A stretch of 64,000 bases of DNA from Thermococcus sp. (GTDB lineage Archaea; Methanobacteriota_B; Thermococci; Thermococcales; Thermococcaceae), in NCBI GenBank assembly GCA_027075325.1, contig JALTBN010000060.1, positions 156,010-220,009 of the forward strand, read 5' to 3'. Made by a program: the position numbers and the translations under genes. Position 1 is the first letter of the stretch, and each line of letters opens with the position of its first letter. This document shows, piece after piece, positions 1 through 64,000 of this stretch. A model generated the notes under the pieces. It made no database searches, had not been told where the DNA came from, and was given only the letters and a program-made list of their open reading frames with translations.

Positions 1-363
1 CCAAAGAGGGTCATCGGAGAGAACGGCCGGGTTAAGGCGATAGAACTCCTGAGGACCCGCCTCGGGGAGCCGGACGAGACCGGAAGGAGGAGGCCGATTC
101 CTATTCCCGGCTCAGAGTTCCAGGTTCCGGTTGATTACCTCGTCTTCGCGATAGGAATGGTCTCAACGCCACCGGTGAACGGTTCCTACCTGGCAGTGGA
201 CAGGAGGGGCAGGCTCGTGGTCGATAACAGGCACATGACGAGCGTCGAGGGCATCTTCGCCGCCGGGGACGTTGCCAACGGGCCGACGAAAGTCGGGAGG
301 GCGATAAAGGACGGCCTCTACACGGCGGTAGCCATCGACAAGTGGCTCAGGGGGGAGCTCTGA
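1..363 (+). CDS. FAD-dependent pyridine nucleotide oxidoreductase, GltD-like (C-terminal part)
   Basis: Only the last 120 codons are in the window; the start lies upstream. The visible part has the second half of a glutamate-synthase-small-subunit-like flavoprotein: a segment ending in an IGMV-type strand, then SVEGIFAAGDVANGPTKV, the conserved GD motif that contacts the FAD ribityl chain, followed by an A/VAIDKWL helix. Such proteins pass electrons between NAD(P)H and iron-sulfur partners. It overlaps the next gene by one base (TGATG), and that gene is a four-cluster ferredoxin, so the two probably form one electron-transfer unit. The partner enzyme upstream cannot be seen. Confidence 0.85.
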   Translation, partial: PKRVIGENGRVKAIELLRTRLGEPDETGRRRPIPIPGSEFQVPVDYLVFAIGMVSTPPVNGSYLAVDRRGRLVVDNRHMTSVEGIFAAGDVANGPTKVGRAIKDGLYTAVAIDKWLRGEL

Positions 364-887
364 TGGAGCGGAAGTACCTCTTCCTCGATTACCTCACCTG
401 CATCGGCTGCGAGACCTGCCAGACGGTCTGCGACTTCATCCACGACGGGAGTCCCCATATAAGGATTTACGTCACCGAGAACAAGCAGTACGTGCCGATA
501 AACTGCAAGCACTGCGACGACGCGCCGTGCATAAGGGTTTGCCCGACACAGGCGATATACCGCGACGAAGATGGAGCCGTTAGAATAGCCGAGGACAGGT
601 GTATAGGCTGCCTCGCTTGCCTGCAGGTCTGTCCCTACGGGGTGCCCTTCTACAGCCTCAAGGTGAAGGCGATAACCAAGTGCGACATGTGCGCCGAGAG
701 GCGCGAGGAAGGCATGGAGCCAGCCTGCGCGTTGATGTGTCCGGCGGAGGCAATCCAGTACGGGCCGCTCGAGATGGTGGTGGAGCTGGTAAACGAGAGG
801 CGTGCCAAGAACATCCCCGAGCACAGGCGCGAGCTTACCGAAGAAGAGCTTAAAGAGAGCGTAAGCTCCGGCTTCACGGTCTTCTGA
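363..887 (+). CDS. 4Fe-4S polyferredoxin, HydN/HycB-type electron transfer subunit
   Basis: This 174-residue protein carries 16 cysteines in four groups: CIGCETCQTVC, CKHCDDAPCIRVC, CIGCLACLQVC and a CDMC...CALMC group. That is the pattern of four [4Fe-4S] clusters in the DmsB/HydN/HycB family, the electron wires of molybdopterin enzymes. The ATG at 363 overlaps the upstream stop; the ORF-track start 21 bases earlier lies inside the flavoprotein gene and is not preferred. It is closely similar in layout to the ferredoxin at 13477, which sits beside a molybdoenzyme. It probably joins the flavoprotein upstream to an enzyme outside the window. Confidence 0.88.
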   Translation: MERKYLFLDYLTCIGCETCQTVCDFIHDGSPHIRIYVTENKQYVPINCKHCDDAPCIRVCPTQAIYRDEDGAVRIAEDRCIGCLACLQVCPYGVPFYSLKVKAITKCDMCAERREEGMEPACALMCPAEAIQYGPLEMVVELVNERRAKNIPEHRRELTEEELKESVSSGFTVF

Positions 888-917
888 GACTTCCTTTTTC
901 ATTTGGAGGTTGGTCGG

Positions 918-1379
918 ATGGAGGTCCGCGAGATAATCGGAAACCTGCACAGGATAGTCGTATGCGGGGTGGGAAACGAGAAGATGGGAGACTACGGCTT
1001 CGGTGCTTACCTCGCGGAGGCTCTCCTGAGAGCCGTAGAGAACCCCAGCTTCTTCCCCGTGAACTGCCACGACGTCCCCGAGAGCCAGGCGGGGGTAATC
1101 GTAAGGTTCAGGCCCGAATTGCTCATTATAGCGGTTCCCCTGGAGTTCGGCGGTGAGCCTGGAAAGGTCGTCGCCGCAGACCCCTGGGAGGCTCTGGACG
1201 ATGTCCCCGAGGAACTAAGGTTCCAGCTCAAGGTAACGCTGGGACACATTAGGGAGCTTTTGCCGTGGACGCGCTTCGTCCTCCTTGGCTGTCAGCCTGG
1301 AAGCAGAAAGGAAGTGACGGAGGAAGTGAAGAACTGCGTGAGGGCGCTATCACTGGCGTTTAAAGACACCATAGATTAA
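918..1379 (+). CDS. HycI-like hydrogenase maturation protease homologue, likely inactive
   Basis: This 153-residue protein has the HycI/HybD fold pattern: a GVGN loop near residue 17, a CHDVPE strand and LLGCQPGS near the end. It aligns well with the intact HycI at 3070. The three nickel/metal ligands of the family are not present. The GDD pair is GDY (Tyr26), the VDA aspartate is replaced by Val73 and the THG histidine is replaced by Leu100. It may act as a chaperone or binding protein instead of a protease. The start at 918 is chosen for its GGAGGTTGG ribosome site. Its stop overlaps the convergent nikR stop by four bases. Confidence 0.8.
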
Positions 1380-1792
1380 ACCAACTCCCTTCCTGTCCCT
1401 GTCATGACGAGCTTGCCGTGCTTTACCCCCTTCAGACTCAGAAGCCTGTCTGCTATCTCCTTTATCCGGCTCGCCTTGCCCTTAACGATGACGACCTCAA
1501 GGCAGTTGTGGAGATCCATGTGGACGTGGATGCTGGAGATAATCTCCTCAAGGTAGTCGTGCTGCAGGTCGAGGAGTTCCTTCACGACGTCGGCCTCATC
1601 GTGGTTGTAGAGCATCGTTATCGTTCCGGCCACTTCAGCATCACCGGTTTCCCACTCGTGCCGCACTATGAAGTCGCGCATCATATCGCGTATGGCCTCG
1701 CTCCTGTTGACGTAGCCCTTCTCCTTGATGATCCTGTCAAATTTCTCAAGCAGCTCCTCCGGAACCGAAACGCCGAAGCGAACAACGCCCAT
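1376..1792 (-). CDS. nikR: Nickel-responsive regulator NikR
   Basis: This 138-residue protein matches archaeal NikR in length. The N-terminal ribbon-helix-helix ([17 protein letters not shown]) binds DNA. The C-terminal ACT-like domain has the Ni(II) ligands in HDYLEE...HVHMDLHNC (His, His, His, Cys). The ATG at 1792 is preferred over 1816 because GGTGG precedes it and it gives the usual family length. It is divergent from hypA and shares its 84-base upstream region, so it is placed to sense nickel and control nickel-dependent hydrogenase genes. Confidence 0.95.
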
Positions 1793-1814
1793 ACCAACCA
1801 CCCATTCTCGGTCC

Positions 1815-1831
1815 AACGTATGGTTTTCAAC
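1815..1831. promoter_or_regulatory. SurR-type site between nikR and hypA
   Basis: The sequence AACGTATGGTTTTCAAC is an exact AACn5GTTn3AAC, the reverse orientation of the SurR extended consensus GTTn3AACn5GTT. It ends about six bases before the hypA TATA-like box (CTTTTTAAGG, about 1838-1847), the position expected for activation of hypA. The same site covers the probable nikR start region, so it could repress nikR. SurR binding is inferred. Confidence 0.6.
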
Positions 1832-1876
1832 TCAACCCTTTTTAAGGTGTTACGTTTATGTCACTCCGGTGATACC

Positions 1877-2296
1877 ATGCACGAGTGGGCTTTGGCGGAT
1901 GCCATAGTTAGAACCGTCCTCGACTACGCTAACAGGGAGGGAGCGAAGCGCGTCAAGGCCGTTAGAGTTGTTCTAGGCGAACTGCAGGACGTCGCGGAGG
2001 ACATCGTTAAGTTCGCAATGGAACAGATGTTCGCCGGAACGATTGCTGAAGGAGCCGAGATAATCTTCGAGGAGGAAGAGGCCGTCTTCAAGTGCCGCAA
2101 CTGCGGCCACACCTGGAAGCTCAGGGAGGTTAAGGATAAGTTCAACGAGCGCATTAGGGAGGACATCCACTTCATTCCAGAGGTTGTGCACGCGTTTTTG
2201 GCCTGTCCGAAGTGCGGGAGCCACGACTTTGAGGTCGTACAGGGCAGGGGCGTTTACGTGGCGGGAATAAAGATTGAGAAGGAGGGAGAGGAATGA
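1877..2296 (+). CDS. hypA: Hydrogenase nickel chaperone HypA
   Basis: This 139-residue HypA delivers nickel to the [NiFe] hydrogenase large subunit. It starts with MHEW, where the amino terminus, His2 and Glu3 form the nickel site. It carries a zinc site made of CRNC and CPKC pairs, with the archaeal insertion between them (KDKFNERIREDIHFIPEV). GGTGATACC precedes the ATG. The next gene overlaps by four bases (ATGA), so HypA and the MinD-type ATPase are translated together. This matches the HypA-HypB(AT) nickel-loading pair described in Thermococcus kodakarensis. Confidence 0.96.
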   Translation: MHEWALADAIVRTVLDYANREGAKRVKAVRVVLGELQDVAEDIVKFAMEQMFAGTIAEGAEIIFEEEEAVFKCRNCGHTWKLREVKDKFNERIREDIHFIPEVVHAFLACPKCGSHDFEVVQGRGVYVAGIKIEKEGEE

Positions 2297-3042
2297 TTGC
2301 CGGGATAGACCCTCGCGAGATAGCGATAAACGCGAGGCTTGAGAACGTTAAGAGGATCATCCCGGTCGTCAGCGGGAAGGGCGGCGTTGGAAAGTCCCTC
2401 GTTTCCACGACCCTTGCGCTTGCTCTGGCCGAGAAGGGCTACAAAGTTGGCCTCCTCGACCTTGACTTCCACGGTGCGAGCGACCACGTGGTTCTCGGCT
2501 TCGAGCCGAAGGAGTTCCCTGAGGAGGACAGGGGTGTTGTCCCGCACACCGTCCACGGGATAAAGTTCATGACGATAGCCTACTACACGGAGGATAAGCC
2601 AACGCCGCTCCGCGGGAAGGAGATAAGCGATGCTTTAATTGAACTGCTCACGATAACCCGCTGGGACGAGCTTGACTACCTCATCATCGACATGCCACCC
2701 GGCCTCGGCGACCAGCTCTTAGATGTCCTCCGCTTTCTCAAGAGGGGAGAGTTTTTGGTTGTGGCAACGCCCTCAAAACTCGCCCTCAACGTGGTTAGAA
2801 AGCTCGTCCAGCTCCTTCTTGAGGAGAAGCACAAGGTTCTCGGAATCGTGGAGAACATGAAACTCCATTCGGAGCAACTCGACGATGAGAAGGACGTTGA
2901 GGCTTTAGCGGGGGAGTTCAGAATTCAGTACTTGGGAGGAATACCGTTTTACCCGGACCTTGATGCGAAGATAGGGAACGTTGAGGAGCTGATGAAGACC
3001 GAGTTCGCGGAGAGGATAAGGGAGATAGCGGGAAAGCTCTGA
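2293..3042 (+). CDS. MinD/Mrp-type ATPase, HypB substitute (HypB-AT) that works with HypA
   Basis: This 249-residue P-loop ATPase has a deviant Walker A motif (SGKGGVGKS), a DLDFHGAS switch and DMPPGLGD, as in the Mrp/NBP35/MinD family. No GTPase-type HypB is seen in the window. In T. kodakarensis an ATPase in this position supplies nickel to HypA in an ATP-dependent way, and the same role is inferred here from order and sequence. The overlap with hypA supports it. A general Fe-S carrier (Mrp) role is the alternative. Confidence 0.85.
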   Translation: MIAGIDPREIAINARLENVKRIIPVVSGKGGVGKSLVSTTLALALAEKGYKVGLLDLDFHGASDHVVLGFEPKEFPEEDRGVVPHTVHGIKFMTIAYYTEDKPTPLRGKEISDALIELLTITRWDELDYLIIDMPPGLGDQLLDVLRFLKRGEFLVVATPSKLALNVVRKLVQLLLEEKHKVLGIVENMKLHSEQLDDEKDVEALAGEFRIQYLGGIPFYPDLDAKIGNVEELMKTEFAERIREIAGKL

Positions 3043-3069
3043 TTCCCTTTTCATTTTGAGGTGTCTACA

Positions 3070-3555
3070 ATGAACGCCCTCGAAGAAATCTTTGCGGGAA
3101 AGAAAAGGATAGTGATCTGCGGCATCGGGAACGACATTAGGGGAGACGACGCCTTCGGCGTCCTCGTTGCCGAAAGTCTCAAGGAACTCTTAGACAATCA
3201 GAAAGTCCTCGTCATAAACTGCGGCGAAGTTCCCGAGAACTACACCGGAAAAATAAAGGAGTTCAACCCCGATCTCGTTGTTTTCGTCGATGCCGTGGAC
3301 TTCAGAGGAGAAGTTGGTGAGTACATAATAGCCGACCCGGAGGGAACCCTCGGAGAGGCCGTCTCAACCCACGGCCTCCCGCTGAAGTTCGTAACCCAGT
3401 TCATGAAGACGCTCATCAAAGCGGACTTCGTCCTGATAGGCTGCCAGCCAGGTTCAACAGGTCTCTTCGAGGAGCCGAGCGATCTGATAAGAGAAAGAAC
3501 TGAGAGGCTTGCCGAACTTCTGGCCGGGATTCTGAACGGTGGAGGGAATGATTGA
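3070..3555 (+). CDS. hycI: Hydrogenase maturation endopeptidase HycI
   Basis: This 161-residue protease removes the C-terminal tail of a [NiFe] large subunit once nickel is inserted. All three metal ligands are present: Asp27 in GNDIRGDDAFG, Asp74 in FVDAVDF and His101 in STHGLPL. The ATG at 3070 is chosen because GAGGTG lies at the right distance; the upstream GTG is part of that site. It follows hypA and the HypB substitute by 27 bases. Its likely substrate is the large subunit encoded at 7258-9057, which keeps a 30-residue tail after DPCYSCTER. Confidence 0.95.
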   Translation: MNALEEIFAGKKRIVICGIGNDIRGDDAFGVLVAESLKELLDNQKVLVINCGEVPENYTGKIKEFNPDLVVFVDAVDFRGEVGEYIIADPEGTLGEAVSTHGLPLKFVTQFMKTLIKADFVLIGCQPGSTGLFEEPSDLIRERTERLAELLAGILNGGGND

Positions 3556-3766
3556 GTACGTCTGGTTGGCCATTGGAATTTCTGGACTCGTTTCTTTCCT
3601 TCTTGATTTAAAGGCGGAGGAAAGCCTAAAAGATCTTTTCTTGGGCATTGGCTTCCTGCTGTGGTATCTCAGGAGAGAGGTTCTCGGCTCCGTCTTCATC
3701 CTCGCGTCGGTGCTCATTTATCTGCCCGAGTTCAGGAAGAAATGGATCAGATGGAGATACGGGTGA
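3548..3766 (+). CDS. Small membrane protein of unknown function
   Basis: This 72-residue protein is unrecognised. It has a first hydrophobic helix (VWLAIGISGLVSFLLDL), a short charged loop and a second hydrophobic stretch (LGIGFLLWYL...SVFILASVLIYL), then a basic tail. The ATG at 3548 follows GGTGGAGG and overlaps the hycI stop by eight bases, so it is translationally coupled to hycI. Nothing shows a hydrogenase role beyond this position. Confidence 0.65.
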   Translation: MIEYVWLAIGISGLVSFLLDLKAEESLKDLFLGIGFLLWYLRREVLGSVFILASVLIYLPEFRKKWIRWRYG

Positions 3767-3810
3767 GAAAAGCATATTAACATCAAGAATAAAACTTCGA
3801 GTGATCGATT

Positions 3811-4020
3811 ATGACGAGCGTAGCGATTAAAGTTCCTGAGGGTGTTGATATAGAATTCGCGAAGAGACTTGCGAAGCTGGTGGAGAAAAGGTTAGCCGAG
3901 CTGACGGAACTTAATAACCTCCTGATGAACTCGGAACTAACCGACGAAGACATCGAGAAAATAAGCGAGGAAATAGGAAGAAGGAGGAGGACCTTCTTTG
4001 AAAAATCCGATAGTGATTGA
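3811..4020 (+). CDS. Putative antitoxin paired with PIN toxin
   Basis: This 69-residue charged helical protein (IKVPEGVDIEFAKRLAKLVEKRLAELTELN) overlaps the following PIN-domain gene by 23 bases. Size, composition and coupling fit a VapB-like antitoxin. No clear DNA-binding domain can be named from sequence alone. A predicted promoter lies in the A+T-rich stretch just upstream (GCATATTAAC). The identification rests mainly on the neighbour. Confidence 0.6.
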   Translation: MTSVAIKVPEGVDIEFAKRLAKLVEKRLAELTELNNLLMNSELTDEDIEKISEEIGRRRRTFFEKSDSD

Positions 4021-4423
4021 CACGAACGTCCTCTTCTCGTTTTTCAAAAAGGAGAGCACAACCAGAAAGCTTATCCTGTGCATCTCTCTCGACACTCCGC
4101 TCTATGCCCCCGAATACCTGCTGGAGGAACTGAAAAGGTATTCTAACCTCATAACGAGAAAAGCCCATCTAACTCGGGAGAGCTTCGAACGGGTCTTAAG
4201 CCTGATCAAAAAATACGTGACGTTCATTAACTACGAGAGCTACGCTGAGTTTGTCGACATTGCAATCAAGATAACCCCTGACTCAAAGGATGTGGACTTT
4301 GTGGCACTTGCACTCAAGATGAACGCAGTGTTATGGAGCAACGATAAAGCCCTAAAATCAGTTTCCTACCTCAAAGTTCTGAACACAAAGGAGATCATTG
4401 AACTCTTTCCCGAGTGCTTCTGA
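3998..4423 (+). CDS. PIN-domain ribonuclease, VapC-like toxin
   Basis: This 141-residue PIN protein has the acidic site complete: Asp in [11 protein letters not shown], Glu in LLEELKRY, Asp residues in [12 protein letters not shown] and SND near the end. PIN toxins cut RNA, commonly tRNA or rRNA. Translation appears to start at TTG 3998, which follows a strong GGAGGAGG inside the antitoxin gene. The 3' end runs 29 bases into the convergent mobA gene. Confidence 0.8.
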
Positions 4424-4985
4424 TTTTCCCCAAATCCTCCCGCGTGTTCACGTTGAAGAAGCTCTCCCTCCACTCTTCAGGTAATTCCTCGATTTCGATG
4501 TAGCAGGCATTGCTCTCCCTTACCGCGCGGTTTATCGCGTACTGGCCGGCCTCAATTTTTTTCTTCAGAAACCCTCTGAACTCCCCGGAATAGGCCGCGT
4601 GGAGCGGTTCGAGGTAGCCGTTGCACCACCTTGGAACGCAGGCGGGCTTTTTAGCCAGCTTAAAACGCTCGATTATGAAGTCCACGAACTCGGGAACGAG
4701 GAGGGGCATGTCACCGGCAACGACGAATGCATCTCCGAGGGAAAGGGCCGTATAAATTCCGCCAATCGGCCCGACGAGTAGCTCGTCAACGACCACGCGG
4801 TAGCCGAGGGCCTTGAGCTTTTCAGCGTTCTCAGGAGAGGCCACTATAACTACCTCGTCTATTGAACCCGCCGATTTGAGCCTCTCAATCGTGTGGAGTA
4901 TAAGGGGCTTCCCGGAAATTTTAAAGAGGAGCTTGTCGCCCCCGAAGCGCCTTCCCCTTCCGCCGGCTAAAACGACGCCTATCAT
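4395..4985 (-). CDS. mobA: Molybdenum cofactor guanylyltransferase MobA
   Basis: This 196-residue protein starts with the nucleotidyltransferase signature [15 protein letters not shown] and has GDMPLL near residue 90, as in MobA. It adds GMP to molybdopterin to make the bis-MGD cofactor, which (with Mo or W) is needed by the oxidoreductase at 13988. It overlaps the upstream nucleotidyltransferase gene by four bases (ATGA), so both form an operon. It also overlaps the convergent PIN gene. Confidence 0.88.
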
Positions 4986-5428
4986 TCCCCGTCCTCCCTC
5001 CCAACGGGAATGTACTCAATGGTGCTGATGTACTGGACGTGCTTCATGACCGTCTCCGGGTTGAGCATTTCCTCTTTGAGCCACTCGAAGTAACCGTCCC
5101 TGTCGTATGCTACCTCACAGTTCACGAAGACGTCCAGATAACTGGAGTGAAAGTTTTCAGCCTCTTCCCTTGTGTACAGCTCAAAGGAGACGTGATAGCC
5201 GTATTTCTCCTCTATCGGGTCCCTTATGTTCTCAACGAAATCCGCCACGCGGTTCATCTTGACGGGATCGTAGGGCTTGTCGATTATAACTACCACGTCT
5301 ATCTCCGGAAAGCTCGGGTCCTTTAGGTGACTGCCGTAGAACACAACCGAGAGCAGATTGTCACCGTAGAACTCCTTAACACGCCTTATCAGCTCCTCTT
5401 TGGCTTCTCTTAGAGTCTGGGCGTTCAT
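4982..5428 (-). CDS. Nucleotidyltransferase (MNT-like) domain protein
   Basis: This 148-residue protein shows the minimal nucleotidyltransferase pattern [20 protein letters not shown], where the GS motif is followed by acidic residues. The second aspartate of the usual DxD is replaced by valine (EIDVVV), so catalytic activity is uncertain. No HEPN partner is adjacent. The ATG at 5428 follows GGAGGTGGAGG. A TTTTTATTTT box at about 5465 can serve as its promoter. It is translationally coupled to mobA, but a link to cofactor synthesis is not shown. Confidence 0.65.
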
Positions 5429-5470
5429 CTCCTCCACCTCCAGAAAAGATTGTGGGGTGAAAAATAAAAA

Positions 5471-5797
5471 TCAATCGAAGCTTGGCTGATAGCGGTACTC
5501 GATGTGAAGCTTGCTCTCCGAGTCCAGCTTCTCCATGGCCGCCAGCAGGGTCTTTCTGTCCTCCCTGGGCAGCTCCTCCAGAGGGAGCTTCATGATGTTC
5601 TGGGGTTCTATATCGAACTTCCTCGCGTTTTCATCGATTCCAAGGGACTCCTTGAGGAGCCTCACCGCTTCCTCGCTCAGCTCGCCCTCCTCCTCGATTA
5701 TCAGCATGTCGCCGGCGAAGTGGCCGGTTATCCTGGCCGAGTACTCCGGATAGTCCTCGAACCTGAAGCGGTAGAGCTTCCAGGGCACTTCAGACAC
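5471..5797 (-). CDS. Unknown last gene of the hydrogenase operon
   Basis: This protein is about 105-108 residues, acidic, without cysteines, metal motifs or membrane segments. It begins by overlapping the NuoB-like gene. A GTG at 5797 or 5788 can start it; GGGTG favours 5788. Its position after the small subunit is that of hycH in the E. coli hyc operon, whose product is a maturation factor, but I see no clear sequence similarity. It may be a chaperone or a peripheral subunit. Confidence 0.7.
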   Translation of the reverse strand: MSEVPWKLYRFRFEDYPEYSARITGHFAGDMLIIEEEGELSEEAVRLLKESLGIDENARKFDIEPQNIMKLPLEELPREDRKTLLAAMEKLDSESKLHIEYRYQPSFD

Positions 5798-6629
5798 CCG
5801 CCGTCACGGGATACTTCTCCTTGATTGCCTCCCCCCACTCGCGGTACTCCTTAACGAGGCGCCAGAACTCGTTCTCCAGGAAGCGCATGGCCACGTTTAT
5901 CCTTGAGTCCTTTTCCTTAAGCGCGTAGCCGGTGATGAGGTCGTGGAGCTTCTCCTGCGGGCTGTCCGGAGCTTCATCGTAAGCCCTTCCGACGAGGCTG
6001 ATAAAGCCCTCGAGGACAGCGTCGCGGTCGTAGTAGCCTACCACCCTTCTAAGTTCCTCCCTCAGCGTAAGCCAGTAGCGGAGGGGTATCGGCCTGTCCG
6101 GAATCCTGAACTTTATCTCGTTCTCTTTGCCCGACTCTTCCGCGGGCGGGAGGGCTATCCAGTACTCGCCCCTCATCTTCTTCTCCTTGATGCCGAGGAG
6201 CTGGGCGACTCCGTAGAGTATCTCCTCCGGGCTGGGTGGACAGCCGGGGATGTACATGTCAATGGGCACTATCATCTCGGGCCCACCGCTCCTCAGCCTG
6301 TCCCTTCCGCGCTGGGGCGAGGTGTTGTAGAGGGCATAGCTGTTGTAGAAGATACCACCGCTGCAGGCGCAGGTTCCTATCGCCACCACTATCCTGGGTT
6401 TGGGTGGCATGGCCTCGTAGGCCTTCTTGAGGGCTATCCTCGTCTGCCTGGTGAGTGGTCCGGTGATGAAGAGCACATCGGCGTGCCTCGGGTTGGGGAC
6501 GACTTTAACACCGAGCCTCTCGAGGTCGTAGTACGGGCTGAGGACGTCGAGGACTTCAATGTCACACCCGTTGCACGAGCCGGCGTCAACGTGATAGACC
6601 CAGACGGACTTGAGCTTCTGCTTTCCCAT
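5790..6629 (-). CDS. [NiFe] hydrogenase small subunit, HycG/NuoB-like
   Basis: This 279-residue subunit carries the proximal [4Fe-4S] cluster ligands of group 4 hydrogenases: SCNGCDIE near residue 19, GTCACSGG near 88 and PGCPPSPEE near 133. The last 110 or so residues form an additional charged helical region, longer than NuoB. The ATG at 6629 overlaps the upstream stop (TGATG). It should bridge the large subunit and the NuoI-like ferredoxin on the cytoplasmic side of the membrane. Confidence 0.94.
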   Translation of the reverse strand: MGKQKLKSVWVYHVDAGSCNGCDIEVLDVLSPYYDLERLGVKVVPNPRHADVLFITGPLTRQTRIALKKAYEAMPPKPRIVVAIGTCACSGGIFYNSYALYNTSPQRGRDRLRSGGPEMIVPIDMYIPGCPPSPEEILYGVAQLLGIKEKKMRGEYWIALPPAEESGKENEIKFRIPDRPIPLRYWLTLREELRRVVGYYDRDAVLEGFISLVGRAYDEAPDSPQEKLHDLITGYALKEKDSRINVAMRFLENEFWRLVKEYREWGEAIKEKYPVTAGV

Positions 6630-7258
6630 CACTCCTCACCCCCTCTCCTCTTGGGGGTCTTTTTGGATTTTTCAACGAGCATGAAAGCCGGGTATACGTT
6701 ACCCTCCGTTTCCCTGAGTTTGACGACGGTTCTGCGCATCTTCTCCTCCTGAGTCAGCTTTATCCTGTCCTCAAGGGCATAGGTGTCGAATATTTCCTTT
6801 GGCAGTATGTTCCTGACGTACTCTATCTGTCTCTCGGTGAAGTCGAGGTACTCTCCACATTCCTCGCAGTAGGCCAGTTTGTGCTCGACGACCTCGACCA
6901 GGTCTTCCTTGTTGTCAGTGGCCACCTCAAAGCGCGTCGTTGGTTCCATAGCACCGGTCGGGCAGACCTCTATACAGCGCGCACAGCGTATGCAGCGCGC
7001 CGCGTTGTAGGTGAGCCTTTTCACGCCATGCTCCTTGTCCCACTCCATTATAAGAGCGTCCGGCGGGCATGCGTTGACGCAGGCTCCACAGCCTATGCAC
7101 TTCTCGGGATTAATGTGCGGGATCCCCCTGAACTCGGGTGGCTTCTCAATGTCGATAAAGGGGTAAGGGGTGGTGACTGGGGCCTTCTTGCTGAACTTCT
7201 CGGCCTCGAAGCGGTCCCACTTCTTCAGCCTCTCACTGTAGGCCGGAGCCTCGGCCAT
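6629..7258 (-). CDS. Hydrogenase ferredoxin subunit, HycF/NuoI-like
   Basis: This 209-residue protein has two [4Fe-4S] motifs, CIGCGACVNACPP and CIRCARCIEVCPTGA, in the NuoI arrangement. An extra CEECGEY pair further on could bind zinc or iron. It passes electrons from the polyferredoxin to the small subunit. The start overlaps the large-subunit stop (TGATG); the longer ORF-track start lies inside the large-subunit gene in another frame and is rejected. Confidence 0.93.
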   Translation of the reverse strand: MAEAPAYSERLKKWDRFEAEKFSKKAPVTTPYPFIDIEKPPEFRGIPHINPEKCIGCGACVNACPPDALIMEWDKEHGVKRLTYNAARCIRCARCIEVCPTGAMEPTTRFEVATDNKEDLVEVVEHKLAYCEECGEYLDFTERQIEYVRNILPKEIFDTYALEDRIKLTQEEKMRRTVVKLRETEGNVYPAFMLVEKSKKTPKRRGGEE

Positions 7259-9057
7259 CAGAACACCCCCCGGTACTTGATGGAAAGCTCGTTGAACTCG
7301 GCCTCGGTGAGGACCTTCACCTTTCCGGTGTTCACGTCGACGAACTGCACCCTCTCGGTACAGGAGTAGCACGGGTCGATGCTCGCTATGATGAGCGGCG
7401 CGTCTGCAACGTGGTATCCCTTGAGCATCTCCGGAACAGCGGGCAGGTTGTTGTAGGTCGGGGCGCGGACCTTCCAGCGGTAGACCTTGTTCTTCTCGCC
7501 CGTCATGACGTAGTGAACAACCTCACCGCGGTGGGCCTCGGTGAAGCCCAGTGCCTCCTCGTACTCAGGTAGCTTTCCAATCGGAACCATTATGTCCCCG
7601 TCGGGCATCTGGTCGATGAGCTGCTCGACGATCCAGATGCTCTCGAACAGCTCGTCCATCCTGACGAGGACTCTGGCCAAAACGTCGCCCTCCTTGTAGA
7701 CCGGAACCTTGAAGTCGACCTCGTTGTAGGCGGTGGCAGTCTTAACGGCCTGATCCTTTCTAGTGTCGATCCTCCTTCCACTAGCGCGAGCAGTCGGTCC
7801 TAGAGTAGAATAAGCTTTGGCAACCTTGTAAGGCAGTATACCAACCCCCTCGGCGCGCTTGATGAAGGTGTTGGTGTTCAGGGCTATGTCGAGGAACTTC
7901 TTGGTCTCCTCGCGTATCTGCTTGACCACCTTGAGGACTTCCTCCTTCCTGTAGTCGAGTAGGTCCCTCCTCACGCCGCCGACGATGTTCATTCCGTACT
8001 GCTTCCTGTTTCCAGTTAAGCGCTCCACGAGCCACATGACAGGCTCCCTAATGCGCCAGGAGTGCATGAAGCCAGTGTCGTAGCCGACAAGGTGGGCGGC
8101 GATGCCAACCCAGAGGAGGTGGTTGTGTATTCTCTCAAGCTCCAGGAGGAGGGTTCTGATATAGCGCGCCCTGTCGGGGATTTCAACGTCGGCCAATCTC
8201 TCAACGGCCATAGCGTAGCTGACCGAGTGCTGGTAGCCGCAGATACCGCAGATTCTCTCCGCAAGGAAGAGCACCTGGTTGTATGTTAACCTCCCCTCGC
8301 CGGTCTTCTCGATACCGCGGTGGGAGTAGAAGCCGCGGTAGTCGACGTCAACTATCTCCTCACCCTTGACGAAGAGCCTGAAGTGGGCCGGCTCCTCGAT
8401 ACCCATGTGAACCGGACCCATCGGAACCAGCGTCGTGTCTTCGGGCTTCTCCTTGAATTCAACCTTCGGCTCGGTTATCGGCGAGTGCCTGTAGTCCATG
8501 TCCTTCCTGAGGGGATAGACGCCATCCGGAAAGTCCTCCGGGAGGATGAGCCTCCTCGGGTCCGGGTGGTTGAGGGGCTTGAAGCCGAGCAGGTCCTTCA
8601 CTTCCCTCTCTATCCACAGTGCCGCCGGAAGTTTCTGAGCCACGCTCGGGAAGCTTGGATCATCTTCCGGCAGGTAGGCCCTCAGGAAGACCCAGTAATT
8701 CTCGTCCATGTTGGCGAACTCCACCTGGACGTTAAGGAAGGGCATGTAGACGAAGTGGCCGTTCAGCGGTCTCTCATCAGTTCCAACTGCCGTTGAGAGG
8801 TGGGTCTCCTTGAACTCCGGGTGGTTGTGCCACCAGAGGACCGCCTCGGGAAGCACCTCGCGGTCGATTGTGAACATGTACTGACCGTAGGTCATCCTCT
8901 TACAGCCTTTGATGTGCTCCTTGAAGGCCTCGTAGAAGTCCCTGAGGCCCTTTCTTTCGGAAAGTATTCTTTCAACGTCGGCCTTCGCACAGCGGCCGTC
9001 CTCACAGGCCTTGCATTCAAACTCGAAGTGAGCCTCCAAATCCTTAGTCCTCACCAT
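7258..9057 (-). CDS. [NiFe] hydrogenase large subunit, HycE-like NuoC-NuoD fusion
   Basis: This 599-residue protein joins a NuoC-like domain (about 1-190) to a catalytic NuoD-like domain, as in E. coli HycE. The four nickel ligands are present: RICGICGYQHS and DPCYSCTER. A 30-residue tail starting VQFVDV follows the last ligand motif, as expected for a HycI-cleaved precursor. It is therefore a true hydrogenase, unlike complex I NuoD or Mbx-type enzymes that lack some ligands. The first 25 residues hold an unusual CKACEDGRC cysteine group. ATG 9057 follows GGTGGTG. Confidence 0.96.
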   Translation of the reverse strand: MVRTKDLEAHFEFECKACEDGRCAKADVERILSERKGLRDFYEAFKEHIKGCKRMTYGQYMFTIDREVLPEAVLWWHNHPEFKETHLSTAVGTDERPLNGHFVYMPFLNVQVEFANMDENYWVFLRAYLPEDDPSFPSVAQKLPAALWIEREVKDLLGFKPLNHPDPRRLILPEDFPDGVYPLRKDMDYRHSPITEPKVEFKEKPEDTTLVPMGPVHMGIEEPAHFRLFVKGEEIVDVDYRGFYSHRGIEKTGEGRLTYNQVLFLAERICGICGYQHSVSYAMAVERLADVEIPDRARYIRTLLLELERIHNHLLWVGIAAHLVGYDTGFMHSWRIREPVMWLVERLTGNRKQYGMNIVGGVRRDLLDYRKEEVLKVVKQIREETKKFLDIALNTNTFIKRAEGVGILPYKVAKAYSTLGPTARASGRRIDTRKDQAVKTATAYNEVDFKVPVYKEGDVLARVLVRMDELFESIWIVEQLIDQMPDGDIMVPIGKLPEYEEALGFTEAHRGEVVHYVMTGEKNKVYRWKVRAPTYNNLPAVPEMLKGYHVADAPLIIASIDPCYSCTERVQFVDVNTGKVKVLTEAEFNELSIKYRGVF

Positions 9058-9059
9058 AT

Positions 9060-9977
9060 TCACCACCCCATGAACGCCATTGCGAGTATTATCAGTCCCG
9101 CGAAGAACGCGCGGGTGTTCATCTTAACCACGTGGTCTATCCTGAGCCTTGCGTTCGTTGCCTCAAGTGCCGCTATAACCGGGTAGAATGCCACCGTCAG
9201 AACGAACTGGAGCGCCAGGACGAGTGCTGCCTTCTCCGGCGTGCCGACCGGCCCTATCCACGGGAGCGTCAGCAGGCTGACGAAGAACCACAGCAGGGCG
9301 AAGCGCTTGATGTGTATCGCGTAGTAGAAGACCCCCAATAGCCTGCCGCTGTACTCGCTCAGTGGCCCACCTATGACCTCCTGCTCGGCCTCGGCTATGT
9401 CGAAGGGCACGAAGCCGCTCTCGACGTAGAGGGCATAGGCGAGAAGGATGTAGGTCAGCACCAGCGAGGGAGTAAGGTGAAGCCCTGTCATTATTGTGTA
9501 GAGGTCAAGGGAGCCTGAGTTGTAAGCCAGGACACCGTAGAGTATCGCTATCAGAGGCTCGACGGTGAGGATTATCTGCATCTCCCTGGCGGAGCCGAGG
9601 TGGCTGAAGGCGTTCTGTACTGTCAGGCCCGCGAGCATGAGGAAGACGCTGACCATCAGCACCACGTAGAAGAAGACCACCAGGTTGAAGCCGAAGTCCA
9701 CTGGAACGACGTTGCCGTAGGGAAGGAGCAGGGCCGCTGAGAGTGCCGATGCAAGGGCGAGATACGGTGCCCACGTGAACAGCGCCCTCTTGGTGGGCTT
9801 AACGGAGGGCATGCCGAAGAGCTTTCTGAGGTCGTACCAGGTCTGGCTGAGCGGCGGCCCGCGCCTGTACTGGAGCCTGGCCTTTACCCTTCTCGCTATA
9901 CCGTCAAGGTAAGGCGGGAGGAAGAGCATTATGATGATGCCGGCGAGACTGAACCCGAGCTTTACGGCGGTTTCCAT
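9060..9977 (-). CDS. Membrane subunit HycD/NuoH-like
   Basis: This 305-residue membrane protein has about eight hydrophobic helices. It has the family signatures RVKARLQYRRGPP after the first helix and an acidic loop VPFDIAEAEQEVIGGP, which form the quinone-channel-like region in complex I relatives. It anchors the peripheral hydrogenase arm to the antiporter-like subunits. The ATG at 9977 is chosen because GGTGATGAAG precedes it. The large-subunit gene starts two bases after its stop. Confidence 0.93.
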   Translation of the reverse strand: METAVKLGFSLAGIIIMLFLPPYLDGIARRVKARLQYRRGPPLSQTWYDLRKLFGMPSVKPTKRALFTWAPYLALASALSAALLLPYGNVVPVDFGFNLVVFFYVVLMVSVFLMLAGLTVQNAFSHLGSAREMQIILTVEPLIAILYGVLAYNSGSLDLYTIMTGLHLTPSLVLTYILLAYALYVESGFVPFDIAEAEQEVIGGPLSEYSGRLLGVFYYAIHIKRFALLWFFVSLLTLPWIGPVGTPEKAALVLALQFVLTVAFYPVIAALEATNARLRIDHVVKMNTRAFFAGLIILAMAFMGW

Positions 9978-9987
9978 CTTCATCACC

Positions 9988-11982
9988 TCACAGTGCCATC
10001 AGTATTCCGATCACCACTCCCACGACCACCAGGGCCAGGACAACGAAGGTTCCGAGCCTCATTCCCGGGAGTACGTCGCAGGCTATCCTGAGGAACCTGA
10101 CGAGCGGCTTCAGCGCCTCCTCGTCGGCGTTGAGTATCTCGCCCATTCTGAGGTCGTCGAGGGTCTCAATCTTGGTGTATGGGGTGTCGACTATCTTGAC
10201 GAAGTAGCTGGCCATCCAGAGGTAAGCTCTCGTTATGTAGTGGATTATTCCAGAGCCAACACTGTAGAACCAGTCGCCGAAGCGGTAGAAGCCGTCTATC
10301 TTGCGCTCGTACTTGATGTAGTAGCCTTCCGCGTTGATCCTGTACTCGTCCCAGTCTATCTCAGTTGAGCCGCAGTCCCAGGGCCTTGCCTCCTTGCCGT
10401 ACTCCGGCTTCAGGGTGAGGTAGAATCCCAGCGCCAGGATGCCTAGGAGAATCACGAAGAGCACGGGGCTGAAGAGCACTGAGCCAAAACCAACCCTGTA
10501 AACGCCGTCCTCTATCGGGGCGTTGAAGACGTTGAGTATTCCGGTTACAGTCCCCGGGAAGATGCCGATTAGGAGGGTTAAGCCAGCGAGAATCCACTGG
10601 CCGGCAACCATCGCTCCGGGAACTTCCCTGACTTCCGAGTACCTCTCGCTCTCGCCGCCGAACTGGGTCCCGTAGAACTTGATGAATGACGCCAGCGTTG
10701 CCGCGCTTATCAGGGCGGCCAATACTGCTCCAAAGGCCAGGAGGAAGTCCCCCGACTGGTAGCCGGCCACGTAGATGAGCCACTTGCTTATGAAGCCGTT
10801 GAAGGGCGGAACTCCGGCTATGGCCAGCGATGCGAAGAGCGCCGCTAAAGCGGTCCACTTCATCTGCTTTCCGAGACCACCAAGCTCGTTGAGTTCAACG
10901 GTTCCCGTCCTGTACTCAACTGCTCCCGCGGAGAGGAAGAGGGAGCTCTTGAATATCGCGTGGTTCAGAGCGTGGAAGAGACCAGCGAAGGCACCAAGGG
11001 CACCTATTGCGCCCAGCGCTCCGCCCTTGGGAATGAGGGCCATGCCTATACCTATCCCAAGCCAGATGTACCCCATCTGACCGACGCTGTGGTAAGCTAA
11101 GAGCCTCTTCGCGTTGGTCTCCCTGAGGGCGTAGAAGGTTCCAACGGTGAGGGTTATCGCTCCAAGGAGAGCTACGGCGATTCCCAGGGAGTAACTTGTT
11201 CCAACCAGGCCCCAGACCAGAGCAATCAGGCCGTAGAGGGCAACCTTCTCCATTGCTCCCGCCATCACGGCGGAGACGCTGCTTGGGGCTGCCCTGTAGG
11301 TTTCCGCGACCCAGAACTGGAAGGGAGTTATACCTGCCTTGGTCATGAAGGCTATGAGGAGCAGGCCTCCAAAGACTATCTTGGTGTGGGTCGGGGCGGT
11401 TGCTAAAGCGGTCGCTATGCTATCAAAGCCCAGCTTTTCAAAGCTCCCGACGAGTGAGTAGGCCGTACCGAGTGCTAAGAAGAGCGGTATCGTGTCGAGG
11501 AAGTGCATGGTGATGTAGTACTTCGTGCTTGCATCCACGTCCCTCTTCCTCTCGCTGAAGAAGACGAGTATGAACGAGCTGAGCGTCATAAGCTCCCAGC
11601 TCATCACGAAGTACTCCATGCTGTTTACCGTGACGACTAAGGCCATGCTCGCGAGGAAGGTGTTGTATGCTATTGCGTACACCCAGCCCTTGCCGGCCTT
11701 TTCAAAGATGTCCATGTAACTTATCGCGTAGAGCGAAGCTGCCGTTCCAACGATACCGATTATCAGAAGGAAGACGCTTGAGAGATTGGTCACGTGAAGT
11801 GGGATCCCGTAGAGGTTGATCCTCTGGGGGCCGTTGGTGTAGACGTTGTAAACCTCGCCAAGGAGGAGCAGCGAACCGAGGAAGGCCATAAAGTTCGATG
11901 CCTTGACCGAGGCTTTGTAATCTTTAATGAAGCCGAGCAGGCCACCGATTATGAAAGCCCCAAGGGCGTATTCGATGAACAT
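9988..11982 (-). CDS. Antiporter-like membrane subunit, HycC/HyfB (NuoL-type)
   Basis: This 664-residue protein has the Mrp-antiporter core with about 14 helices: the SWELM glutamate in helix 5, GITPFQFW and the discontinuous helix, NHAIFKSSLFL with His/Lys of the central channel. A C-terminal extension contains RPWDCGS, typical of HycC/HyfB subunits. It probably moves H+ or Na+ as electrons reach the hydrogenase. No separate Mrp antiporter (mnh) genes accompany it, unlike some Thermococcus formate hydrogenlyase clusters. Confidence 0.92.
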   Translation of the reverse strand: MFIEYALGAFIIGGLLGFIKDYKASVKASNFMAFLGSLLLLGEVYNVYTNGPQRINLYGIPLHVTNLSSVFLLIIGIVGTAASLYAISYMDIFEKAGKGWVYAIAYNTFLASMALVVTVNSMEYFVMSWELMTLSSFILVFFSERKRDVDASTKYYITMHFLDTIPLFLALGTAYSLVGSFEKLGFDSIATALATAPTHTKIVFGGLLLIAFMTKAGITPFQFWVAETYRAAPSSVSAVMAGAMEKVALYGLIALVWGLVGTSYSLGIAVALLGAITLTVGTFYALRETNAKRLLAYHSVGQMGYIWLGIGIGMALIPKGGALGAIGALGAFAGLFHALNHAIFKSSLFLSAGAVEYRTGTVELNELGGLGKQMKWTALAALFASLAIAGVPPFNGFISKWLIYVAGYQSGDFLLAFGAVLAALISAATLASFIKFYGTQFGGESERYSEVREVPGAMVAGQWILAGLTLLIGIFPGTVTGILNVFNAPIEDGVYRVGFGSVLFSPVLFVILLGILALGFYLTLKPEYGKEARPWDCGSTEIDWDEYRINAEGYYIKYERKIDGFYRFGDWFYSVGSGIIHYITRAYLWMASYFVKIVDTPYTKIETLDDLRMGEILNADEEALKPLVRFLRIACDVLPGMRLGTFVVLALVVVGVVIGILMAL

Positions 11983-11988
11983 CTCACA

Positions 11989-13425
11989 TCACCCCACGAA
12001 ACCTATCTTCATCACTATGTCTAGGGTGACCCAGGGCGCGACTATGCCTATGAGGATCAGCGTTACCATTACTGCACACATGAGCCTGGAGGAGTGGAGT
12101 TCAGTTGACGGTGCCGGTTCCCCGAAGAATATCTCCCTGAACCACAGCAGAACCACCACGAGGAATATTGCCGCGTCGAAGAGAACCGTTCCCGGGAAGA
12201 GCCATGAAGCAATACCCTGGGCGTGCCTGGTGCTCATGATGGTGAAGGCCTTGCTGAAGAACAAGCCGAGAGGCAGAACCCCGGCCAGTCCAAGGAAGCT
12301 GAGGAACCAGGCGGTGCTTGCCCATGGGAGGCTTTTTCTGATGCCCCTGATCATCTTGAAGTCCGTGGTTCCAAGGGAGTAGGCAAAGACGCCAACGCTC
12401 ATGAAGGCGAGGGCCTTGACGAAGGCGTGGTTCACCACCTGGTACACGGCTATCTGGAGTCCAGCGGTATGCCCGAGGAGCGCGTAGGCGAGGGTTATGT
12501 AAGCAACTCCGGCCTGAGCGATGGTGGAGTATGCTATGAGCCTCTTACCGTCCCTCTGAAGCGGGTAGTAAATCATCATCAGGAATATCAGCGCCACCGT
12601 GAGGAGGCCAAGGAGCCAGAAGTCATCCCTGCCTGGGTTCATGTACTGGATAACCCTGAAGAGCATGAAGCTGCCGAGAGGGACTATCGATGCCGAGTGA
12701 ACGTAAGCCGACGCTGGAACCGGACCTGCGGTTGCATCCGGGAGCCAGGAGTAGAAGAACAGCTGGGAACTCATTGCCAGAGCCGCGAATATGAGCAGTG
12801 TGAAGGCGGTGTCCTTGGTTGACTGGGCAAGTGAACCCATCCTGGCAAGCTCCTGGCCGTTTCCGAGGATCGCGGTGGCGATTACCATGAGGAAAACCGC
12901 CAGGTTGAGAACAAGGAAGCCCTTGAGGGCCTTGCCCCGTGCGTCCCCGTGGAAGTCAACGAGGTACAGCAGCGCTATCGCCATAAGCTCCAGGGCCACT
13001 ATGAACTGGACCAAGTTCGTGGAGTATATAAAGACCATCGCCGCCCCCGCCAGGAGACCAAAAAGGGCGTAGAACTTACCCTTTCCGCCTTCAAGGGGAT
13101 GGGCTCTGTTCTTTGGCCCCATGTAGTCGGCTGCGTAGAGAACCAGCAGGAACGCTATCAGCAGGGACGTGAACCCCATGAGGACGGAGGCAACGTCAAC
13201 GTTGAGTCCAAAGACCTCACCGAGGTTCCCACCACTGGCGTAGGCGTAGTGGTAGGCCTTCTCGGCCCCTCCCTGGAAGAAATCGTAGGTCCCGTAGGCG
13301 TTTATGAGGAAGGCGATGCCTATTATTGCCGAGGCAACTGCGTCAGCGGCTCTGCCCTCAAGTTTGTACATGAGGAGTAGCAGGAAAGGAAGCAGGGCCG
13401 ATGCGAGGAATACTTCTCCGTTCAC
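11989..13425 (-). CDS. Antiporter-like membrane subunit, HyfF/NuoM-type
   Basis: This 478-residue protein has the same core as the next gene: ALELMAIALL (helix 5 Glu), SWLPDATAGPVPASAYVHSASIV, GKRLIAYSTIAQAG and NHAFVKALAF. The presence of two antiporter-like subunits makes this complex closer to E. coli Hyf than to the single-pump Hyc. It starts with GTG at 13425, preceded by GGTGATGAAAG. A 51-base gap separates it from the polyferredoxin gene and holds a SurR-type site, hinting at an internal promoter. Confidence 0.92.
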   Translation of the reverse strand: MNGEVFLASALLPFLLLLMYKLEGRAADAVASAIIGIAFLINAYGTYDFFQGGAEKAYHYAYASGGNLGEVFGLNVDVASVLMGFTSLLIAFLLVLYAADYMGPKNRAHPLEGGKGKFYALFGLLAGAAMVFIYSTNLVQFIVALELMAIALLYLVDFHGDARGKALKGFLVLNLAVFLMVIATAILGNGQELARMGSLAQSTKDTAFTLLIFAALAMSSQLFFYSWLPDATAGPVPASAYVHSASIVPLGSFMLFRVIQYMNPGRDDFWLLGLLTVALIFLMMIYYPLQRDGKRLIAYSTIAQAGVAYITLAYALLGHTAGLQIAVYQVVNHAFVKALAFMSVGVFAYSLGTTDFKMIRGIRKSLPWASTAWFLSFLGLAGVLPLGLFFSKAFTIMSTRHAQGIASWLFPGTVLFDAAIFLVVVLLWFREIFFGEPAPSTELHSSRLMCAVMVTLILIGIVAPWVTLDIVMKIGFVG

Positions 13426-13441
13426 CTTTCATCACCCGTTG

Positions 13442-13458
13442 GTTTTTAACCCTTGGTT
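13442..13458. promoter_or_regulatory. SurR-type site inside the hydrogenase operon
   Basis: GTTTTTAACCCTTGGTT is an exact GTTn3AACn5GTT. It lies in the only sizeable gap inside the operon, just before the NuoM-type gene. A TTAAAAA box on the minus strand overlaps it, so bound protein would cover that box rather than stand upstream. It may separate expression of the membrane-hydrogenase module from the oxidoreductase module. Confidence 0.45.
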
Positions 13459-13476
13459 TCCTTCGCAAAAAATAAG

Positions 13477-13977
13477 TCAGAGGACGAGGTAAGCCTTCTC
13501 GCCCTCCCCCTTCTCGGCCGAACTCTTCAGGTTGGCGACGATCTTTCCTTCCCTGTTCCAGAGCACCTCGTTTATCTCACCGAACTTAAGAGCCTCAGTT
13601 GGACATGCTGAAACACATGCCGGAAGAAGGCCTTCCGCCCTTCTGTCGGCGCAGAGGTCGCACTTGTCCATGATCTTGTTCTCCTCGTCGAGCTTTGGAA
13701 TCCCGAAGGGACAGGCAACGGCACACATGAGACAGCCGATACACTTGAGCGGGTCGAAGGCAACCGCTCCGTCCTCGTCCCTGAAGAGCGCCCCGGTGGG
13801 GCAGACGTTGAGACACGGTGCCTTCTCACAGTGGCGGCAGTTGAATGGGACTGTAAAGAGATCTGGGAACTCGAAGACCTTGATCCTTGCCTCGCCGTGC
13901 GTCATTTCACAGGCCACTTCACAGGCCTTACAGCCAATGCAGCGGCTGTAGTCCAGGAAAATCTTCTTGTGGGCCAT
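13477..13977 (-). CDS. 4Fe-4S polyferredoxin subunit, HycB/HydN-like
   Basis: This 166-residue protein has four cysteine groups (CIGCKACEVAC, CRHCEKAPCLNVC, CIGCLMCAVAC, CDLC...CVSAC) for four [4Fe-4S] clusters. It sits directly after the molybdopterin enzyme (10-base gap) and carries electrons from it to the hydrogenase arm, as HycB does. ATG 13977 is preceded by GAGGTGG; the ORF-track GTG nine bases upstream is part of that site. It is a paralogue of the ferredoxin at 363. Confidence 0.93.
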   Translation of the reverse strand: MAHKKIFLDYSRCIGCKACEVACEMTHGEARIKVFEFPDLFTVPFNCRHCEKAPCLNVCPTGALFRDEDGAVAFDPLKCIGCLMCAVACPFGIPKLDEENKIMDKCDLCADRRAEGLLPACVSACPTEALKFGEINEVLWNREGKIVANLKSSAEKGEGEKAYLVL

Positions 13978-13987
13978 CTCAACCACC

Positions 13988-16045
13988 TCACTCCTCCACC
14001 CTCTCGACCTTAGCGGCGACGGCCTTCAGCTCGGCCATCTTGGTTTTCTCGTGGGTCTCCTCAAGCGTCAGGAAGTTGACCTGCCAGTGCCAGGGCATCG
14101 CTATGACCCCTTCCCTGACGTGCTCGGTAACTTCAGCCCTGACGAGAACGCTTCCGCGCCTGGTTGAGACCTTGACGAGGTCGCCGCTCCTTATTCCGAG
14201 CGCCCTGGCATCCTTCGGATTTATCATGACGTACTCCTCGGGCCAGCGCTTCTGAAGGCTTGGACTCTCCTCGGTCATGGTGAGGGTGTGCCAGTGGCCG
14301 ACGAGCCTAAAGTTGGTGAGCCAGAACGGATACTCGCCATTGGGCATCTCCGGTGGCTCGCGCCAGCTGACGGGCTGGAGCTGGGCCTTTCCGTCGGCCG
14401 TCTTGAAGCCGTTCTTGAAGAGGACCCTGGTGCCTTCGCCGGGTTCACTGCACGGGAAGAAGCACCCCTCAAGGTGCTCCGCAAGGTACTCCGGTGTTGC
14501 ACCCTTGAAGACGGGGATAACGCTGTTTATCTCCCTGAGGATCTCGTCCGGGTGGCTGTACTTGAAGAACTCACCGAGGCCGAGCTCCCTGGCAAGCTCA
14601 ACGAGGATGAGCCAGTCGGGCTTTGCCTCACCTGGGGATTCAGCGGCCTTGTATGTCCTCTGAACGCGCCTCTCGGCGCTTATTGCCGTTCCGGTCTTCT
14701 CGAACCATGCCGCCGCCGGAAGGACTATGTCTGCATACATGGCCGTCTCAGTAAGGAATATGTCATGAACAACGAGGAAGTCGAGCTTCCTGAGCTGTTC
14801 GCGAACCCAGCCGCTGTTGGGGGCGGACTTGGCTATGTTGCCACCGACGATGTACATCATGCGTATCCTGTTGCCCATTTCCCTGATCATGCTGGTGAGA
14901 TCGAGGCCGACCCAGTCCGGGATCGGGAAGCCCCAGAGCCTCTCGAGTTCCGCCCTACCTGCTTCGTCGGTTACAGGCTTTCCAGTGGGGAGCTTGTCAG
15001 GAGCAATACCGGTCATAGCAGAGCAGAAACCGCACTGCGCTCCGGGGAAGACGCCGCTCCAGACACCTTCTTTGCCGATGTTGCCGGTTATCGCTATGAG
15101 GTTGGCTATGGCTATTGCAGTGTTCAGACCGTTCACATGCTGGTTCATACCCTCGTTGACGAGGAAAGCCGTCCTCTTGCTCGCTATCAGCCTTGCGACC
15201 TTCCTTATGTCTTCAGCCGGAACACCGCTTATCTTCTCGGCCCACTCCGGGGTGTAATCCTTAACCGACTCCTTGAGCCCTTCAAAGCCAGCGGTCCTCT
15301 CCTGGACGAACTCCTTATCATAAATCTCTTCATCGATGACAACGTTGAGCATGGCGAGGGCTATCGCCAGATCGGTGCCAGGGTAGGGCTTGAGGTGGAG
15401 TGAAGCATACTTGTGGCCCCTCGTTGAGCGCGGGTCAATAACTACCATCTCGGCGCCGTTGTCAAGGGCCTTCTCGATGTACTGGCCGAACATCACGGGG
15501 GCAGTCTCGGCCGGGTTGTGACCCCAGACCACTATAAGCTCGGCCTTCTCAATGTCCTCGAAGGGGTTGGTCGCGGCAGCACTTCCAAACACCACGGTTC
15601 TGGCGGGACTGTTTGAGTACTGGCAGTACCTTCCTGGGAAGTCGAGATGGTTGGTTCCAATCGCCTTGGAGAGCTTGTGGACGAGGTAGTTCTCTTCGAG
15701 GGTTATCTTCTCGCTTCCGAGGAAGGCTATTGCCTCCGGACCGTAGGTTTCCTTGATCTCCTTTATTTTCTCCGCGATTATTCTATATGCCTCTTCCCAG
15801 CTTATCTCCTCGAACTTTCCTTCGCCCTTCTCGCCGACGCGCCTGAGGGGCTTCTTAAGCCTCTGGGGGCTGTTGATGAACTGGTAGGAAGCCACTCCCT
15901 TGGGGCAGAGTTTTCCCCTGTTGGGGATCTTTGGATGGTCGTAGTCGAACTCTATCCTCCTGATGTAGCCGTTCACACTAACTGCATAGAATCGGCAGCC
16001 CACGGAACACCATGGGCAGACCACCGGAACCAGTTTCTCTGCCAT
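13988..16045 (-). CDS. Molybdopterin/tungstopterin oxidoreductase, FdhA-like but with a divergent active site
   Basis: This 685-residue enzyme has the N-terminal [4Fe-4S] cluster (Cys10, 13, 17, 47) and the whole bis-MGD fold, ending with a MPWHWQVN region and molydopterin-dinucleotide binding domain. The metal ligand appears to be Cys141 in GRYCQYSN. Formate dehydrogenases carry His after this Cys/Sec (His141 in E. coli FdhF) and a catalytic Arg (Arg333); here these positions read Gln142 and a SGVFPGAQ stretch without Arg. Operon context says formate dehydrogenase, but the substrate is uncertain. ATG 16045 lies 18 bases after a TetR-type dyad. Confidence 0.85.
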   Translation of the reverse strand: MAEKLVPVVCPWCSVGCRFYAVSVNGYIRRIEFDYDHPKIPNRGKLCPKGVASYQFINSPQRLKKPLRRVGEKGEGKFEEISWEEAYRIIAEKIKEIKETYGPEAIAFLGSEKITLEENYLVHKLSKAIGTNHLDFPGRYCQYSNSPARTVVFGSAAATNPFEDIEKAELIVVWGHNPAETAPVMFGQYIEKALDNGAEMVVIDPRSTRGHKYASLHLKPYPGTDLAIALAMLNVVIDEEIYDKEFVQERTAGFEGLKESVKDYTPEWAEKISGVPAEDIRKVARLIASKRTAFLVNEGMNQHVNGLNTAIAIANLIAITGNIGKEGVWSGVFPGAQCGFCSAMTGIAPDKLPTGKPVTDEAGRAELERLWGFPIPDWVGLDLTSMIREMGNRIRMMYIVGGNIAKSAPNSGWVREQLRKLDFLVVHDIFLTETAMYADIVLPAAAWFEKTGTAISAERRVQRTYKAAESPGEAKPDWLILVELARELGLGEFFKYSHPDEILREINSVIPVFKGATPEYLAEHLEGCFFPCSEPGEGTRVLFKNGFKTADGKAQLQPVSWREPPEMPNGEYPFWLTNFRLVGHWHTLTMTEESPSLQKRWPEEYVMINPKDARALGIRSGDLVKVSTRRGSVLVRAEVTEHVREGVIAMPWHWQVNFLTLEETHEKTKMAELKAVAAKVERVEE

Positions 16046-16063
16046 TGCCTATCACCACCGCTT

Positions 16064-16081
16064 AATGACTGGTCAGTCATT
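16064..16081. promoter_or_regulatory. TetR-type operator at the molybdoenzyme/hydrogenase operon
   Basis: AATGACTGGTCAGTCATT is an 18-bp dyad with perfect 8-base arms around GT. It lies where the transcript start is expected, about 25 bases from the TATATAAA box, so a bound repressor would block the operon. The same core recurs upstream of the DUF302 gene and, with one change, upstream of tetR. Confidence 0.75.
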
Positions 16082-16098
16082 GGAAATGTGTGAAAATA

Positions 16099-16108
16099 GT
16101 TTATATAG
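16099..16108 (-). promoter_or_regulatory. TATA box of the molybdoenzyme/hydrogenase operon
   Basis: On the minus strand the sequence reads CTATATAAAC after a run of A (BRE-like). It is the best archaeal TATA box between tetR and the oxidoreductase gene. The predicted start, near 16078, falls within the TetR-type dyad. Confidence 0.65.
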
Positions 16109-16170
16109 TTTTTTTGAACAAGGTAGAACATTACATAGACATAATTGGGGCAGCGAGACCGAAGCAGTTC

Positions 16171-16764
16171 TCACAAACTTGAGGCTATCTTAAGGTTGTT
16201 TATTATGACAGGAACCACCTTCTGGAGGTAGTGCTCATCGGAAAAACCCAGACACTCCCTGGAGTGAAGGTAGTGCATTAAAGAAGCGATGAACATCTGA
16301 AAAGCTATCAGCGCATCTTCAAAGCCAACTTTGACGTACGCCGTGATCCTCCTGGCCCCCTCGCGCAGCAGCTCCGAACAGGACTGGGAGTAAATCTCAT
16401 CTATACCCTTCATGCGCTTCCTTATTGAGAGCATATGAAAGAAAATCTCGGCACGGTAGTTTTCAGAGTAGAACTCCAAGAACTCCCTTCCAAGCTGAAT
16501 GAGGTAGTCACCCAGGTTGGGGTAGCTAACGGTTATGTACGGATCCCCCAGGGAGGGCATGGCCATTATAGGCATCACTTCAAAGGCTATCTCTTTGATG
16601 AGGTCGTCCTTGCTCCGGAAGTAGAGGTAGAAAGTCCCCTTGGCAACGCCAGCTTTTGCCACAATCTCATCTACCGTCGTTTTGTCAAAGCCATTTCTAG
16701 CAAAAAGCTCCATTGCCGCTGAGACGAGCTTTTCCCGCGTCTTCCCAGGAGACTTGGTGGACAT
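16171..16764 (-). CDS. TetR-family transcription repressor
   Basis: This 197-residue protein has an N-terminal TetR helix-turn-helix (AMELFARNGFDKTTVDEIVAKAGVAKGTFYLYFRSKDDL) and a helical C-terminal domain for ligand binding and dimerisation. The internal ATG at 16764 fits the family start; the 30-residue upstream extension in the ORF track crosses its own predicted promoter and is rejected. It lies between the DUF302 gene and the hydrogenase operon. Matching dyads at all three transcription units make it the probable local repressor. The ligand is unknown. Confidence 0.92.
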   Translation of the reverse strand: MSTKSPGKTREKLVSAAMELFARNGFDKTTVDEIVAKAGVAKGTFYLYFRSKDDLIKEIAFEVMPIMAMPSLGDPYITVSYPNLGDYLIQLGREFLEFYSENYRAEIFFHMLSIRKRMKGIDEIYSQSCSELLREGARRITAYVKVGFEDALIAFQMFIASLMHYLHSRECLGFSDEHYLQKVVPVIINNLKIASSL

Positions 16765-16775
16765 CCTGGCACACC

Positions 16776-16789
16776 TGACCGTACAGTCA
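16776..16789. promoter_or_regulatory. TetR-type operator (imperfect) upstream of tetR
   Basis: TGACCGTACAGTCA matches the TGACTG-N2-CAGTCA core with one mismatch. It lies 12 bases before the tetR ATG and just after the predicted transcript start. This is the usual arrangement for autorepression. Confidence 0.6.
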
Positions 16790-16848
16790 CTAACCACTGG
16801 ACAGTTGTGGGCATAGAAAGATTTAAGCTTTTCTGTGGACAGGAAAAG

Positions 16849-16865
16849 AACCAAAAGTTGAAAAT
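16849..16865. promoter_or_regulatory. SurR-type near match upstream of tetR
   Basis: AACCAAAAGTTGAAAAT equals the reverse complement of the site upstream of hypF at 16 of 17 bases and differs from AACn5GTTn3AAC at only the last base. It lies about 20 bases upstream of the tetR TATA-like box (CTTAAAT on the minus strand). Confidence 0.35.
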
Positions 16866-16885
16866 AAAGACAAGTAATAGTTTGA

Positions 16886-17260
16886 TCAAAGAACCGCTGA
16901 GATTATCTCCTCGTCCACCCTTGCGACCTCCGAGAGGAGCTCGCCAAGCTCCCCCGGAACTATCTTCGCGAAGAGCCCCATGTTCATGCCGAAGACGTAA
17001 ACCCCGTCGGGCATCTCTATGATAGAGAACTTGCAGGGCATCATCGCGGAAATCCAGCGGTTCTCCGGTTTGCTGATGGCCCTGGTGGCAAAGTCCCTGT
17101 TGCAGACCTCGATGATGGCAAACTGAATTCCAACCTTCTCCCTGAAGTCGTACTCCCCTATAACAGTCCAGCCCACTTCCTCGGTTTTCTTCTTCAGTCT
17201 TTCGATGGTCTCCTCAAAGCCGTACTTGCTCTTAGTGCCCTTCACCATCTGCCTCATCAT
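16886..17260 (-). CDS. DUF302-family protein
   Basis: This 124-residue protein has the DUF302 core (an IQFAIIEVCN strand, AISKPENRWISAMMPCKFSIIE, and a YVFGMNMGLFAKI stretch). The family is small, soluble and functionally unknown, and is often found near redox genes. The start is ATG 17260 or 17257, since GGAGG precedes them; the ORF-track GTG is 18 bases upstream at the edge of the operator. It is the first gene upstream of tetR on the same strand and carries its own TetR-type dyad. Confidence 0.82.
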   Translation of the reverse strand: MMRQMVKGTKSKYGFEETIERLKKKTEEVGWTVIGEYDFREKVGIQFAIIEVCNRDFATRAISKPENRWISAMMPCKFSIIEMPDGVYVFGMNMGLFAKIVPGELGELLSEVARVDEEIISAVL

Positions 17261-17277
17261 TTCCTCCACGGCAATCA

Positions 17278-17295
17278 CCTGACTGACCAGTCAGG
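17278..17295. promoter_or_regulatory. TetR-type operator between DUF302 gene and hypC-like gene
   Basis: CCTGACTGACCAGTCAGG has perfect 8-base arms around AC, with the same TGACTG-N2-CAGTCA core as the operator at 16064. It spans the expected start of the DUF302 transcript (AATATAAAT box at 17302-17310) and lies upstream of the divergent hypC-like promoter. It should repress DUF302; an effect on hypC-like is possible. Confidence 0.72.
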
Positions 17296-17301
17296 GCAAG
17301 G

Positions 17302-17310
17302 AATATAAAT
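17302..17310. promoter_or_regulatory. TATA element shared by divergent DUF302 and hypC-like promoters
   Basis: AATATAAAT reads as a TATA-like box on both strands. Starts about 25 bases away in each direction would fall near 17280 (minus) and 17331 (plus), just before the two genes. Confidence 0.5.
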
Positions 17311-17320
17311 CCTTTTCCTG

Positions 17321-17337
17321 AACCTTTGGTTGATAAC
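17321..17337. promoter_or_regulatory. SurR-type site before hypC-like gene
   Basis: AACCTTTGGTTGATAAC is an exact AACn5GTTn3AAC ending one base before the hypC-like ATG. For the plus-strand gene it covers the predicted transcript start (repressing position). For the minus-strand DUF302 gene it stands upstream of the TATA element (activating position). Confidence 0.55.
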
Positions 17338-17338
17338 C

Positions 17339-17596
17339 ATGGCCCTGATGTTCGCGGGTAGGGTTGTTGAGGTCAGGGATAATAAGGCCATAGTCGATGT
17401 TGAAGGCCAGCTGAGGGAAGCGAAGCTCGACTTCATCAGGGACGTGAAACCGGGCGACTACGTAACGATTTACTACGGAATAGTTCTTGAGAAGGTGAGC
17501 GAGGAAGAGGCGAGGGAAACGCTTGAGCACTGCTCATACCATCGTGGGGAGAAGGTAGAGATGACCTTCTCACTGGTTGAAAACCTGAGGTTTTAG
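17339..17596 (+). CDS. HypC/HupF-family paralogue lacking the N-terminal cysteine
   Basis: This 85-residue protein has the HypC beta-barrel pattern (GRVVEVRDNKAIVDVEG, VKPGDYVTIYYGIVLEKVSEEEA) and is followed by a normal HypC. It begins MALMF instead of MCLA, so the Cys2 that binds the Fe(CN)2CO unit and HypD is missing. The only cysteine is far away, near residue 66 (EHCSYH). It may be a regulatory or structural partner of HypD or the hydrogenase. ATG 17339 is used; TTG 17330 and ATG 17348 are alternatives, and none gives an N-terminal Cys. Confidence 0.82.
   Translation: MALMFAGRVVEVRDNKAIVDVEGQLREAKLDFIRDVKPGDYVTIYYGIVLEKVSEEEARETLEHCSYHRGEKVEMTFSLVENLRF
17576..17592. promoter_or_regulatory. 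SurR-type site upstream of hypC
   Basis: GTTGAAAACCTGAGGTT is an exact GTTn3AACn5GTT within the last codons of the hypC-like gene. It ends about nine bases before the TATA-like CTAAATAA (17602-17609) of hypC, the activating arrangement also seen at hypF. Confidence 0.6.
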
Positions 17597-17640
17597 AAAG
17601 GCTAAATAACGGTGTCACGCACTCTCGGACGGTGAGAAAG

Positions 17641-17901
17641 ATGTGTCTCGCGACGATTGCGAAGGTTCTCGAAGTGAACCCAGAGAAGGGAACCGCATGG
17701 GTTGACTTCGGGGGCGTAAAGAGGGAAGCACGTATAGACCTCATGCCGGACATCAAGGTCGGTGACTACGTACTCATCCACACGGGCTTCATAATCGAGC
17801 GCGTTGATGAAAAAACCGCAAAGGAGATACTGAACGCATGGGAAGAGGTCTTCAAGGTCGAGGAGGACGCGATAGGCGGCTACTACTACCCGGGTGATTG
17901 A
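17641..17901 (+). CDS. hypC: Hydrogenase maturation factor HypC
   Basis: This 86-residue protein starts MCLATIAKV, giving the essential Cys2 after removal of Met, and has the family motif KVGDYVLIHTGFIIERVDE. HypC carries the iron centre between HypD and the large subunit. ATG 17641 is preceded by GGTGAG; the ORF-track GTG is that site. It is followed at one base by hypD, which HypC binds. A separate promoter with SurR-type site stands upstream. Confidence 0.96.
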   Translation: MCLATIAKVLEVNPEKGTAWVDFGGVKREARIDLMPDIKVGDYVLIHTGFIIERVDEKTAKEILNAWEEVFKVEEDAIGGYYYPGD

Positions 17902-17902
17902 G

Positions 17903-19027
17903 ATGGCCATCGAGGAAGTCGTTCAGCCCTTCAGGGACAGGGAAGTGGCCCAGAAGCTTGTGGAGAAAATCAAAGAGGAGGCCAAAACGCTGGACGGCGA
18001 GATAAGGATAATGCACGTCTGTGGCACTCACGAGGACACGATAACCCGCTCTGGAATACGCTCTCTCCTCCCTGAGAACGTTAAGGTCGTGAGCGGGCCG
18101 GGCTGTCCCGTCTGCATTACCCCCGTTGAGGACATCGTGGCAATGCAGCTCGTTATGAAGAAAGCGAGGGAAGAGGGCGAGGAGATAATCCTGACCACTT
18201 TCGGGGACATGTACAAGATCCCGACGCCCATGGGGAGTTTTGCCGACCTCAAGAGCGAGGGCTTCGACGTCCGCGTTGTCTACTCAATCTTCGACACCTA
18301 CAAAATGGCCAAGGAGAACCCGGACAAAACCGTCGTCCACTTCAGTCCCGGCTTCGAGACCACAACCGCACCAACGGCGGGAATGATAAACGCAGTCGTA
18401 AACGAGGGGCTTGAGAACTTCAAGATCTACTCCGTCCACAGGCTAACGCCGCAGGGAATAGAGGTCCTCATAAAGCAGAAGAGCAGGATAGATGCACTCA
18501 TAGATGCGGGCCACGTCTCGACGATAATCGGTGTGAAAGGCTGGGAGTTCCTGAGCGAGAAGTATGGAATCCCGCAGGTCGTTGCCGGCTTCGAGCCGAA
18601 TGACGTTCTGATGGCAATCCTCCTGCTGATCCGGATGTACAAGGAAGGCAACGCGAGGGTCGTGAACGAGTACGAGAGGGCCGTTAGGTACGAGGGGAAC
18701 GTTACAGCGCAGAGGCTAATCGATAAGTACTTCGAGATTGTCGATGCCAAGTGGCGCGCCCTTGGCATCTTCCCAGGAACGGGGCTTGAGCTGAGGGACG
18801 AGTGGAAGGAACTCGACATCAAGAACCTCTATAAAGTCAAGGTGCCAAAGAACCTGCCAGACCTTGAGAAGGGTTGTCTCTGCGGTGCGGTCTTGAGAGG
18901 ACTTGCCCTCCCGACCGACTGCCCGCACTTCGGCAAGACCTGCACGCCGAGGCACCCAATAGGGCCATGCATGGTGTCCTATGAGGGGACATGCAACATC
19001 TTTTACAAGTACGGCGTTTTGTTCTGA
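17903..19027 (+). CDS. hypD: Hydrogenase maturation protein HypD
   Basis: This 374-residue protein assembles the Fe(CN)2CO group. The signatures are all present: HVCGTHEDT, SGPGCPVCITP, TFGDMYKIPTP, GFETTTAPTAG and a C-terminal cysteine-rich region (GCLCGAVLRG, CPHFGKTCTP, GPCMVSYEGTC) that binds a [4Fe-4S] cluster. ATG 17903 is preferred to the GTG at 17894, which belongs to the GGTGAT ribosome site. Confidence 0.97.
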   Translation: MAIEEVVQPFRDREVAQKLVEKIKEEAKTLDGEIRIMHVCGTHEDTITRSGIRSLLPENVKVVSGPGCPVCITPVEDIVAMQLVMKKAREEGEEIILTTFGDMYKIPTPMGSFADLKSEGFDVRVVYSIFDTYKMAKENPDKTVVHFSPGFETTTAPTAGMINAVVNEGLENFKIYSVHRLTPQGIEVLIKQKSRIDALIDAGHVSTIIGVKGWEFLSEKYGIPQVVAGFEPNDVLMAILLLIRMYKEGNARVVNEYERAVRYEGNVTAQRLIDKYFEIVDAKWRALGIFPGTGLELRDEWKELDIKNLYKVKVPKNLPDLEKGCLCGAVLRGLALPTDCPHFGKTCTPRHPIGPCMVSYEGTCNIFYKYGVLF

Positions 19028-19053
19028 CACCAAAGGTTCAAAACTCCCCTATC

Positions 19054-19070
19054 GTTTTCAACTTTTGGTT
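19054..19070. promoter_or_regulatory. SurR-type site upstream of hypF, with a second core nearby
   Basis: GTTTTCAACTTTTGGTT is an exact GTTn3AACn5GTT, ending eight bases before the hypF TATA box CTATAAAG (19079-19086). A second GTTn3AAC core (GTTCAAAAC, 19036-19044) lies 9 bases upstream. Together they make an inverted repeat of about 15-base arms, which could also be read as a weak hairpin after hypD. Confidence 0.62.
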
Positions 19071-19118
19071 TTGGAAACCTATAAAGCCTCTGATTGCAAA
19101 GAAGGGACAGGTGAGAGG

Positions 19119-21437
19119 ATGAAGGCGTATCACCTTCACGTTCAGGGAATCGTTCAGGCCGTTGGATTCAGGCCCTTTGTCTACAGAATAGCGCATGAGC
19201 ACAACCTCAAGGGCTATGTCAAGAACCTCGGAGATGCGGGCGTTGAGATAGTGGTTGAAGGCCGGGAGGAAGACATCGAGGCCTTTCTCAGGGATTTGCA
19301 CCGAAAGAAGCCGCCGCTCGCGAGGATTGATAAGGTAGAAAAGAAGGAAATTCCGCCCCAGGGTTTCCCGGAGTTCTACATCGAGAGAAGCTCGAAGGGC
19401 GGTAAGGGTGGCGACTCGATAATCCCGCCCGACATAGCCATCTGTGACGACTGCCTGAGGGAGCTTTTTGACCCGACGAACAAGCGCTACATGTATCCGT
19501 TCATAGTCTGCACAAACTGCGGCCCGAGGTTCACGATAATCGAGGATTTGCCATACGATCGCGAGAACACCACCATGCGTGAATTTCCCATGTGTGACTT
19601 CTGTCGGAGCGAATACGAGGATCCCCTAAACAGGCGCTATCATGCTGAACCTATAGCCTGTCCCGTCTGCGGGCCGAGCTACCGCTTGTACACGAGCGAT
19701 GGCAAGGAGATAACCGGCGATCCGCTGAGGAAGGCGGCCGAGCTGATAGACAAGGGCTACATAGTGGCGATAAAGGGAATTGGGGGGATACATTTAGCGT
19801 GCGACGCGGCCAACGAAGAGGCCGTTGTCGAGCTGAGGAAAAGAACCTTCAGGCCACAGAAGCCCTTCGCGATAATGGCCGACTCCCTTGAGACCGTCAA
19901 GAGCTTCGCCTACGTGAGTAAAGAGGAGGAAGATGAACTCACCAGCTACAGGAGACCGATAATAACGCTCCGCAAGAGAGAACCCTTCCCCCTGCCCGAG
20001 AACCTTGCCCCGGGTCTCCACACCATCGGAGTCATGCTCCCCTACGCGGGAACGCACTACATCCTCTTCCACTGGAGCAAAACCAAAGTCTACGTCATGA
20101 CTTCGGCCAATTATCCGGGAATACCTATGGTCAAGGACAACGAGAAAGCGTTTGAAGAGCTTAAGGACATGGCCGACTACCTCCTCCTGCACAACAGGAG
20201 GATACTAAACCGCGCTGATGACAGCGTTGTTCGCTTCGTTGACGGGAAGAGGGCCGTGATAAGGAGAAGCAGGGGTTTCGTGCCGCTGCCGGTAGAGATT
20301 CCCTTCGACTACCGCGGCTTGGCCGTTGGAGCGGAGCTTATGAACGCCTTCGGCGTTGCAAAGAACGGGAAGGTTTACCCGAGCCAGTACATAGGCAACA
20401 CGGGGAAGCTTGAGGTTCTTGAGTTCATGCGCGGGGCAATAGCGCACTTCAAGAGAATACTCCGGGTTAAGGACTTTGACTTAATTATCTCTGACCTCCA
20501 CCCGGGCTACAACACGACGAAGTTGGCAATGGAACTGGCTAACGAGCTTGACGTTGAGCTCCTCCAAGTTCAGCACCACTACGCCCACATAGCGAGCGTT
20601 TTGGCGGAGAAGAACCTCGAATCTGCCGTTGGGATAGCCCTCGACGGAGTCGGCTACGGGACAGATGGAAACGTCTGGGGCGGTGAGGTGCTCTACCTGA
20701 GCTACGAGGACGTTGAGAGATTAGCCCACATAGACTACTACCCGCTCCCGGGCGGTGACTTAGCGAGCTACTACCCGCTGAGGGCCTTGATGGGGATTCT
20801 GAGCAAAATCTACTCCATCGAGGAGCTTGATGGGATAATAGGGCGTTGCTGTCCCAAAGCCGTTGAGAGCCTCAAGTACGGAAGGGTCGAGTTCAACGTT
20901 ATCCTCAACCAGCTCGCCAAGGGGGTGAACACGGCCTACTCATCCTCGACGGGAAGGGTTCTCGATGCCTTAGCGGTCCTTTTGAACGTCGCCTACAGGA
21001 GGCACTACGAGGGCGAACCGGCGATGAAGCTTGAGAGCTTTGCGATGAAGGGCAAGAACGACCTGAAGTTTGAAGTTCCCGTCGAGGGCGAGCTGATAAA
21101 GGTTGAAGAGCTGTTCCTTCAGGCTCTTGATGCAATCGAGAAAGCGTCTCCGGCGGACATAGCATATTCAGCTCACCTGGCTCTCGCGAGGGCCTTCGCG
21201 GATGTTGCCGTAGAAAAAGCGAAGGAGTTCGGCGTTAAGGATGTCGCGATAAGCGGTGGAGTCGCCTATAACGAGCTCATCGTGAAGACGATAAGAAAGG
21301 CCGTTGAAGCCTCCGGACTGAGGTTCCACGCGACGACGGAGGTTCCGCGCGGGGACAACGGGATAAACGTCGGTCAGGCCTTCCTCGGCGGCCTCTACCT
21401 GGAAGGCTACATGAGCAGGGAGGATTTGATGCTTTGA
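19119..21437 (+). CDS. hypF: Carbamoyltransferase HypF
   Basis: This 772-residue enzyme turns carbamoyl phosphate into the carbamoyl-AMP that supplies hydrogenase cyanide ligands through HypE. Domains in order: acylphosphatase (VQGIVQAVGFRPFVYRI, about 1-90), two zinc fingers (CDDC...CTNC; CDFC...CPVC, about 105-185), YrdC-like domain (about 200-380) and Kae1-like domain (HHYAHIASVLAE, ALDGVGYGTDG, SGGVAYN). ATG 19119 gives the usual start; the ORF-track extension crosses the SurR-type sites and TATA box. Confidence 0.97.
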   Translation: MKAYHLHVQGIVQAVGFRPFVYRIAHEHNLKGYVKNLGDAGVEIVVEGREEDIEAFLRDLHRKKPPLARIDKVEKKEIPPQGFPEFYIERSSKGGKGGDSIIPPDIAICDDCLRELFDPTNKRYMYPFIVCTNCGPRFTIIEDLPYDRENTTMREFPMCDFCRSEYEDPLNRRYHAEPIACPVCGPSYRLYTSDGKEITGDPLRKAAELIDKGYIVAIKGIGGIHLACDAANEEAVVELRKRTFRPQKPFAIMADSLETVKSFAYVSKEEEDELTSYRRPIITLRKREPFPLPENLAPGLHTIGVMLPYAGTHYILFHWSKTKVYVMTSANYPGIPMVKDNEKAFEELKDMADYLLLHNRRILNRADDSVVRFVDGKRAVIRRSRGFVPLPVEIPFDYRGLAVGAELMNAFGVAKNGKVYPSQYIGNTGKLEVLEFMRGAIAHFKRILRVKDFDLIISDLHPGYNTTKLAMELANELDVELLQVQHHYAHIASVLAEKNLESAVGIALDGVGYGTDGNVWGGEVLYLSYEDVERLAHIDYYPLPGGDLASYYPLRALMGILSKIYSIEELDGIIGRCCPKAVESLKYGRVEFNVILNQLAKGVNTAYSSSTGRVLDALAVLLNVAYRRHYEGEPAMKLESFAMKGKNDLKFEVPVEGELIKVEELFLQALDAIEKASPADIAYSAHLALARAFADVAVEKAKEFGVKDVAISGGVAYNELIVKTIRKAVEASGLRFHATTEVPRGDNGINVGQAFLGGLYLEGYMSREDLML

Positions 21438-21484
21438 GCAAAGTGTTAAATTGAAGGTGTATAGCAGTAAAGGGGGAATTGAGG

Positions 21485-22501
21485 ATGGGAGAGAAGATAA
21501 AGCTTGAACACGGGGCCGGTGGAGAAATAATGGAGGAGCTTTTGAGGGACGTGATACTCAAAACGCTGACCCTCAAGAGCGCCGGTGGAATAGGGTTGGA
21601 TGCACTGGACGACGGGGCAACGATACCCTTCGGCGATAAGCACATCGTCTTCACAATAGACGGCCACACCGTTAAACCGCTCTTCTTCCCCGGCGGGGAC
21701 ATCGGTCGCTTAGCGGTCAGCGGGACGGTGAACGATTTGGCCGTCATGGGTGCTCAGCCAGTGGCTCTGGCAAACTCGATGATAATCGGTGAGGGTCTTG
21801 ATATGGAGATCCTTGAGAGGGTTCTCCGCTCGATGGACGAAACCGCCAGGGAAGTTCCCGTCCCGATAGTCACGGGCGACACGAAGGTCGTTGAAGACCC
21901 GATAGAGATGTTCGTGATTACAGCGGGAATCGGGGTTGCGGAGAAGCCGGTAAGCGATGCCGGAGCCAAGGTTGGCGATGTTGTTTTGGTCAGCGGGACC
22001 ATAGGCGACCACGGGATAGCGCTGATGAGCCACCGCGAGGGAATAGCCTTTGAGACCGAGCTGAAGAGCGACGTTGCGCCGATATGGGACGTCGTTAAAG
22101 CCGTCGCCGAGGAAATAGGCTGGGAGAAGGTCCACGCGATGAAAGACCCGACGAGGGCCGGTTTGAGCAACGCCCTTAACGAGATCGCTCGTAAGAGCAA
22201 CGTGGGAATCCTCGTGAGGGAAGCGAATATTCCAATAAGACCCGAGGTCAGGGCCGCGAGCGAGATGCTCGGCATAAGCCCATACGACGTTGCCAACGAG
22301 GGCAAAGTGGTGATGGTGATAGCGAGAGACTACGCGGAAGACGCTCTGAAGGCAATGAGAAGAACCGAGAAGGGAAAGAACGCCGCGATAATCGGTGAGG
22401 TAATAGAAGAGTACAGGGGAAAGGTTATCCTTGAGACGGGAATCGGTGGGAAACGCTTTATGGAGCCGCCCGAGGGCGACCCCGTGCCGAGGATATGCTG
22501 A
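21485..22501 (+). CDS. hypE: Hydrogenase maturation protein HypE
   Basis: This 338-residue PurM-like protein dehydrates the HypF-made thiocarboxamide to thiocyanate on its C-terminal cysteine. It begins IKLEHGAGGEIMEELL, has DDGATIPFGD and TGDTKVVE motifs, and ends with the diagnostic PRIC. ATG 21485 follows GGGGGAATTGAGG. It lies 47 bases after hypF, so the two are likely co-transcribed. Confidence 0.97.
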   Translation: MGEKIKLEHGAGGEIMEELLRDVILKTLTLKSAGGIGLDALDDGATIPFGDKHIVFTIDGHTVKPLFFPGGDIGRLAVSGTVNDLAVMGAQPVALANSMIIGEGLDMEILERVLRSMDETAREVPVPIVTGDTKVVEDPIEMFVITAGIGVAEKPVSDAGAKVGDVVLVSGTIGDHGIALMSHREGIAFETELKSDVAPIWDVVKAVAEEIGWEKVHAMKDPTRAGLSNALNEIARKSNVGILVREANIPIRPEVRAASEMLGISPYDVANEGKVVMVIARDYAEDALKAMRRTEKGKNAAIIGEVIEEYRGKVILETGIGGKRFMEPPEGDPVPRIC

Positions 22502-22547
22502 CTTTTCCTTTTCTTTTGGCTAATCGGAAGAATAAAAGAAAAGCCAT

Positions 22548-24488
22548 TCAGCGCATCTCGAAGCCCTCTAAGGCCTTCTTCACCTCCTCAACGCTCGCCT
22601 CGTCCTCAAGCGTTGAGAGGTCGCCGAGGCTCCTTCCGCTTGCGAGGGCTTTGAGAACACGGCGCATTATCTTCCCGCTCCTTGTCTTCGGCAGTTTGTT
22701 GACGAAGAAGACCTCGGCTGGAGCGGCTATCGGCCCGAGGGTCTCCCTGACGTAGTCTATCAGCTCCTTCTTCAGCCTCTCGGTCGGGGCGCAATCGGCC
22801 TTGAGGATTACGAAGGCAACCGGCACTTCACCCTTTATCTCGTCGGGCCTGCCTATGACGGCTGCCTCGGCAACGGCCGGGTGGAGAACCAAGGCGTGCT
22901 CTATCTCTGCTGTTCCAATCCTGTGGCCGGAGACGTTGAGAACCTCGTCGGCCCTCCCGAATATCCAGAGGTAGTTCTCATCGTCCTTCATCGCGTAGTC
23001 GGCAGGGTAGTAAATCCAGACTCCTTCATCAGGTCTGCTGAAGCGTTGCCAGTAGGTCCTCATGTAGCGCTCGTCGTTGCCCCAGATTCCAAGGAGCATT
23101 CCGGGCCAGGGCTTCTTGATTACGAGGTAGCCGCGCTCGTTTGGCTTCGTTGGCTTGCCCTCCGAGTCGAAGACATCGGCATCAACTCCCAGTCCGGGGA
23201 AGGTTGCGGAGCCGGGCTTGAGCGGCGGCAGCTGTATCCCGGCTGAGGGGTAAATCATGTAGCCACCCGTCTCGGTCTGCCACCATGTGTCGATGATGGG
23301 GCAACGCTTTCCTCCCACAACCTCGTAGTACCACTTCCAAGCGCCGGGGTTGATCGGCTCGCCGACGGAACCGAGGAGGCGGAGACTTGATAGGTCGTGC
23401 TTCTTCACCCACTCATCCCCGTAGCGCATGAGCATCCTTATGGCTGTCGGCGCGGTGTAGAATATCGTAACGCCGTGCTTCTCGATTATCTCCCACGGCC
23501 TGTCGGGCTTTGGATAGTTGAGCGCGCCCTCGTACATCATCACCGTTAAGCCGAGGGTTAAAGGCCCGTAGACGAGGTAGCTGTGACCGGTTATCCAGCC
23601 CACATCGGCGGTATTCCAGAAGAGGTCGTCCTCCCTTATCCCCCAGGCCCACTGCATCGTCTTTGCAACGTAAACGAGGTAGCCGCCGGTGGAGTGGATT
23701 ATACCCTTCGGCGTTCCGGTCGTTCCGCTCGTGTAGAGGATGAAGAGCGGGTGGTTGCTCTCGACCGGGACGGGTTCAACGTACTTCTCAGCTCCATCTA
23801 GGAGGTTGTGCCAGTAGTAGTCCCTCCCCTCAACCATGCTAACGTCGTTTTCGTCCCTCTTGAGAACCACGATGCTCTCGACGCTGGGTGTCTCGACGAG
23901 GGCTTTGTCCACTATTTCCTTGAGGTTCAGAGCTTTGCCACGCCTGTAGAGGTAGTCGGCGGTGATTACCACCTTTGCCTTGGCGTCGTTTATCCTCGTG
24001 GCTAAAGCCTCCGCTGAAAAGCCCGAGAAGACGACGCTGTGGATTGCCCCGATCCTCGCACTGGCGAGCATCGCTATGACAACCTCTGGAACGAGGGGCA
24101 TGTAGATTACCACCCTGTCGCCCTTGCCAACCCCGAGGTTTTTCAGGACTGAAGCGAAGCGGTTGACCTCGCGGTAAAGCTCGTAGTAGGTTAGAGTCCT
24201 CGTTTCACCACTCTCGCTCTCCCAGATTATCGCGGCCCTGTTCCTCTTTCCGGCTTTTATGTGTCTGTCCAAAGCGTTGTAGCTCGCGTTCAGCTCGCCC
24301 CCAACGAACCAGCGGAAGAAAGGTGCCCTTGAGTCATCTAGGACTTTATCCCAGGTCTTGAACCAGTCGAGGATCTTCGCCTGCTCCGCCCAGAACTCCT
24401 CGAGGTTCTCGGTGGACTTCCTGTGCTCTTCCCGAAAGGCCTGCAGGGGAATGTAGCGCTCCTTCAAAAATCCTTCACCAACCTGCAT
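22548..24488 (-). CDS. acsA: Acetyl-CoA synthetase, AMP-forming
   Basis: This 646-residue enzyme makes acetyl-CoA from acetate, ATP and CoA. It has the AMP-binding core [18 protein letters not shown], the TWWQTETGG motif, and [11 protein letters not shown] with the C-terminal lysine that closes on the adenylate. ATG 24488 is chosen because GGTGATTGCC precedes it. Thermococcales more commonly use ADP-forming enzymes (one alpha-like subunit is at 50416), so this may favour acetate assimilation or recapture. Confidence 0.93.
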
Positions 24489-24547
24489 GGCAATCACCCG
24501 ATTTTTCGGGAAAAGATGTTAGATTTCCTTAAAACTTTTTCGGCGAA

Positions 24548-24573
24548 TGTCAAAGTGACAATCGTTGATTGTC
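24548..24573. promoter_or_regulatory. Two overlapping dyads upstream of acsA
   Basis: TGTCAAAGTGACA (24548-24560) and GACAATCGTTGATTGTC (24557-24573) are both perfect inverted repeats with 3-base centres, and they share four bases. They lie upstream of the likely acsA TATA region (minus-strand TTTTAAGG near 24527), a place for an activator. The rest of the 262-base gap shows no gene. Confidence 0.45.
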
Positions 24574-24750
24574 TAATTCCACCCAGCCAGTACCTTTTGC
24601 GGTTGTAACGGTGAAAACGGGCAGAATTGAGGTTCTGGAGCGTTTACAGGTATGTTCTCTGGCAAAAACGACCTTGCGTCTGATTTTGTCTGTTAGGGTT
24701 TTACACCGAAACGGCAAAAATGAAGAAGGACATTAGCAGATGTACAAAAT

Positions 24751-25485
24751 TCAATGTGCCCCCCCGATAAGGCTCCAGAGGCGTCCTATTCCTGGGATCG
24801 GTTCAACCTCCTTTCCGTTCAGACTGTCCAGGATGAAGTTCTGGTTGAAGGGTATGACAATGTCGGGCTTTACCGGGAGCTTGTCTTCCACGCCGGGCAG
24901 GGCCTTGTTGAGAACGAGGACGTGCTTAAGGCCAAGGCTCTCGCTTAGCGATGCTATCTTCTTCGAGAGTTCAAGTGATTCGGCCGAAGGCTCGGCAACG
25001 TCAATGACAACGTCAACGTATTTGTCAACTCCCCTTCCAAAGTGCTCTATTCCTGCCTCTGTGTCAACTATGATAACCTCGTTTTCCCCAAGCTTAATGC
25101 CCTCAAGGAGCTTTCTTGCCAGGAAACCGTAGGGGCAGGCGCAGCCTTCCTCGGCCTCCTCAATCTTCCCGATCGTCAGGACAGCGAGGTTGTCCCTTCT
25201 GGCGAGTATCTCCTCTGGAACATCGTCGAGAGTCCAGTTGAACAGTTCCTCGTCGAGTTCGCCTTCTCCCTCAGCCGCCATGAGTATCTTGGCCCGCGTC
25301 TTGCCCCCAAGGTGTTCAGCGAGCGTTTTGACCCTTGGAAGGCCCAGCATCCGGTAGAGGCCCGGGTTTGATTCGTCTGCATCGATGATTAACACGCGGT
25401 AGCCCTTGTCGGCCAAGTATTTTCCGAGCATGGCGCTTATCGTGCTCTTCCCGCAGCCGCCCTTACCGCTTATGAGGACTTTCAT
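24751..25485 (-). CDS. CooC-like MinD-family ATPase
   Basis: This 244-residue protein has a deviant Walker A ([10 protein letters not shown]), DADESNPG, and a CAC metal-binding motif near residue 118 ([10 protein letters not shown]), as in CooC proteins that help insert nickel into CO dehydrogenase. No CODH gene is in the window. It could serve a CODH elsewhere or another nickel or iron-sulfur enzyme. ATG 25485 follows GGTGAT. The palindromic CCTTATAAGG at 25517 can be its TATA box. Confidence 0.78.
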
Positions 25486-25542
25486 CGGTATCACCAGTTA
25501 GTAAAAAAGTAGCACGCCTTATAAGGTCTTTGGTCCATTCTT

Positions 25543-25559
25543 GTTTCCAACCTCAGGTT
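25543..25559. promoter_or_regulatory. SurR-type site between cooC-like gene and desulfurase operon
   Basis: GTTTCCAACCTCAGGTT is an exact GTTn3AACn5GTT. It ends 10 bases before the plus-strand TATA box (TATAAATG, 25570-25577), like the sites at hypC and hypF, and lies 16 bases upstream of the minus-strand TATA box of the CooC-like gene. Confidence 0.6.
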
Positions 25560-25608
25560 CAGGAAATGGGTATAAATGTCCTCAGGGAGATAAGAACGGT
25601 GATAAGAG

Positions 25609-25902
25609 GTGATTATCTCAAAGCCCTGCATCACGATGAGGGGGGTCGTCATAAGCGGCTACTCCTGGGAGAAGCCGGTGAAGGTGGACCTGAGGAAAAC
25701 CGCGGAGTGCCTTAACGAGAGGGGATACCCGGTAAAGAAGCTCATTCCTGGCATGATGCTCATCGTTGAGATGGATGGTTATGAAACAAGCGTCTATCCG
25801 AGTGGGAAGATAATAGTCAAACTTTTGGAAGATGCAAAGAAGGGAGAAGAAATCGCGAGGGTCGTTTACGACTGCGCCGGTGTTCTGGAGGTGGTATCGT
25901 GA
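25609..25902 (+). CDS. Small protein resembling one TBP repeat
   Basis: This 97-residue protein has no assigned function. From about residue 25 it reads like one half of an archaeal TATA-binding protein: VDLRKTAECLNERGYPV, then PGMMLIVE, then YPSGKIIVK, then a final amphipathic helix, in the same order and spacing as the LDLEKVA/FPGV/FSSGKIV elements of a TBP repeat. A single-repeat TBP-fold protein is therefore inferred. GTG 25609 follows GGTGAT; ATG 25636 lacks a ribosome site. It overlaps the desulfurase start by four bases. Confidence 0.6.
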   Translation: MIISKPCITMRGVVISGYSWEKPVKVDLRKTAECLNERGYPVKKLIPGMMLIVEMDGYETSVYPSGKIIVKLLEDAKKGEEIARVVYDCAGVLEVVS

Positions 25903-27095
25903 GGATTCCGGAAGACGTTAGGAAGGACATCCCGCTAACGAGCGAGGTCATCTACTTCGACAACACCGCCACATCGCTAACGCCGAAACCGGTCATAGAG
26001 GCGATGGACGAGTACTACCTGAAATACCGCGCCAACGTCCACCGCGGGGTCCACAGGCTCTCTCAGATGGCGACGCACAGGTACGAAGAGAGCAGGAAGG
26101 TCGTTGCGGACTTCATAAACGCGAAGTTTGAGGAGGTAGTCTTCACGAAAAACACGAGCGAAAGCCTCAATCTGGTGGCCCTCGGGATGGAGAACATCTT
26201 CAAGCCTGGAGACAGGATAGTCACAACTCCCTACGAGCACCACTCGGATTTGCTCCCCTGGCAGAGGCTGGCGAAGAGGAAGGGCCTGAGGCTGGAGTTC
26301 ATTGAAGGAGACGACGAGGGAAACCTGGATTTGAGCGATGCGGAGAAGAAGATAAAGGGAGCCAAGCTCGTTGCAGTCCAGCACGTCTCAAACGCACTCG
26401 GAGTTATCCACGAGGTTGAAGAGCTTGGGAAGCTCGCGAAGGAGGAGGGGGCGATTTTTGTAGTGGACGCGGCCCAAAGTGCCGGCCACATGGAGGTTGA
26501 CGTTAAGAAGCTCCACGCGGACTTTTTAGCGTTTTCCGGCCACAAAGGGCCGATGGGGCCGACCGGGATAGGAGTGCTTTACATAAACGAGGAGTTCTTT
26601 GACGTCTTCGAACCACCGCTCATCGGAGGAGGGACTATTAAGGACGTTGATTTAGACGGATACAGGCTGACGGAGCCACCGGAGCGCTTCGAGGCGGGAA
26701 CGCCGAACATCGGCGGGGCGATAGGCCTTGCCGCAGGTATCAGGTACATCAAGAGGATAGGCCTGGAAAAAATTGAAAGGCAGGAGCGGAAGCTCGTGAG
26801 GAGAACAGTTGAGGGCCTCGATGAGCTTGGGATTCCCTGGTATGGGCCGAGGAACCCCAAGAAGCACGCCGGTGTGGTTAGCTTCAACGTTCCGCCCCTT
26901 CATCCGCACGACGTCGCGGCTATACTCGACGAGAGGAGCATAATGGTGAGGAGCGGCCACCACTGTGCTTTACCAGTGATGAAGAAGCTCGGAATAAACG
27001 GCACCGTCAGGGCTTCCTTCCACGTCTACAATAGCCTTGAGGAGGTTGAGACATTCTTGGGAGTGATGGAAGAGCTCCTGAGAAACCTCAAATGA
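25899..27095 (+). CDS. Cysteine desulfurase, SufS-like class V aminotransferase
   Basis: This 398-residue PLP enzyme releases sulfur from cysteine for Fe-S clusters or thiolation. The PLP lysine is in AFSGHKGPMGPTG, and the catalytic Cys is in VRSGHHCALP, the SufS-type R-x-GHHCA loop. YFDNTATSLTPKPV opens the protein. Translation starts at GTG 25899, overlapping the TBP-like gene. A SurR-type site upstream suggests control by sulfur state. Confidence 0.92.
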   Translation: MRIPEDVRKDIPLTSEVIYFDNTATSLTPKPVIEAMDEYYLKYRANVHRGVHRLSQMATHRYEESRKVVADFINAKFEEVVFTKNTSESLNLVALGMENIFKPGDRIVTTPYEHHSDLLPWQRLAKRKGLRLEFIEGDDEGNLDLSDAEKKIKGAKLVAVQHVSNALGVIHEVEELGKLAKEEGAIFVVDAAQSAGHMEVDVKKLHADFLAFSGHKGPMGPTGIGVLYINEEFFDVFEPPLIGGGTIKDVDLDGYRLTEPPERFEAGTPNIGGAIGLAAGIRYIKRIGLEKIERQERKLVRRTVEGLDELGIPWYGPRNPKKHAGVVSFNVPPLHPHDVAAILDERSIMVRSGHHCALPVMKKLGINGTVRASFHVYNSLEEVETFLGVMEELLRNLK

Positions 27096-27113
27096 AAACG
27101 GGAGAAAAGGGGG

Positions 27114-28109
27114 TCACTCCTCCGGCTTCGGGAGGGTGACGTCGACACCGAGGGTCTTCCACATGGCCTTGATCTGCTCGCGCATGACGTCGATGGCTTC
27201 CGGCCTCTTGAAGAGGTGCTTGAACCTGCCCTGGAGCTTGAGGTACTCCTCGATGGGCTTCTTGAACTCTATGGCGACTATGCGGCCTCCCTCGCGCTTG
27301 ACCTTGGCGCCTCCTCCAGGAGGCTGTATTTTGATGTTGAAGAAGTCGCCGTTCTCGATCTCGAAGAGCGGCCAGATACCTGTCTCTATGGCGAGCCTGG
27401 CTATCTCGACGCCCTTCTCAAGCGGGCTCTTCCATCCGGTCGGGCATGTGCAGTGCATCTGAACGAAGGCCGGTCCATCGACCTTTGCAGCTTTCTTGAC
27501 CTTCTTCACGAGGTCAAATGGGTTTCCTATGCTGGCGGTGGCGACGTAGGGCACCTGGTGGGCTGCAGCGATGAGAGCGACCCACTTCTTGGGTTTGTCC
27601 TCACCGATGGAGTACTTTCCGGGCGGTGAAGTGGTGGTCCAGGCACCGTAGGGAGTCGAGCTTGACCTCTGAATTCCGGTGTTCATGTAAGCCTCGTTGT
27701 CATACATGACGTAAACGACGTTGTGTCTCCTCTCGAGCATACCGCTGAGGGCCTGCATACCTATGTCGGCGGTACCTCCATCTCCACCGAAGGCAAGGAT
27801 CTTGCCCTTCCTTCCAAGCTTCTTCCATGCCGCTTCAACACCGCTCGCGGCAGCGGCGGCGTTCTCAAAGGCGACGTGAATCCACGGGGCCCTCCACGCG
27901 GTATATGGAAAGACGGCGCTGACGACCTCCATACAGCCCGTTGCGTGGGCTATGGCGAAGGCGTTGGGGTCGCCGAACTTCTCCTCCATGGCCTCGCTGA
28001 AGGCCTTGGTGACCAGCTTCATGCCGGTGGCGCATCCACAGCCGGCACAGGCGGCGTGACCCGGTGCCCAGTACTCGCGAGTGGTAATCGGGGGCTTCCT
28101 AACGGCCAT
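27114..28109 (-). CDS. porB: Pyruvate:ferredoxin oxidoreductase beta subunit
   Basis: This 331-residue subunit binds thiamine pyrophosphate ([16 protein letters not shown]) and a [4Fe-4S] cluster (CAGCGCATG near the start and a distal CTCPTG). POR oxidises pyruvate to acetyl-CoA and reduces ferredoxin. It shares a long identical stretch with VorB ([19 protein letters not shown]). Order and length match the Pyrococcus por/vor cluster. ATG 28109 is the family start. Confidence 0.95.
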
Positions 28110-28119
28110 CTTCCTCACC

Positions 28120-29304
28120 TCACAGTATCTCCTTCCTCAGTCCAATCCAGTTGACTTCCTCAAACTCCTCTCCGGCGAGGGCCTTCTTGCTTATCTCAAG
28201 GACTTCGTCGAGGTTCCCGAAGGTAACGTCCCTGCCACCGAGGCCGAGGATGAAGTCAACGAGTATCGGCTTGTCCTTCTCGTTAACGAGCGCCCTGCTG
28301 AAGTCCTGGAAGAGGGCTCCGCCGACGCTGAAGGTGATGTTCTTCTCAAGGAGGGCTATAACCTTGGCCTTCTTGGCGAGCTCCCTGACCTCCTCAACCG
28401 GGAACGGGCGGTAGACGGTGAGCTTTGCGGCACCGACCTTGAGACCCTTCTCGCGGAGGCTGTCCACGTAGTCCTTGACGGTTCCTGCAAGTGAACCTAT
28501 GGTAACGAAGATTATCTCGGCGTCGTCGGTCTTATACTCCTCTATCTTGCTGTACTTCCTTCCGAACTTCTTCTCGAACTCGGCGAAGACCTCATCGATG
28601 ACCTTCTTGGCGTTCTCGTTGGCCTCCCAGACGGTGTACCTGGCCTCCATGTAGTGTGCCGGGAAGGCGAGGGTGCCCTGGGTTATCGGCCTCTCCGGGT
28701 CGAGGTATGCATACTTAGGCTCGTACTCACCGAGGAACTCGTCCACAACCTCCTGGTCGGGTATCTCGACCGGCTCAACCGTGTGGGTGAGGATGAAGGC
28801 GTCGAAGCCGACCATGGCCGGGAGGAGAACCCTCTCGTCTTCGGCCACCTTGAATGCCGCGAGGATAAGGTCAAGGGCCTCCTGGTTGTTCTCGGCGTAG
28901 AACTGGAGCCATCCGGTGTCGCGCTCGCTTATGCTGTCCTGCCAGTCGTTCCAGATGTTGATCGGCGCCGATAGAGAGCGGTTTCCAACGGCGACAACTA
29001 TCGGGAGCCTCATGCCCGCGGCTATGAAGAGAACCTCGTGCATGAGGGCGAGACCCTGAGAAGCGGTCGCGGTGAAGGTTCTGACGCCTGCGGCGCTGGC
29101 GCCGACACAGGCCGAGATAGCTGAGTGCTCGCTCTCGACCTTGATGAACTCGGCGTCGAGCTCTCCATTGGCGACGAACTCACTTATCTTCTCCGGAACG
29201 AGGGTCGATGGCGTAATCGGGAAGGCCGCTATAACCTTGGGCTTGGCGAGCTTTGCGGCCCAGGCAGCAGCCTCGTTTGCTTTCATAACGGTTCTTATCG
29301 GCAT
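28120..29304 (-). CDS. porA: Pyruvate:ferredoxin oxidoreductase alpha subunit
   Basis: This 394-residue subunit carries the pyrimidine-binding part of the enzyme ([49 protein letters not shown]). It is paired with porD upstream and porB downstream by short gaps. It resembles VorA at 30649, and both sets arose by duplication. Position in the porDAB half of the cluster assigns it to POR. Confidence 0.95.
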
Positions 29305-29315
29305 CTTTCACCACC

Positions 29316-29633
29316 TCACTTGGTCTCCCTAACCATAACTATGGCATCAACCGGGCACTCGTTTGCGCAGATGCCACAGCCCTTACAGTAGTCGTAGTCA
29401 AAGACCGGGTAATTCTCCTCGTCGAGGTAGATTGCCGGTTCGGGACAGTAAATGTAGCAGAGGAAGCACCTCGTGCACTTGTCCCTGTTGAACTCCGGCA
29501 TGAAAACCCTCCAGGAGCCGGTCTTGTTGATTACGCTGCTCCCCGGAATGGTTGCTATCGCACCGGGCGTCATCTTTTCGCTGTATTCCTTAGCAACCCT
29601 CTCCATGTTCTCCTTAAACGGGCTCTCAGCCAT
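29316..29633 (-). CDS. porD: Pyruvate:ferredoxin oxidoreductase delta subunit
   Basis: This 105-residue 2[4Fe-4S] ferredoxin subunit has CTRCFLCYIYCPEPA and CKGCGICANECPVDA. It takes electrons from the TPP site to soluble ferredoxin. The ATG at 29633 follows GAGGTGAT and gives the known length; the longer ORF-track form begins in the upstream gap. Confidence 0.95.
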   Translation of the reverse strand: MAESPFKENMERVAKEYSEKMTPGAIATIPGSSVINKTGSWRVFMPEFNRDKCTRCFLCYIYCPEPAIYLDEENYPVFDYDYCKGCGICANECPVDAIVMVRETK

Positions 29634-29707
29634 ATATATCACCTCTAGTGAGTTATGGAACGGGAACTTAAACTTTACGCGGACGCGAAAGTGTAACAAT
29701 GAAAGGC

Positions 29708-30643
29708 TCAGCCGAAGACCTCGGCGAGCTTTTTAAGCTTCTCCCACTCGTAGTTTACCCACGACTGGAGGATTTCGATGTCCTCCTTGGTCATGTACTT
29801 GAACCTGCCCTGAAGTTTTAGGAACTCCTCTATTGGCTTGGGCTCCTTCTTGGTTGACGGCATGTTAATCTTGTACCTGCCCTCCCTGTATTCATAGAGC
29901 GGGAAGTACGCCGTCTGAACGGCAAGCCTCGCTATCTCGATGCTCTTGTCGGTTGGGCTTCTCCAGCCGGTCGGACACGGGCTGAAGAGCTGGATGAAGC
30001 TGGGGCCGGGGGTCTTCTGGGCGGTCTTGAGCTTTCTTATGAAATCCTCCGGGAAGGCGACACTGGCCGTCGCCGCGTAGGGCGGGTTGTGGGCTATGAC
30101 TATATCGATGACCTTCTTCTTCTGCCTCTTCTCGAGGAAGTGCTTCTTCCCGCCGGGAGTGTTGGTGGTCCAGGCTCCGTAGGGGGTTGAGCTCGACCTC
30201 TGAATCCCGGTGTTCATGTAAGCCTCGTTGTCGTACATGATGTAGACCGCGTCGTGGCCCCTCTCAAGGAACCCTGAAAGGGCCTGAAGTCCGATATCGG
30301 CGGTACCACCGTCGCCGGCCCATCCGACGACCATAACTCCGTCCTCGCCCTTGACCTTGTAGCCCATGGCCTTGAGAGCAGCCTCGATACCACCCATAAC
30401 CGCACCGGTGGTCTCGAAGGCTGTGTGGAAGAGGTTGGCATCGAGGGTTGAGTATGGCCAGGCGCCGGCTATAATTGTCGAACAGCAGGCTGGGATGGTG
30501 ACTATCGTCTTTCTCCCGTACGCCTTGAGGACGTATCTGAGTCCGAGCGAGGCGCCGCATCCCTGGCAGGCCGTGTGACCTGAATAAAAGTGCTCCTCCG
30601 CGGGAAGGGTCAGTTTCTTCTTTATGCTCTCGGGAATCTCCAT
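29708..30643 (-). CDS. vorB: 2-ketoisovalerate:ferredoxin oxidoreductase beta subunit
   Basis: This 311-residue TPP-binding subunit has CQGCGASLGLRY near the start and [21 protein letters not shown] oxidises branched-chain 2-oxo acids from amino-acid breakdown. Length and order (porG-vorDAB-porDAB) match Pyrococcus furiosus. ATG 30643 is chosen over the ORF-track start nine bases earlier. Confidence 0.95.
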   Translation of the reverse strand: MEIPESIKKKLTLPAEEHFYSGHTACQGCGASLGLRYVLKAYGRKTIVTIPACCSTIIAGAWPYSTLDANLFHTAFETTGAVMGGIEAALKAMGYKVKGEDGVMVVGWAGDGGTADIGLQALSGFLERGHDAVYIMYDNEAYMNTGIQRSSSTPYGAWTTNTPGGKKHFLEKRQKKKVIDIVIAHNPPYAATASVAFPEDFIRKLKTAQKTPGPSFIQLFSPCPTGWRSPTDKSIEIARLAVQTAYFPLYEYREGRYKINMPSTKKEPKPIEEFLKLQGRFKYMTKEDIEILQSWVNYEWEKLKKLAEVFG

Positions 30644-30648
30644 TTTTC

Positions 30649-31836
30649 TCACCTCTTAAGGTGGTACCAGTCCACCTCTCTATCAACCTCTCCCTTCTCG
30701 ATGATGGCCTTCATGTTCTCGGCTATCTTCCTGACGTCGCTCACCGTGAAATCCCTGCCACCGAGTCCGACGATGTAGTTCTTCATCAGCGGTTTGGCGT
30801 CGGTGCTGTAGAGCGCTCCCTTGGCCTCGTTGAAGAGTATGCCCTCCTGGCCGAAGGAGAAGTTCCTGTCGAGGACTGCTATGCCTTTGACACCTCTGGC
30901 GAGCTCGTAGAGCTCCTCCTTCGGGAAGGGTCTGAACCAGCGCACCTTCGCCGCTCCGACCTTGTAGCCCTCTTCTCTGAGGAGGTCAACGGCCTGCTTG
31001 ACGGTTCCCATGAGCGATCCTAGACCCATAAAGACGAAGTCAGCATCCTCCGTCTGGTAAAGCTCTATCATCCCGCTGTAGTCCCTTCCAAAGCGCTCGC
31101 CGAACTCCTTTCCGACTTCCTTGATAACCTTCTTTGCTTCCTCATGGGCCTTCGCTAGCTTGTAGCGGAACTCGTAGTAATCGGCTGGGGTTGCAAGGGC
31201 ACCAACGGAGATGGGGTTATCGAAGTCAGTGAGGGTGTAGAGGGGCTTCCTCGGCGGGAGGAACTCGTCGACAAGCTCCTGCGGAATCATCTCAACGACG
31301 TCGTAGGTGTGGCTTAGAATGAAGGCGCTCTCAACTACCATTGCAGGAACGTTAACGGTCTCCGCTATCTTGAATGCCATGAGAACGCCGTCGTAAACTT
31401 CCTGGTTGTTCTCGGCGTAGAACTGCATCCAGCCGGTGTCGCGCTGGGCGAGTGAATCCGTCTGGTCGTCCCAAACGCTCCACGGGGGAGCCATGGCCCT
31501 GTTGACGTCGACCATGACTATAGGCAGTCTCGAACCGGCCGCCCAGTGGAGCATCTCGTGCATCAAAGCTAGACCCTGGGCAGAGGTGGCCGTGAAGGCC
31601 CTCGCTCCGGTTGCTGAGGCACCGATAGTGGCGGCCATGGCCGAGTGCTCGCTCTCGACCGGGACGTACTGCAGGTTCTCGACCTCACCGTTGGCAAGGA
31701 ACTCGGCTATCTTCTCGATGATGCTTGTCTGGGGGGTGATCGGATAAGCTGCTACAACCTGAACTCTGGCGTCTTTTACTGCGTAGGCTGCCGCGTAGTT
31801 TCCGCTCACGACCTTTCTGATCGGCTTGTACTCCAT
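30649..31836 (-). CDS. vorA: 2-ketoisovalerate:ferredoxin oxidoreductase alpha subunit
   Basis: This 395-residue subunit has the same signatures as PorA ([49 protein letters not shown]). It ends five bases before the vorB start. The GAGGTGGTG ribosome site supports ATG 31836. Confidence 0.95.
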   Translation of the reverse strand: MEYKPIRKVVSGNYAAAYAVKDARVQVVAAYPITPQTSIIEKIAEFLANGEVENLQYVPVESEHSAMAATIGASATGARAFTATSAQGLALMHEMLHWAAGSRLPIVMVDVNRAMAPPWSVWDDQTDSLAQRDTGWMQFYAENNQEVYDGVLMAFKIAETVNVPAMVVESAFILSHTYDVVEMIPQELVDEFLPPRKPLYTLTDFDNPISVGALATPADYYEFRYKLAKAHEEAKKVIKEVGKEFGERFGRDYSGMIELYQTEDADFVFMGLGSLMGTVKQAVDLLREEGYKVGAAKVRWFRPFPKEELYELARGVKGIAVLDRNFSFGQEGILFNEAKGALYSTDAKPLMKNYIVGLGGRDFTVSDVRKIAENMKAIIEKGEVDREVDWYHLKR

Positions 31837-31846
31837 TTTCACCACC

Positions 31847-32164
31847 TCACTTCTCCTCCTTCTCCATTGTTATGGCGTTGGTCGGGCACTCGTTTGCGCA
31901 GATGCCGCAGCCCTTACAGTAGTCGTAGTCCACCGCGACATACCCGTCCTCTTTGATGTAAATGGCCGGTTCCGGACAGAACTTCCAGCAGATGTAGCAC
32001 TTGACGCACTTGTCCTCGTTTATGACCGGGATGAACGTCCTCCAGTCGCCGGTGAAGTTGCTGAGGGTTGTACCCATCGATACGGGGGCTTCTGGATACT
32101 GGTCTATTGAAGTGAAGACCAGCTTCCTTGCCCCTTCCTTCTTTTCACCAAACAGCGTGTTCAA
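31847..32164 (-). CDS. vorD: 2-ketoisovalerate:ferredoxin oxidoreductase delta subunit
   Basis: This 105-residue 2[4Fe-4S] subunit has CVKCYICWKFCPEPA and CKGCGICANECPTNA. The ORF track begins inside porG, but a TTG at 32164 preceded by GGAGGGGAGGAG gives MNTLFGEKKEG and the family length, so TTG is taken as the start. Confidence 0.93.
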   Translation of the reverse strand: MNTLFGEKKEGARKLVFTSIDQYPEAPVSMGTTLSNFTGDWRTFIPVINEDKCVKCYICWKFCPEPAIYIKEDGYVAVDYDYCKGCGICANECPTNAITMEKEEK

Positions 32165-32210
32165 TCTCCTCCCCTCCTTAAGGTAAGATGAAACAAGAAT
32201 CAAAGCAAAA

Positions 32211-32768
32211 TTAGAGCTCGTAGATAACGGTCTTGTTGAAGGACTCCTCGGCGGCCTTGGCGTTCTTCTCTCCGAGGGCTCCTGAGAACGTGCCTTTGAT
32301 AGCTTCCTGAACGTTTTCGAGCTTGACGAGGCCGGTGGCCTTTGCAACCGCACCGAGGATGGCGGTGTTGGTGATCGGGAGTCCGAGGACTTCGAGGGCT
32401 ATGCCAGTAGCGTCCACGACGGCGAGCTTGCCCGGCTTCTTCTTGAGCTTCTCAAGGACTTCTTCCTTGCTCTTCTCGGTGTTTATTATGACGATTCCAC
32501 CGTCCTTGAGACCGGCGGTGACGTCAACTGTATCAAGAAGACTTGGGTCAAGGACAACGACGACATCCGGCTCGTATATCTGGGTCTTTATCCTTATGGG
32601 CTTGTCGTCGATCCTGGTGAAAGCCGTAACCGGCGCTCCACGCCTCTCGACGCCGAAGAACGGGAACGCCTGGACGTATTTGCCCTCCTTGAAGGCTGCT
32701 GAAGCTAGAATATTGGCTGCAGTAACGGCACCCTGTCCACCTCTACCGTGAAAACGAATCTCAATCAT
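32211..32768 (-). CDS. porG: Shared gamma subunit of POR and VOR
   Basis: This 185-residue protein starts [21 protein letters not shown], the gamma-subunit signature. In Pyrococcus a single gamma subunit serves both POR and VOR, and here only one copy is seen at the head of the cluster. Its promoter is probably the TTAAATAA stretch on the minus strand near 32818. It begins the seven-gene operon. Confidence 0.95.
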
Positions 32769-32960
32769 CCTTCATGCCTCCTTGAGGTTTTTCAATTTTC
32801 ATTCATCCAAAGCATTTATTTAAGTTTCGGTATTTCCTAAATCCCCCTTCGACGGGTGTTGGTGGGTAAAGGTGAACAGCTCCGGGCGTTGATGATTTTT
32901 TGGAGGCAGGTTTCCCGAAGAATTTTCCATGTCAGGCAAAGTTTTTAAATAGACTACCCA

Positions 32961-32983
32961 CCACAATATAGTCTATATAGTGG
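32961..32983. promoter_or_regulatory. 23-bp dyad at the phosphate transporter promoter
   Basis: CCACAATATAG and CTATATAGTGG form arms around a single T with one mismatch. The dyad spans the expected transcript start, about 25 bases after TTTTTAAATA (32942-32951). It looks like an operator for a phosphate-responsive repressor, which is not identified here. Confidence 0.5.
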
Positions 32984-32993
32984 GGGGAGGAAA

Positions 32994-33956
32994 GTGGAGG
33001 CAGTGGCAGTTGCAATGGTAGCAGTGGCTTTCTACATCGCCTGGAACATAGGTTCAAACGATTCAGCCAATGCAATGGGCACGGCTGTGGGCGCTGGAAT
33101 ACTCAGCTTCCGTCAGGCAACCTTAACTATAGCTATTTTTACCCTCCTTGGGGCCTACCTCCGTGGATACAAGGTTATGAAGACCGTGGGAAAGGGCATA
33201 GTGCCGTCCGGCTACCTTACGATTGAACTCGCGGTTATAGCCCTCCTCTCCGCCGGGGTCTGGGTCACCCTGGCCACCATACGTGGGCTCCCCGTCTCCA
33301 CGACCCAGGCCATAGTTGGAGGAGTGGTTGGTGTTGGGCTCAGCATAGGTGCCCCCGTCAACTGGTTCACAATGCTCAAGATAGCCGCGGCGTGGGTGAT
33401 CTCACCAATCCTCGCCGGAATCCTTGCTGCGGTTCTCTACAAGTTCTACGGAAAAATAGTGTCATCTATGAAGAGCGTTTCTACAATTGAGGCACTCTAC
33501 AAGGCCCTGGCCATTCTTGGGGGTTCGTACATGGCATTTAACTTTGGGACGAACGAAGTTGCAAACGCTTCCGGTCCAATAGTGGGAGCAGGCTTCCTTG
33601 AACCGAGGGCCGCTGGTGTTCTCGTGGCACTCAGCCTGGCTATGGGTTCCCTTACCTTCAGCTATGCAGTTATGCACACCGTCGGGAAGAAAATAACCGC
33701 ACTGGGCCCCATTTCTGCTTTCTCCGCTCAGTTCGGCTCCGCCATTTCCGTCAGCCTGGCCAACATCCTCGGTCTTCCCGTTAGTTCAAGCCAGGCCATA
33801 GTCGGAGGAGTAGTTGGCGTTGGAATTATCACCGGTGAGGGCGTTGATAGAAAAGTCATCAAGGACATCCTGTTCGGCTGGGTGGCGACACCGACGATAG
33901 CAATCCTGATATCACTCGTCGTGTTCAAGTTCTTCAGCCTTGCCGGCCTCGTTTAA
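32994..33956 (+). CDS. PiT-family inorganic phosphate transporter
   Basis: This 320-residue membrane protein has the duplicated PiT signature: GSNDSANAMGTAVGAG with GLPVSTTQAIVGG, and GTNEVANASGPIVGAG with GLPVSSSQAIVGG. It imports phosphate with H+ or Na+. It starts at GTG 32994 after GGGGAGGAAA. No PhoU-like partner is adjacent. Its last 45 bases overlap the convergent hflX gene. Confidence 0.93.
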   Translation: MEAVAVAMVAVAFYIAWNIGSNDSANAMGTAVGAGILSFRQATLTIAIFTLLGAYLRGYKVMKTVGKGIVPSGYLTIELAVIALLSAGVWVTLATIRGLPVSTTQAIVGGVVGVGLSIGAPVNWFTMLKIAAAWVISPILAGILAAVLYKFYGKIVSSMKSVSTIEALYKALAILGGSYMAFNFGTNEVANASGPIVGAGFLEPRAAGVLVALSLAMGSLTFSYAVMHTVGKKITALGPISAFSAQFGSAISVSLANILGLPVSSSQAIVGGVVGVGIITGEGVDRKVIKDILFGWVATPTIAILISLVVFKFFSLAGLV

Positions 33957-35219
33957 GTGTTCTATCCTTACCCCCAGCCCTGTCAGCTCTTTTATCATTC
34001 CCACCTGGATAAGTGCCTCCACGACAGTCTCCTCATCGTACGAAACCCTCAGGAGCTCTCCTATCCCGGATAGTGTTGAGAGAACCCGTGAGACATTCCC
34101 TCTTGGTGGTATCCGTATCCTGAAAGGTCTGTACTTTGATAGTTTAGGTATTAACTCGCTAAGGGCCGTGTAGAGCTCGTCCAGGATTTTTTCCCTGGCA
34201 GAGATGCGCACCACCCTCGCACCGGGAACCATCTCCCGCAGCAGCTCCTCAGTTAGGCGCTTCACCTCCAGGGAGTGCTCGCTGCTCACCGCGTCCATCT
34301 TGTTGAGCGCAACTATCATGGGCTTGTCAAGGGCTTTAAGCTCTCTAAGAACCCTGAGGGAGGCAAGGAACTTCCTCCTTATCTCCTCCCAGGGTTCGCT
34401 GACGTCGAGAACGAGCAGAACAACGTCCGCCTTGACTATCTCCTCAAGGGTTGAATGGAAGGCCTCGACGATGAACGGGGGAAGGTTGTCGATGAAGCCT
34501 ACTGTATCCGTCACAAGAACCCGCTTTCTTCCCAGCTTGAACCTTCTGGTGGTCGTGTCAAGGGTGGTGAACATCTGCTGCCTCGCTTCAACTTCTTCTC
34601 CGGCAAGGGCGTTTAGAAGCGTTGACTTTCCCGCGTTGGTGTAGCCGGCGAGCGCTATCAGGATAAAGCCTAACTCCTCCCGTCTCTTTCTCTTAACCTC
34701 CCTGTCTGCCTTGACCCTCTCCAGCTCCTTTCGTATCTTGCCCATCCTGTAACGGATGTGCTTGAGGTACTGCTGCGTTTGATACTCACCCATTCCCTTG
34801 AAGCCCGCCCTGTCGCCGAGCTTTACCCTCCGGATGGCCTCTTTAACGAGGGGCACCTCATACTGGAGCGACGCCAGCTCCACCTGGAGTTTGGCCTCCT
34901 TTGAGTGGGCCCTCTTTTCAAAGATCTCAAGGACGAGCTGCCAGCGGTCGATGACGTCAACCCTGAGCTCCTTCCACAGGTTGTAGGCCTGGCTGGGGGT
35001 GAGCCTGTTCGCGAAGACTACTTTATCCGGTCTCAGCTCTTCAACGAGCCTTTTCAGCTCCTCAAGCTTTCCCTTTCCGATGTTGTACCGCGGGTGCTCC
35101 TCACGGTTCTGCTCAACGACGGCGAGCACTTCATAGCCCGCGCTCTCCAGGAGCTCCTCGAACTCCTCCCTGCTGAGCCTCTCACGCCGTGAATTCCTTA
35201 TGACTCCGATGACACGCAT
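33912..35219 (-). CDS. hflX: HflX-type ribosome-associated GTPase
   Basis: This 435-residue GTPase has an N-terminal HflX domain (NIGKGKLEELKRLV), a coiled helical linker, and a G domain with AGYTNAGKSTLLNAL, DTTTRR, DTVGFIDNLP and ALNKMD. HflX proteins bind the large ribosomal subunit. The ATG at 35219 fits the family. It is convergent with, and overlaps, the phosphate transporter. Confidence 0.94.
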   Translation of the reverse strand: MRVIGVIRNSRRERLSREEFEELLESAGYEVLAVVEQNREEHPRYNIGKGKLEELKRLVEELRPDKVVFANRLTPSQAYNLWKELRVDVIDRWQLVLEIFEKRAHSKEAKLQVELASLQYEVPLVKEAIRRVKLGDRAGFKGMGEYQTQQYLKHIRYRMGKIRKELERVKADREVKRKRREELGFILIALAGYTNAGKSTLLNALAGEEVEARQQMFTTLDTTTRRFKLGRKRVLVTDTVGFIDNLPPFIVEAFHSTLEEIVKADVVLLVLDVSEPWEEIRRKFLASLRVLRELKALDKPMIVALNKMDAVSSEHSLEVKRLTEELLREMVPGARVVRISAREKILDELYTALSELIPKLSKYRPFRIRIPPRGNVSRVLSTLSGIGELLRVSYDEETVVEALIQVGMIKELTGLGVRIEHLNEAGKAEELEHDE

Positions 35220-35319
35220 GTTACTTCCACCGCCCCAGAGTTTAAAAAGCCTGCAGTTCAGGGGAATACTACAAAAAGTTTATAATCCGTGCACGGGTGA
35301 AGAGTACTCGGTGATGAGG

Positions 35320-37271
<1,952 letters not shown>

Positions 37272-37306
37272 AATTTTCGTTTTGACGTTTGACGAAAGGT
37301 TTAAGT

Positions 37307-37324
37307 AACACGTGATGACGTGTT
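37307..37324. promoter_or_regulatory. 18-bp dyad upstream of the DUF835 gene
   Basis: AACACGTGATGACGTGTT has perfect 7-base arms around GATG. It is about 10 bases after the TATA-like GGTTTAAG (37298-37305) and overlaps the likely transcript start. A repressor site is inferred. Confidence 0.5.
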
Positions 37325-37362
37325 GACTGAGAGTTGAAATTGAGGAGAAACGGTGTTGGACT

Positions 37363-38145
37363 ATGGAACTGCTGGTTCCAGCCTATCAACTGGTGTATGA
37401 TATTGTCCTTCTTATTGCTCTGGTCTACGTATGGTACTTCTTCGCCAAGCGGTGGAACCGATACACCGCCGAGCTCAAGCCTTTCATAAGAAATGCTGTT
37501 GTCTTTCTGGCTTTTGGCGTTGCTGGTAGAACCGTCGATCTCATCGCAGATTTTGTCAGGGTCCCCCACGATAACTACCTCTACGCCTTTTTCTATGGTA
37601 TCTCAATCGTCGGCGTTATTTATACTATGATAGTGTACGTGATTCAGCTTGAGAAGTCCTACCTTCCACTGATGTCCACACCGTCTTCTCAAGCTTCTTC
37701 CGGGGACAAACCGGAGGGCCTAACTGGAGCCTACCTGATAATGGGCTCCCGCGGCAAGATGCTGGAGGTTCTCAACGTTATAAAATCCTTCCAGCGTCCG
37801 ACCCTTGTTTTTACCCGGAACCCGAACTTCTACTCCGAACTCGGGGATTTCGTGGTGCCTGTCTGGGTGACCCAGGCCACTGACAGAGGGGTCCCTCCAA
37901 CCGCGCTTCACGTGATTCAGGACAACGCCATACGGTTCGTCAGGGAGAGGCCCGGTTCCCTCGTCGTTATTGACTGCCTTGAGTACCTCCTTCTTTACAG
38001 CGATTTTACGTCGGTCTTTAAGTTCCTCGTCAACCTGAAGGATTACGTGACATCGGCCGGTGCCGCCCTCGTGGTGTTCGCGGACGGGGATGCACTGGAG
38101 GAGCGTGAAAGGGCACTTCTGCTGAGGGAATTCGAGCCCCTGTGA
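37363..38145 (+). CDS. Membrane protein with C-terminal DUF835 domain
   Basis: This 260-residue protein has about three N-terminal membrane helices (residues 8-27, 42-60, 72-95) and a soluble DUF835-type domain (GAYLIMGSRGKMLEVLNVIKS, PTLVFTRNP, SLVVIDCLEYLLLYSDFTSVFKFLV). DUF835 resembles degenerate RecA/KaiC-like modules in Thermococcales; its function is unknown and may be sensory. A dyad lies at the promoter. Confidence 0.75.
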   Translation: MELLVPAYQLVYDIVLLIALVYVWYFFAKRWNRYTAELKPFIRNAVVFLAFGVAGRTVDLIADFVRVPHDNYLYAFFYGISIVGVIYTMIVYVIQLEKSYLPLMSTPSSQASSGDKPEGLTGAYLIMGSRGKMLEVLNVIKSFQRPTLVFTRNPNFYSELGDFVVPVWVTQATDRGVPPTALHVIQDNAIRFVRERPGSLVVIDCLEYLLLYSDFTSVFKFLVNLKDYVTSAGAALVVFADGDALEERERALLLREFEPL

Positions 38146-38154
38146 GGGTCAACG

Positions 38155-38631
38155 ATGGTGAGAAAGCCCTACAGAAAGGTTGTCGTTGGAGGAACCTTTG
38201 ACAGGCTCCATCTCGGTCACAAGGCCCTCCTCAGGAAGGCGTTTGAAGTCGGGGAGTACGTTTACGTGGGCTTAACGTCCGACGAGATGATCGTGAACAA
38301 GCCCTACGCCGGGAGGATTCTCCCCTACGAGCTTCGCCTCAGGGATCTGCTCAAGTTCTTTGAAGTAAACGGATTCAGGGACTATAGGGTTATAAAAATC
38401 CACACGGCAATAGGCTTTGCGGGCAGAATGAAAAGCCTTGAAGCCATCGTTGTCAGCGAGGAGACCTACAAGGGCGCCGTTATAGTGAACCGCGCAAGGG
38501 AGGAGAGGGGACTCCCTCCCCTGGACGTGGTCACGATAAAACTCGTGAAGAGCAAGATCGGGCCCAAGATCAGCTCTTCTCTGATTAGAGCTGGCCTCAT
38601 AGATCCCTTCGGGAACCCTCTGAAAAAGTGA
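38155..38631 (+). CDS. coaD: Archaeal phosphopantetheine adenylyltransferase
   Basis: This 158-residue enzyme makes dephospho-CoA from phosphopantetheine and ATP. It has the nucleotidyl-transferase motif GGTFDRLHLGHKALL and the KISSSLIRAGL motif near the end. It starts nine bases after the DUF835 gene. Its stop is four bases from the convergent Nif3-like stop. Confidence 0.95.
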   Translation: MVRKPYRKVVVGGTFDRLHLGHKALLRKAFEVGEYVYVGLTSDEMIVNKPYAGRILPYELRLRDLLKFFEVNGFRDYRVIKIHTAIGFAGRMKSLEAIVVSEETYKGAVIVNRAREERGLPPLDVVTIKLVKSKIGPKISSSLIRAGLIDPFGNPLKK

Positions 38632-38635
38632 AAGC

Positions 38636-39388
38636 TTAAAGGCCAGTAGGCTCGTCTATGAAGAAGACGTCAATGCCAAAGCGCTCCTTCAGCAGTCTCA
38701 TAAGGGCCTTCACTCCAAGTGTTTCGGTCTTGTAATGTCCAGCCACCAGAACGCTCTGCGGAAGGTCTACAGCGGTTAGATAATCTGCATGTCCGAACTC
38801 ACCCGTTATAAGGAGGTCTATGCCCTTCCTCCACGCCTCCTCAAGGGCGAATGCACCGGCACCGCTGACCGCTCCAACGGTTTTAACCTCGCGCTTCCCG
38901 AACTCGTAGGTCTTGACCGTTGCATCAAGCTTCTCAGCTATTATATGCGCGACCTTTTCAATTGGCTCAGGCCTTTCAAACTCACCCCAGTAGCCTATCG
39001 ACAGTCCCCTGTACTCTCCAAACGGCCCCTTCGGCTCCAAACCAAGCAGTCTCAGCAGTTCGACGTTGTTCCCGACCTCCGGATGGACATCGAGCGGTAA
39101 ATGCGCCGCGTAGAGGTTTATTCCGCTCTCCATGAGGGTCTTAAGGCGTTTGTAATGTATCCCCGTGATGTAGCTGAGGCCGCCCCATATCATTCCATGG
39201 TGGACTATTAGCATATCTGCGCCGGCTTTTGCGGCCCTCTCGATGGTTTTCAGGGTGGTGTCAACGGCAAAAGCAACGCGCTCGACTTCGGGTTTTCCCT
39301 CCACCTGCAGGCCGTTGCTCGACTTGTCCGGATAGGCCGAAATCTGAAGGTAATCATCGAGGAAGGCAACGAGTTCGTCGCGGTTCAT
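38636..39388 (-). CDS. Nif3-like dinuclear metal protein
   Basis: This 250-residue protein has the NIF3/DUF34 metal-site signatures: IVHHGMIWGG, YAAHLPLDVHPEVGNN, ITGEFGHADYLTAVDL and AGHYKTETLGV. The family binds two metal ions and has no settled function. ATG 39388 follows GGTGATGTG. Confidence 0.9.
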   Translation of the reverse strand: MNRDELVAFLDDYLQISAYPDKSSNGLQVEGKPEVERVAFAVDTTLKTIERAAKAGADMLIVHHGMIWGGLSYITGIHYKRLKTLMESGINLYAAHLPLDVHPEVGNNVELLRLLGLEPKGPFGEYRGLSIGYWGEFERPEPIEKVAHIIAEKLDATVKTYEFGKREVKTVGAVSGAGAFALEEAWRKGIDLLITGEFGHADYLTAVDLPQSVLVAGHYKTETLGVKALMRLLKERFGIDVFFIDEPTGL

Positions 39389-39435
39389 CACATCACCTGT
39401 AGGTTGTGGAGAGCATTCCTTTTCATCCTTTTGGT

Positions 39436-39996
39436 TTAGAGCCTCGTTAGTGTAAAGTACCCGTGCAGTTGCAGATTGTTTTCTCGATGGGCATCACGTA
39501 GAGTCTGGAAAATCTTTGCCACGTTGTCCACAATGTCTTTTTTCATGGAATACTCAAGCCGAACCCCTTTGGGAGATGGACTACCGTACATATGCCCCTT
39601 AAGATTAGAGTAGTCAATCCTCAAACTTGCCCCCCTAATGCCCTTAGAGGCTCTGATGTTCGAGATATACCTGTGGGGCAACGCCATTGAAAGTAGGTAA
39701 TATTTGGCACGCGTAACTGGGACACCAATCCCGAAATCAACCAGTAAAACCGGTCCTATCTTTGTCTGGTTCTTCCAACCGGTTATTAGATATGTCCGGC
39801 GAGCAGTTACTATCTTTAGAACAGATATCTTGTCCCTAAGGACTTTTTTCATGTACGATCCATCTTCCTCATACCATATCAAAGCAGGGATCTCAAGATC
39901 CTTGAAGAGCACCTCGTCGTTCTCGGCCTCTATAATCTCGTTTACCTTCTTCACCTCCGCAGCCAAACGGCTCTCAAACTCCTCCTTCTTCCCCAT
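39436..39996 (-). CDS. Unknown protein of accessory island
   Basis: This 186-residue protein is not recognised. It begins with a charged helix (KEEFESRLAAEVKKVNEIIEAENDEV), then a mixed alpha/beta body with basic patches and no membrane segment. GGGGAGGATTC precedes the ATG. It is divergent from two other unknown genes across an A+T-rich gap, and its codons are less GC-rich than those of neighbouring housekeeping genes, suggesting an acquired segment. Confidence 0.7.
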   Translation of the reverse strand: MGKKEEFESRLAAEVKKVNEIIEAENDEVLFKDLEIPALIWYEEDGSYMKKVLRDKISVLKIVTARRTYLITGWKNQTKIGPVLLVDFGIGVPVTRAKYYLLSMALPHRYISNIRASKGIRGASLRIDYSNLKGHMYGSPSPKGVRLEYSMKKDIVDNVAKIFQTLRDAHRENNLQLHGYFTLTRL

Positions 39997-40139
39997 ATGA
40001 ATCCTCCCCAGTGCAGTTTACAATACGTAAGTTGCGATAAAATTCTATTTAAAAGTTTCTATTTACAAAGTTTTTTCTCAGATATCTCCAGTTAATTAAG
40101 CAAAACTCATATAAATATCAAATCCCATCACAATATCTG

Positions 40140-40700
40140 GTGGTCCACGTGGGAATGCTCTCCTTATCTCATGACCAGCAGGCTCTTCTGTATCTTCTCT
40201 ACATCTACACAGAAACTGATGAGAGCAAGTATCTATGGATTAAAGAACTTCACCTAAACGCCCTCATTTACTACCTTATAGAGAGAGGAGTTTTCAGAGA
40301 TTACGACTATGCCCCTAGCTTGGTCACATTCCATGGGGTAAAGATGTACGGAAAGGTGAGCCAAGAAGCTCTCTGGGATATTGAACAGTTCAGAAGAGTG
40401 GGAATAATACAGAAGCTCAAATTTTCAAACAAATTCTACGATGACGTCGGTGCATACCGGCTTCATAATGGTATTTCAAAGATCGAGTCTCTGGTTTCAA
40501 GAGGAGTAATGAGGGAAGTGGAGAAAAGCTTGTCATGCAAAAAAGGTCACAAAATAGTCAGGATAACGGAACACAGGAGGGAAGGACGAACCGTTCTTGA
40601 GACCAAATTTCTCTGCAACGAAAGGGTTGAACTTGTAGATTTCTTTGATGTTAAACGGGTTGAGTATTCCTCAAAAACCTATGTTCCGGAGGGATTCTGA
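40140..40700 (+). CDS. Unknown protein with possible winged-helix and CxxxH motif
   Basis: This protein of up to 186 residues starts with a helical segment (LSHDQQALLYLLYIYTETDESKYLWIKELHLNALIYYLIERGVF) that could be a winged-helix domain. It carries SCKKGHKI and a later LC that might form a metal site. GTG 40140 or ATG 40155 may start it. A CATATAAAT box (40108-40116) is upstream. It abuts the next gene exactly (TGAGTG), so both are co-translated. Confidence 0.65.
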   Translation: MVHVGMLSLSHDQQALLYLLYIYTETDESKYLWIKELHLNALIYYLIERGVFRDYDYAPSLVTFHGVKMYGKVSQEALWDIEQFRRVGIIQKLKFSNKFYDDVGAYRLHNGISKIESLVSRGVMREVEKSLSCKKGHKIVRITEHRREGRTVLETKFLCNERVELVDFFDVKRVEYSSKTYVPEGF

Positions 40701-42131
40701 GTGGGGGGTAAGAGCTACCTGTACCTAACAGGAAAAACAAGGGTAGTGATCTCGGAGTGGTTGCCCTTCGGGGAGAACAACATCATAGCCCTATCAAAAA
40801 AGCTCGAAACGGACACGAGCAGGGATGCACCCAGCATACTCACAGAGGTAATTGATCCCGAACCGCAGGAGATGCTCTTTGAAACCGATTCAATACCGAC
40901 GATAATCCACGTCATAAACAGCAGGGAGGGGGAGATGGTAGAGTTCAAGGCCACGGTGTCATACGAGGAAACTAACGCGGACATTCAGGAAGAACGCTTT
41001 GGTGTCCACGTTGATAGCCTCGGTAGAATCTTCTATGGGATGGGCATAATGGAAGCAGAAGGGAAAAGGGGCCGCTACAGCATCGATGCAGTATCAGCGA
41101 TACTAGCGGACGTGGTCCACGACAGCTCCCGGATGCTCAACACAATAGTTTCAAAATACCACAAGAGACTTCTTGAACTCATTTACTTTAACGAACCCCT
41201 TCAAAGGGATAAGTTCTTCTTGGTTTTTTCAGAAGCTTTTGACCCCGAACTAAACGAGGATGAACTAAGAAGGTTCACGCCTGGAATTCTGGAGTTAAAA
41301 CAGGTTCTAGGTTCAATAAAGTCAATAACAACCCTAAAAGACGGAACTATTCTAATCATCGGGATTCAGGGGGCTGTAGCCGTCGGGGAGCATTCGTTTG
41401 AACATGAAGAAACTCTGCTAATGTACGCGTTTCTCAAAAGCATAGAAAACGCCCTTAACAACTCCCTGGCCCGAATGTGGCGGGCTTGGGACATGTCAGA
41501 AGAACTCAAGGGGTTGGTGTTCTCGTCTCGGGGAAGAGGGGTTACATCCCTACGCGAGGTCAACCAAGCTATCAGCGAACTCCAGAGCGACGTCTCAATA
41601 ATCAAGTCAATCTTTCAGTACCTCCAAAGCACCATTGGAAGTCTCAGCGATGCCATGGTGACAAGGAACACAGAAAACCCCCTGTGGGACATCCTTAACA
41701 TGAAGGAAAACCTTGAGATACTCGACAGACGGGTGAGGGATGCAATGCCCGTCGCGGAAGCCCTCTCAAGGGAAGTCGACAGCTTGGCCAACGCTGGGAA
41801 CACCCTTTTAGATGCATCAATATCTAACGTGATGGATGCTGTCAAGGAGAATACTCGTCGCTATGTGGCCATAGGAGAGGCGCTGGAGTTGCTTGAAATC
41901 GGCATCTTTGGGGTTTATGCAATAGAACTGCTGCACATTCTATTCCAGTACAGCGGACTGGAGGAGGATTTGCTCAAAATAATCTTCCTCGGATTGCCTG
42001 CAACATTCTGGCTCATTATAATCGTAGGGATAGGCGGTATATTCCTCGCGTGGTACCTGATGAAGTGGACAAAAAGGCGTATTCTCAACGGGAAAACTGC
42101 CAAGATAGTCTCTTCAAACATGGAGAGATGA
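40701..42131 (+). CDS. Unknown protein, large soluble part and C-terminal membrane helices
   Basis: This 476-residue protein has a long soluble region, a coiled-coil-like segment (REVNQAISELQSDVSIIKSIFQYLQ, about 280-385) and two hydrophobic helices near the C-terminus (ALELLEIGIFGVYAIELLHIL and LPATFWLIIIVGIGGIFLAWYL). The shape recalls CorA-like channels, but no GMN motif is present, so that is not claimed. It starts with GTG directly after the preceding stop. Confidence 0.68.
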   Translation: MGGKSYLYLTGKTRVVISEWLPFGENNIIALSKKLETDTSRDAPSILTEVIDPEPQEMLFETDSIPTIIHVINSREGEMVEFKATVSYEETNADIQEERFGVHVDSLGRIFYGMGIMEAEGKRGRYSIDAVSAILADVVHDSSRMLNTIVSKYHKRLLELIYFNEPLQRDKFFLVFSEAFDPELNEDELRRFTPGILELKQVLGSIKSITTLKDGTILIIGIQGAVAVGEHSFEHEETLLMYAFLKSIENALNNSLARMWRAWDMSEELKGLVFSSRGRGVTSLREVNQAISELQSDVSIIKSIFQYLQSTIGSLSDAMVTRNTENPLWDILNMKENLEILDRRVRDAMPVAEALSREVDSLANAGNTLLDASISNVMDAVKENTRRYVAIGEALELLEIGIFGVYAIELLHILFQYSGLEEDLLKIIFLGLPATFWLIIIVGIGGIFLAWYLMKWTKRRILNGKTAKIVSSNMER

Positions 42132-42240
42132 AAGCAACTCCTACTCCCACGAGCCTAAAACCCAAAAGCTCACCGTTCAGTTAGGGCATCCAGCAAACCC
42201 TTTTAAAACCGCCCCACAAGTTGGGTCGAGAGGGAGGAAT

Positions 42241-44016
42241 ATGGACGGCGAGGACTTCAGGAGAGCAGTTGAGGAGCTAGCCAAGACCGTGCTTTCCGGC
42301 GAGATAAAGACGCGTGAGGAGCTTAACCGCTACAAGATAGTCGTGTCGCGTAAGTATCACCTCTCAAAGATTCCGGGAAACTCGGATATCCTGAAGGCGA
42401 TTCCAGAGGGGGAGCGCGAGCGCTTTAGGGATTTGCTCAAGAGAAAGCCGACGAGGACTATAAGCGGTGTTGCGGTAGTCGCGATGATGACCAAGCCGTT
42501 TCCCTGCCCCCACGGGCGCTGCATCTACTGCCCCGGCGGACCGGCCGTTGGCTCCCCACAGAGCTACACCGGAAAGGAGCCTTCCGCGCTGAGGGCAGTC
42601 CAGAGCGCCTATCATCCGTACATCATCATGATGCGCCGCCTCAAACAGCTCACCGACATAGGCCACGACGTCGACAAGGTAGAGGTCATAATCCAGGGTG
42701 GAACCTTCCCAGCGGTCGACCTCGATTACCAGGAGTGGTACATCAAAGAGGCGTTCAAGGCAATGAACGACTTCCCGCACTTCAGGGAAATTGAGAACCT
42801 TGAGGAGAAGCTCGTACGGCTGATAGTGAAGAAAGACGAGTCGGTTTTCGAGGAAGACCCCAAGTTCCGCGAGGCCTGGCTTAAAACCCACAGGAAGCCC
42901 TACTACTACCTTGAGGACGAGCAGAGAAAGAACGAGAGGGGGAAGGTGAGAATGGTTGGCCTGACGATAGAGACGCGCCCGGACTGGGCCTTCGAGAGGC
43001 ACATCGACAGGATGCTCAAACTCGGAACCACCCGCGTCGAGCTCGGCGTCCAGACTGTGTTCAACTTCATCCATGAGAGGACCCGGCGCGGCCACGGCGT
43101 CGAGGAGATAGTTAAGGCGACCCAGCTTCTCCGCGATGCCGGCCTTAAAATCAACTACCACATAATGCCCGGTCTTCCTGGAAGCAACTTCGAGCGCGAC
43201 CTCTACACGTTCAGGGCCATCTTCGAGGACTCCCGCTTCAGGCCCGACATGCTCAAGATATACCCGACGCTTGTGACGGCCGACGCTCCCCTCTACGCGT
43301 GGTACAAGGCCGGCAAATACAGACCTTACACGACGGAAGAGGCCGTTGAGCTGCTCGTTGAGGCCTACAAGCACTTCCCCAAGTGGGTCCGCGTCATGAG
43401 GATCCAGCGCGACATTCCGGCCAAGCTCATAGTTGCTGGAGTGAAGCACTCCAACCTGGGCCAGCTCGTCTTCAACGAGCTCGTGAAGCGCGGGATAAGG
43501 CCGAGGGAGATTAGGTTTAGAGAAGTCGGTCACATGATGGAGAAGTTCGGGATAGAGCCGGAGATCGAGCACATTGAGCTCCTCCGCGAGGACTACGACG
43601 CCGCCGGCGGAAGGGAGATATTCCTCAGCTTCGAGGACACGAAGAACGACATCCTCATAGGCTTCATCCGCCTGAGGGTTCCGAGCGAGAAGGCTCACAG
43701 GAAGGAGATAAACTGCTGTCCTTCGGCGATAGTCAGGGAGCTCCACGTCTACGGCCCGCTCGTGCCGATAGGTGGCAAACCCAAGTACGAGTGGCAACAC
43801 CGCGGCTACGGCAGGGAACTGCTCGCCGAGGCGGAGAGGATAGCGAGGGAGGAGTTCGACGTCAGGAAGATGCTCGTCATAAGCGGCGTCGGCGTGAGGG
43901 ACTACTACCGGAAGTTCGGCTACCGGAAGAACGGCCCCTACGTTGCCAAGCGGCTCGACAGGGGCTACGCGGACTACGGGCCCGACGGGAAGTTCGACGC
44001 CCATTTGAACACGTGA
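42241..44016 (+). CDS. elp3: Archaeal Elp3 tRNA-modifying radical SAM/acetyltransferase
   Basis: This 591-residue protein has a radical SAM domain with CPHGRCIYCPGG and an EVIIQGGTFPAVD strand, then a C-terminal GNAT acetyltransferase domain (GYGRELLAEAERIAREEF). It makes the carboxymethyl group on wobble U34 of tRNA. It starts the elp3-ykgJ-nip7 group. A TTTTAAAA box at about 42202 serves as promoter. The long antisense ORF across it is a coding shadow. Confidence 0.96.
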   Translation: MDGEDFRRAVEELAKTVLSGEIKTREELNRYKIVVSRKYHLSKIPGNSDILKAIPEGERERFRDLLKRKPTRTISGVAVVAMMTKPFPCPHGRCIYCPGGPAVGSPQSYTGKEPSALRAVQSAYHPYIIMMRRLKQLTDIGHDVDKVEVIIQGGTFPAVDLDYQEWYIKEAFKAMNDFPHFREIENLEEKLVRLIVKKDESVFEEDPKFREAWLKTHRKPYYYLEDEQRKNERGKVRMVGLTIETRPDWAFERHIDRMLKLGTTRVELGVQTVFNFIHERTRRGHGVEEIVKATQLLRDAGLKINYHIMPGLPGSNFERDLYTFRAIFEDSRFRPDMLKIYPTLVTADAPLYAWYKAGKYRPYTTEEAVELLVEAYKHFPKWVRVMRIQRDIPAKLIVAGVKHSNLGQLVFNELVKRGIRPREIRFREVGHMMEKFGIEPEIEHIELLREDYDAAGGREIFLSFEDTKNDILIGFIRLRVPSEKAHRKEINCCPSAIVRELHVYGPLVPIGGKPKYEWQHRGYGRELLAEAERIAREEFDVRKMLVISGVGVRDYYRKFGYRKNGPYVAKRLDRGYADYGPDGKFDAHLNT

Positions 44017-44025
44017 GGTGGCTCC

Positions 44026-44553
44026 ATGAGGTTCAAACCCAAACCCTTCACCGAGCCCGTGTCGTTCAAATGCCTCTACTGCCTCGACTGCTGCAGGGGG
44101 AGGCATATCTACCTGACCCTCAGGGACATCGAGAGGATCGCGAGGGCGGGCCACGATCCCCAGGACTTCGTTACGTTCTCCGTTGAGGGCAATAAAATCC
44201 ACTTCGTCCTCGCGGTGAGGGAGTGGGACCTCGGCTGCGTCTTCCACGACCCCGAGACCGGGAAGTGCACCATCCACGAGGTCAACCCCATAATCTGCCG
44301 CATCTACCCCTTCATGGTCTCGAGGAAGCCTCTCGGCGTTGAGGGGGAGCGGCCCTTCGAGTACAAGGGCGAAAAACTCTGGCTTTACTACGACGAGAGC
44401 TGCCCTGGGATAAACGCGGAGGAACCCGAAACCACGATAAGCCCGGAGGAGATAGCGGAGCTGGGCCTCCAGTTCGAGAGGGAGTTTGAGGGGACGAATA
44501 TGAGCAGCTTTGCGGAGCTGATAGAGCGGCTTGAAGGGGATGGTGATGGCTGA
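44026..44553 (+). CDS. YkgJ-family cysteine-cluster protein
   Basis: This 175-residue protein has [22 protein letters not shown]...[16 protein letters not shown] and a late DESCPG, the pattern of the YkgJ (zinc- or iron-chelating) family. The function is unknown. It follows elp3 by nine bases and overlaps the next gene by eight, so it belongs to that translation-related operon. Confidence 0.85.
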
Positions 44554-45052
44554 GTCCCTCAGGTACAGGCGCGCTTCATCGTGGGAATACGACTTAATCC
44601 TCCGCGAGGCCGAGAAGTACGGCGAGCTCAGGCACCACACCTTCGCGGTGGTTGAGGGCAGGTTCCGCGACGTCTACGCCGTGAACGAGAGGGTCTGGGC
44701 CGAGATAGAGGGGCTCAGGATGAAGTCCTATGCCTACGGCACCTTCGTCGGCACGATAAAGGTGGATAAGAACCTCGTGGAGAAGTTCTACCCCAACGTC
44801 GAGTTCTTCTATTTCGTGAAGGTCGAGAGGAACTATGCCCTATTGACCCCGAAGGCGGGCTTCCTCTTCACGACAGGGAAGGACGTCCCGAGGAGCGGTG
44901 TGCGCTCTTACAACTGGCAGGGGACGAAGAAGCTGGTAATCTACGACGAAAATGGGATAATCCTCGGCATAGGCAGGATAAACCCAGAGAGCAAAAGGAA
45001 GTTCATTCTGAACGTCATCGACATCGGGGAGTTTCTGAGGAGAAACCGCTGA
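44546..45052 (+). CDS. Nip7-like PUA-domain ribosome biogenesis protein
   Basis: This 168-residue protein resembles archaeal Nip7: an N-terminal alpha/beta domain ([22 protein letters not shown]) and a C-terminal PUA domain for RNA binding ([32 protein letters not shown]). It is likely to act in large-subunit rRNA processing. ATG 44546 follows AAGGGG. It overlaps the end of the YkgJ-family gene. Confidence 0.85.
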
Positions 45053-45103
45053 CTTTTCTTACCCAACGTAACCTTTTTAAGGGGTTTGGGGATAGAACCT
45101 AAT

Positions 45104-45119
45104 GGTAACAAAAGGTAAC
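45104..45119 (+). repeat. Tandem GGTAAC repeats before kaiC-like gene
   Basis: GGTAACAAAAGGTAAC contains two copies of GGTAAC spaced exactly one helical turn (10 bases) apart. They fall at or just after the predicted transcript start (TTTTTAAGG at about 45074). They may bind a regulator such as the HTH protein encoded two genes on. Confidence 0.4.
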
Positions 45120-45136
45120 TAAAGGGGGTGATGCCC

Positions 45137-45883
45137 ATGATCAAGCGCGTCCGGACGGGCATCCCAGGGATGGACGAGATACTCCAAGGGGGAATTCCAG
45201 AGCGGAACGTGGTTCTTCTCAGCGGCGGCCCGGGAACGGGGAAGAGCATCTTCAGCCAGCAGTTCATCTGGAACGGTCTCCAGATGGGCGAGCCCGGAAT
45301 CTACGTCGCCCTCGAGGAGCACCCGGTTCAGGTCAGGCAGAACATGGCCGGGTTCGGCTGGGACGTCAGGAAGTACGAGGAGGAAGGACTGTTCGCAATG
45401 GTCGATGCATTCACAGCTGGAATAGGCAAGAGCAAGGAGTACGAGAAGTACATAGTCCACGATTTAACGGACGTCAGGGAGTTCATAGACGTCCTCAGGA
45501 CGGCCATTAAGGATCTCAACGCAAAGCGCGTTGTCATCGACTCCGTTACGACGCTCTACATCAACAAGCCGGCCCTGGCGAGGGGCATCGTCATGCAGCT
45601 CAAGAGAGTCTTAGCCGGTCTCGGCGTCACGAGCATCTTCGTCAGCCAGATAAGCGTCGGTGAGCGCGGCTTCGGTGGGCCGGGAGTCGAACACGGCGTC
45701 GACGGCATAATCCGTCTCGATTTGGACGAGATAGACGGAGAGCTGAAGCGCTCTCTGATAGTCTGGAAGATGCGCGGGACGAGCCACAGCATGAGGAGGC
45801 ACCCCTTCGAGATAACCGACAGGGGTATAGTCGTTCACCACGACAAAGTTCTGAAGAGGAAGGGAGTTGTGGAAACTGAGTGA
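45137..45883 (+). CDS. Single-domain KaiC-like RecA-superfamily ATPase
   Basis: This 248-residue ATPase starts with the KaiC-type [31 protein letters not shown] Walker A region, with Walker B in [11 protein letters not shown]. Single-domain KaiC relatives are abundant in Thermococcales and probably work in signalling or regulation, not as a clock. ATG 45137 follows GGGGGTGAT. It is paired with the HTH gene 22 bases downstream. Confidence 0.88.
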
Positions 45884-45905
45884 AAAACTGAAAGGGGGTG
45901 AGAGG

Positions 45906-46409
45906 ATGGAGGTTCCGCTGAACCCGATTGGAAGGGAGGAGATACACAGGCTCGAGAGTGTGCTCCTCTTCGCGACGCTCTTCAGGCCTGAAGTGATAGA
46001 GCTGATAAAGGACCCGGCAGAGAGGCTCACCTGGGTCGACAGCTTGGCGGTTGCTGCTGGAGCGATAGCCAGGGAGAAGGCCGGCATGACCGTTTCAGAG
46101 ATAGCGGAAGAGCTTGGCAGGACCGAGGCAACCATCAGGAAGCACCTCAAGGGCGAGACCAAGGCAGGCCAGCTCGTCAGGGAGACCTACGAGCAGATAA
46201 AGGCGGGCAAGCTCGATGAACTCGTCAGGAACATCGAGATATTAGCTGGCGGCGGGAAACTCGTTCCAGAAGAGGAGTGCAGGAAGCTCGAGGAGAAAGT
46301 CAGAGAGCTTGAGGAGGAGAACCGCGAGCTGAAGGCCAAGGTCGAGAACGTCAGGAAAATCCTGGACGACGCCCTTGAGAGGGTAAAAGAAATAGAAAAG
46401 CTGCTGTGA
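45906..46409 (+). CDS. HTH transcription regulator with coiled coil, KaiC-associated
   Basis: This 167-residue protein has a helix-turn-helix (MTVSEIAEELGRTEATIRKHLKGETKAG) and a long C-terminal coiled coil (EECRKLEEKVRELEEENRELKAKVENVRKILDDAL). It belongs to a family of archaeal predicted regulators often encoded beside KaiC-like ATPases. ATG 45906 follows GGGGGTGAGAGG. It may control its own operon through the GGTAAC repeats. Confidence 0.82.
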   Translation: MEVPLNPIGREEIHRLESVLLFATLFRPEVIELIKDPAERLTWVDSLAVAAGAIAREKAGMTVSEIAEELGRTEATIRKHLKGETKAGQLVRETYEQIKAGKLDELVRNIEILAGGGKLVPEEECRKLEEKVRELEEENRELKAKVENVRKILDDALERVKEIEKLL

Positions 46410-46414
46410 GCCTC

Positions 46415-46843
46415 TTAACCCTTTCCGTTTGTTCTGTTGAGGGCTTCTTCCCACGTCATGATCATGTGGGTGTAGGTGTTGTCGTCCTCGTATATGCCGC
46501 GCTTTATCTCGGAGACGTGGGCGTACTTGGCGCCGATTTTGTCAAGGATGTAGTCGGTGGCAGCCTCAGGGTCTGCCTTTGTGCCGCATGTGTAGACGTC
46601 TATTGCGGCGTACCCGTTCTCCGGCCAGGTGTGTATCGAGAGGTGGCTCTCTGCGACGACGACCATCCCGCTGACGCCGGTTGGGGAGAACTTGAAGAAG
46701 TGGGTCATCTTAACTTCCATCTTACCTATCTTTGCGGCCTCAAGGAATATCTCCCTGAGCTTGTTAGCGTCACTGAGTATCTCGGGATCGCAACCTGCAG
46801 CCTCAACCACGTAGTGAAAACCTATCGTCTCTATCTCGCTCAT
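46415..46843 (-). CDS. speH: S-adenosylmethionine decarboxylase proenzyme
   Basis: This 142-residue class 1B enzyme provides aminopropyl groups for polyamines. The self-cleavage site is in AESHLSIHTWPE, where Ser becomes the pyruvoyl group; Cys in YTCGTKAD is the proton donor. ATG 46843 follows GGTGAGGACC. It is convergent with the HTH gene, with five bases between stops. Confidence 0.94.
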   Translation of the reverse strand: MSEIETIGFHYVVEAAGCDPEILSDANKLREIFLEAAKIGKMEVKMTHFFKFSPTGVSGMVVVAESHLSIHTWPENGYAAIDVYTCGTKADPEAATDYILDKIGAKYAHVSEIKRGIYEDDNTYTHMIMTWEEALNRTNGKG

Positions 46844-47179
46844 GGTCCTCACCTGTCTCCTTACTGTGGGCTTCCCTTTTTAAACTTAAGCCCCAATTGG
46901 GGAGAGAGTAACCGCCCTTTCCAGGTTTTATCGACTTTGAACAGTCTGGGAATTCAATGAGATATAATGTGGTCGTCGTTTTGCTTCTATACGGCTGGTT
47001 GAAGGGAAAAATTGATTTTCCGATTTTTTGCCCTCCTGCTTTTTTTGTTGTCGGTCTCTTGCTGGGAATCAGTGGACCACTAATTTTAAAACTGCGGCCC
47101 TTCATTATGGGTAGAGGGAATTCAATCGGAGTGTTCCCAGTGCTGTTTAAAGAATCCAAAAATTTCGAGGGGTGTTACT
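46844..47179. other. 336-base gap between speH and secF
   Basis: This gap holds the two divergent promoters. Next to speH are a TTTAAAAA box (minus strand, 46877-46886) and, directly upstream of it, the perfect palindrome CCCCAATTGGGG (46891-46902). The middle is T-rich (two T runs near 47023-47048) and has GGGAATTCAAT twice (46948 and 47116). TTTAAAG near 47147 may serve secF. An 82-codon ORF here is not considered a gene. Confidence 0.55.
46891..46902. promoter_or_regulatory. Palindrome CCCCAATTGGGG at the speH promoter
   Basis: The 12-bp sequence is a perfect palindrome four bases upstream of the TATA-like box of speH, at the BRE position. A regulator of polyamine synthesis could bind here. 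No second copy was noticed. Confidence 0.4.
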
Positions 47180-48121
47180 ATGGCCTCAAAGAAGAAGGTT
47201 CGTGAAAAAGACGGCCTCTCAAGTGGGGAGAGGTTTCTCAACGAGAAACGGAGGAGGCTCTCCTTCCTTGTTAAAATGGAACCCAGGAAGATGGTGCTCT
47301 ACCCACTGATAATCTTTTTGATAGCGGCCCTCATTCTGGCGGTTCACCCGCCGGAGAAGGGAATCGACCTCAAGGGAGGAGTGGTCATTACCATTTACAA
47401 TGTCAATGCGAATCCGGACGACGTGGCTTCGTACGTCCACCAGAAAACTGGAATCTCTGTTCACGCAGAGAGCTTCAAATACCTCAGTGGCACTACAGGG
47501 ATAAGGCTTTACGCCCCGGCAGGTGCAAATTCCGATGTTATTGTGTCCGCTCTGAAGGAGAAATATCCCAACGCGGAGATAACCCCAATGACGGTCGACC
47601 CGACGTTCGGTAGGATAGCTCAGAAGCAGGGAATAAAAGCAATCATCTACGCGTTCCTTGGGATGGCGGTCGTCGTGTTCCTGTTCTTCAGGGATCTCGT
47701 CCCCTCGGGAACCATAATATTCTCTGCCTTCTCGGACATGGTGATAGCGCTCGCCACGATGGGGCTCCTCGGGATCAACCTAACCACCGCAACCATAGCC
47801 GCCCTTCTCATGCTCATAGGTTACACCGTCGACAGCAACATCCTCCTGACCACTAGGCTCCTCAAGAGGAAGGAGGACACCCCCGAGGAAGCTTACCTGT
47901 CCGCGGTCTCGACGGGTTTCACGATGAGCACTACCACTCTTGGGGCCCTCTTCGTCCTGTGGCTTGTCTCGACCTCGGAAGTTATAGACAACATCACCAT
48001 CGTTCTCATATTCGGTCTCCTCGCGGACTTCATGAACACCTGGATACTGAACGCGGGTGTCCTGAGGTGGTACATCTCAAGCCCGCTTCACTTCAGCATA
48101 AAGCTTGGGAGGGGTAAGTGA
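47180..48121 (+). CDS. secF: Protein-export membrane protein SecF
   Basis: This 313-residue protein has six predicted helices and the SecF core FRDLVPSG, FSDMVIALATMGLLGINLTTATIAALLMLIGYTVDSNILL. With SecD it uses the ion gradient to help pull proteins across the membrane. An ATG at 47180 follows GAGGGGTG. secF precedes secD, the archaeal order; they overlap by one base (TGATG). Confidence 0.95.
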   Translation: MASKKKVREKDGLSSGERFLNEKRRRLSFLVKMEPRKMVLYPLIIFLIAALILAVHPPEKGIDLKGGVVITIYNVNANPDDVASYVHQKTGISVHAESFKYLSGTTGIRLYAPAGANSDVIVSALKEKYPNAEITPMTVDPTFGRIAQKQGIKAIIYAFLGMAVVVFLFFRDLVPSGTIIFSAFSDMVIALATMGLLGINLTTATIAALLMLIGYTVDSNILLTTRLLKRKEDTPEEAYLSAVSTGFTMSTTTLGALFVLWLVSTSEVIDNITIVLIFGLLADFMNTWILNAGVLRWYISSPLHFSIKLGRGK

Positions 48122-49695
48122 TGGCGAGACGCAGAAAGAGCCTCAAGAAGCTCCTCCTTAACTGGAGGGTTCTCCTGCTCATCCTGTTCCTCGTCGGCTC
48201 ACTGGCTTCAATAGCGGCCTACGGCCTGACGTACGGTATAGACATAGGCGGCGGTGTTGCACTGGTTGCGAAGCCCGATCACCCCGTTAGCGGCGACACG
48301 GTCAACGGGATAATCACATCCCTGCAGAACAGGGTAAACACCTTCGGTATCAAGGACATCTCGATAGAGGCCCAGCATGAGTCAGAAACCGGTGAGACCC
48401 TCTTCGTCATAAAGGTCGCCAACGTCACCCTTGAGGAAGCGAAGCAGATAAAGAACATAATAGAGAGCCAGGGTGTCCTCTACCTTGAGTTCGATGGGAA
48501 GGTCTTCGCCACCGGTTCAGACGTTACCGTCCCCTCCGGTCAGTACGGTCTGGATCTTCAGAAGGGACCGACCAACTGGCGCGTTGGCTTCCAGCTCTCC
48601 GACAAGGCTCAGAACAACTTCAAGAAGATTGCCTCCCACAAGGTCGGCTGGCCCGTTGACATCTTCCTTGACCCGCCCGTTAACTCCCTCATGGTCGTTT
48701 CACCCCAGGTCTACCAGGAGCTTCAGGACGTCAACGCCTTCAACGGTGAGGCGGGTGTCCAGGCCCCGACCCTCCTTGAGAGGATTCAGGAAGCCCTCAA
48801 CATAACCGTCATCCAGTACTCCAACCAGACCCCGGAGGAGATAGTTAACAACGCCACCGCACTTAACAAGACAGCCATAATCTTGGCCGATGTCCCCAAG
48901 GGCATCTACAGCAACGTGAGCAGTATTGTAAAGAACGACAACCTCAAGATAGCAGTCTCGTATTACACCCCCCAGAACGGCGAGGATTATCCCTCTTTTG
49001 TCAGGAGGGTACTCCACCTCTACGGTCCGTATTCCCTTGCCTTTGACCCCGCAGAGGGCAACCAGGCCCAGCTTGAGATAACAGGTGGAGCCGCCACCAA
49101 AGAGGCCGCACTTGATGAGGCCAAGATGATGTACGCCGTCCTCAGGAGCGGTTCTCTGGCCGTTAAGCTCCACGTCATAAGCGAGCAGTACATCTCCCCG
49201 ACCCTCGGTCAGGACTTCAAGAAGCAGGCTGGGATAGCAGGACTGGGAGCCCTCATAGCCGTCCTCCTCATAGTCTACTTCCACTACAGGCGCTGGAAAA
49301 TAGCCATACCCGTTGCGAGCACGAGTCTGTTCGAGGTTACCATAATCCTTGGAATAGCCGCCCTTATCCACTGGAACCTCGACCTCCCGAGTATCGCGGG
49401 TATCATAGCCGCCATAGGTACGGGAGTCGACCAGCAGGTTGTTATAACCGACGAACTCCTTGGAGGCACCGGCTCCGTCCTCAGGAGAAGCACGCTCAGT
49501 AGGATGGCCAGGGCTTTCTTCGTTATCCTTGCCTCAGCGACGACCACGATAGTTGCAATGAGCTTCCTCCTCATCTACTTCGTTGGTACCCTCAAGGGAT
49601 TCGCTGTGACCACCATACTCGGTGTCCTCGTTGGAATACTCGTTACCAGGCCAGCGTACGCCGAGATAGCCAAATACCTCCTCACGGAGGGCTGA
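48121..49695 (+). CDS. secD: Protein-export membrane protein SecD
   Basis: This 524-residue protein has an N-terminal helix followed by the YGIDIGGGV motif, a large extracellular part and a C-terminal bundle of five helices (LGALIAVLLIVYFHYRRWKIAIP, IAGIIAAIGTGVDQQVVITDELL). ATG 48121 overlaps the secF stop; the ORF-track GTG lies in the ribosome site. Confidence 0.95.
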   Translation: MARRRKSLKKLLLNWRVLLLILFLVGSLASIAAYGLTYGIDIGGGVALVAKPDHPVSGDTVNGIITSLQNRVNTFGIKDISIEAQHESETGETLFVIKVANVTLEEAKQIKNIIESQGVLYLEFDGKVFATGSDVTVPSGQYGLDLQKGPTNWRVGFQLSDKAQNNFKKIASHKVGWPVDIFLDPPVNSLMVVSPQVYQELQDVNAFNGEAGVQAPTLLERIQEALNITVIQYSNQTPEEIVNNATALNKTAIILADVPKGIYSNVSSIVKNDNLKIAVSYYTPQNGEDYPSFVRRVLHLYGPYSLAFDPAEGNQAQLEITGGAATKEAALDEAKMMYAVLRSGSLAVKLHVISEQYISPTLGQDFKKQAGIAGLGALIAVLLIVYFHYRRWKIAIPVASTSLFEVTIILGIAALIHWNLDLPSIAGIIAAIGTGVDQQVVITDELLGGTGSVLRRSTLSRMARAFFVILASATTTIVAMSFLLIYFVGTLKGFAVTTILGVLVGILVTRPAYAEIAKYLLTEG

Positions 49696-49737
49696 TTTTC
49701 TTTTCTTTACTTCCTGACAATTGCAGCGGTGATGGGT

Positions 49738-50415
49738 ATGTTCGTGATAATAATGGGTGCCGGCCGCGTTGGTTACCTCGTGGCCAAACTGCTTGAAGAG
49801 GATGGCCACGACGTTACCGTCATCGAGCAGGATGGGGAAAGGGCCAAGGAACTGTCCCTTCTCATAAACGGCCTCGTCATTGAAGGAGATGCCACAGACC
49901 CCAAGACCCTTGAGGAGGCCAACATAAAGCAGGCTGATGCCTTCGCAGCTTTAACCGGCAAGGACGATGCAAACATACTCGCCTGTATCCTGGCCAAGAA
50001 CCTCAATCCCGACACATACACCGCCCTCAGGATAAGCAACCCCAAGAACAAGAGGATTTTCGAAGCGGTTGAAGACCTGCGGAAGTACTTTAACTTCATA
50101 ATCTCACCGGAGGAAATAGCCGCCGAGTACATATCCAGGAACCTCTCCAATCCGGGCTTTGACAGGGTTCTCTTCCCGCGTGAGGGGGCGGAGATAGTCC
50201 GCTTTGAGATAACCCCTGACAGCTGGGTGGCTGGGAAGACCGTTCGCGAGCTTATACTCCCCAAGGACTCCCTCATCGTAGCCGTTTATGATAAGAAGGG
50301 GAACCTGATAATCCCCTCCGGAGACACGAAGCTCCCCGAGGAGGGCTCCCTCATAGTCTTCGGCAAGACCGGCGTCCTTGACGAGGTTAAGGAAATATTC
50401 GAAAGAAGGAAGTGA
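49738..50415 (+). CDS. trkA: TrkA-family potassium channel regulator
   Basis: This 225-residue protein has a TrkA-N (RCK) Rossmann domain (IIMGAGRVGYLVAKLLEEDGHDV) and a TrkA-C domain (EIVRFEITPDSWVAGKTVRELILPKDSLIVAV). It gates potassium transporters in response to nucleotides. No TrkH partner is adjacent. ATG 49738 follows GGTGATGGG. The stop directly abuts the convergent acyl-CoA synthetase stop. Confidence 0.9.
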   Translation: MFVIIMGAGRVGYLVAKLLEEDGHDVTVIEQDGERAKELSLLINGLVIEGDATDPKTLEEANIKQADAFAALTGKDDANILACILAKNLNPDTYTALRISNPKNKRIFEAVEDLRKYFNFIISPEEIAAEYISRNLSNPGFDRVLFPREGAEIVRFEITPDSWVAGKTVRELILPKDSLIVAVYDKKGNLIIPSGDTKLPEEGSLIVFGKTGVLDEVKEIFERRK

Positions 50416-51750
50416 TCACCTCATAGACAGCCACCTTAAGGCCCTTGCGGCCCTTTCCGGGGTCGTGAAGTTCTTTATCCCCTTTTCCTCCAGGAGTTCA
50501 ACGCCTCTCCCGACCAGCTCCCCGGCCATGAAGTTCACAACTACGGGCTTGCTGCACTCTGCCTCAATTACGGCCTTCGCTATCTCTCCGCTCGGTATGA
50601 ATATCGGCGGGACGCAGATTACAAGAATGGAGTCGACGTTCTCATCCTTACAGACAGTCTCAATGGTTCTCTTATAACGGTCGTAGTCGGCGTCCGCTAT
50701 GAGGTCTACCGGGTTCCTCACGGAGCACTGTGGCGGAAGGAATGATTTAAGTGCCTCGACGGTTTTATCGTCAAGCCTAGCTATCTCCAGGCCAAGCCTC
50801 TCGATCTTGTCCGTTGCCAGGACACCCGGCCCGCCGGAGTTGGTTATGACCGCAACGCGTTTTCCTGCCCTTTCGTACATCTCGAAGGCTTTGGCCGCAT
50901 CGAAGACCTCCTCCATTTCCTCAACCTCTATCGCCCCGGCCTGCCTGAATGCTGCTCTGTAGATTTCATAGCTTCCCGCGAGAGAACCGGTATGGGAGGC
51001 TACAGCTTTGGCACCGCTCGCGCTCTTTCCTGCCTTGAGTATTATGACCGGCTTTTTGGAGGAAGCATAGCGGAGGGCCTTCAGGAAGCGCCTCCCGTCC
51101 TTAACGCCCTCTATGTAGAGGGCAATCACTTTGGTATTCTCATCGTCGGCGAAGTACTCCAAAAAGTCGCTCTCGTTCAGATCTGCCGCGTTTCCGTAGG
51201 AGACGAACGCGGAGAAGCCAACCTTTTCCTCGTTTCCCATCGCGAGGGCAGCACCCCCAAAGGCACCGCTCTGGCTTATCAATGCCAACCCGCCGGGTTT
51301 GACGCGAACCTCGAAGGAGCCGAAGAACTTCCCGTGCACTCCAAAGACCCCGGCGCAGTTGGGGCCGATTAGCCTTACCCCGTGTTTTCTGGCCCTCTCT
51401 ACCAGTTCCCTCTCAAGCTCCCAGTTTCCGACCTCTGAAAAGCCAGCGCTTATGACAATGGCGCCTTCGATTAGAGGCCCTATCTCATCAACCAAAGACG
51501 GAACGATTTTGGCAGGAACCGCGATTATGGCCGTGTCAACGGGTTCCTCAAGTGCCGTTTTGATTTCAAACCTCCTTCCGGCTGCTTCAACGCTTCCGCC
51601 CCTTGGGTTCACGGGAATTAGCTTTCCTTCAAATCCCCCTTCAACAACGTTTCTCAGGATTTCGTACGCTATCGCCCCCGGTTTGAAAGACCCGAAGATG
51701 GCAACACTCTCGGGATAGAAAAACTGGTCAAGGTTCACCTTTCCTTCCAT
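50416..51750 (-). CDS. ADP-forming acyl-CoA synthetase alpha subunit
   Basis: This 444-residue protein has the CoA-binding domain (FYPESVAIFGSFKPGAIAYEIL), succinyl-CoA-ligase-like domain (LISQSGAFGGAALAMG) and the phosphohistidine site VASHTGSLAG. ACD enzymes conserve energy by making ATP from acyl-CoA, downstream of POR and VOR. No beta subunit is adjacent; Thermococcales have several alpha paralogues and the acyl specificity of this one cannot be told. Confidence 0.9.
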   Translation of the reverse strand: MEGKVNLDQFFYPESVAIFGSFKPGAIAYEILRNVVEGGFEGKLIPVNPRGGSVEAAGRRFEIKTALEEPVDTAIIAVPAKIVPSLVDEIGPLIEGAIVISAGFSEVGNWELERELVERARKHGVRLIGPNCAGVFGVHGKFFGSFEVRVKPGGLALISQSGAFGGAALAMGNEEKVGFSAFVSYGNAADLNESDFLEYFADDENTKVIALYIEGVKDGRRFLKALRYASSKKPVIILKAGKSASGAKAVASHTGSLAGSYEIYRAAFRQAGAIEVEEMEEVFDAAKAFEMYERAGKRVAVITNSGGPGVLATDKIERLGLEIARLDDKTVEALKSFLPPQCSVRNPVDLIADADYDRYKRTIETVCKDENVDSILVICVPPIFIPSGEIAKAVIEAECSKPVVVNFMAGELVGRGVELLEEKGIKNFTTPERAARALRWLSMR

Positions 51751-52738
51751 GCTTCCACCTCCTCACTCCTGAGACGAGTATCCCGATTAAAGCGGATGAA
51801 ACTCCTGCCCACAAGGGAAGCCACAGCGGCCCCCTCTTGGTGGCTATTATCTCGACGGATTCCCCGTTGACTTTGGACGCCCCGTTAACTTTTTTGAACT
51901 CAAACGGGAGCTCTAAATATGCCCTCCATTCCCTCTTAAGTAACCCCTCTGTGTAGCTGATTTTTGGGACCAGGTAACCGCTGATGACGCTCAGGTTTCC
52001 CGCTCTCCTGTATGAGACCCCCCTTGCTCCTGGGAACTTCGGGAGGGTTCCATTGCACAAAAAGCTCGCGTTGAAGAAAACTTTACCCTCCGCGGGGGAG
52101 TAACTCAGGTTGAGCTCTAGCGGAATGCACTGGCCCTCGCTGCCCTGCTCTTCTTTAAACGCAAACATCGGCAGGAACGTGGCATTGTCCCAGATAAAGA
52201 CGTTGTCGGCGCTCTGGTTCGGTTCTGGAAAGGTATACACAACCGTGGCGTTTCTTGGCAGAATCAGGATAACCCTTCTGAAAAGGAACGAATAGACCCT
52301 TCCCCCGGCCACGAAGTCCAGCGGTCCGCTGTAAGGACACTCCATACCGTGCTCTCCCCGGATCATGAAGGGGGCAACGCTGAATCTGACCTCCGCCCTC
52401 CACCCTCCGAGAAGTTTTACCGGCCCTTCGGGGGGAACGTAGACGGTAAAGTTGCTTCGCCTGTTTTCCATATCGTCCACAAGGTTTGTGTACACCAGCT
52501 GTTCCACGAGCTTTTCCAGCTCTTTGCTTGAGTTGCTGGCGGAGAGTACGATGCTCCTGTATGAAGGGTTTTTTAGTTCCGCCACAACATCTACGGTTCC
52601 AGTTCCGTCACTGTAAACTGTTATGGTCATCACGGCGTCGAAAACGTTCTGGGGCCCTTTCCCGGCCATCGCAGGGTTCCAGAAGGTTCCCTCCAGGAGG
52701 AGTGCGGCTATGAGCACTGTGAGGGCGGTTCTCTTCAT
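51728..52738 (-). CDS. Exported, C-terminally anchored protein of unknown function
   Basis: This 336-residue protein has a signal peptide (TALTVLIAALLLEGTFWNPAMAG), many N-glycosylation-type sites (NSS, NRT-like, NLS, NGT) and a C-terminal helix (WLPLWAGVSSALIGILVSGVRRWKHGRK) with positive residues after it. It is thus an envelope protein facing outward. The fold is unknown. ATG 52738 follows GGTGG. Its end overlaps the acyl-CoA synthetase start by 23 bases. Confidence 0.75.
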   Translation of the reverse strand: MKRTALTVLIAALLLEGTFWNPAMAGKGPQNVFDAVMTITVYSDGTGTVDVVAELKNPSYRSIVLSASNSSKELEKLVEQLVYTNLVDDMENRRSNFTVYVPPEGPVKLLGGWRAEVRFSVAPFMIRGEHGMECPYSGPLDFVAGGRVYSFLFRRVILILPRNATVVYTFPEPNQSADNVFIWDNATFLPMFAFKEEQGSEGQCIPLELNLSYSPAEGKVFFNASFLCNGTLPKFPGARGVSYRRAGNLSVISGYLVPKISYTEGLLKREWRAYLELPFEFKKVNGASKVNGESVEIIATKRGPLWLPLWAGVSSALIGILVSGVRRWKHGRKGEP

Positions 52739-52836
52739 CAGACCACCGTTGAACTTTCTCATTCTTAATCAAAAACCTTTCTCCCGCATCGAAATCCTTA
52801 AAGGTAACATGCGTAGTTTCTATTTTAGGTGAGGCA

Positions 52837-53673
52837 ATGAAGTTCGGCATAGTGGCTAGGAGGGACAGGGCGGGGGCTCTTAAACTGGCGTATAGAGTTT
52901 ACGATTTCCTTAAAGTGAGCGGCTACGACGTTGTTGTTGACGTGGAAACCCAGTCGCACCTTGGTGAGTTTGATGAGGGTGATGTAGTACCCCTTGAGAA
53001 CTTTGACGTTGATTTCATCATCGTTATCGGTGGAGACGGCACGATACTCAGGGTTGAGCACCGCACGAGGAAGGATTTTCCGATTCTGGGTGTCAACATG
53101 GGCACTCTGGGTTTTCTGACGGAGGTTGAGCCCCACGAGACCTTTTTTGCGCTGAGCAGGCTCCTTGAGGGGGAATACCATATCGACGAGAGGATGAAGC
53201 TGAGAACTTACCTCAACGGCGAGAACAGAGTTCCGGATTCTTTGAACGAGACCGCGATACTCACCGGAATCCCCGGAAAAATAGTCCATATGAAATACTA
53301 TGTTGATGGCGGTCTGGCAGATGAAATACGCTCCGATGGACTCATCGTGGCGACACCTACTGGTTCCACGGGCTATGCCCTCTCTGCAGGGGGCCCGTTC
53401 GTTGACCCCCGCCTGGATCTCTTCGTAATTGCCCCCCTGAATCCGATAGCCCTCAGTTCGAGACCCATGGTTGTTCCGGCCTCAAGTGAAATTGAGGTGG
53501 TAACCCAGCCACCCCAGAGGGAGCTGATTCTGACGGTTGACGGCCAGTTCTACACGAGGGTGGCTCCGGAAACTGAGATAAAAATAAAGCGCTCACCCAG
53601 AAAGGCCCGCTTCGTCAGATTCTCCGACGAGATATATCCAAAGTATCCTTTCAGGCTTAAGAAGAGGTTTTAG
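52837..53673 (+). CDS. nadK: NAD kinase
   Basis: This 278-residue kinase makes NADP from NAD. It has the GGDGTILR motif near residue 68, [10 protein letters not shown] and [15 protein letters not shown]. Length fits archaeal NadK. TTAAAGG at about 52800 is the likely TATA region. Its last 17 bases overlap the convergent membrane-protein gene. Confidence 0.95.
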
Positions 53674-54715
53674 TTTCCCCGGTCTTTTTTTCTGCGGCTT
53701 TTTCGTCCTTAACCCCCCTCGGTTTCAACCCGGAGTGGCTGAGGAAGACGCTTCCGAGAAGGAGGGGCAGCCAGAAGGAGATAGTCCTGTCAAGTATGCT
53801 GGCGGTGACCGCCATCTTCCTCGTTACCCCAAGGAGCACGAAGGAGCCGGCGGAGGTCGCCTCTATGAGACCCGCACCCCCAGGGATTATGCTTATGAGG
53901 CCCACTGCCGTTGCTATCATCTGGACTATCATAACGCTCGTGAAGCTCACCGGCTGACCCAGGCTTATGAAAACGAAGTAGTTCCTCAGGATAACGAAGA
54001 ACCACGTGAGAAAGGAGTATCCCAGAGAAATAACGAACACTTTTCTGTCCCTCGCCACGAGCTTCAGCCCGTCTGTGAAGTGGGGTATGTTGACGTCCAC
54101 CAGCTGGTTGAACTTCTCCTCGTGTTTTTTGACCTTGGAAGGCACCAGCCTTGCGAGAAAGTTGAATATTCCAAGGGTAATTCTCCTCATGCGCCTCTCG
54201 CTGGTTATTATAACGGTTGCTATGCCAGTGAGGGCCATCAGAAGGATGTCCAAAATCAGCAGGAGGGTGAAGAGCGAATAAACCCCCATGGCGTAGGCGT
54301 AGAAAGTTGAGAGAAGAATCATGACCATTACAGGAACTAGGTCGAGTATTCTGTCGGCGGTTATCGTGGCCAGCATCTTCCCATATGTGGAGTCGGAACG
54401 CTTGGTGAGGTAGTACATCCTGAATGCCTCACCCCCACCCCTGGCTCCAGGGGTTATGTTGTTAAACAGTATTCCCACGAAGAGGGCCGCGAAGGTGTCC
54501 CTGAATCTGACGTTCAGGTTTAGACCCTCTATTAAAACGTGCCAGCGGAGGGCCCACGTGAGTATGCCCCCGAAGTAGGCTAAAACCGCCATCCCAAGCC
54601 AGAATAGGCTGGTTCTCCTGAGGATCTGGAGGACTCCCTCCGTTCCCGCCCACCAGATAAGGGCTCCGATGACTAGGATTCCAGCCCCAAACGGCAGTAC
54701 CTTCCTCCAGTCCAT
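53657..54715 (-). CDS. Flippase-like (lysylphosphatidylglycerol synthase TM region family) membrane protein
   Basis: This 352-residue protein has about eight membrane helices and the family signatures [29 protein letters not shown] and [21 protein letters not shown] (UPF0104/flippase-like domain). It may move lipids or lipid-linked sugars; the exact substrate is unknown. ATG 54715 is chosen just after the NSUN stop, within an operon of four minus-strand genes. Confidence 0.85.
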
Positions 54716-54717
54716 CC

Positions 54718-55869
54718 TCACACCTTCCTCAGCCTGGCTATGAAGAAGCCCTGCGTGAGGTGCCTGTTTGGATAAAACCTCTGCACACCGTCGATGTCTA
54801 TCCCGTGTGACCCTATGAATACGCTCTGCTCCTCGAGCTTTAACCCTTTCCCGAGCATGTACCTCACGTTGGCCTCGTTCTCCTCATAGCTCAGCGTGCA
54901 GGTGGAGTAAACGAGAACGCCGTCCTTCCTGAGGGACTTTACTGCGGCGTTTATGAAGTGTTTCTGGTAGCGGGCGGTCGCTTCGATGTCCTTCGGCGTC
55001 CTGCTCTCCCAGAGCTTCGGCCTTATTCCCAGGGCCGTGCACGGCGCGTCCAGGAGTATCCTGTCCGCCTCGATTCCGAGCTCGGGCAGCTTCCTTGAGT
55101 CCATGTGGAGCAGCTTAACGTTCTTAACGCCGAGCCTGTTCAGCTCTTCCTCGGTCTTCTTCAGCCTATTCCTTGATTTGTCGATTGCTATTATCTCGCC
55201 CCGGTTCTGCATGAGCTGGGCTATATGGCTCGTCTTTCCGCCCGGTGCTGCTGCCATGTCGATTATCAGCTCCTCCTCACCGGGCTCAAGGACGTGGGCA
55301 ACCACCATCGAGGGCAAACTTTGAGCGTAGAAGAGGCCCTCTCTAAAGGACTCCAGCTCGTTTAGGCTGGGCAGCTTGAACTTGGGTAGTGTAACCTCGA
55401 CGGCCAGGCCCCTCGTCGAGACCACCATCTCCTTGGCGCTCATACTGGCTATTCCAACCCCAACAAGGAGGCCCCTGGGGTCGCGGATTTCCACCTCATC
55501 CCCGGGCTTTATCTTCTTGTCGGCCTGAAGAACCCCCGGCGCGTAGAGCATGGCCCCCTGGTAAACGCTTTCACTCGCGAACTTGTTGGCCCTCACCACG
55601 GGAAGGCCGGGCTCGTAGTCGTCCGGAAAGTTTGGGCCCTCCCTGTCGAAGTAGATGCCCTCCTTGAGGTAGGGGCTCCTCTTCGGTTTCAGGCCCTCCT
55701 TTTTCAGGAGGCTCATCAGCTTCGAGCGGCTGGTCTTCAGCGTGTTGACCCTGATATAGTACTTCTCCACCGGCGTCCTGAGGGAGGCCATTATCTCCCC
55801 GGCCTCGCTCCCGAAGAGTTTTCGGTAGTACTCCCTCAGCTCCGGCGGAAAAGCGTCCTCGTAGCTCAC
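54718..55869 (-). CDS. NSUN-family RNA m5C methyltransferase with PUA domain
   Basis: This 383-residue enzyme has a PUA-like segment (ADKKIKPGDEVEIRDPRGLLVGVGIA, about 110-160) and a Rossmann methyltransferase domain (IDMAAAPGGKTSHIAQL). Both catalytic cysteines are present, in DAPCTALG and STCTLSYEENE. It is close to an archaeal tRNA m5C methyltransferase. The GTG at 55869, six bases after GAGGTG, is preferred to the ORF-track start inside the upstream gene. Confidence 0.92.
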   Translation of the reverse strand: MSYEDAFPPELREYYRKLFGSEAGEIMASLRTPVEKYYIRVNTLKTSRSKLMSLLKKEGLKPKRSPYLKEGIYFDREGPNFPDDYEPGLPVVRANKFASESVYQGAMLYAPGVLQADKKIKPGDEVEIRDPRGLLVGVGIASMSAKEMVVSTRGLAVEVTLPKFKLPSLNELESFREGLFYAQSLPSMVVAHVLEPGEEELIIDMAAAPGGKTSHIAQLMQNRGEIIAIDKSRNRLKKTEEELNRLGVKNVKLLHMDSRKLPELGIEADRILLDAPCTALGIRPKLWESRTPKDIEATARYQKHFINAAVKSLRKDGVLVYSTCTLSYEENEANVRYMLGKGLKLEEQSVFIGSHGIDIDGVQRFYPNRHLTQGFFIARLRKV

Positions 55870-55879
55870 GCGGGACACC

Positions 55880-56410
55880 TCAGAGGTCGAAGATTTCAAA
55901 GCGCTTTCCAATGTCTATGAGCCTCTTTACCCCCTGCTTCAGGGCCTTCGCGGAGCCGAAGTTGGCCTCGAACTGGAAGACCTTCTCATCGCTCTTGGAG
56001 ATCTTCTCGAGTATCTCGCTCGGCGAGACCCTCCCGTCGCGCCTCCAGTTGTAGACGTCGTTCAGAAAGTCTTCGCTGCCGTAGATGAAGCTCCGGGGGA
56101 AGATTTCGATGAACAGGCCGACGAAGTTCTCGCTCACCTTTCCCTTCGGGACGGCAACGACGAAGTAGTAGCTCTCGGGTGTCGCCCCAACCTCGATTTG
56201 GGGCTTTATCTCGAATGCCGGGTGGGGGTACTTCATGAGCCTCCACTCGCCGTCCAGGAAGACGTAGGCGCCGAAGACCTCCTCAACGTCCTCGACCTTG
56301 AATCCCTCAACCGGGAGCTCGGCCTTGAGTTCCTCGTTGAGCGTGAAGATATCCTCCCAGATTCTGTTCATGAAGTCGTGAACCTCTCTCACTCCGGGTT
56401 TTCCTCCCAT
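55880..56410 (-). CDS. Unknown conserved-looking protein upstream of the RNA methyltransferase
   Basis: This 176-residue soluble protein is not recognised. It has a helical N-terminal part (VHDFMNRIWEDIFTLNEELKAEL), a beta-rich middle (FGAYVFLDGEWRLMKYPHPAFEIKPQIEVG, SYYFVVAVPKG) and a helical end. It stands 10 bases before the NSUN start, so it may work with the RNA methyltransferase. ATG 56410 follows GGTGAGAG-like sequence. Confidence 0.72.
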   Translation of the reverse strand: MGGKPGVREVHDFMNRIWEDIFTLNEELKAELPVEGFKVEDVEEVFGAYVFLDGEWRLMKYPHPAFEIKPQIEVGATPESYYFVVAVPKGKVSENFVGLFIEIFPRSFIYGSEDFLNDVYNWRRDGRVSPSEILEKISKSDEKVFQFEANFGSAKALKQGVKRLIDIGKRFEIFDL

Positions 56411-56444
56411 TGCTCTCACCGAAAAAGAGAAGGGAGGTGGCCTT

Positions 56445-57371
56445 TTAAGTGTTGAGCCCTGAGAGTTGGGAGTTTATCTCGTCCATTATGTTCGTCCTCA
56501 CGGTCTCGTTTATTGTTTTCAGCTCCACGTCCCTGGTCTTCGTTCCAAGTAGCGGAACGTTGAGCTGTACCCTGATGTATAGTGTCGCCCTCACTGTGCT
56601 CTTCTCCCCGTTCTTCACGTGCATCTCCCAGACCTTTGGGATCATGGACAGGTTGACGTAAGTCTTGAGCGGTAGCTCTATTGTCTTCCCCGCGGGTATC
56701 ACAACACTCCTCTCGCTCTCTCCGTAGCCGACGGCGAGGCCATTGACCCACACCCTGTACGCGGTCCTGAGAACCGGAACGGGGTATGGATTCGGGTTGT
56801 AGAGGACGAGCGTTGTTGTGAAGACCGCTTTGTCCCCTTCCTTTCCCTTGTAGCTCACCACCGTGTCCTTAAGCTCCGGCGTTTTCACCCCTGGGAGCCC
56901 TGCGATGTTTTGACTCCGGGCGGAGAGGTGTATGCTTTCAAGGATTTTCTCCCGCACGGGAACGGAGAAGTGGAGTTTGGCCGAGAGAACGCCGAAGAGT
57001 GAAGGAACAAGCGTTATGTTCAGCTCTCCCTCCTCCCCTCTGGATAGGTACTCCAGGAACGCGTCTACGGCCCTTTTGTTGAACAGCACGATCTCCGCTG
57101 TGAAACTTGGGGAAGTCATCGAGTAGTTGAGTTTACCCAGCTTCGCGACGCTCTCATTCATGAAATCCACCTCTGCCTCGTTGAGGGAGATTGGGAGGTA
57201 TAGTGGCCTCTGGAAGGAGCCGTCCATCACTATTGACGTCTCATTTTCGCTGACGGCCCCCCACCTCGCTTCAAGTTTTGAAATTCCCTGTGAGATTGAG
57301 TACCCGGCGTAGCCGAGCCATATTATCAGAACAAGAAAGCCAATCCCAACTACCTTGGCCACTGCCCCCAT
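56445..57371 (-). CDS. Membrane-anchored protein with LEA14-like (WHy) domain
   Basis: This 308-residue protein has an N-terminal anchor helix (VVGIGFLVLIIWLGYAGYSI) and an extracellular part. Residues about 190-290 (FTTTLVLYNPNPYPVPVL, YRVWVNGLAVGYGES, AGKTIELPLKTYVNLS) match the LEA14/WHy domain pattern, a stress-related fold. The function is unknown. ATG 57371 follows GGTGAGCATC. Confidence 0.78.
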   Translation of the reverse strand: MGAVAKVVGIGFLVLIIWLGYAGYSISQGISKLEARWGAVSENETSIVMDGSFQRPLYLPISLNEAEVDFMNESVAKLGKLNYSMTSPSFTAEIVLFNKRAVDAFLEYLSRGEEGELNITLVPSLFGVLSAKLHFSVPVREKILESIHLSARSQNIAGLPGVKTPELKDTVVSYKGKEGDKAVFTTTLVLYNPNPYPVPVLRTAYRVWVNGLAVGYGESERSVVIPAGKTIELPLKTYVNLSMIPKVWEMHVKNGEKSTVRATLYIRVQLNVPLLGTKTRDVELKTINETVRTNIMDEINSQLSGLNT

Positions 57372-57412
57372 GATGCTCACCGGAGAAATATAAGGGGTAA
57401 CTGCAGATAAAC

Positions 57413-58885
57413 TTAGTGATGCTTTCCGAGCTTTTCGATCCTCTCTTTCCAGTTCCCCGGCTTCCTGAACTCCTTCTCCGTGTACAGGCCCTCCTTTTTG
57501 AGTATCCCCCTCGCCGCCAGGAGGCCCGTCGCGGCGGCGTTGACTATGTCCCTGCTCAGCCCAGCCCCGTCCCCTGCGGCGAAGATGTTCTCGATGCTCG
57601 TCTCAAGGTTCCCGTCGACCTCGGCGCGCATGGCGTAGTACTTGATCTCCGGGGCGTAGAGCAGTGTGTGGTCGCTCGCAACTCCGGGGAGAACTCTGTC
57701 GAGCTTCTCAAGGCCCTCTATGATGTTGGTCACGACGCGGTGCGGGAGGGCCATCGCCACGTCGCCCGGTGTGACATGCTTCAGCGTGGGCTCGACGTCG
57801 CTCCTCCTTATCCTCGTCCACGTGCTCCTTCTTCCGCGCCTTAAATCGCCGAGCCTCTGGAGTATCGGCCTCCCCCCGCCGATGGTCGTGGCGAGCCGTG
57901 CTATGCTCCTGCCGTAGGCGGTGGTGTCCTCCACCGGTTCGGTCAGCTCTATCCTGCTCAGGAAGGCGAAGTTCGTGTTGTTGCTCTTCTTCTCGTGCAT
58001 GGAGTGGCCGTTAACGCCGACGTAGCCTTCGTAGCGCTCCTCGACGACGAAGCCGTTCGGGTTGGTGCAGAAGGTCCTCACAAAATCGTCGTAGGTGTCG
58101 GTGTATATGTGGAACTTGGGGTCGTGGTTTATGCTAGTTATCGGCTCCATCACTATGGCCGGAACCTCGACGCGGACGCCTACGTCTATGGGCCCGTGTC
58201 TGGCCTTCAGCCCTATCCTCCGGGCAACATCGTGGAACCAGTCGGCCCCTCCCCTGCCCGGCGCAACGATTATGTAGTGGGCCTTTATCTCGAAAACGTC
58301 CTTCCCACGCTTGACTTTAACCCATCCCTGACCGAACTCAAGGGCCTTCGTCCAGAGCAGGAACTTCACTCCCTTGCTCTCAAGGTGCCTCTTGATATCA
58401 CCTATGACCTCCGGCGTCCTGTCCGAGCCTATGTGCCTCTGGATTATCGGGATGAACTTGACGCCCGCCTGTGCCGCCCTCTGCTCCCAGTAGCGGACCT
58501 GCTCCGGGTCACCCTTGAAGAGGTTCCTCGGCGATTTGTGCTTCAAAAAGATCCGATCGACCTCCCATACGAGCTGCCAGGCGTAGTTCTCGTCGTTCGT
58601 CAGCTCGCTTAAATTGCCCCCAATGTCCGGTCTGAGGTTGATGGTTCCATCGCTCAGCCCGCCAGCCCCTCCAACGCCGCTCATGATGTGGCAGGGCTGG
58701 CAGCCTATGCAGTAGCCGAGTTCGTACATCGGGCAGGCGCGCTGGTCGATGTCACCGCCCTCGTCCACCACGAGAACCCTGAAATCACTCCTTTCAGAGA
58801 GTTCGTAGGCTGCAAAAAGCCCGGCGGGGCCGGCGCCTATAATCACGACATCGTAGACTTTTCCGCTTTCGTTTTCAGAAACCAT
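57413..58885 (-). CDS. FAD-dependent dehydrogenase (COG2509-like)
   Basis: This 490-residue flavoprotein has the FAD-binding IIGAGPAGLFAAYEL, a CPMYELGYCIGCQPCHIM cysteine region followed by SGVGGAGGLSDG, and a late IFAAGDGAGLSRDIVNAAATG. It belongs to the uncharacterised FAD dehydrogenase group COG2509. The cysteine region might bind a cluster or be redox-active. The substrate is unknown. It is the first gene of the minus-strand run, with its promoter in the 158-base gap after 58885. Confidence 0.88.
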   Translation of the reverse strand: MVSENESGKVYDVVIIGAGPAGLFAAYELSERSDFRVLVVDEGGDIDQRACPMYELGYCIGCQPCHIMSGVGGAGGLSDGTINLRPDIGGNLSELTNDENYAWQLVWEVDRIFLKHKSPRNLFKGDPEQVRYWEQRAAQAGVKFIPIIQRHIGSDRTPEVIGDIKRHLESKGVKFLLWTKALEFGQGWVKVKRGKDVFEIKAHYIIVAPGRGGADWFHDVARRIGLKARHGPIDVGVRVEVPAIVMEPITSINHDPKFHIYTDTYDDFVRTFCTNPNGFVVEERYEGYVGVNGHSMHEKKSNNTNFAFLSRIELTEPVEDTTAYGRSIARLATTIGGGRPILQRLGDLRRGRRSTWTRIRRSDVEPTLKHVTPGDVAMALPHRVVTNIIEGLEKLDRVLPGVASDHTLLYAPEIKYYAMRAEVDGNLETSIENIFAAGDGAGLSRDIVNAAATGLLAARGILKKEGLYTEKEFRKPGNWKERIEKLGKHH

Positions 58886-59043
58886 ATTTCCCTTGCCAAC
58901 TTTTCTGAATGCCCCCTTAAAAAGTTTTTGGCTTATGTATGTCTAAAAATTAGGAATTCTAAGAAGTTTTAAGCATTTTTATGCATAACCCTGCCCGAAA
59001 TACTTTAAACATCTTTGTCCATAAATATACGTCAGTGAGTGTG

Positions 59044-59601
59044 ATGGAGGACGTTTTCGATATCTCAAAGGCAAAAGCTGACAGGGCTAAAAAAGTCCAT
59101 CTAATCCACAGCAAGAGACGCCTTTTGGCACTCCGGAGAAGGGAGAGGCTTAGTCATAACATCCGCTACATCTCCAAGGTGCCCGTAAAGCTGGTGATGG
59201 ACACTGAGTTCCTGACTCTCCACCTCAGTGACCCGCTTTCCAAGCTCGTTCAGGAGCTTAGGGGAGAGGAAAGCTCCGCAGTTGTCGTTGATGAGAAGGG
59301 GCGGCTGTTGGGTTTCGTGACCATGAAAGACATACTCCACTTCTTTGAGCCGCCGAAGAGATACTCCGTTGTCGGAGTCAACCTTCTAAAAAAATACACC
59401 CTCAATAGGGCCTCCCGCGTTGGAGACTTAATGATGAGGAACCCGATTACCATAAGCGTTGACTCCGACCTCGGGCAGGCTATAAGGATAATGCTGGAAA
59501 CCGGCAAGCACCACCTTCCGGTTATCGACGACGAGAGGAAGGTTCACGGGATCCTGGAGGTCAAGGACATAATCCGGCTGATACGCATAGTCTCAGGTTA
59601 G
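59044..59601 (+). CDS. CBS-domain pair protein
   Basis: This 185-residue protein has a basic N-terminal tail and two CBS domains (DPLSKLVQELRGEESSAVVVDEKGRLLGFVTMKDIL; MMRNPITISVDSDLGQAIRIMLETGKHHLPVIDDERKVHGILEVKDII), which normally bind adenine nucleotides. ATG 59044 is taken; the ORF-track start runs through the promoter. It precedes two cation antiporters and may regulate them. Confidence 0.85.
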   Translation: MEDVFDISKAKADRAKKVHLIHSKRRLLALRRRERLSHNIRYISKVPVKLVMDTEFLTLHLSDPLSKLVQELRGEESSAVVVDEKGRLLGFVTMKDILHFFEPPKRYSVVGVNLLKKYTLNRASRVGDLMMRNPITISVDSDLGQAIRIMLETGKHHLPVIDDERKVHGILEVKDIIRLIRIVSG

Positions 59602-59647
59602 TTTAGTGTACCGCAGCGGGTTGAATGGCTGGCAGGGGATGAGAATC

Positions 59648-60790
59648 ATGGATGTGTTCCTTGAGCTCGCACTGATACTGATAGTGGCCAAGCTGTTTGG
59701 ATACCTCACCGTTCGCATTGGCTTTCCGGCGGCCCTGGGACAGCTCATCGGCGGCATTCTCATAGGACCGTCTATCCTGGATCTGGTCGGATACGATGAG
59801 GGTGTGAGGCTCCTCGCCGAGCTTGGGGTTGTTATGCTGCTATTCTTAGCCGGCCTTGAGACGGACATCGAGGAGTTCAAGCACGTTGGGGTTCCGGCGT
59901 TTATAGTTGCTTCCCTGGGTGTTCTCACTCCGTTTATCCTTGGTTACCTTGGTGCAATGGCCTGGGGCTACTCGAGCGTCCAGGCGCTCTTTCTGGGGGG
60001 CGTTTTAACCGCGACCAGCGTTGGTCTTACCACCAGCATACTCATGGAGATGAAGAAGCTCCGCACGAGGGTGGGGACGACGATTCTGGCTGCTGCCGTC
60101 GTCGACGACGTTCTGGGCATAATAGTGCTCACGATACTGGTTGGAATAAACACCCGCGGCAGTGTCTACGCAAAGGATCTGATGATAATACTCGGCGAGG
60201 TGGCGGTTTACTTTGCCCTGGGCCTTTTGATCGGCCATCCGGCCGTCAAGGAGGCTCTGAAAGCGTCCGAGAAGATAACCCTCCCTGAGACCGTTACGGC
60301 AATGTCGATAGCTATAATGCTGATATTCGCCTATCTCGCGGAGCAGTTCCAGATAGCAGGAATAACAGGGGCGTATCTTGCTGGAATTCTGGTTGCGGGG
60401 ACGGAAGAGGCGAGGGAGATAACCAACAAGACAATGACCATAGGCTATTCCCTCTTCATCCCCATATTCCTCGTCAGCATCGGGATAGAGAGCGACGTGC
60501 GGGTTTTGACTCATGCGGGAGTGTTTGCACTCGTCTATGCGACCCTGGCCATACTGGGTAAGATATTCGGCTGTGGCCTGGGTGCCTTCGTCTCCCGCTT
60601 CGAACCCAGGGAAGCCCTTCAGGTTGGCATAGGAATGATACCCAGAATGGAGGTCGCCCTCATCATGGCCAACGTTGCCCTAGACGAGGGCGTCTTCGAC
60701 AGCGGAACCTTCTCCATACCAGTTACGATGGTTCTGATAACTACTATCGTTACGCCCTTCCTGCTGAAGTGGGCGTTTTCAAGGGAATAG
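59648..60790 (+). CDS. CPA2-family Na+(K+)/H+ antiporter
   Basis: This 380-residue protein has about 12-13 helices, FLAGLETDIEEF and the ion-binding [14 protein letters not shown] with a double aspartate. It has no C-terminal RCK domain. It keeps Na+ or K+ and pH balance. ATG 59648 is used; the ATG nine bases earlier has no ribosome-site spacing. The next gene is a paralogue. Confidence 0.9.
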   Translation: MDVFLELALILIVAKLFGYLTVRIGFPAALGQLIGGILIGPSILDLVGYDEGVRLLAELGVVMLLFLAGLETDIEEFKHVGVPAFIVASLGVLTPFILGYLGAMAWGYSSVQALFLGGVLTATSVGLTTSILMEMKKLRTRVGTTILAAAVVDDVLGIIVLTILVGINTRGSVYAKDLMIILGEVAVYFALGLLIGHPAVKEALKASEKITLPETVTAMSIAIMLIFAYLAEQFQIAGITGAYLAGILVAGTEEAREITNKTMTIGYSLFIPIFLVSIGIESDVRVLTHAGVFALVYATLAILGKIFGCGLGAFVSRFEPREALQVGIGMIPRMEVALIMANVALDEGVFDSGTFSIPVTMVLITTIVTPFLLKWAFSRE

Positions 60791-60800
60791 GGGCGGTAGC

Positions 60801-61925
60801 GTGGAGATACTCCTCCTCATAGCCCTGATGCTTGCAACGGCCAAAATAATGGGCTACATCTTTGAGAAGATCGGTCAGCCGGTAGTTCTGGGACAGCTGA
60901 TCGGGGGATTTCTCATAGGGATATTCTTTAAAACGGAACCTGTCATTCAGGAGTTCTCAAATCTTGGCGTCCTTATGCTGCTCTTTCTGGCGGGCCTTGA
61001 GAGCGAACTTGAGGAGTTCAAGCGCGTCGGAAAGCCGAGCGTTATAGTGGCTGGGGTTGGTGTCGCTGCGGCCTTCCTCTTCGGCTTTCTGGCGGCGTAT
61101 CCTTTTGTAGAGCTCCACGAAGCAGTACTATATGGAGCTATCATGACACCAACGAGCGTCAGCATAACCGTCAAGGTCCTGATGGAGCTGAGGAAGCTCA
61201 ACACGCGCGAGGGGACGACGATCCTGGCCGCGGCGGTGGTGGATGACGTGCTGGGCATACTGGTGCTCACGGTGGCGATATCCCTTCTAGCGGAGGGTAG
61301 AGTTGAGTACGACGTCCTGGCGGAGATACTCATTGAGGTGGCGGCCTTTCTCTTTGTCTTCCTTTACTTCGGTCCCAAATTCGCAGACAGGGCTTTCAGA
61401 GCCATTTCAAGGATAGACCTCCCTGAAACCAGCACTTCCTTTGCAATAATCTTCATGATACTCTTCGCCGTCCTGGCAGAACACCTCAACCTCGCCTCGA
61501 TCCTCGGTGCCTACCTGACGGGCCTGGCCCTCGGCCAGAGTTCCAGGAAGAGGGAGATAGTTGAGCACGTAAATACCCTCGGCTATTCCCTCTTCATCCC
61601 CCTCTTCTTCGTGGAAGTGGGTATGAGAGTGGAGTTGAGCTACATTCTCCACGCCGGTCTCTTCGCAGTGGTCTACACCCTGGCGGCGGTCGCGAGCAAG
61701 GTGCTGGGCTGCGGAATTGGTGCGAAGGTAGCGGGCTTTGACTGGTTCCCCTCCCTGAGAATTGGGGTGGGCATGATACCCAGGATGGGTGTTGAACTGG
61801 CAATGCTCTCTGTTGCAATGGCGAGCGGCATCGTGAGTGGTGATGCACTTACAGTGGCCATACTGATGGTCTTCACGACGACCATTATAACGCCGCCGAT
61901 CCTGAAGTGGCTCTACTCAAGGTAG
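60801..61925 (+). CDS. CPA2-family Na+(K+)/H+ antiporter, paralogue
   Basis: This 374-residue antiporter follows the previous one after 10 bases and has the same signatures ([26 protein letters not shown]). GTG 60801 is the start. Tandem duplication is the simplest origin, but the sequences have diverged clearly, and the two could differ in ion preference or form a heterodimer. Confidence 0.9.
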
Positions 61926-62025
61926 CTTGGACAATCGGGTGCTCGCTGCCGATCAGCCACTGTCTGTTTCATCATTGCAACGGGACTGGCATAGCTTTTT
62001 AAATTCCTTCTCCCAGAGGGGGGAC

Positions 62026-62640
62026 ATGAGCGAGATAGGGACGATACTCAGCTCCGCACTTCTCATGCTCATCATGATAGACCCCAGTGATAAAATACTC
62101 CTCGTCAGCTTCCTGCGCGAGGACTTCCACATAGAAGATATAAAGGCCCTCATAATAAGGGCCAACCTCATAGGCTTCCTCCTCCTTGCCAGCTTTGCTG
62201 TTGCCGGCCAGATAATCCTCCAGGATATCTTTCACATCGACATAAACGCCCTCCGTGTTGCGGGTGGCTTCGTCCTTTTTAAGATAGGCTTTGATGCCCT
62301 TGAGAGCGGGGGTATGTTCACCCTCAAGAGGGAGAAGGATATCCTCGCTCTGGCGGCAGTTCCGGTGGCCATGCCCCTGATAGCCGGCCCCGCTTCAATA
62401 ACCGCTGTGATAACCATGACAGCTGAGTATGGCTACTTTGTCTCCCTCACTGCGACTGCAATAGCGATAGTAATCGTCGCGCTCTCAATGTTCGTTGCCC
62501 TCTATATGATGAGCTCCGTTAACAAGAGTGCCCTCAGTATAACTATTAGGATAATAGGTCTCTTCATCATGGCCATTGGGGCGCAGATGATGGTCGAGGG
62601 GGTCATAGGGATATACCTGCTCATGACCTCCACGGGGTAA
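62026..62640 (+). CDS. MarC-family integral membrane protein
   Basis: This 204-residue protein has six helices and the MarC pattern ([49 protein letters not shown]). Its function is unknown; the multidrug-resistance name is historical. ATG 62026 follows GAGGGGGGAC. The ORF-track extension of 33 codons crosses the TTTTTAAAT promoter box and is rejected. Confidence 0.88.
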
Positions 62641-62713
62641 CTCGTCGCATCGTCAAACCCCGCTGGGCTAACCTTTTAACCCCTTCCACTTTTCCCGGAG
62701 AGGAGGGTTGAGA

Positions 62714-64000
62714 ATGAAGAGGCTTGAGAAGGTTAAGGGAACGCGAGACCTGCTCCCCGAGGAGATGATGAAGAGGAGATGGGTCTTCGAGAGAATAAGG
62801 GAAGTCTTCGAGCGCTATAACTTTCACGAGGTTCTCACGCCCACCTTTGAGTACACCGAGCTTTTCAAGCTCAGGAGCGGCGAAGAGGTCGTCAAGCAAC
62901 TCTACGCCTTTGACGACAAAGGTGGCCGGAACATATCTCTCCGCCCCGATATGACGTCAAGCGTCGCCCGCCTGTATGTTAACTCCTTCCAGAACGCTCC
63001 GAAGCCGATAAAGTGGTACTACATCGCCAACATGTTCCGGTATGAGGAGCCACAGAGCGGCCGCTTTAGGGAGTTCTGGCAGGCGGGGGTTGAGCTCCTC
63101 GGTAGCGACAGGGTTGAGGCAGATGCGGAGGTTATAGCGCTCTTCGTCGAGAGCTACCTAGCGACCGGTTTAGAGGACTTCACCGTAAACATCGGCGACC
63201 GCGTTCTCCTCGACGAATTTGCAAAGATGCTCGGCGTTGAAGACGACATTGGCCTGATGAGGCTCATAGACAAGAAGGACAAGATGAGCAGGGAGGAATT
63301 CGTTGGAGCGCTCAGGGAGTTCGGTTTGAGCGATGATGCCATTGAGAAGGTTCTCGCGCTGGTTGAAATTAAGGGCCTCCCCGATGAGGTCCTTCCAAAG
63401 GCCGAGGAGCTTTTCACAAGCGATGAAGCAAAAGCGGAGATAGGCAGACTATACGAACTCGTTGACCTCCTCGATGCCTACGGCGTCTCAAGGTGGATAA
63501 GGATAGACCTTGGAATCGCGAGGGGCTTTGACTACTACACCAGCGTCGTCTTTGAGGCGATAGCCCCAAATGACCTTGGAATCGGCTCGATAGGAGGCGG
63601 AGGAAGGTACGACAACCTCATAGAGGTCTTCGGCGGGAAGCCGACTCCTGCTACAGGCTTCGCCATAGGTATTGAAAGGCTCATTCCGATTCTCGAGTGG
63701 AAGGGACTGATTCCAGAACCGAAGCTCAGGCCGGACGTCTACGTCATACCCATTGGTGGGGATAGGAAAGTCAGGAAGACTTCCATAGGGATAGTCAGGG
63801 GTCTCAGGGAGGCGATGGTAAGGGTAGACATCGAGCTGACCGGGAGGAAGCTGAGGAAGGCCCTCGACTACGCCGGAAGGCTCGGTGTTCCCTATGTTGT
63901 TCTCGTTGGCAGGAAAGATTTAGAAGCCGGGAAGGTTACCCTTAGGGATATGAAAAGCGGAGAACAGAAGAGTCTAAGGAAGGAGGAAGTAGCTGGGGAG
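62714..64000 (+). CDS. hisS: Histidyl-tRNA synthetase (partial, runs off the window)
   Basis: The first 429 codons are present and open to the window end, which explains its absence from the ORF track. It has KGTRDLLPEEM, class II motif 2 (FRYEEPQSGRFREFWQAGVE), the histidine-binding RGFDYYTSVVFE and GIGSIGGGGRYDNL, and most of the C-terminal anticodon-binding domain. ATG 62714 follows GGAGGGTTGAG. A TTTTAACC box lies near 62672. Confidence 0.97.
   Translation, partial: MKRLEKVKGTRDLLPEEMMKRRWVFERIREVFERYNFHEVLTPTFEYTELFKLRSGEEVVKQLYAFDDKGGRNISLRPDMTSSVARLYVNSFQNAPKPIKWYYIANMFRYEEPQSGRFREFWQAGVELLGSDRVEADAEVIALFVESYLATGLEDFTVNIGDRVLLDEFAKMLGVEDDIGLMRLIDKKDKMSREEFVGALREFGLSDDAIEKVLALVEIKGLPDEVLPKAEELFTSDEAKAEIGRLYELVDLLDAYGVSRWIRIDLGIARGFDYYTSVVFEAIAPNDLGIGSIGGGGRYDNLIEVFGGKPTPATGFAIGIERLIPILEWKGLIPEPKLRPDVYVIPIGGDRKVRKTSIGIVRGLREAMVRVDIELTGRKLRKALDYAGRLGVPYVVLVGRKDLEAGKVTLRDMKSGEQKSLRKEEVAGE

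Follow-up and report, generated by a model that had tools for sequence, protein, structure and literature searches.

The FdhA-like subunit of a Thermococcus hydrogenase operon oxidises, in our preferred reading, a low-potential donor other than formate in a rebuilt pocket, and belongs to a derived subfamily within the formate dehydrogenases (FDHs) of the Thermococcales. We put the probability of this reading at about 55%. Judged at the sequence level, the ligands for a Cys-bound Mo/W-bis-pyranopterin and for the Fe4S4 wire are kept. The formate pocket, in turn, has been rebuilt: Gln and Pro replace the His and Arg pair, Ala replaces Gln335, and two neighbouring loop positions are filled by bulky hydrophobic residues.

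The operon lies in a stretch of 64,000 nucleotides (the window) on contig C60 of a Thermococcus draft genome of 2.30 Mb. On the minus strand the gene order is TetR, fdhA, fdhB, mhyC-D-E-F-G-H and a MhyI-like open reading frame (Table 1; the name MhyI is from PMC2718504), an arrangement familiar from published 'formate hydrogenlyase' (FHL) operons of the Thermococcales. Both CxxC motifs of the large subunit are present, as are NuoB-like, NuoH-like and antiporter-like subunits and a HycB-like wire, which makes the operon a member of the group 4 [NiFe] hydrogenase complexes of the Mhy/Hyc type. Its electron-transfer and hydrogenase subunits are predicted to be intact.

Table 1. Features of the operon and its surroundings, in positions of the window.
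Feature	Position	Strand	Remarks
MhyI-like small ORF	5471..5797	-	after mhyH in types I-III (conserved position); without Pfam family
MhyH	5790..6632	-	hydrogenase small subunit (NuoB-like)
MhyG	6629..7372	-	HycF/NuoI-like ferredoxin subunit; true start probably further in
MhyF	7258..9066	-	[NiFe] hydrogenase large subunit; Ni-binding motifs CGIC and DPCYSC present
MhyE	9060..9986	-	NuoH-like membrane subunit
MhyD	9988..11982	-	antiporter-like membrane subunit (hydrogenase 4 subunit B-like)
MhyC	11989..13425	-	antiporter-like membrane subunit (hydrogenase 4 subunit D-like)
FdhB	13477..13986	-	HycB-like electron-transfer subunit, 169 aa; Fer4_11 and further 4Fe-4S domains
FdhA	13988..16045	-	FdhA-like catalytic subunit, 685 aa, CQ/PGA type I; Molybdopterin, Fe4S4 and MGD-binding Pfam domains, NCBIfam, tree
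Codons Pro334-Gly335-Ala336	15038..15046	-	stand in place of FDH Arg-Gly-Gln
Codon Arg149 (= FdhF Leu148)	15599..15601	-	Arg/Lys throughout the clade; every canonical FDH has Leu
Codons Cys141-Gln142	15620..15625	-	metal ligand, then Gln where FDHs have His
Palindrome AATGACTGGTCAGTCATT	16064..16081	.	18 bp, about 20 bases before fdhA; putative TetR operator
TetR/AcrR regulator	16171..16854	-	PF00440; same direction, upstream of fdhA; conserved neighbour
hypD-hypF-hypE	17894..22501	+	[NiFe] hydrogenase maturation; divergent neighbours of the operon

We aligned the window FdhA with FdhF of E. coli and with FDHs of solved structure. Both catalytic loops align without gaps: RVUHGPSVAGL of FdhF stands opposite RYCQYSNSPAR in the first loop, and GVNPVRGQNNVQG opposite WSGVFPGAQCGFC in the second. 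U140, H141, R333 and Q335 of FdhF correspond to C141, Q142, P334 and A336 of the window protein, which reads GRYCQYSN around Cys141-Gln142 and SGVFPGAQCGFC around Pro334-Gly335-Ala336. The original prediction, that the Cys ligand is kept, that Gln follows it where FDHs have His and that Arg is missing from the region of FdhF 333, is borne out by this alignment. The loop that reads PVRGQN in FdhF does align, with Pro exactly at the Arg. Because both loops are gapless, we reject, at least in sequence terms, a displaced His or Arg that takes the same positions and rescues the site. Arg149 might be a new cation near the site and could compensate for the lost charge. An AlphaFold model of the window FdhA, built on a 9-sequence alignment only, reached a pLDDT of 44 and a pTM of 0.33, values too low to support modelling of the pocket or a fold search.

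FdhA with this combination of residues (the Q/P/A type) is found in 39 of 94 Thermococcaceae genomes, in three of the 39 as fragments. Gln, Pro and Ala are invariant in 43 of 43 rows, which represent 37 distinct loci (6 rows are repeat fetches), whereas the canonical FDHs compared have His, Arg and Gln in 30 of 30. The same residues in 37 distinct relatives of a deep clade can be put down neither to chance nor to sequencing error. The Fe4S4 cysteines, the relay Lys44 and the Cys metal ligand are kept in 100% of the clade. Four subtypes can be told apart: I, that of the window (CQYSN, [FI]PGA[QN]C), II (CQSSN, IPGAHC), III (CQST[AS]V, IPGAHN) and IV (CQSTVF, IPGAYN). Together they are monophyletic, on a long stem and nested among the Thermococcales FDHs, with a support of 100 (SH-aLRT, the only support computed for this quick tree). 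In types I and II a CG[FYL]C motif directly follows PGA[QNH] (window 15023-15034, residues 338-341); it is absent from types III and IV, and is possibly a redox-active pair near the metal site.

The changes are concentrated in the two catalytic loops. Of 141 positions that are invariant in FDHs, 16 lie in these loops, and 10 of them have switched, compared with 8 of the remaining 125 (Fisher p 4e-7). Several new residues are strictly kept: Arg or Lys at FdhF Leu148, a bulky W, M or F at 328, and F, M, L or Y at 339. This strict conservation, together with a dN/dS of 0.04-0.085, similar to that of true FHL, rules out gene decay, and the site of the clade reads as a constrained new pocket.

The best NCBIfam match of the window FdhA is Fdh-alpha (TIGR01591), at 659.3 bits under a curated cut-off of 666.25. 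Type II scores 655, also below the cut-off, types III and IV score 713 and 690, above it, and the canonical paralogues score 805 to 935. Most of the clade FdhA stays FDH-like, with types III and IV passing the Fdh-alpha cut-off. To speak of a molybdo- or tungsto-enzyme of a new kind was too strong: the clade is a derived subclade of Thermococcales FDHs, and the operon has already been described. The window genome also holds two canonical relatives, on contigs C42 (RLCHSST, PMRGQN) and C43 (RLCHEAS, PMRGQN).

Outside the Thermococcaceae we found no member of the clade. A contig scan with strict patterns matched Thermococci records only, the six non-Thermococcaceae genomes sampled in a phylum search gave canonical CH/RGQ proteins only, and all plasmid matches were under 60% identity and mostly annotated as FDH. 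A wider distribution is possible.

How much the lost residues say about the substrate can be judged from related enzymes. The Arg is regarded as the binding site of formate or CO2, and an FDH of R. capsulatus in which His and Arg were exchanged for Met and Thr, with an added Arg, gained nitrate reductase activity (PMC10385643). The pair thus helps to set specificity, and its loss would predict another substrate, although it does not prove one. The nitrate reductases NapA and NasC likewise have a Cys-ligated bis-MGD and lack the FDH His and Arg, but they have Met and Thr at these sites where the window FdhA has Gln and Pro. Their profiles fit poorly as well (NasC 488 bits against a cut-off of 1100, NapA 307 against 904). 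ForCE of B. subtilis has Gln for His and yet oxidises formate; it keeps the Arg and gains a His at 335 (PMC8808070). Since ForC uses formate with Gln, strong evidence comes only from the loss of the Arg and the remodelled loop. The Gln after the Cys ligand is the sole feature that the window FdhA shares with ForC, which has an N-terminal Fe-S extension, ForE as partner and menaquinone as acceptor; in the window protein Arg is replaced by Pro, the His of ForC by Ala, and there is no extension (685 aa).

The operon belongs to a known family, the 'Group 4 fhl' or fdh1-mfh1-mnh1 operons (TON_0266-0282 in T. onnurineus), and its paralogy is known too. Gene order, upstream TetR and neighbouring hyp genes are all shared. 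So far the family has been recognised only as an annotated paralogue of FHL. One Q/P/A locus in our set (L045) is presumably T. onnurineus fdh1 (TON_0281), an identity that we take from gene order and position. The TetR gene upstream is the published mark of such operons (PMC10025317). The canonical Group 1A FHL (Fdh2-Mfh2-Mnh2 of T. onnurineus) resembles them in that FdhA and FdhB deliver electrons to a group 4 [NiFe] hydrogenase that includes antiporter subunits. It differs in having CH...RGQN and a formate transporter, whereas the clade reads CQ...PGA, comes with a TetR and a palindrome of its own, and lacks a transporter gene in its operon. The window operon, with neither a canonical FDH site nor a transporter gene, falls outside Group 1A.

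Published physiology of the orthologues does not fit a formate enzyme. For growth of T. onnurineus on formate only fdh2 is needed ('solely essential'), and fdh1 gives no support (PMC5522443). The Group 4 operon of T. paralvinellae falls on formate, and the formate users among the strains surveyed are exactly those with a formate transporter (PMC10025317). In our genomes FocA goes together with those canonical FDHs that are linked to a hydrogenase or to NAD (21 of 28 genomes; p = 5e-14). Where the Q/P/A type occurs without a listed canonical FDH of these kinds, a formate transporter is missing from 19 of 20 genomes; the exception, G088, is an incomplete draft. In both counts the matches were assigned to groups by identity. 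In the window genome FocA lies on another contig, about 10 kb from the canonical hydrogenase-type FDH, and no pyruvate formate-lyase was found. For the sulfuration of FDH cofactors FdhD is considered necessary; the whole genome G000 gave no match to it (PF02634), despite two canonical FDH subunits. None of the searches for FdhD, FocA and pyruvate formate-lyase gave a pointer to the substrate. That growth on formate fails may be due simply to a missing transporter or to weak expression of fdh1.

One alternative survives best. The subunit could still be an FDH with an altered site, which disposes of (or makes) formate inside the cell and needs no transporter. Gln would then stand in for His, as it does in ForC, and the part of Arg333 would fall to Arg/Lys149 or to the main chain. 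The ForC precedent, the conservation of Arg/Lys149, the overall similarity to FDHs and the nesting within them agree with this, as does the finding of Fdh1 proteins in sulfur-grown T. onnurineus, for which the authors proposed formate removal (PMC4463584). However, Arg and Gln335 are lost together in every member of the clade, whereas ForC keeps its Arg within RGH; the operon of T. paralvinellae responds to formate in the wrong direction (PMC10025317); and the window genome already has a canonical hydrogenase-type FDH with FocA, and no pyruvate formate-lyase. We consider a retained formate activity unlikely. The proposal of a non-formate substrate therefore stands in part: the constrained loss throughout the clade, the kept cofactor site and the orthologue physiology speak for it, while the Gln for His is by itself compatible with formate.

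Relatives without a substrate reaction are known, namely NuoG, which relays electrons in complex I, and QrcB. With two catalytic residues lost and weaker NCBIfam matches to these relatives, the window FdhA could be such a subunit, with a dead or non-redox site, and only relay electrons (for example from ferredoxin) into the hydrogenase. But the invariant Cys ligand, Lys44 and Fe4S4 ligands and the strictly conserved loop residues point to a working pocket, and dN/dS is the same as in active FHL, so that a mere relay is very unlikely. A complex running in reverse, with H2 driving the reduction of, for example, a sulfur compound or a disulfide, would suit the CG[FYL]C motif of types I and II and the Fdh1-type proteins of sulfur-grown T. 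onnurineus (PMC4463584), but it is just as improbable, since the motif does not occur in types III and IV, among them the protein inferred to be T. onnurineus Fdh1, the antiporter-like Mhy subunits are those of H2-evolving, energy-conserving complexes, and the lineage offers no precedent for a reductase.

The Arg appears to have been lost a second time. Locus L067 is presumably the fdh-mhy operon of T. litoralis, which has been described as FHL. Its subunit masses (FdhA 71.6, MhyF 62.4, MhyH 29.6 kDa) are those given in PMC2432063. It has the same eight-gene plan, fdhAB-mhyCDEFGH, and an FdhA that also lacks the Arg, with Ala at the Arg333 site (LAGQNN), but the His is kept (CHG), and the window-type palindrome is missing. 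We had to reject a common clade with the window FdhA: the T. litoralis type (L067-L071, five genomes) forms a separate CH/AGQ clade on a very long stem, sister to the Group 1A FdhA (SH-aLRT 99). By this tree, the T. litoralis lineage lost the same Arg independently. Formate-driven H2 evolution in T. litoralis was 'not fully reproducible', and expression of its operon increases over tenfold on peptides (PMC2432063).

The palindrome before fdhA is found at the same distance, with 0-4 mismatches, in all of types I-IV that have the operon; shuffled sequences give a mean of about 7.6 mismatches and rarely 4. It is absent (7-9 mismatches) before canonical FDH operons, T. litoralis-type operons and an orphan fdhA copy. 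At up to 2 mismatches it has a single copy in the window genome. In genome G020 there is a second copy about 900 bases further upstream, before tetR. We infer that the palindrome is the operator of the TetR regulator, which would then be dedicated to the fdhA promoter and probably sense the donor or a related metabolite. The TetR gene, the MhyI-like ORF and the palindrome had all been missing from the original prediction.

For our preferred reading, oxidation of a non-formate donor, the following scheme can be drawn. The donor is probably neutral, without a carboxylate, and made inside the cell during fermentation. Its electrons would pass from FdhB to MhyG/H and on to the group 4 [NiFe] hydrogenase MhyF, which would evolve H2, with MhyC/D/E translocating ions. 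Our lead candidate for the donor is an aldehyde, or some other small carbonyl, released when amino acids are broken down. An aldehyde would suit a pocket without charge and the low potential that is required; we hold this candidate weakly and think it rather doubtful. The wider idea of a 'non-formate hydrogenlyase' that evolved from FHL, in which Mo/W-dependent oxidation of an organic donor is coupled to group 4 H2 evolution, with a parallel origin in T. litoralis, comes close to an even chance and is offered tentatively.

Annotation and reviews treat such operons as FHL and deduce from them that vent archaea metabolise formate. Should the site be unable to use formate, this deduction no longer holds for about 40% of Thermococcaceae genomes. 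The failure of fdh1 to support growth on formate would be explained as well, and another H2-linked energy-conserving reaction would be left to be found. With two independent losses of the Arg, the question is directly testable by assay and residue exchange. The open literature searched held no mention of the missing catalytic pair, of a parallel loss of the Arg in the T. litoralis type or of the palindrome.

Three loci deserve separate mention. Between tetR and hypD the window holds a DUF302 protein (16886-17278), a counterpart of which, at 55% identity, adjoins the type I operon in L036. The orphan copy, L047 (G089:C2), is a type IV FdhA-FdhB pair that has neither a hydrogenase module next to it nor the palindrome. 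In L046 (G039:C5) a type IV FdhA, 57% identical to that of the window, stands beside a hydrogenase module that is 76-86% identical to the type I module of the window, which suggests that the dehydrogenase subunit has been exchanged between operons.
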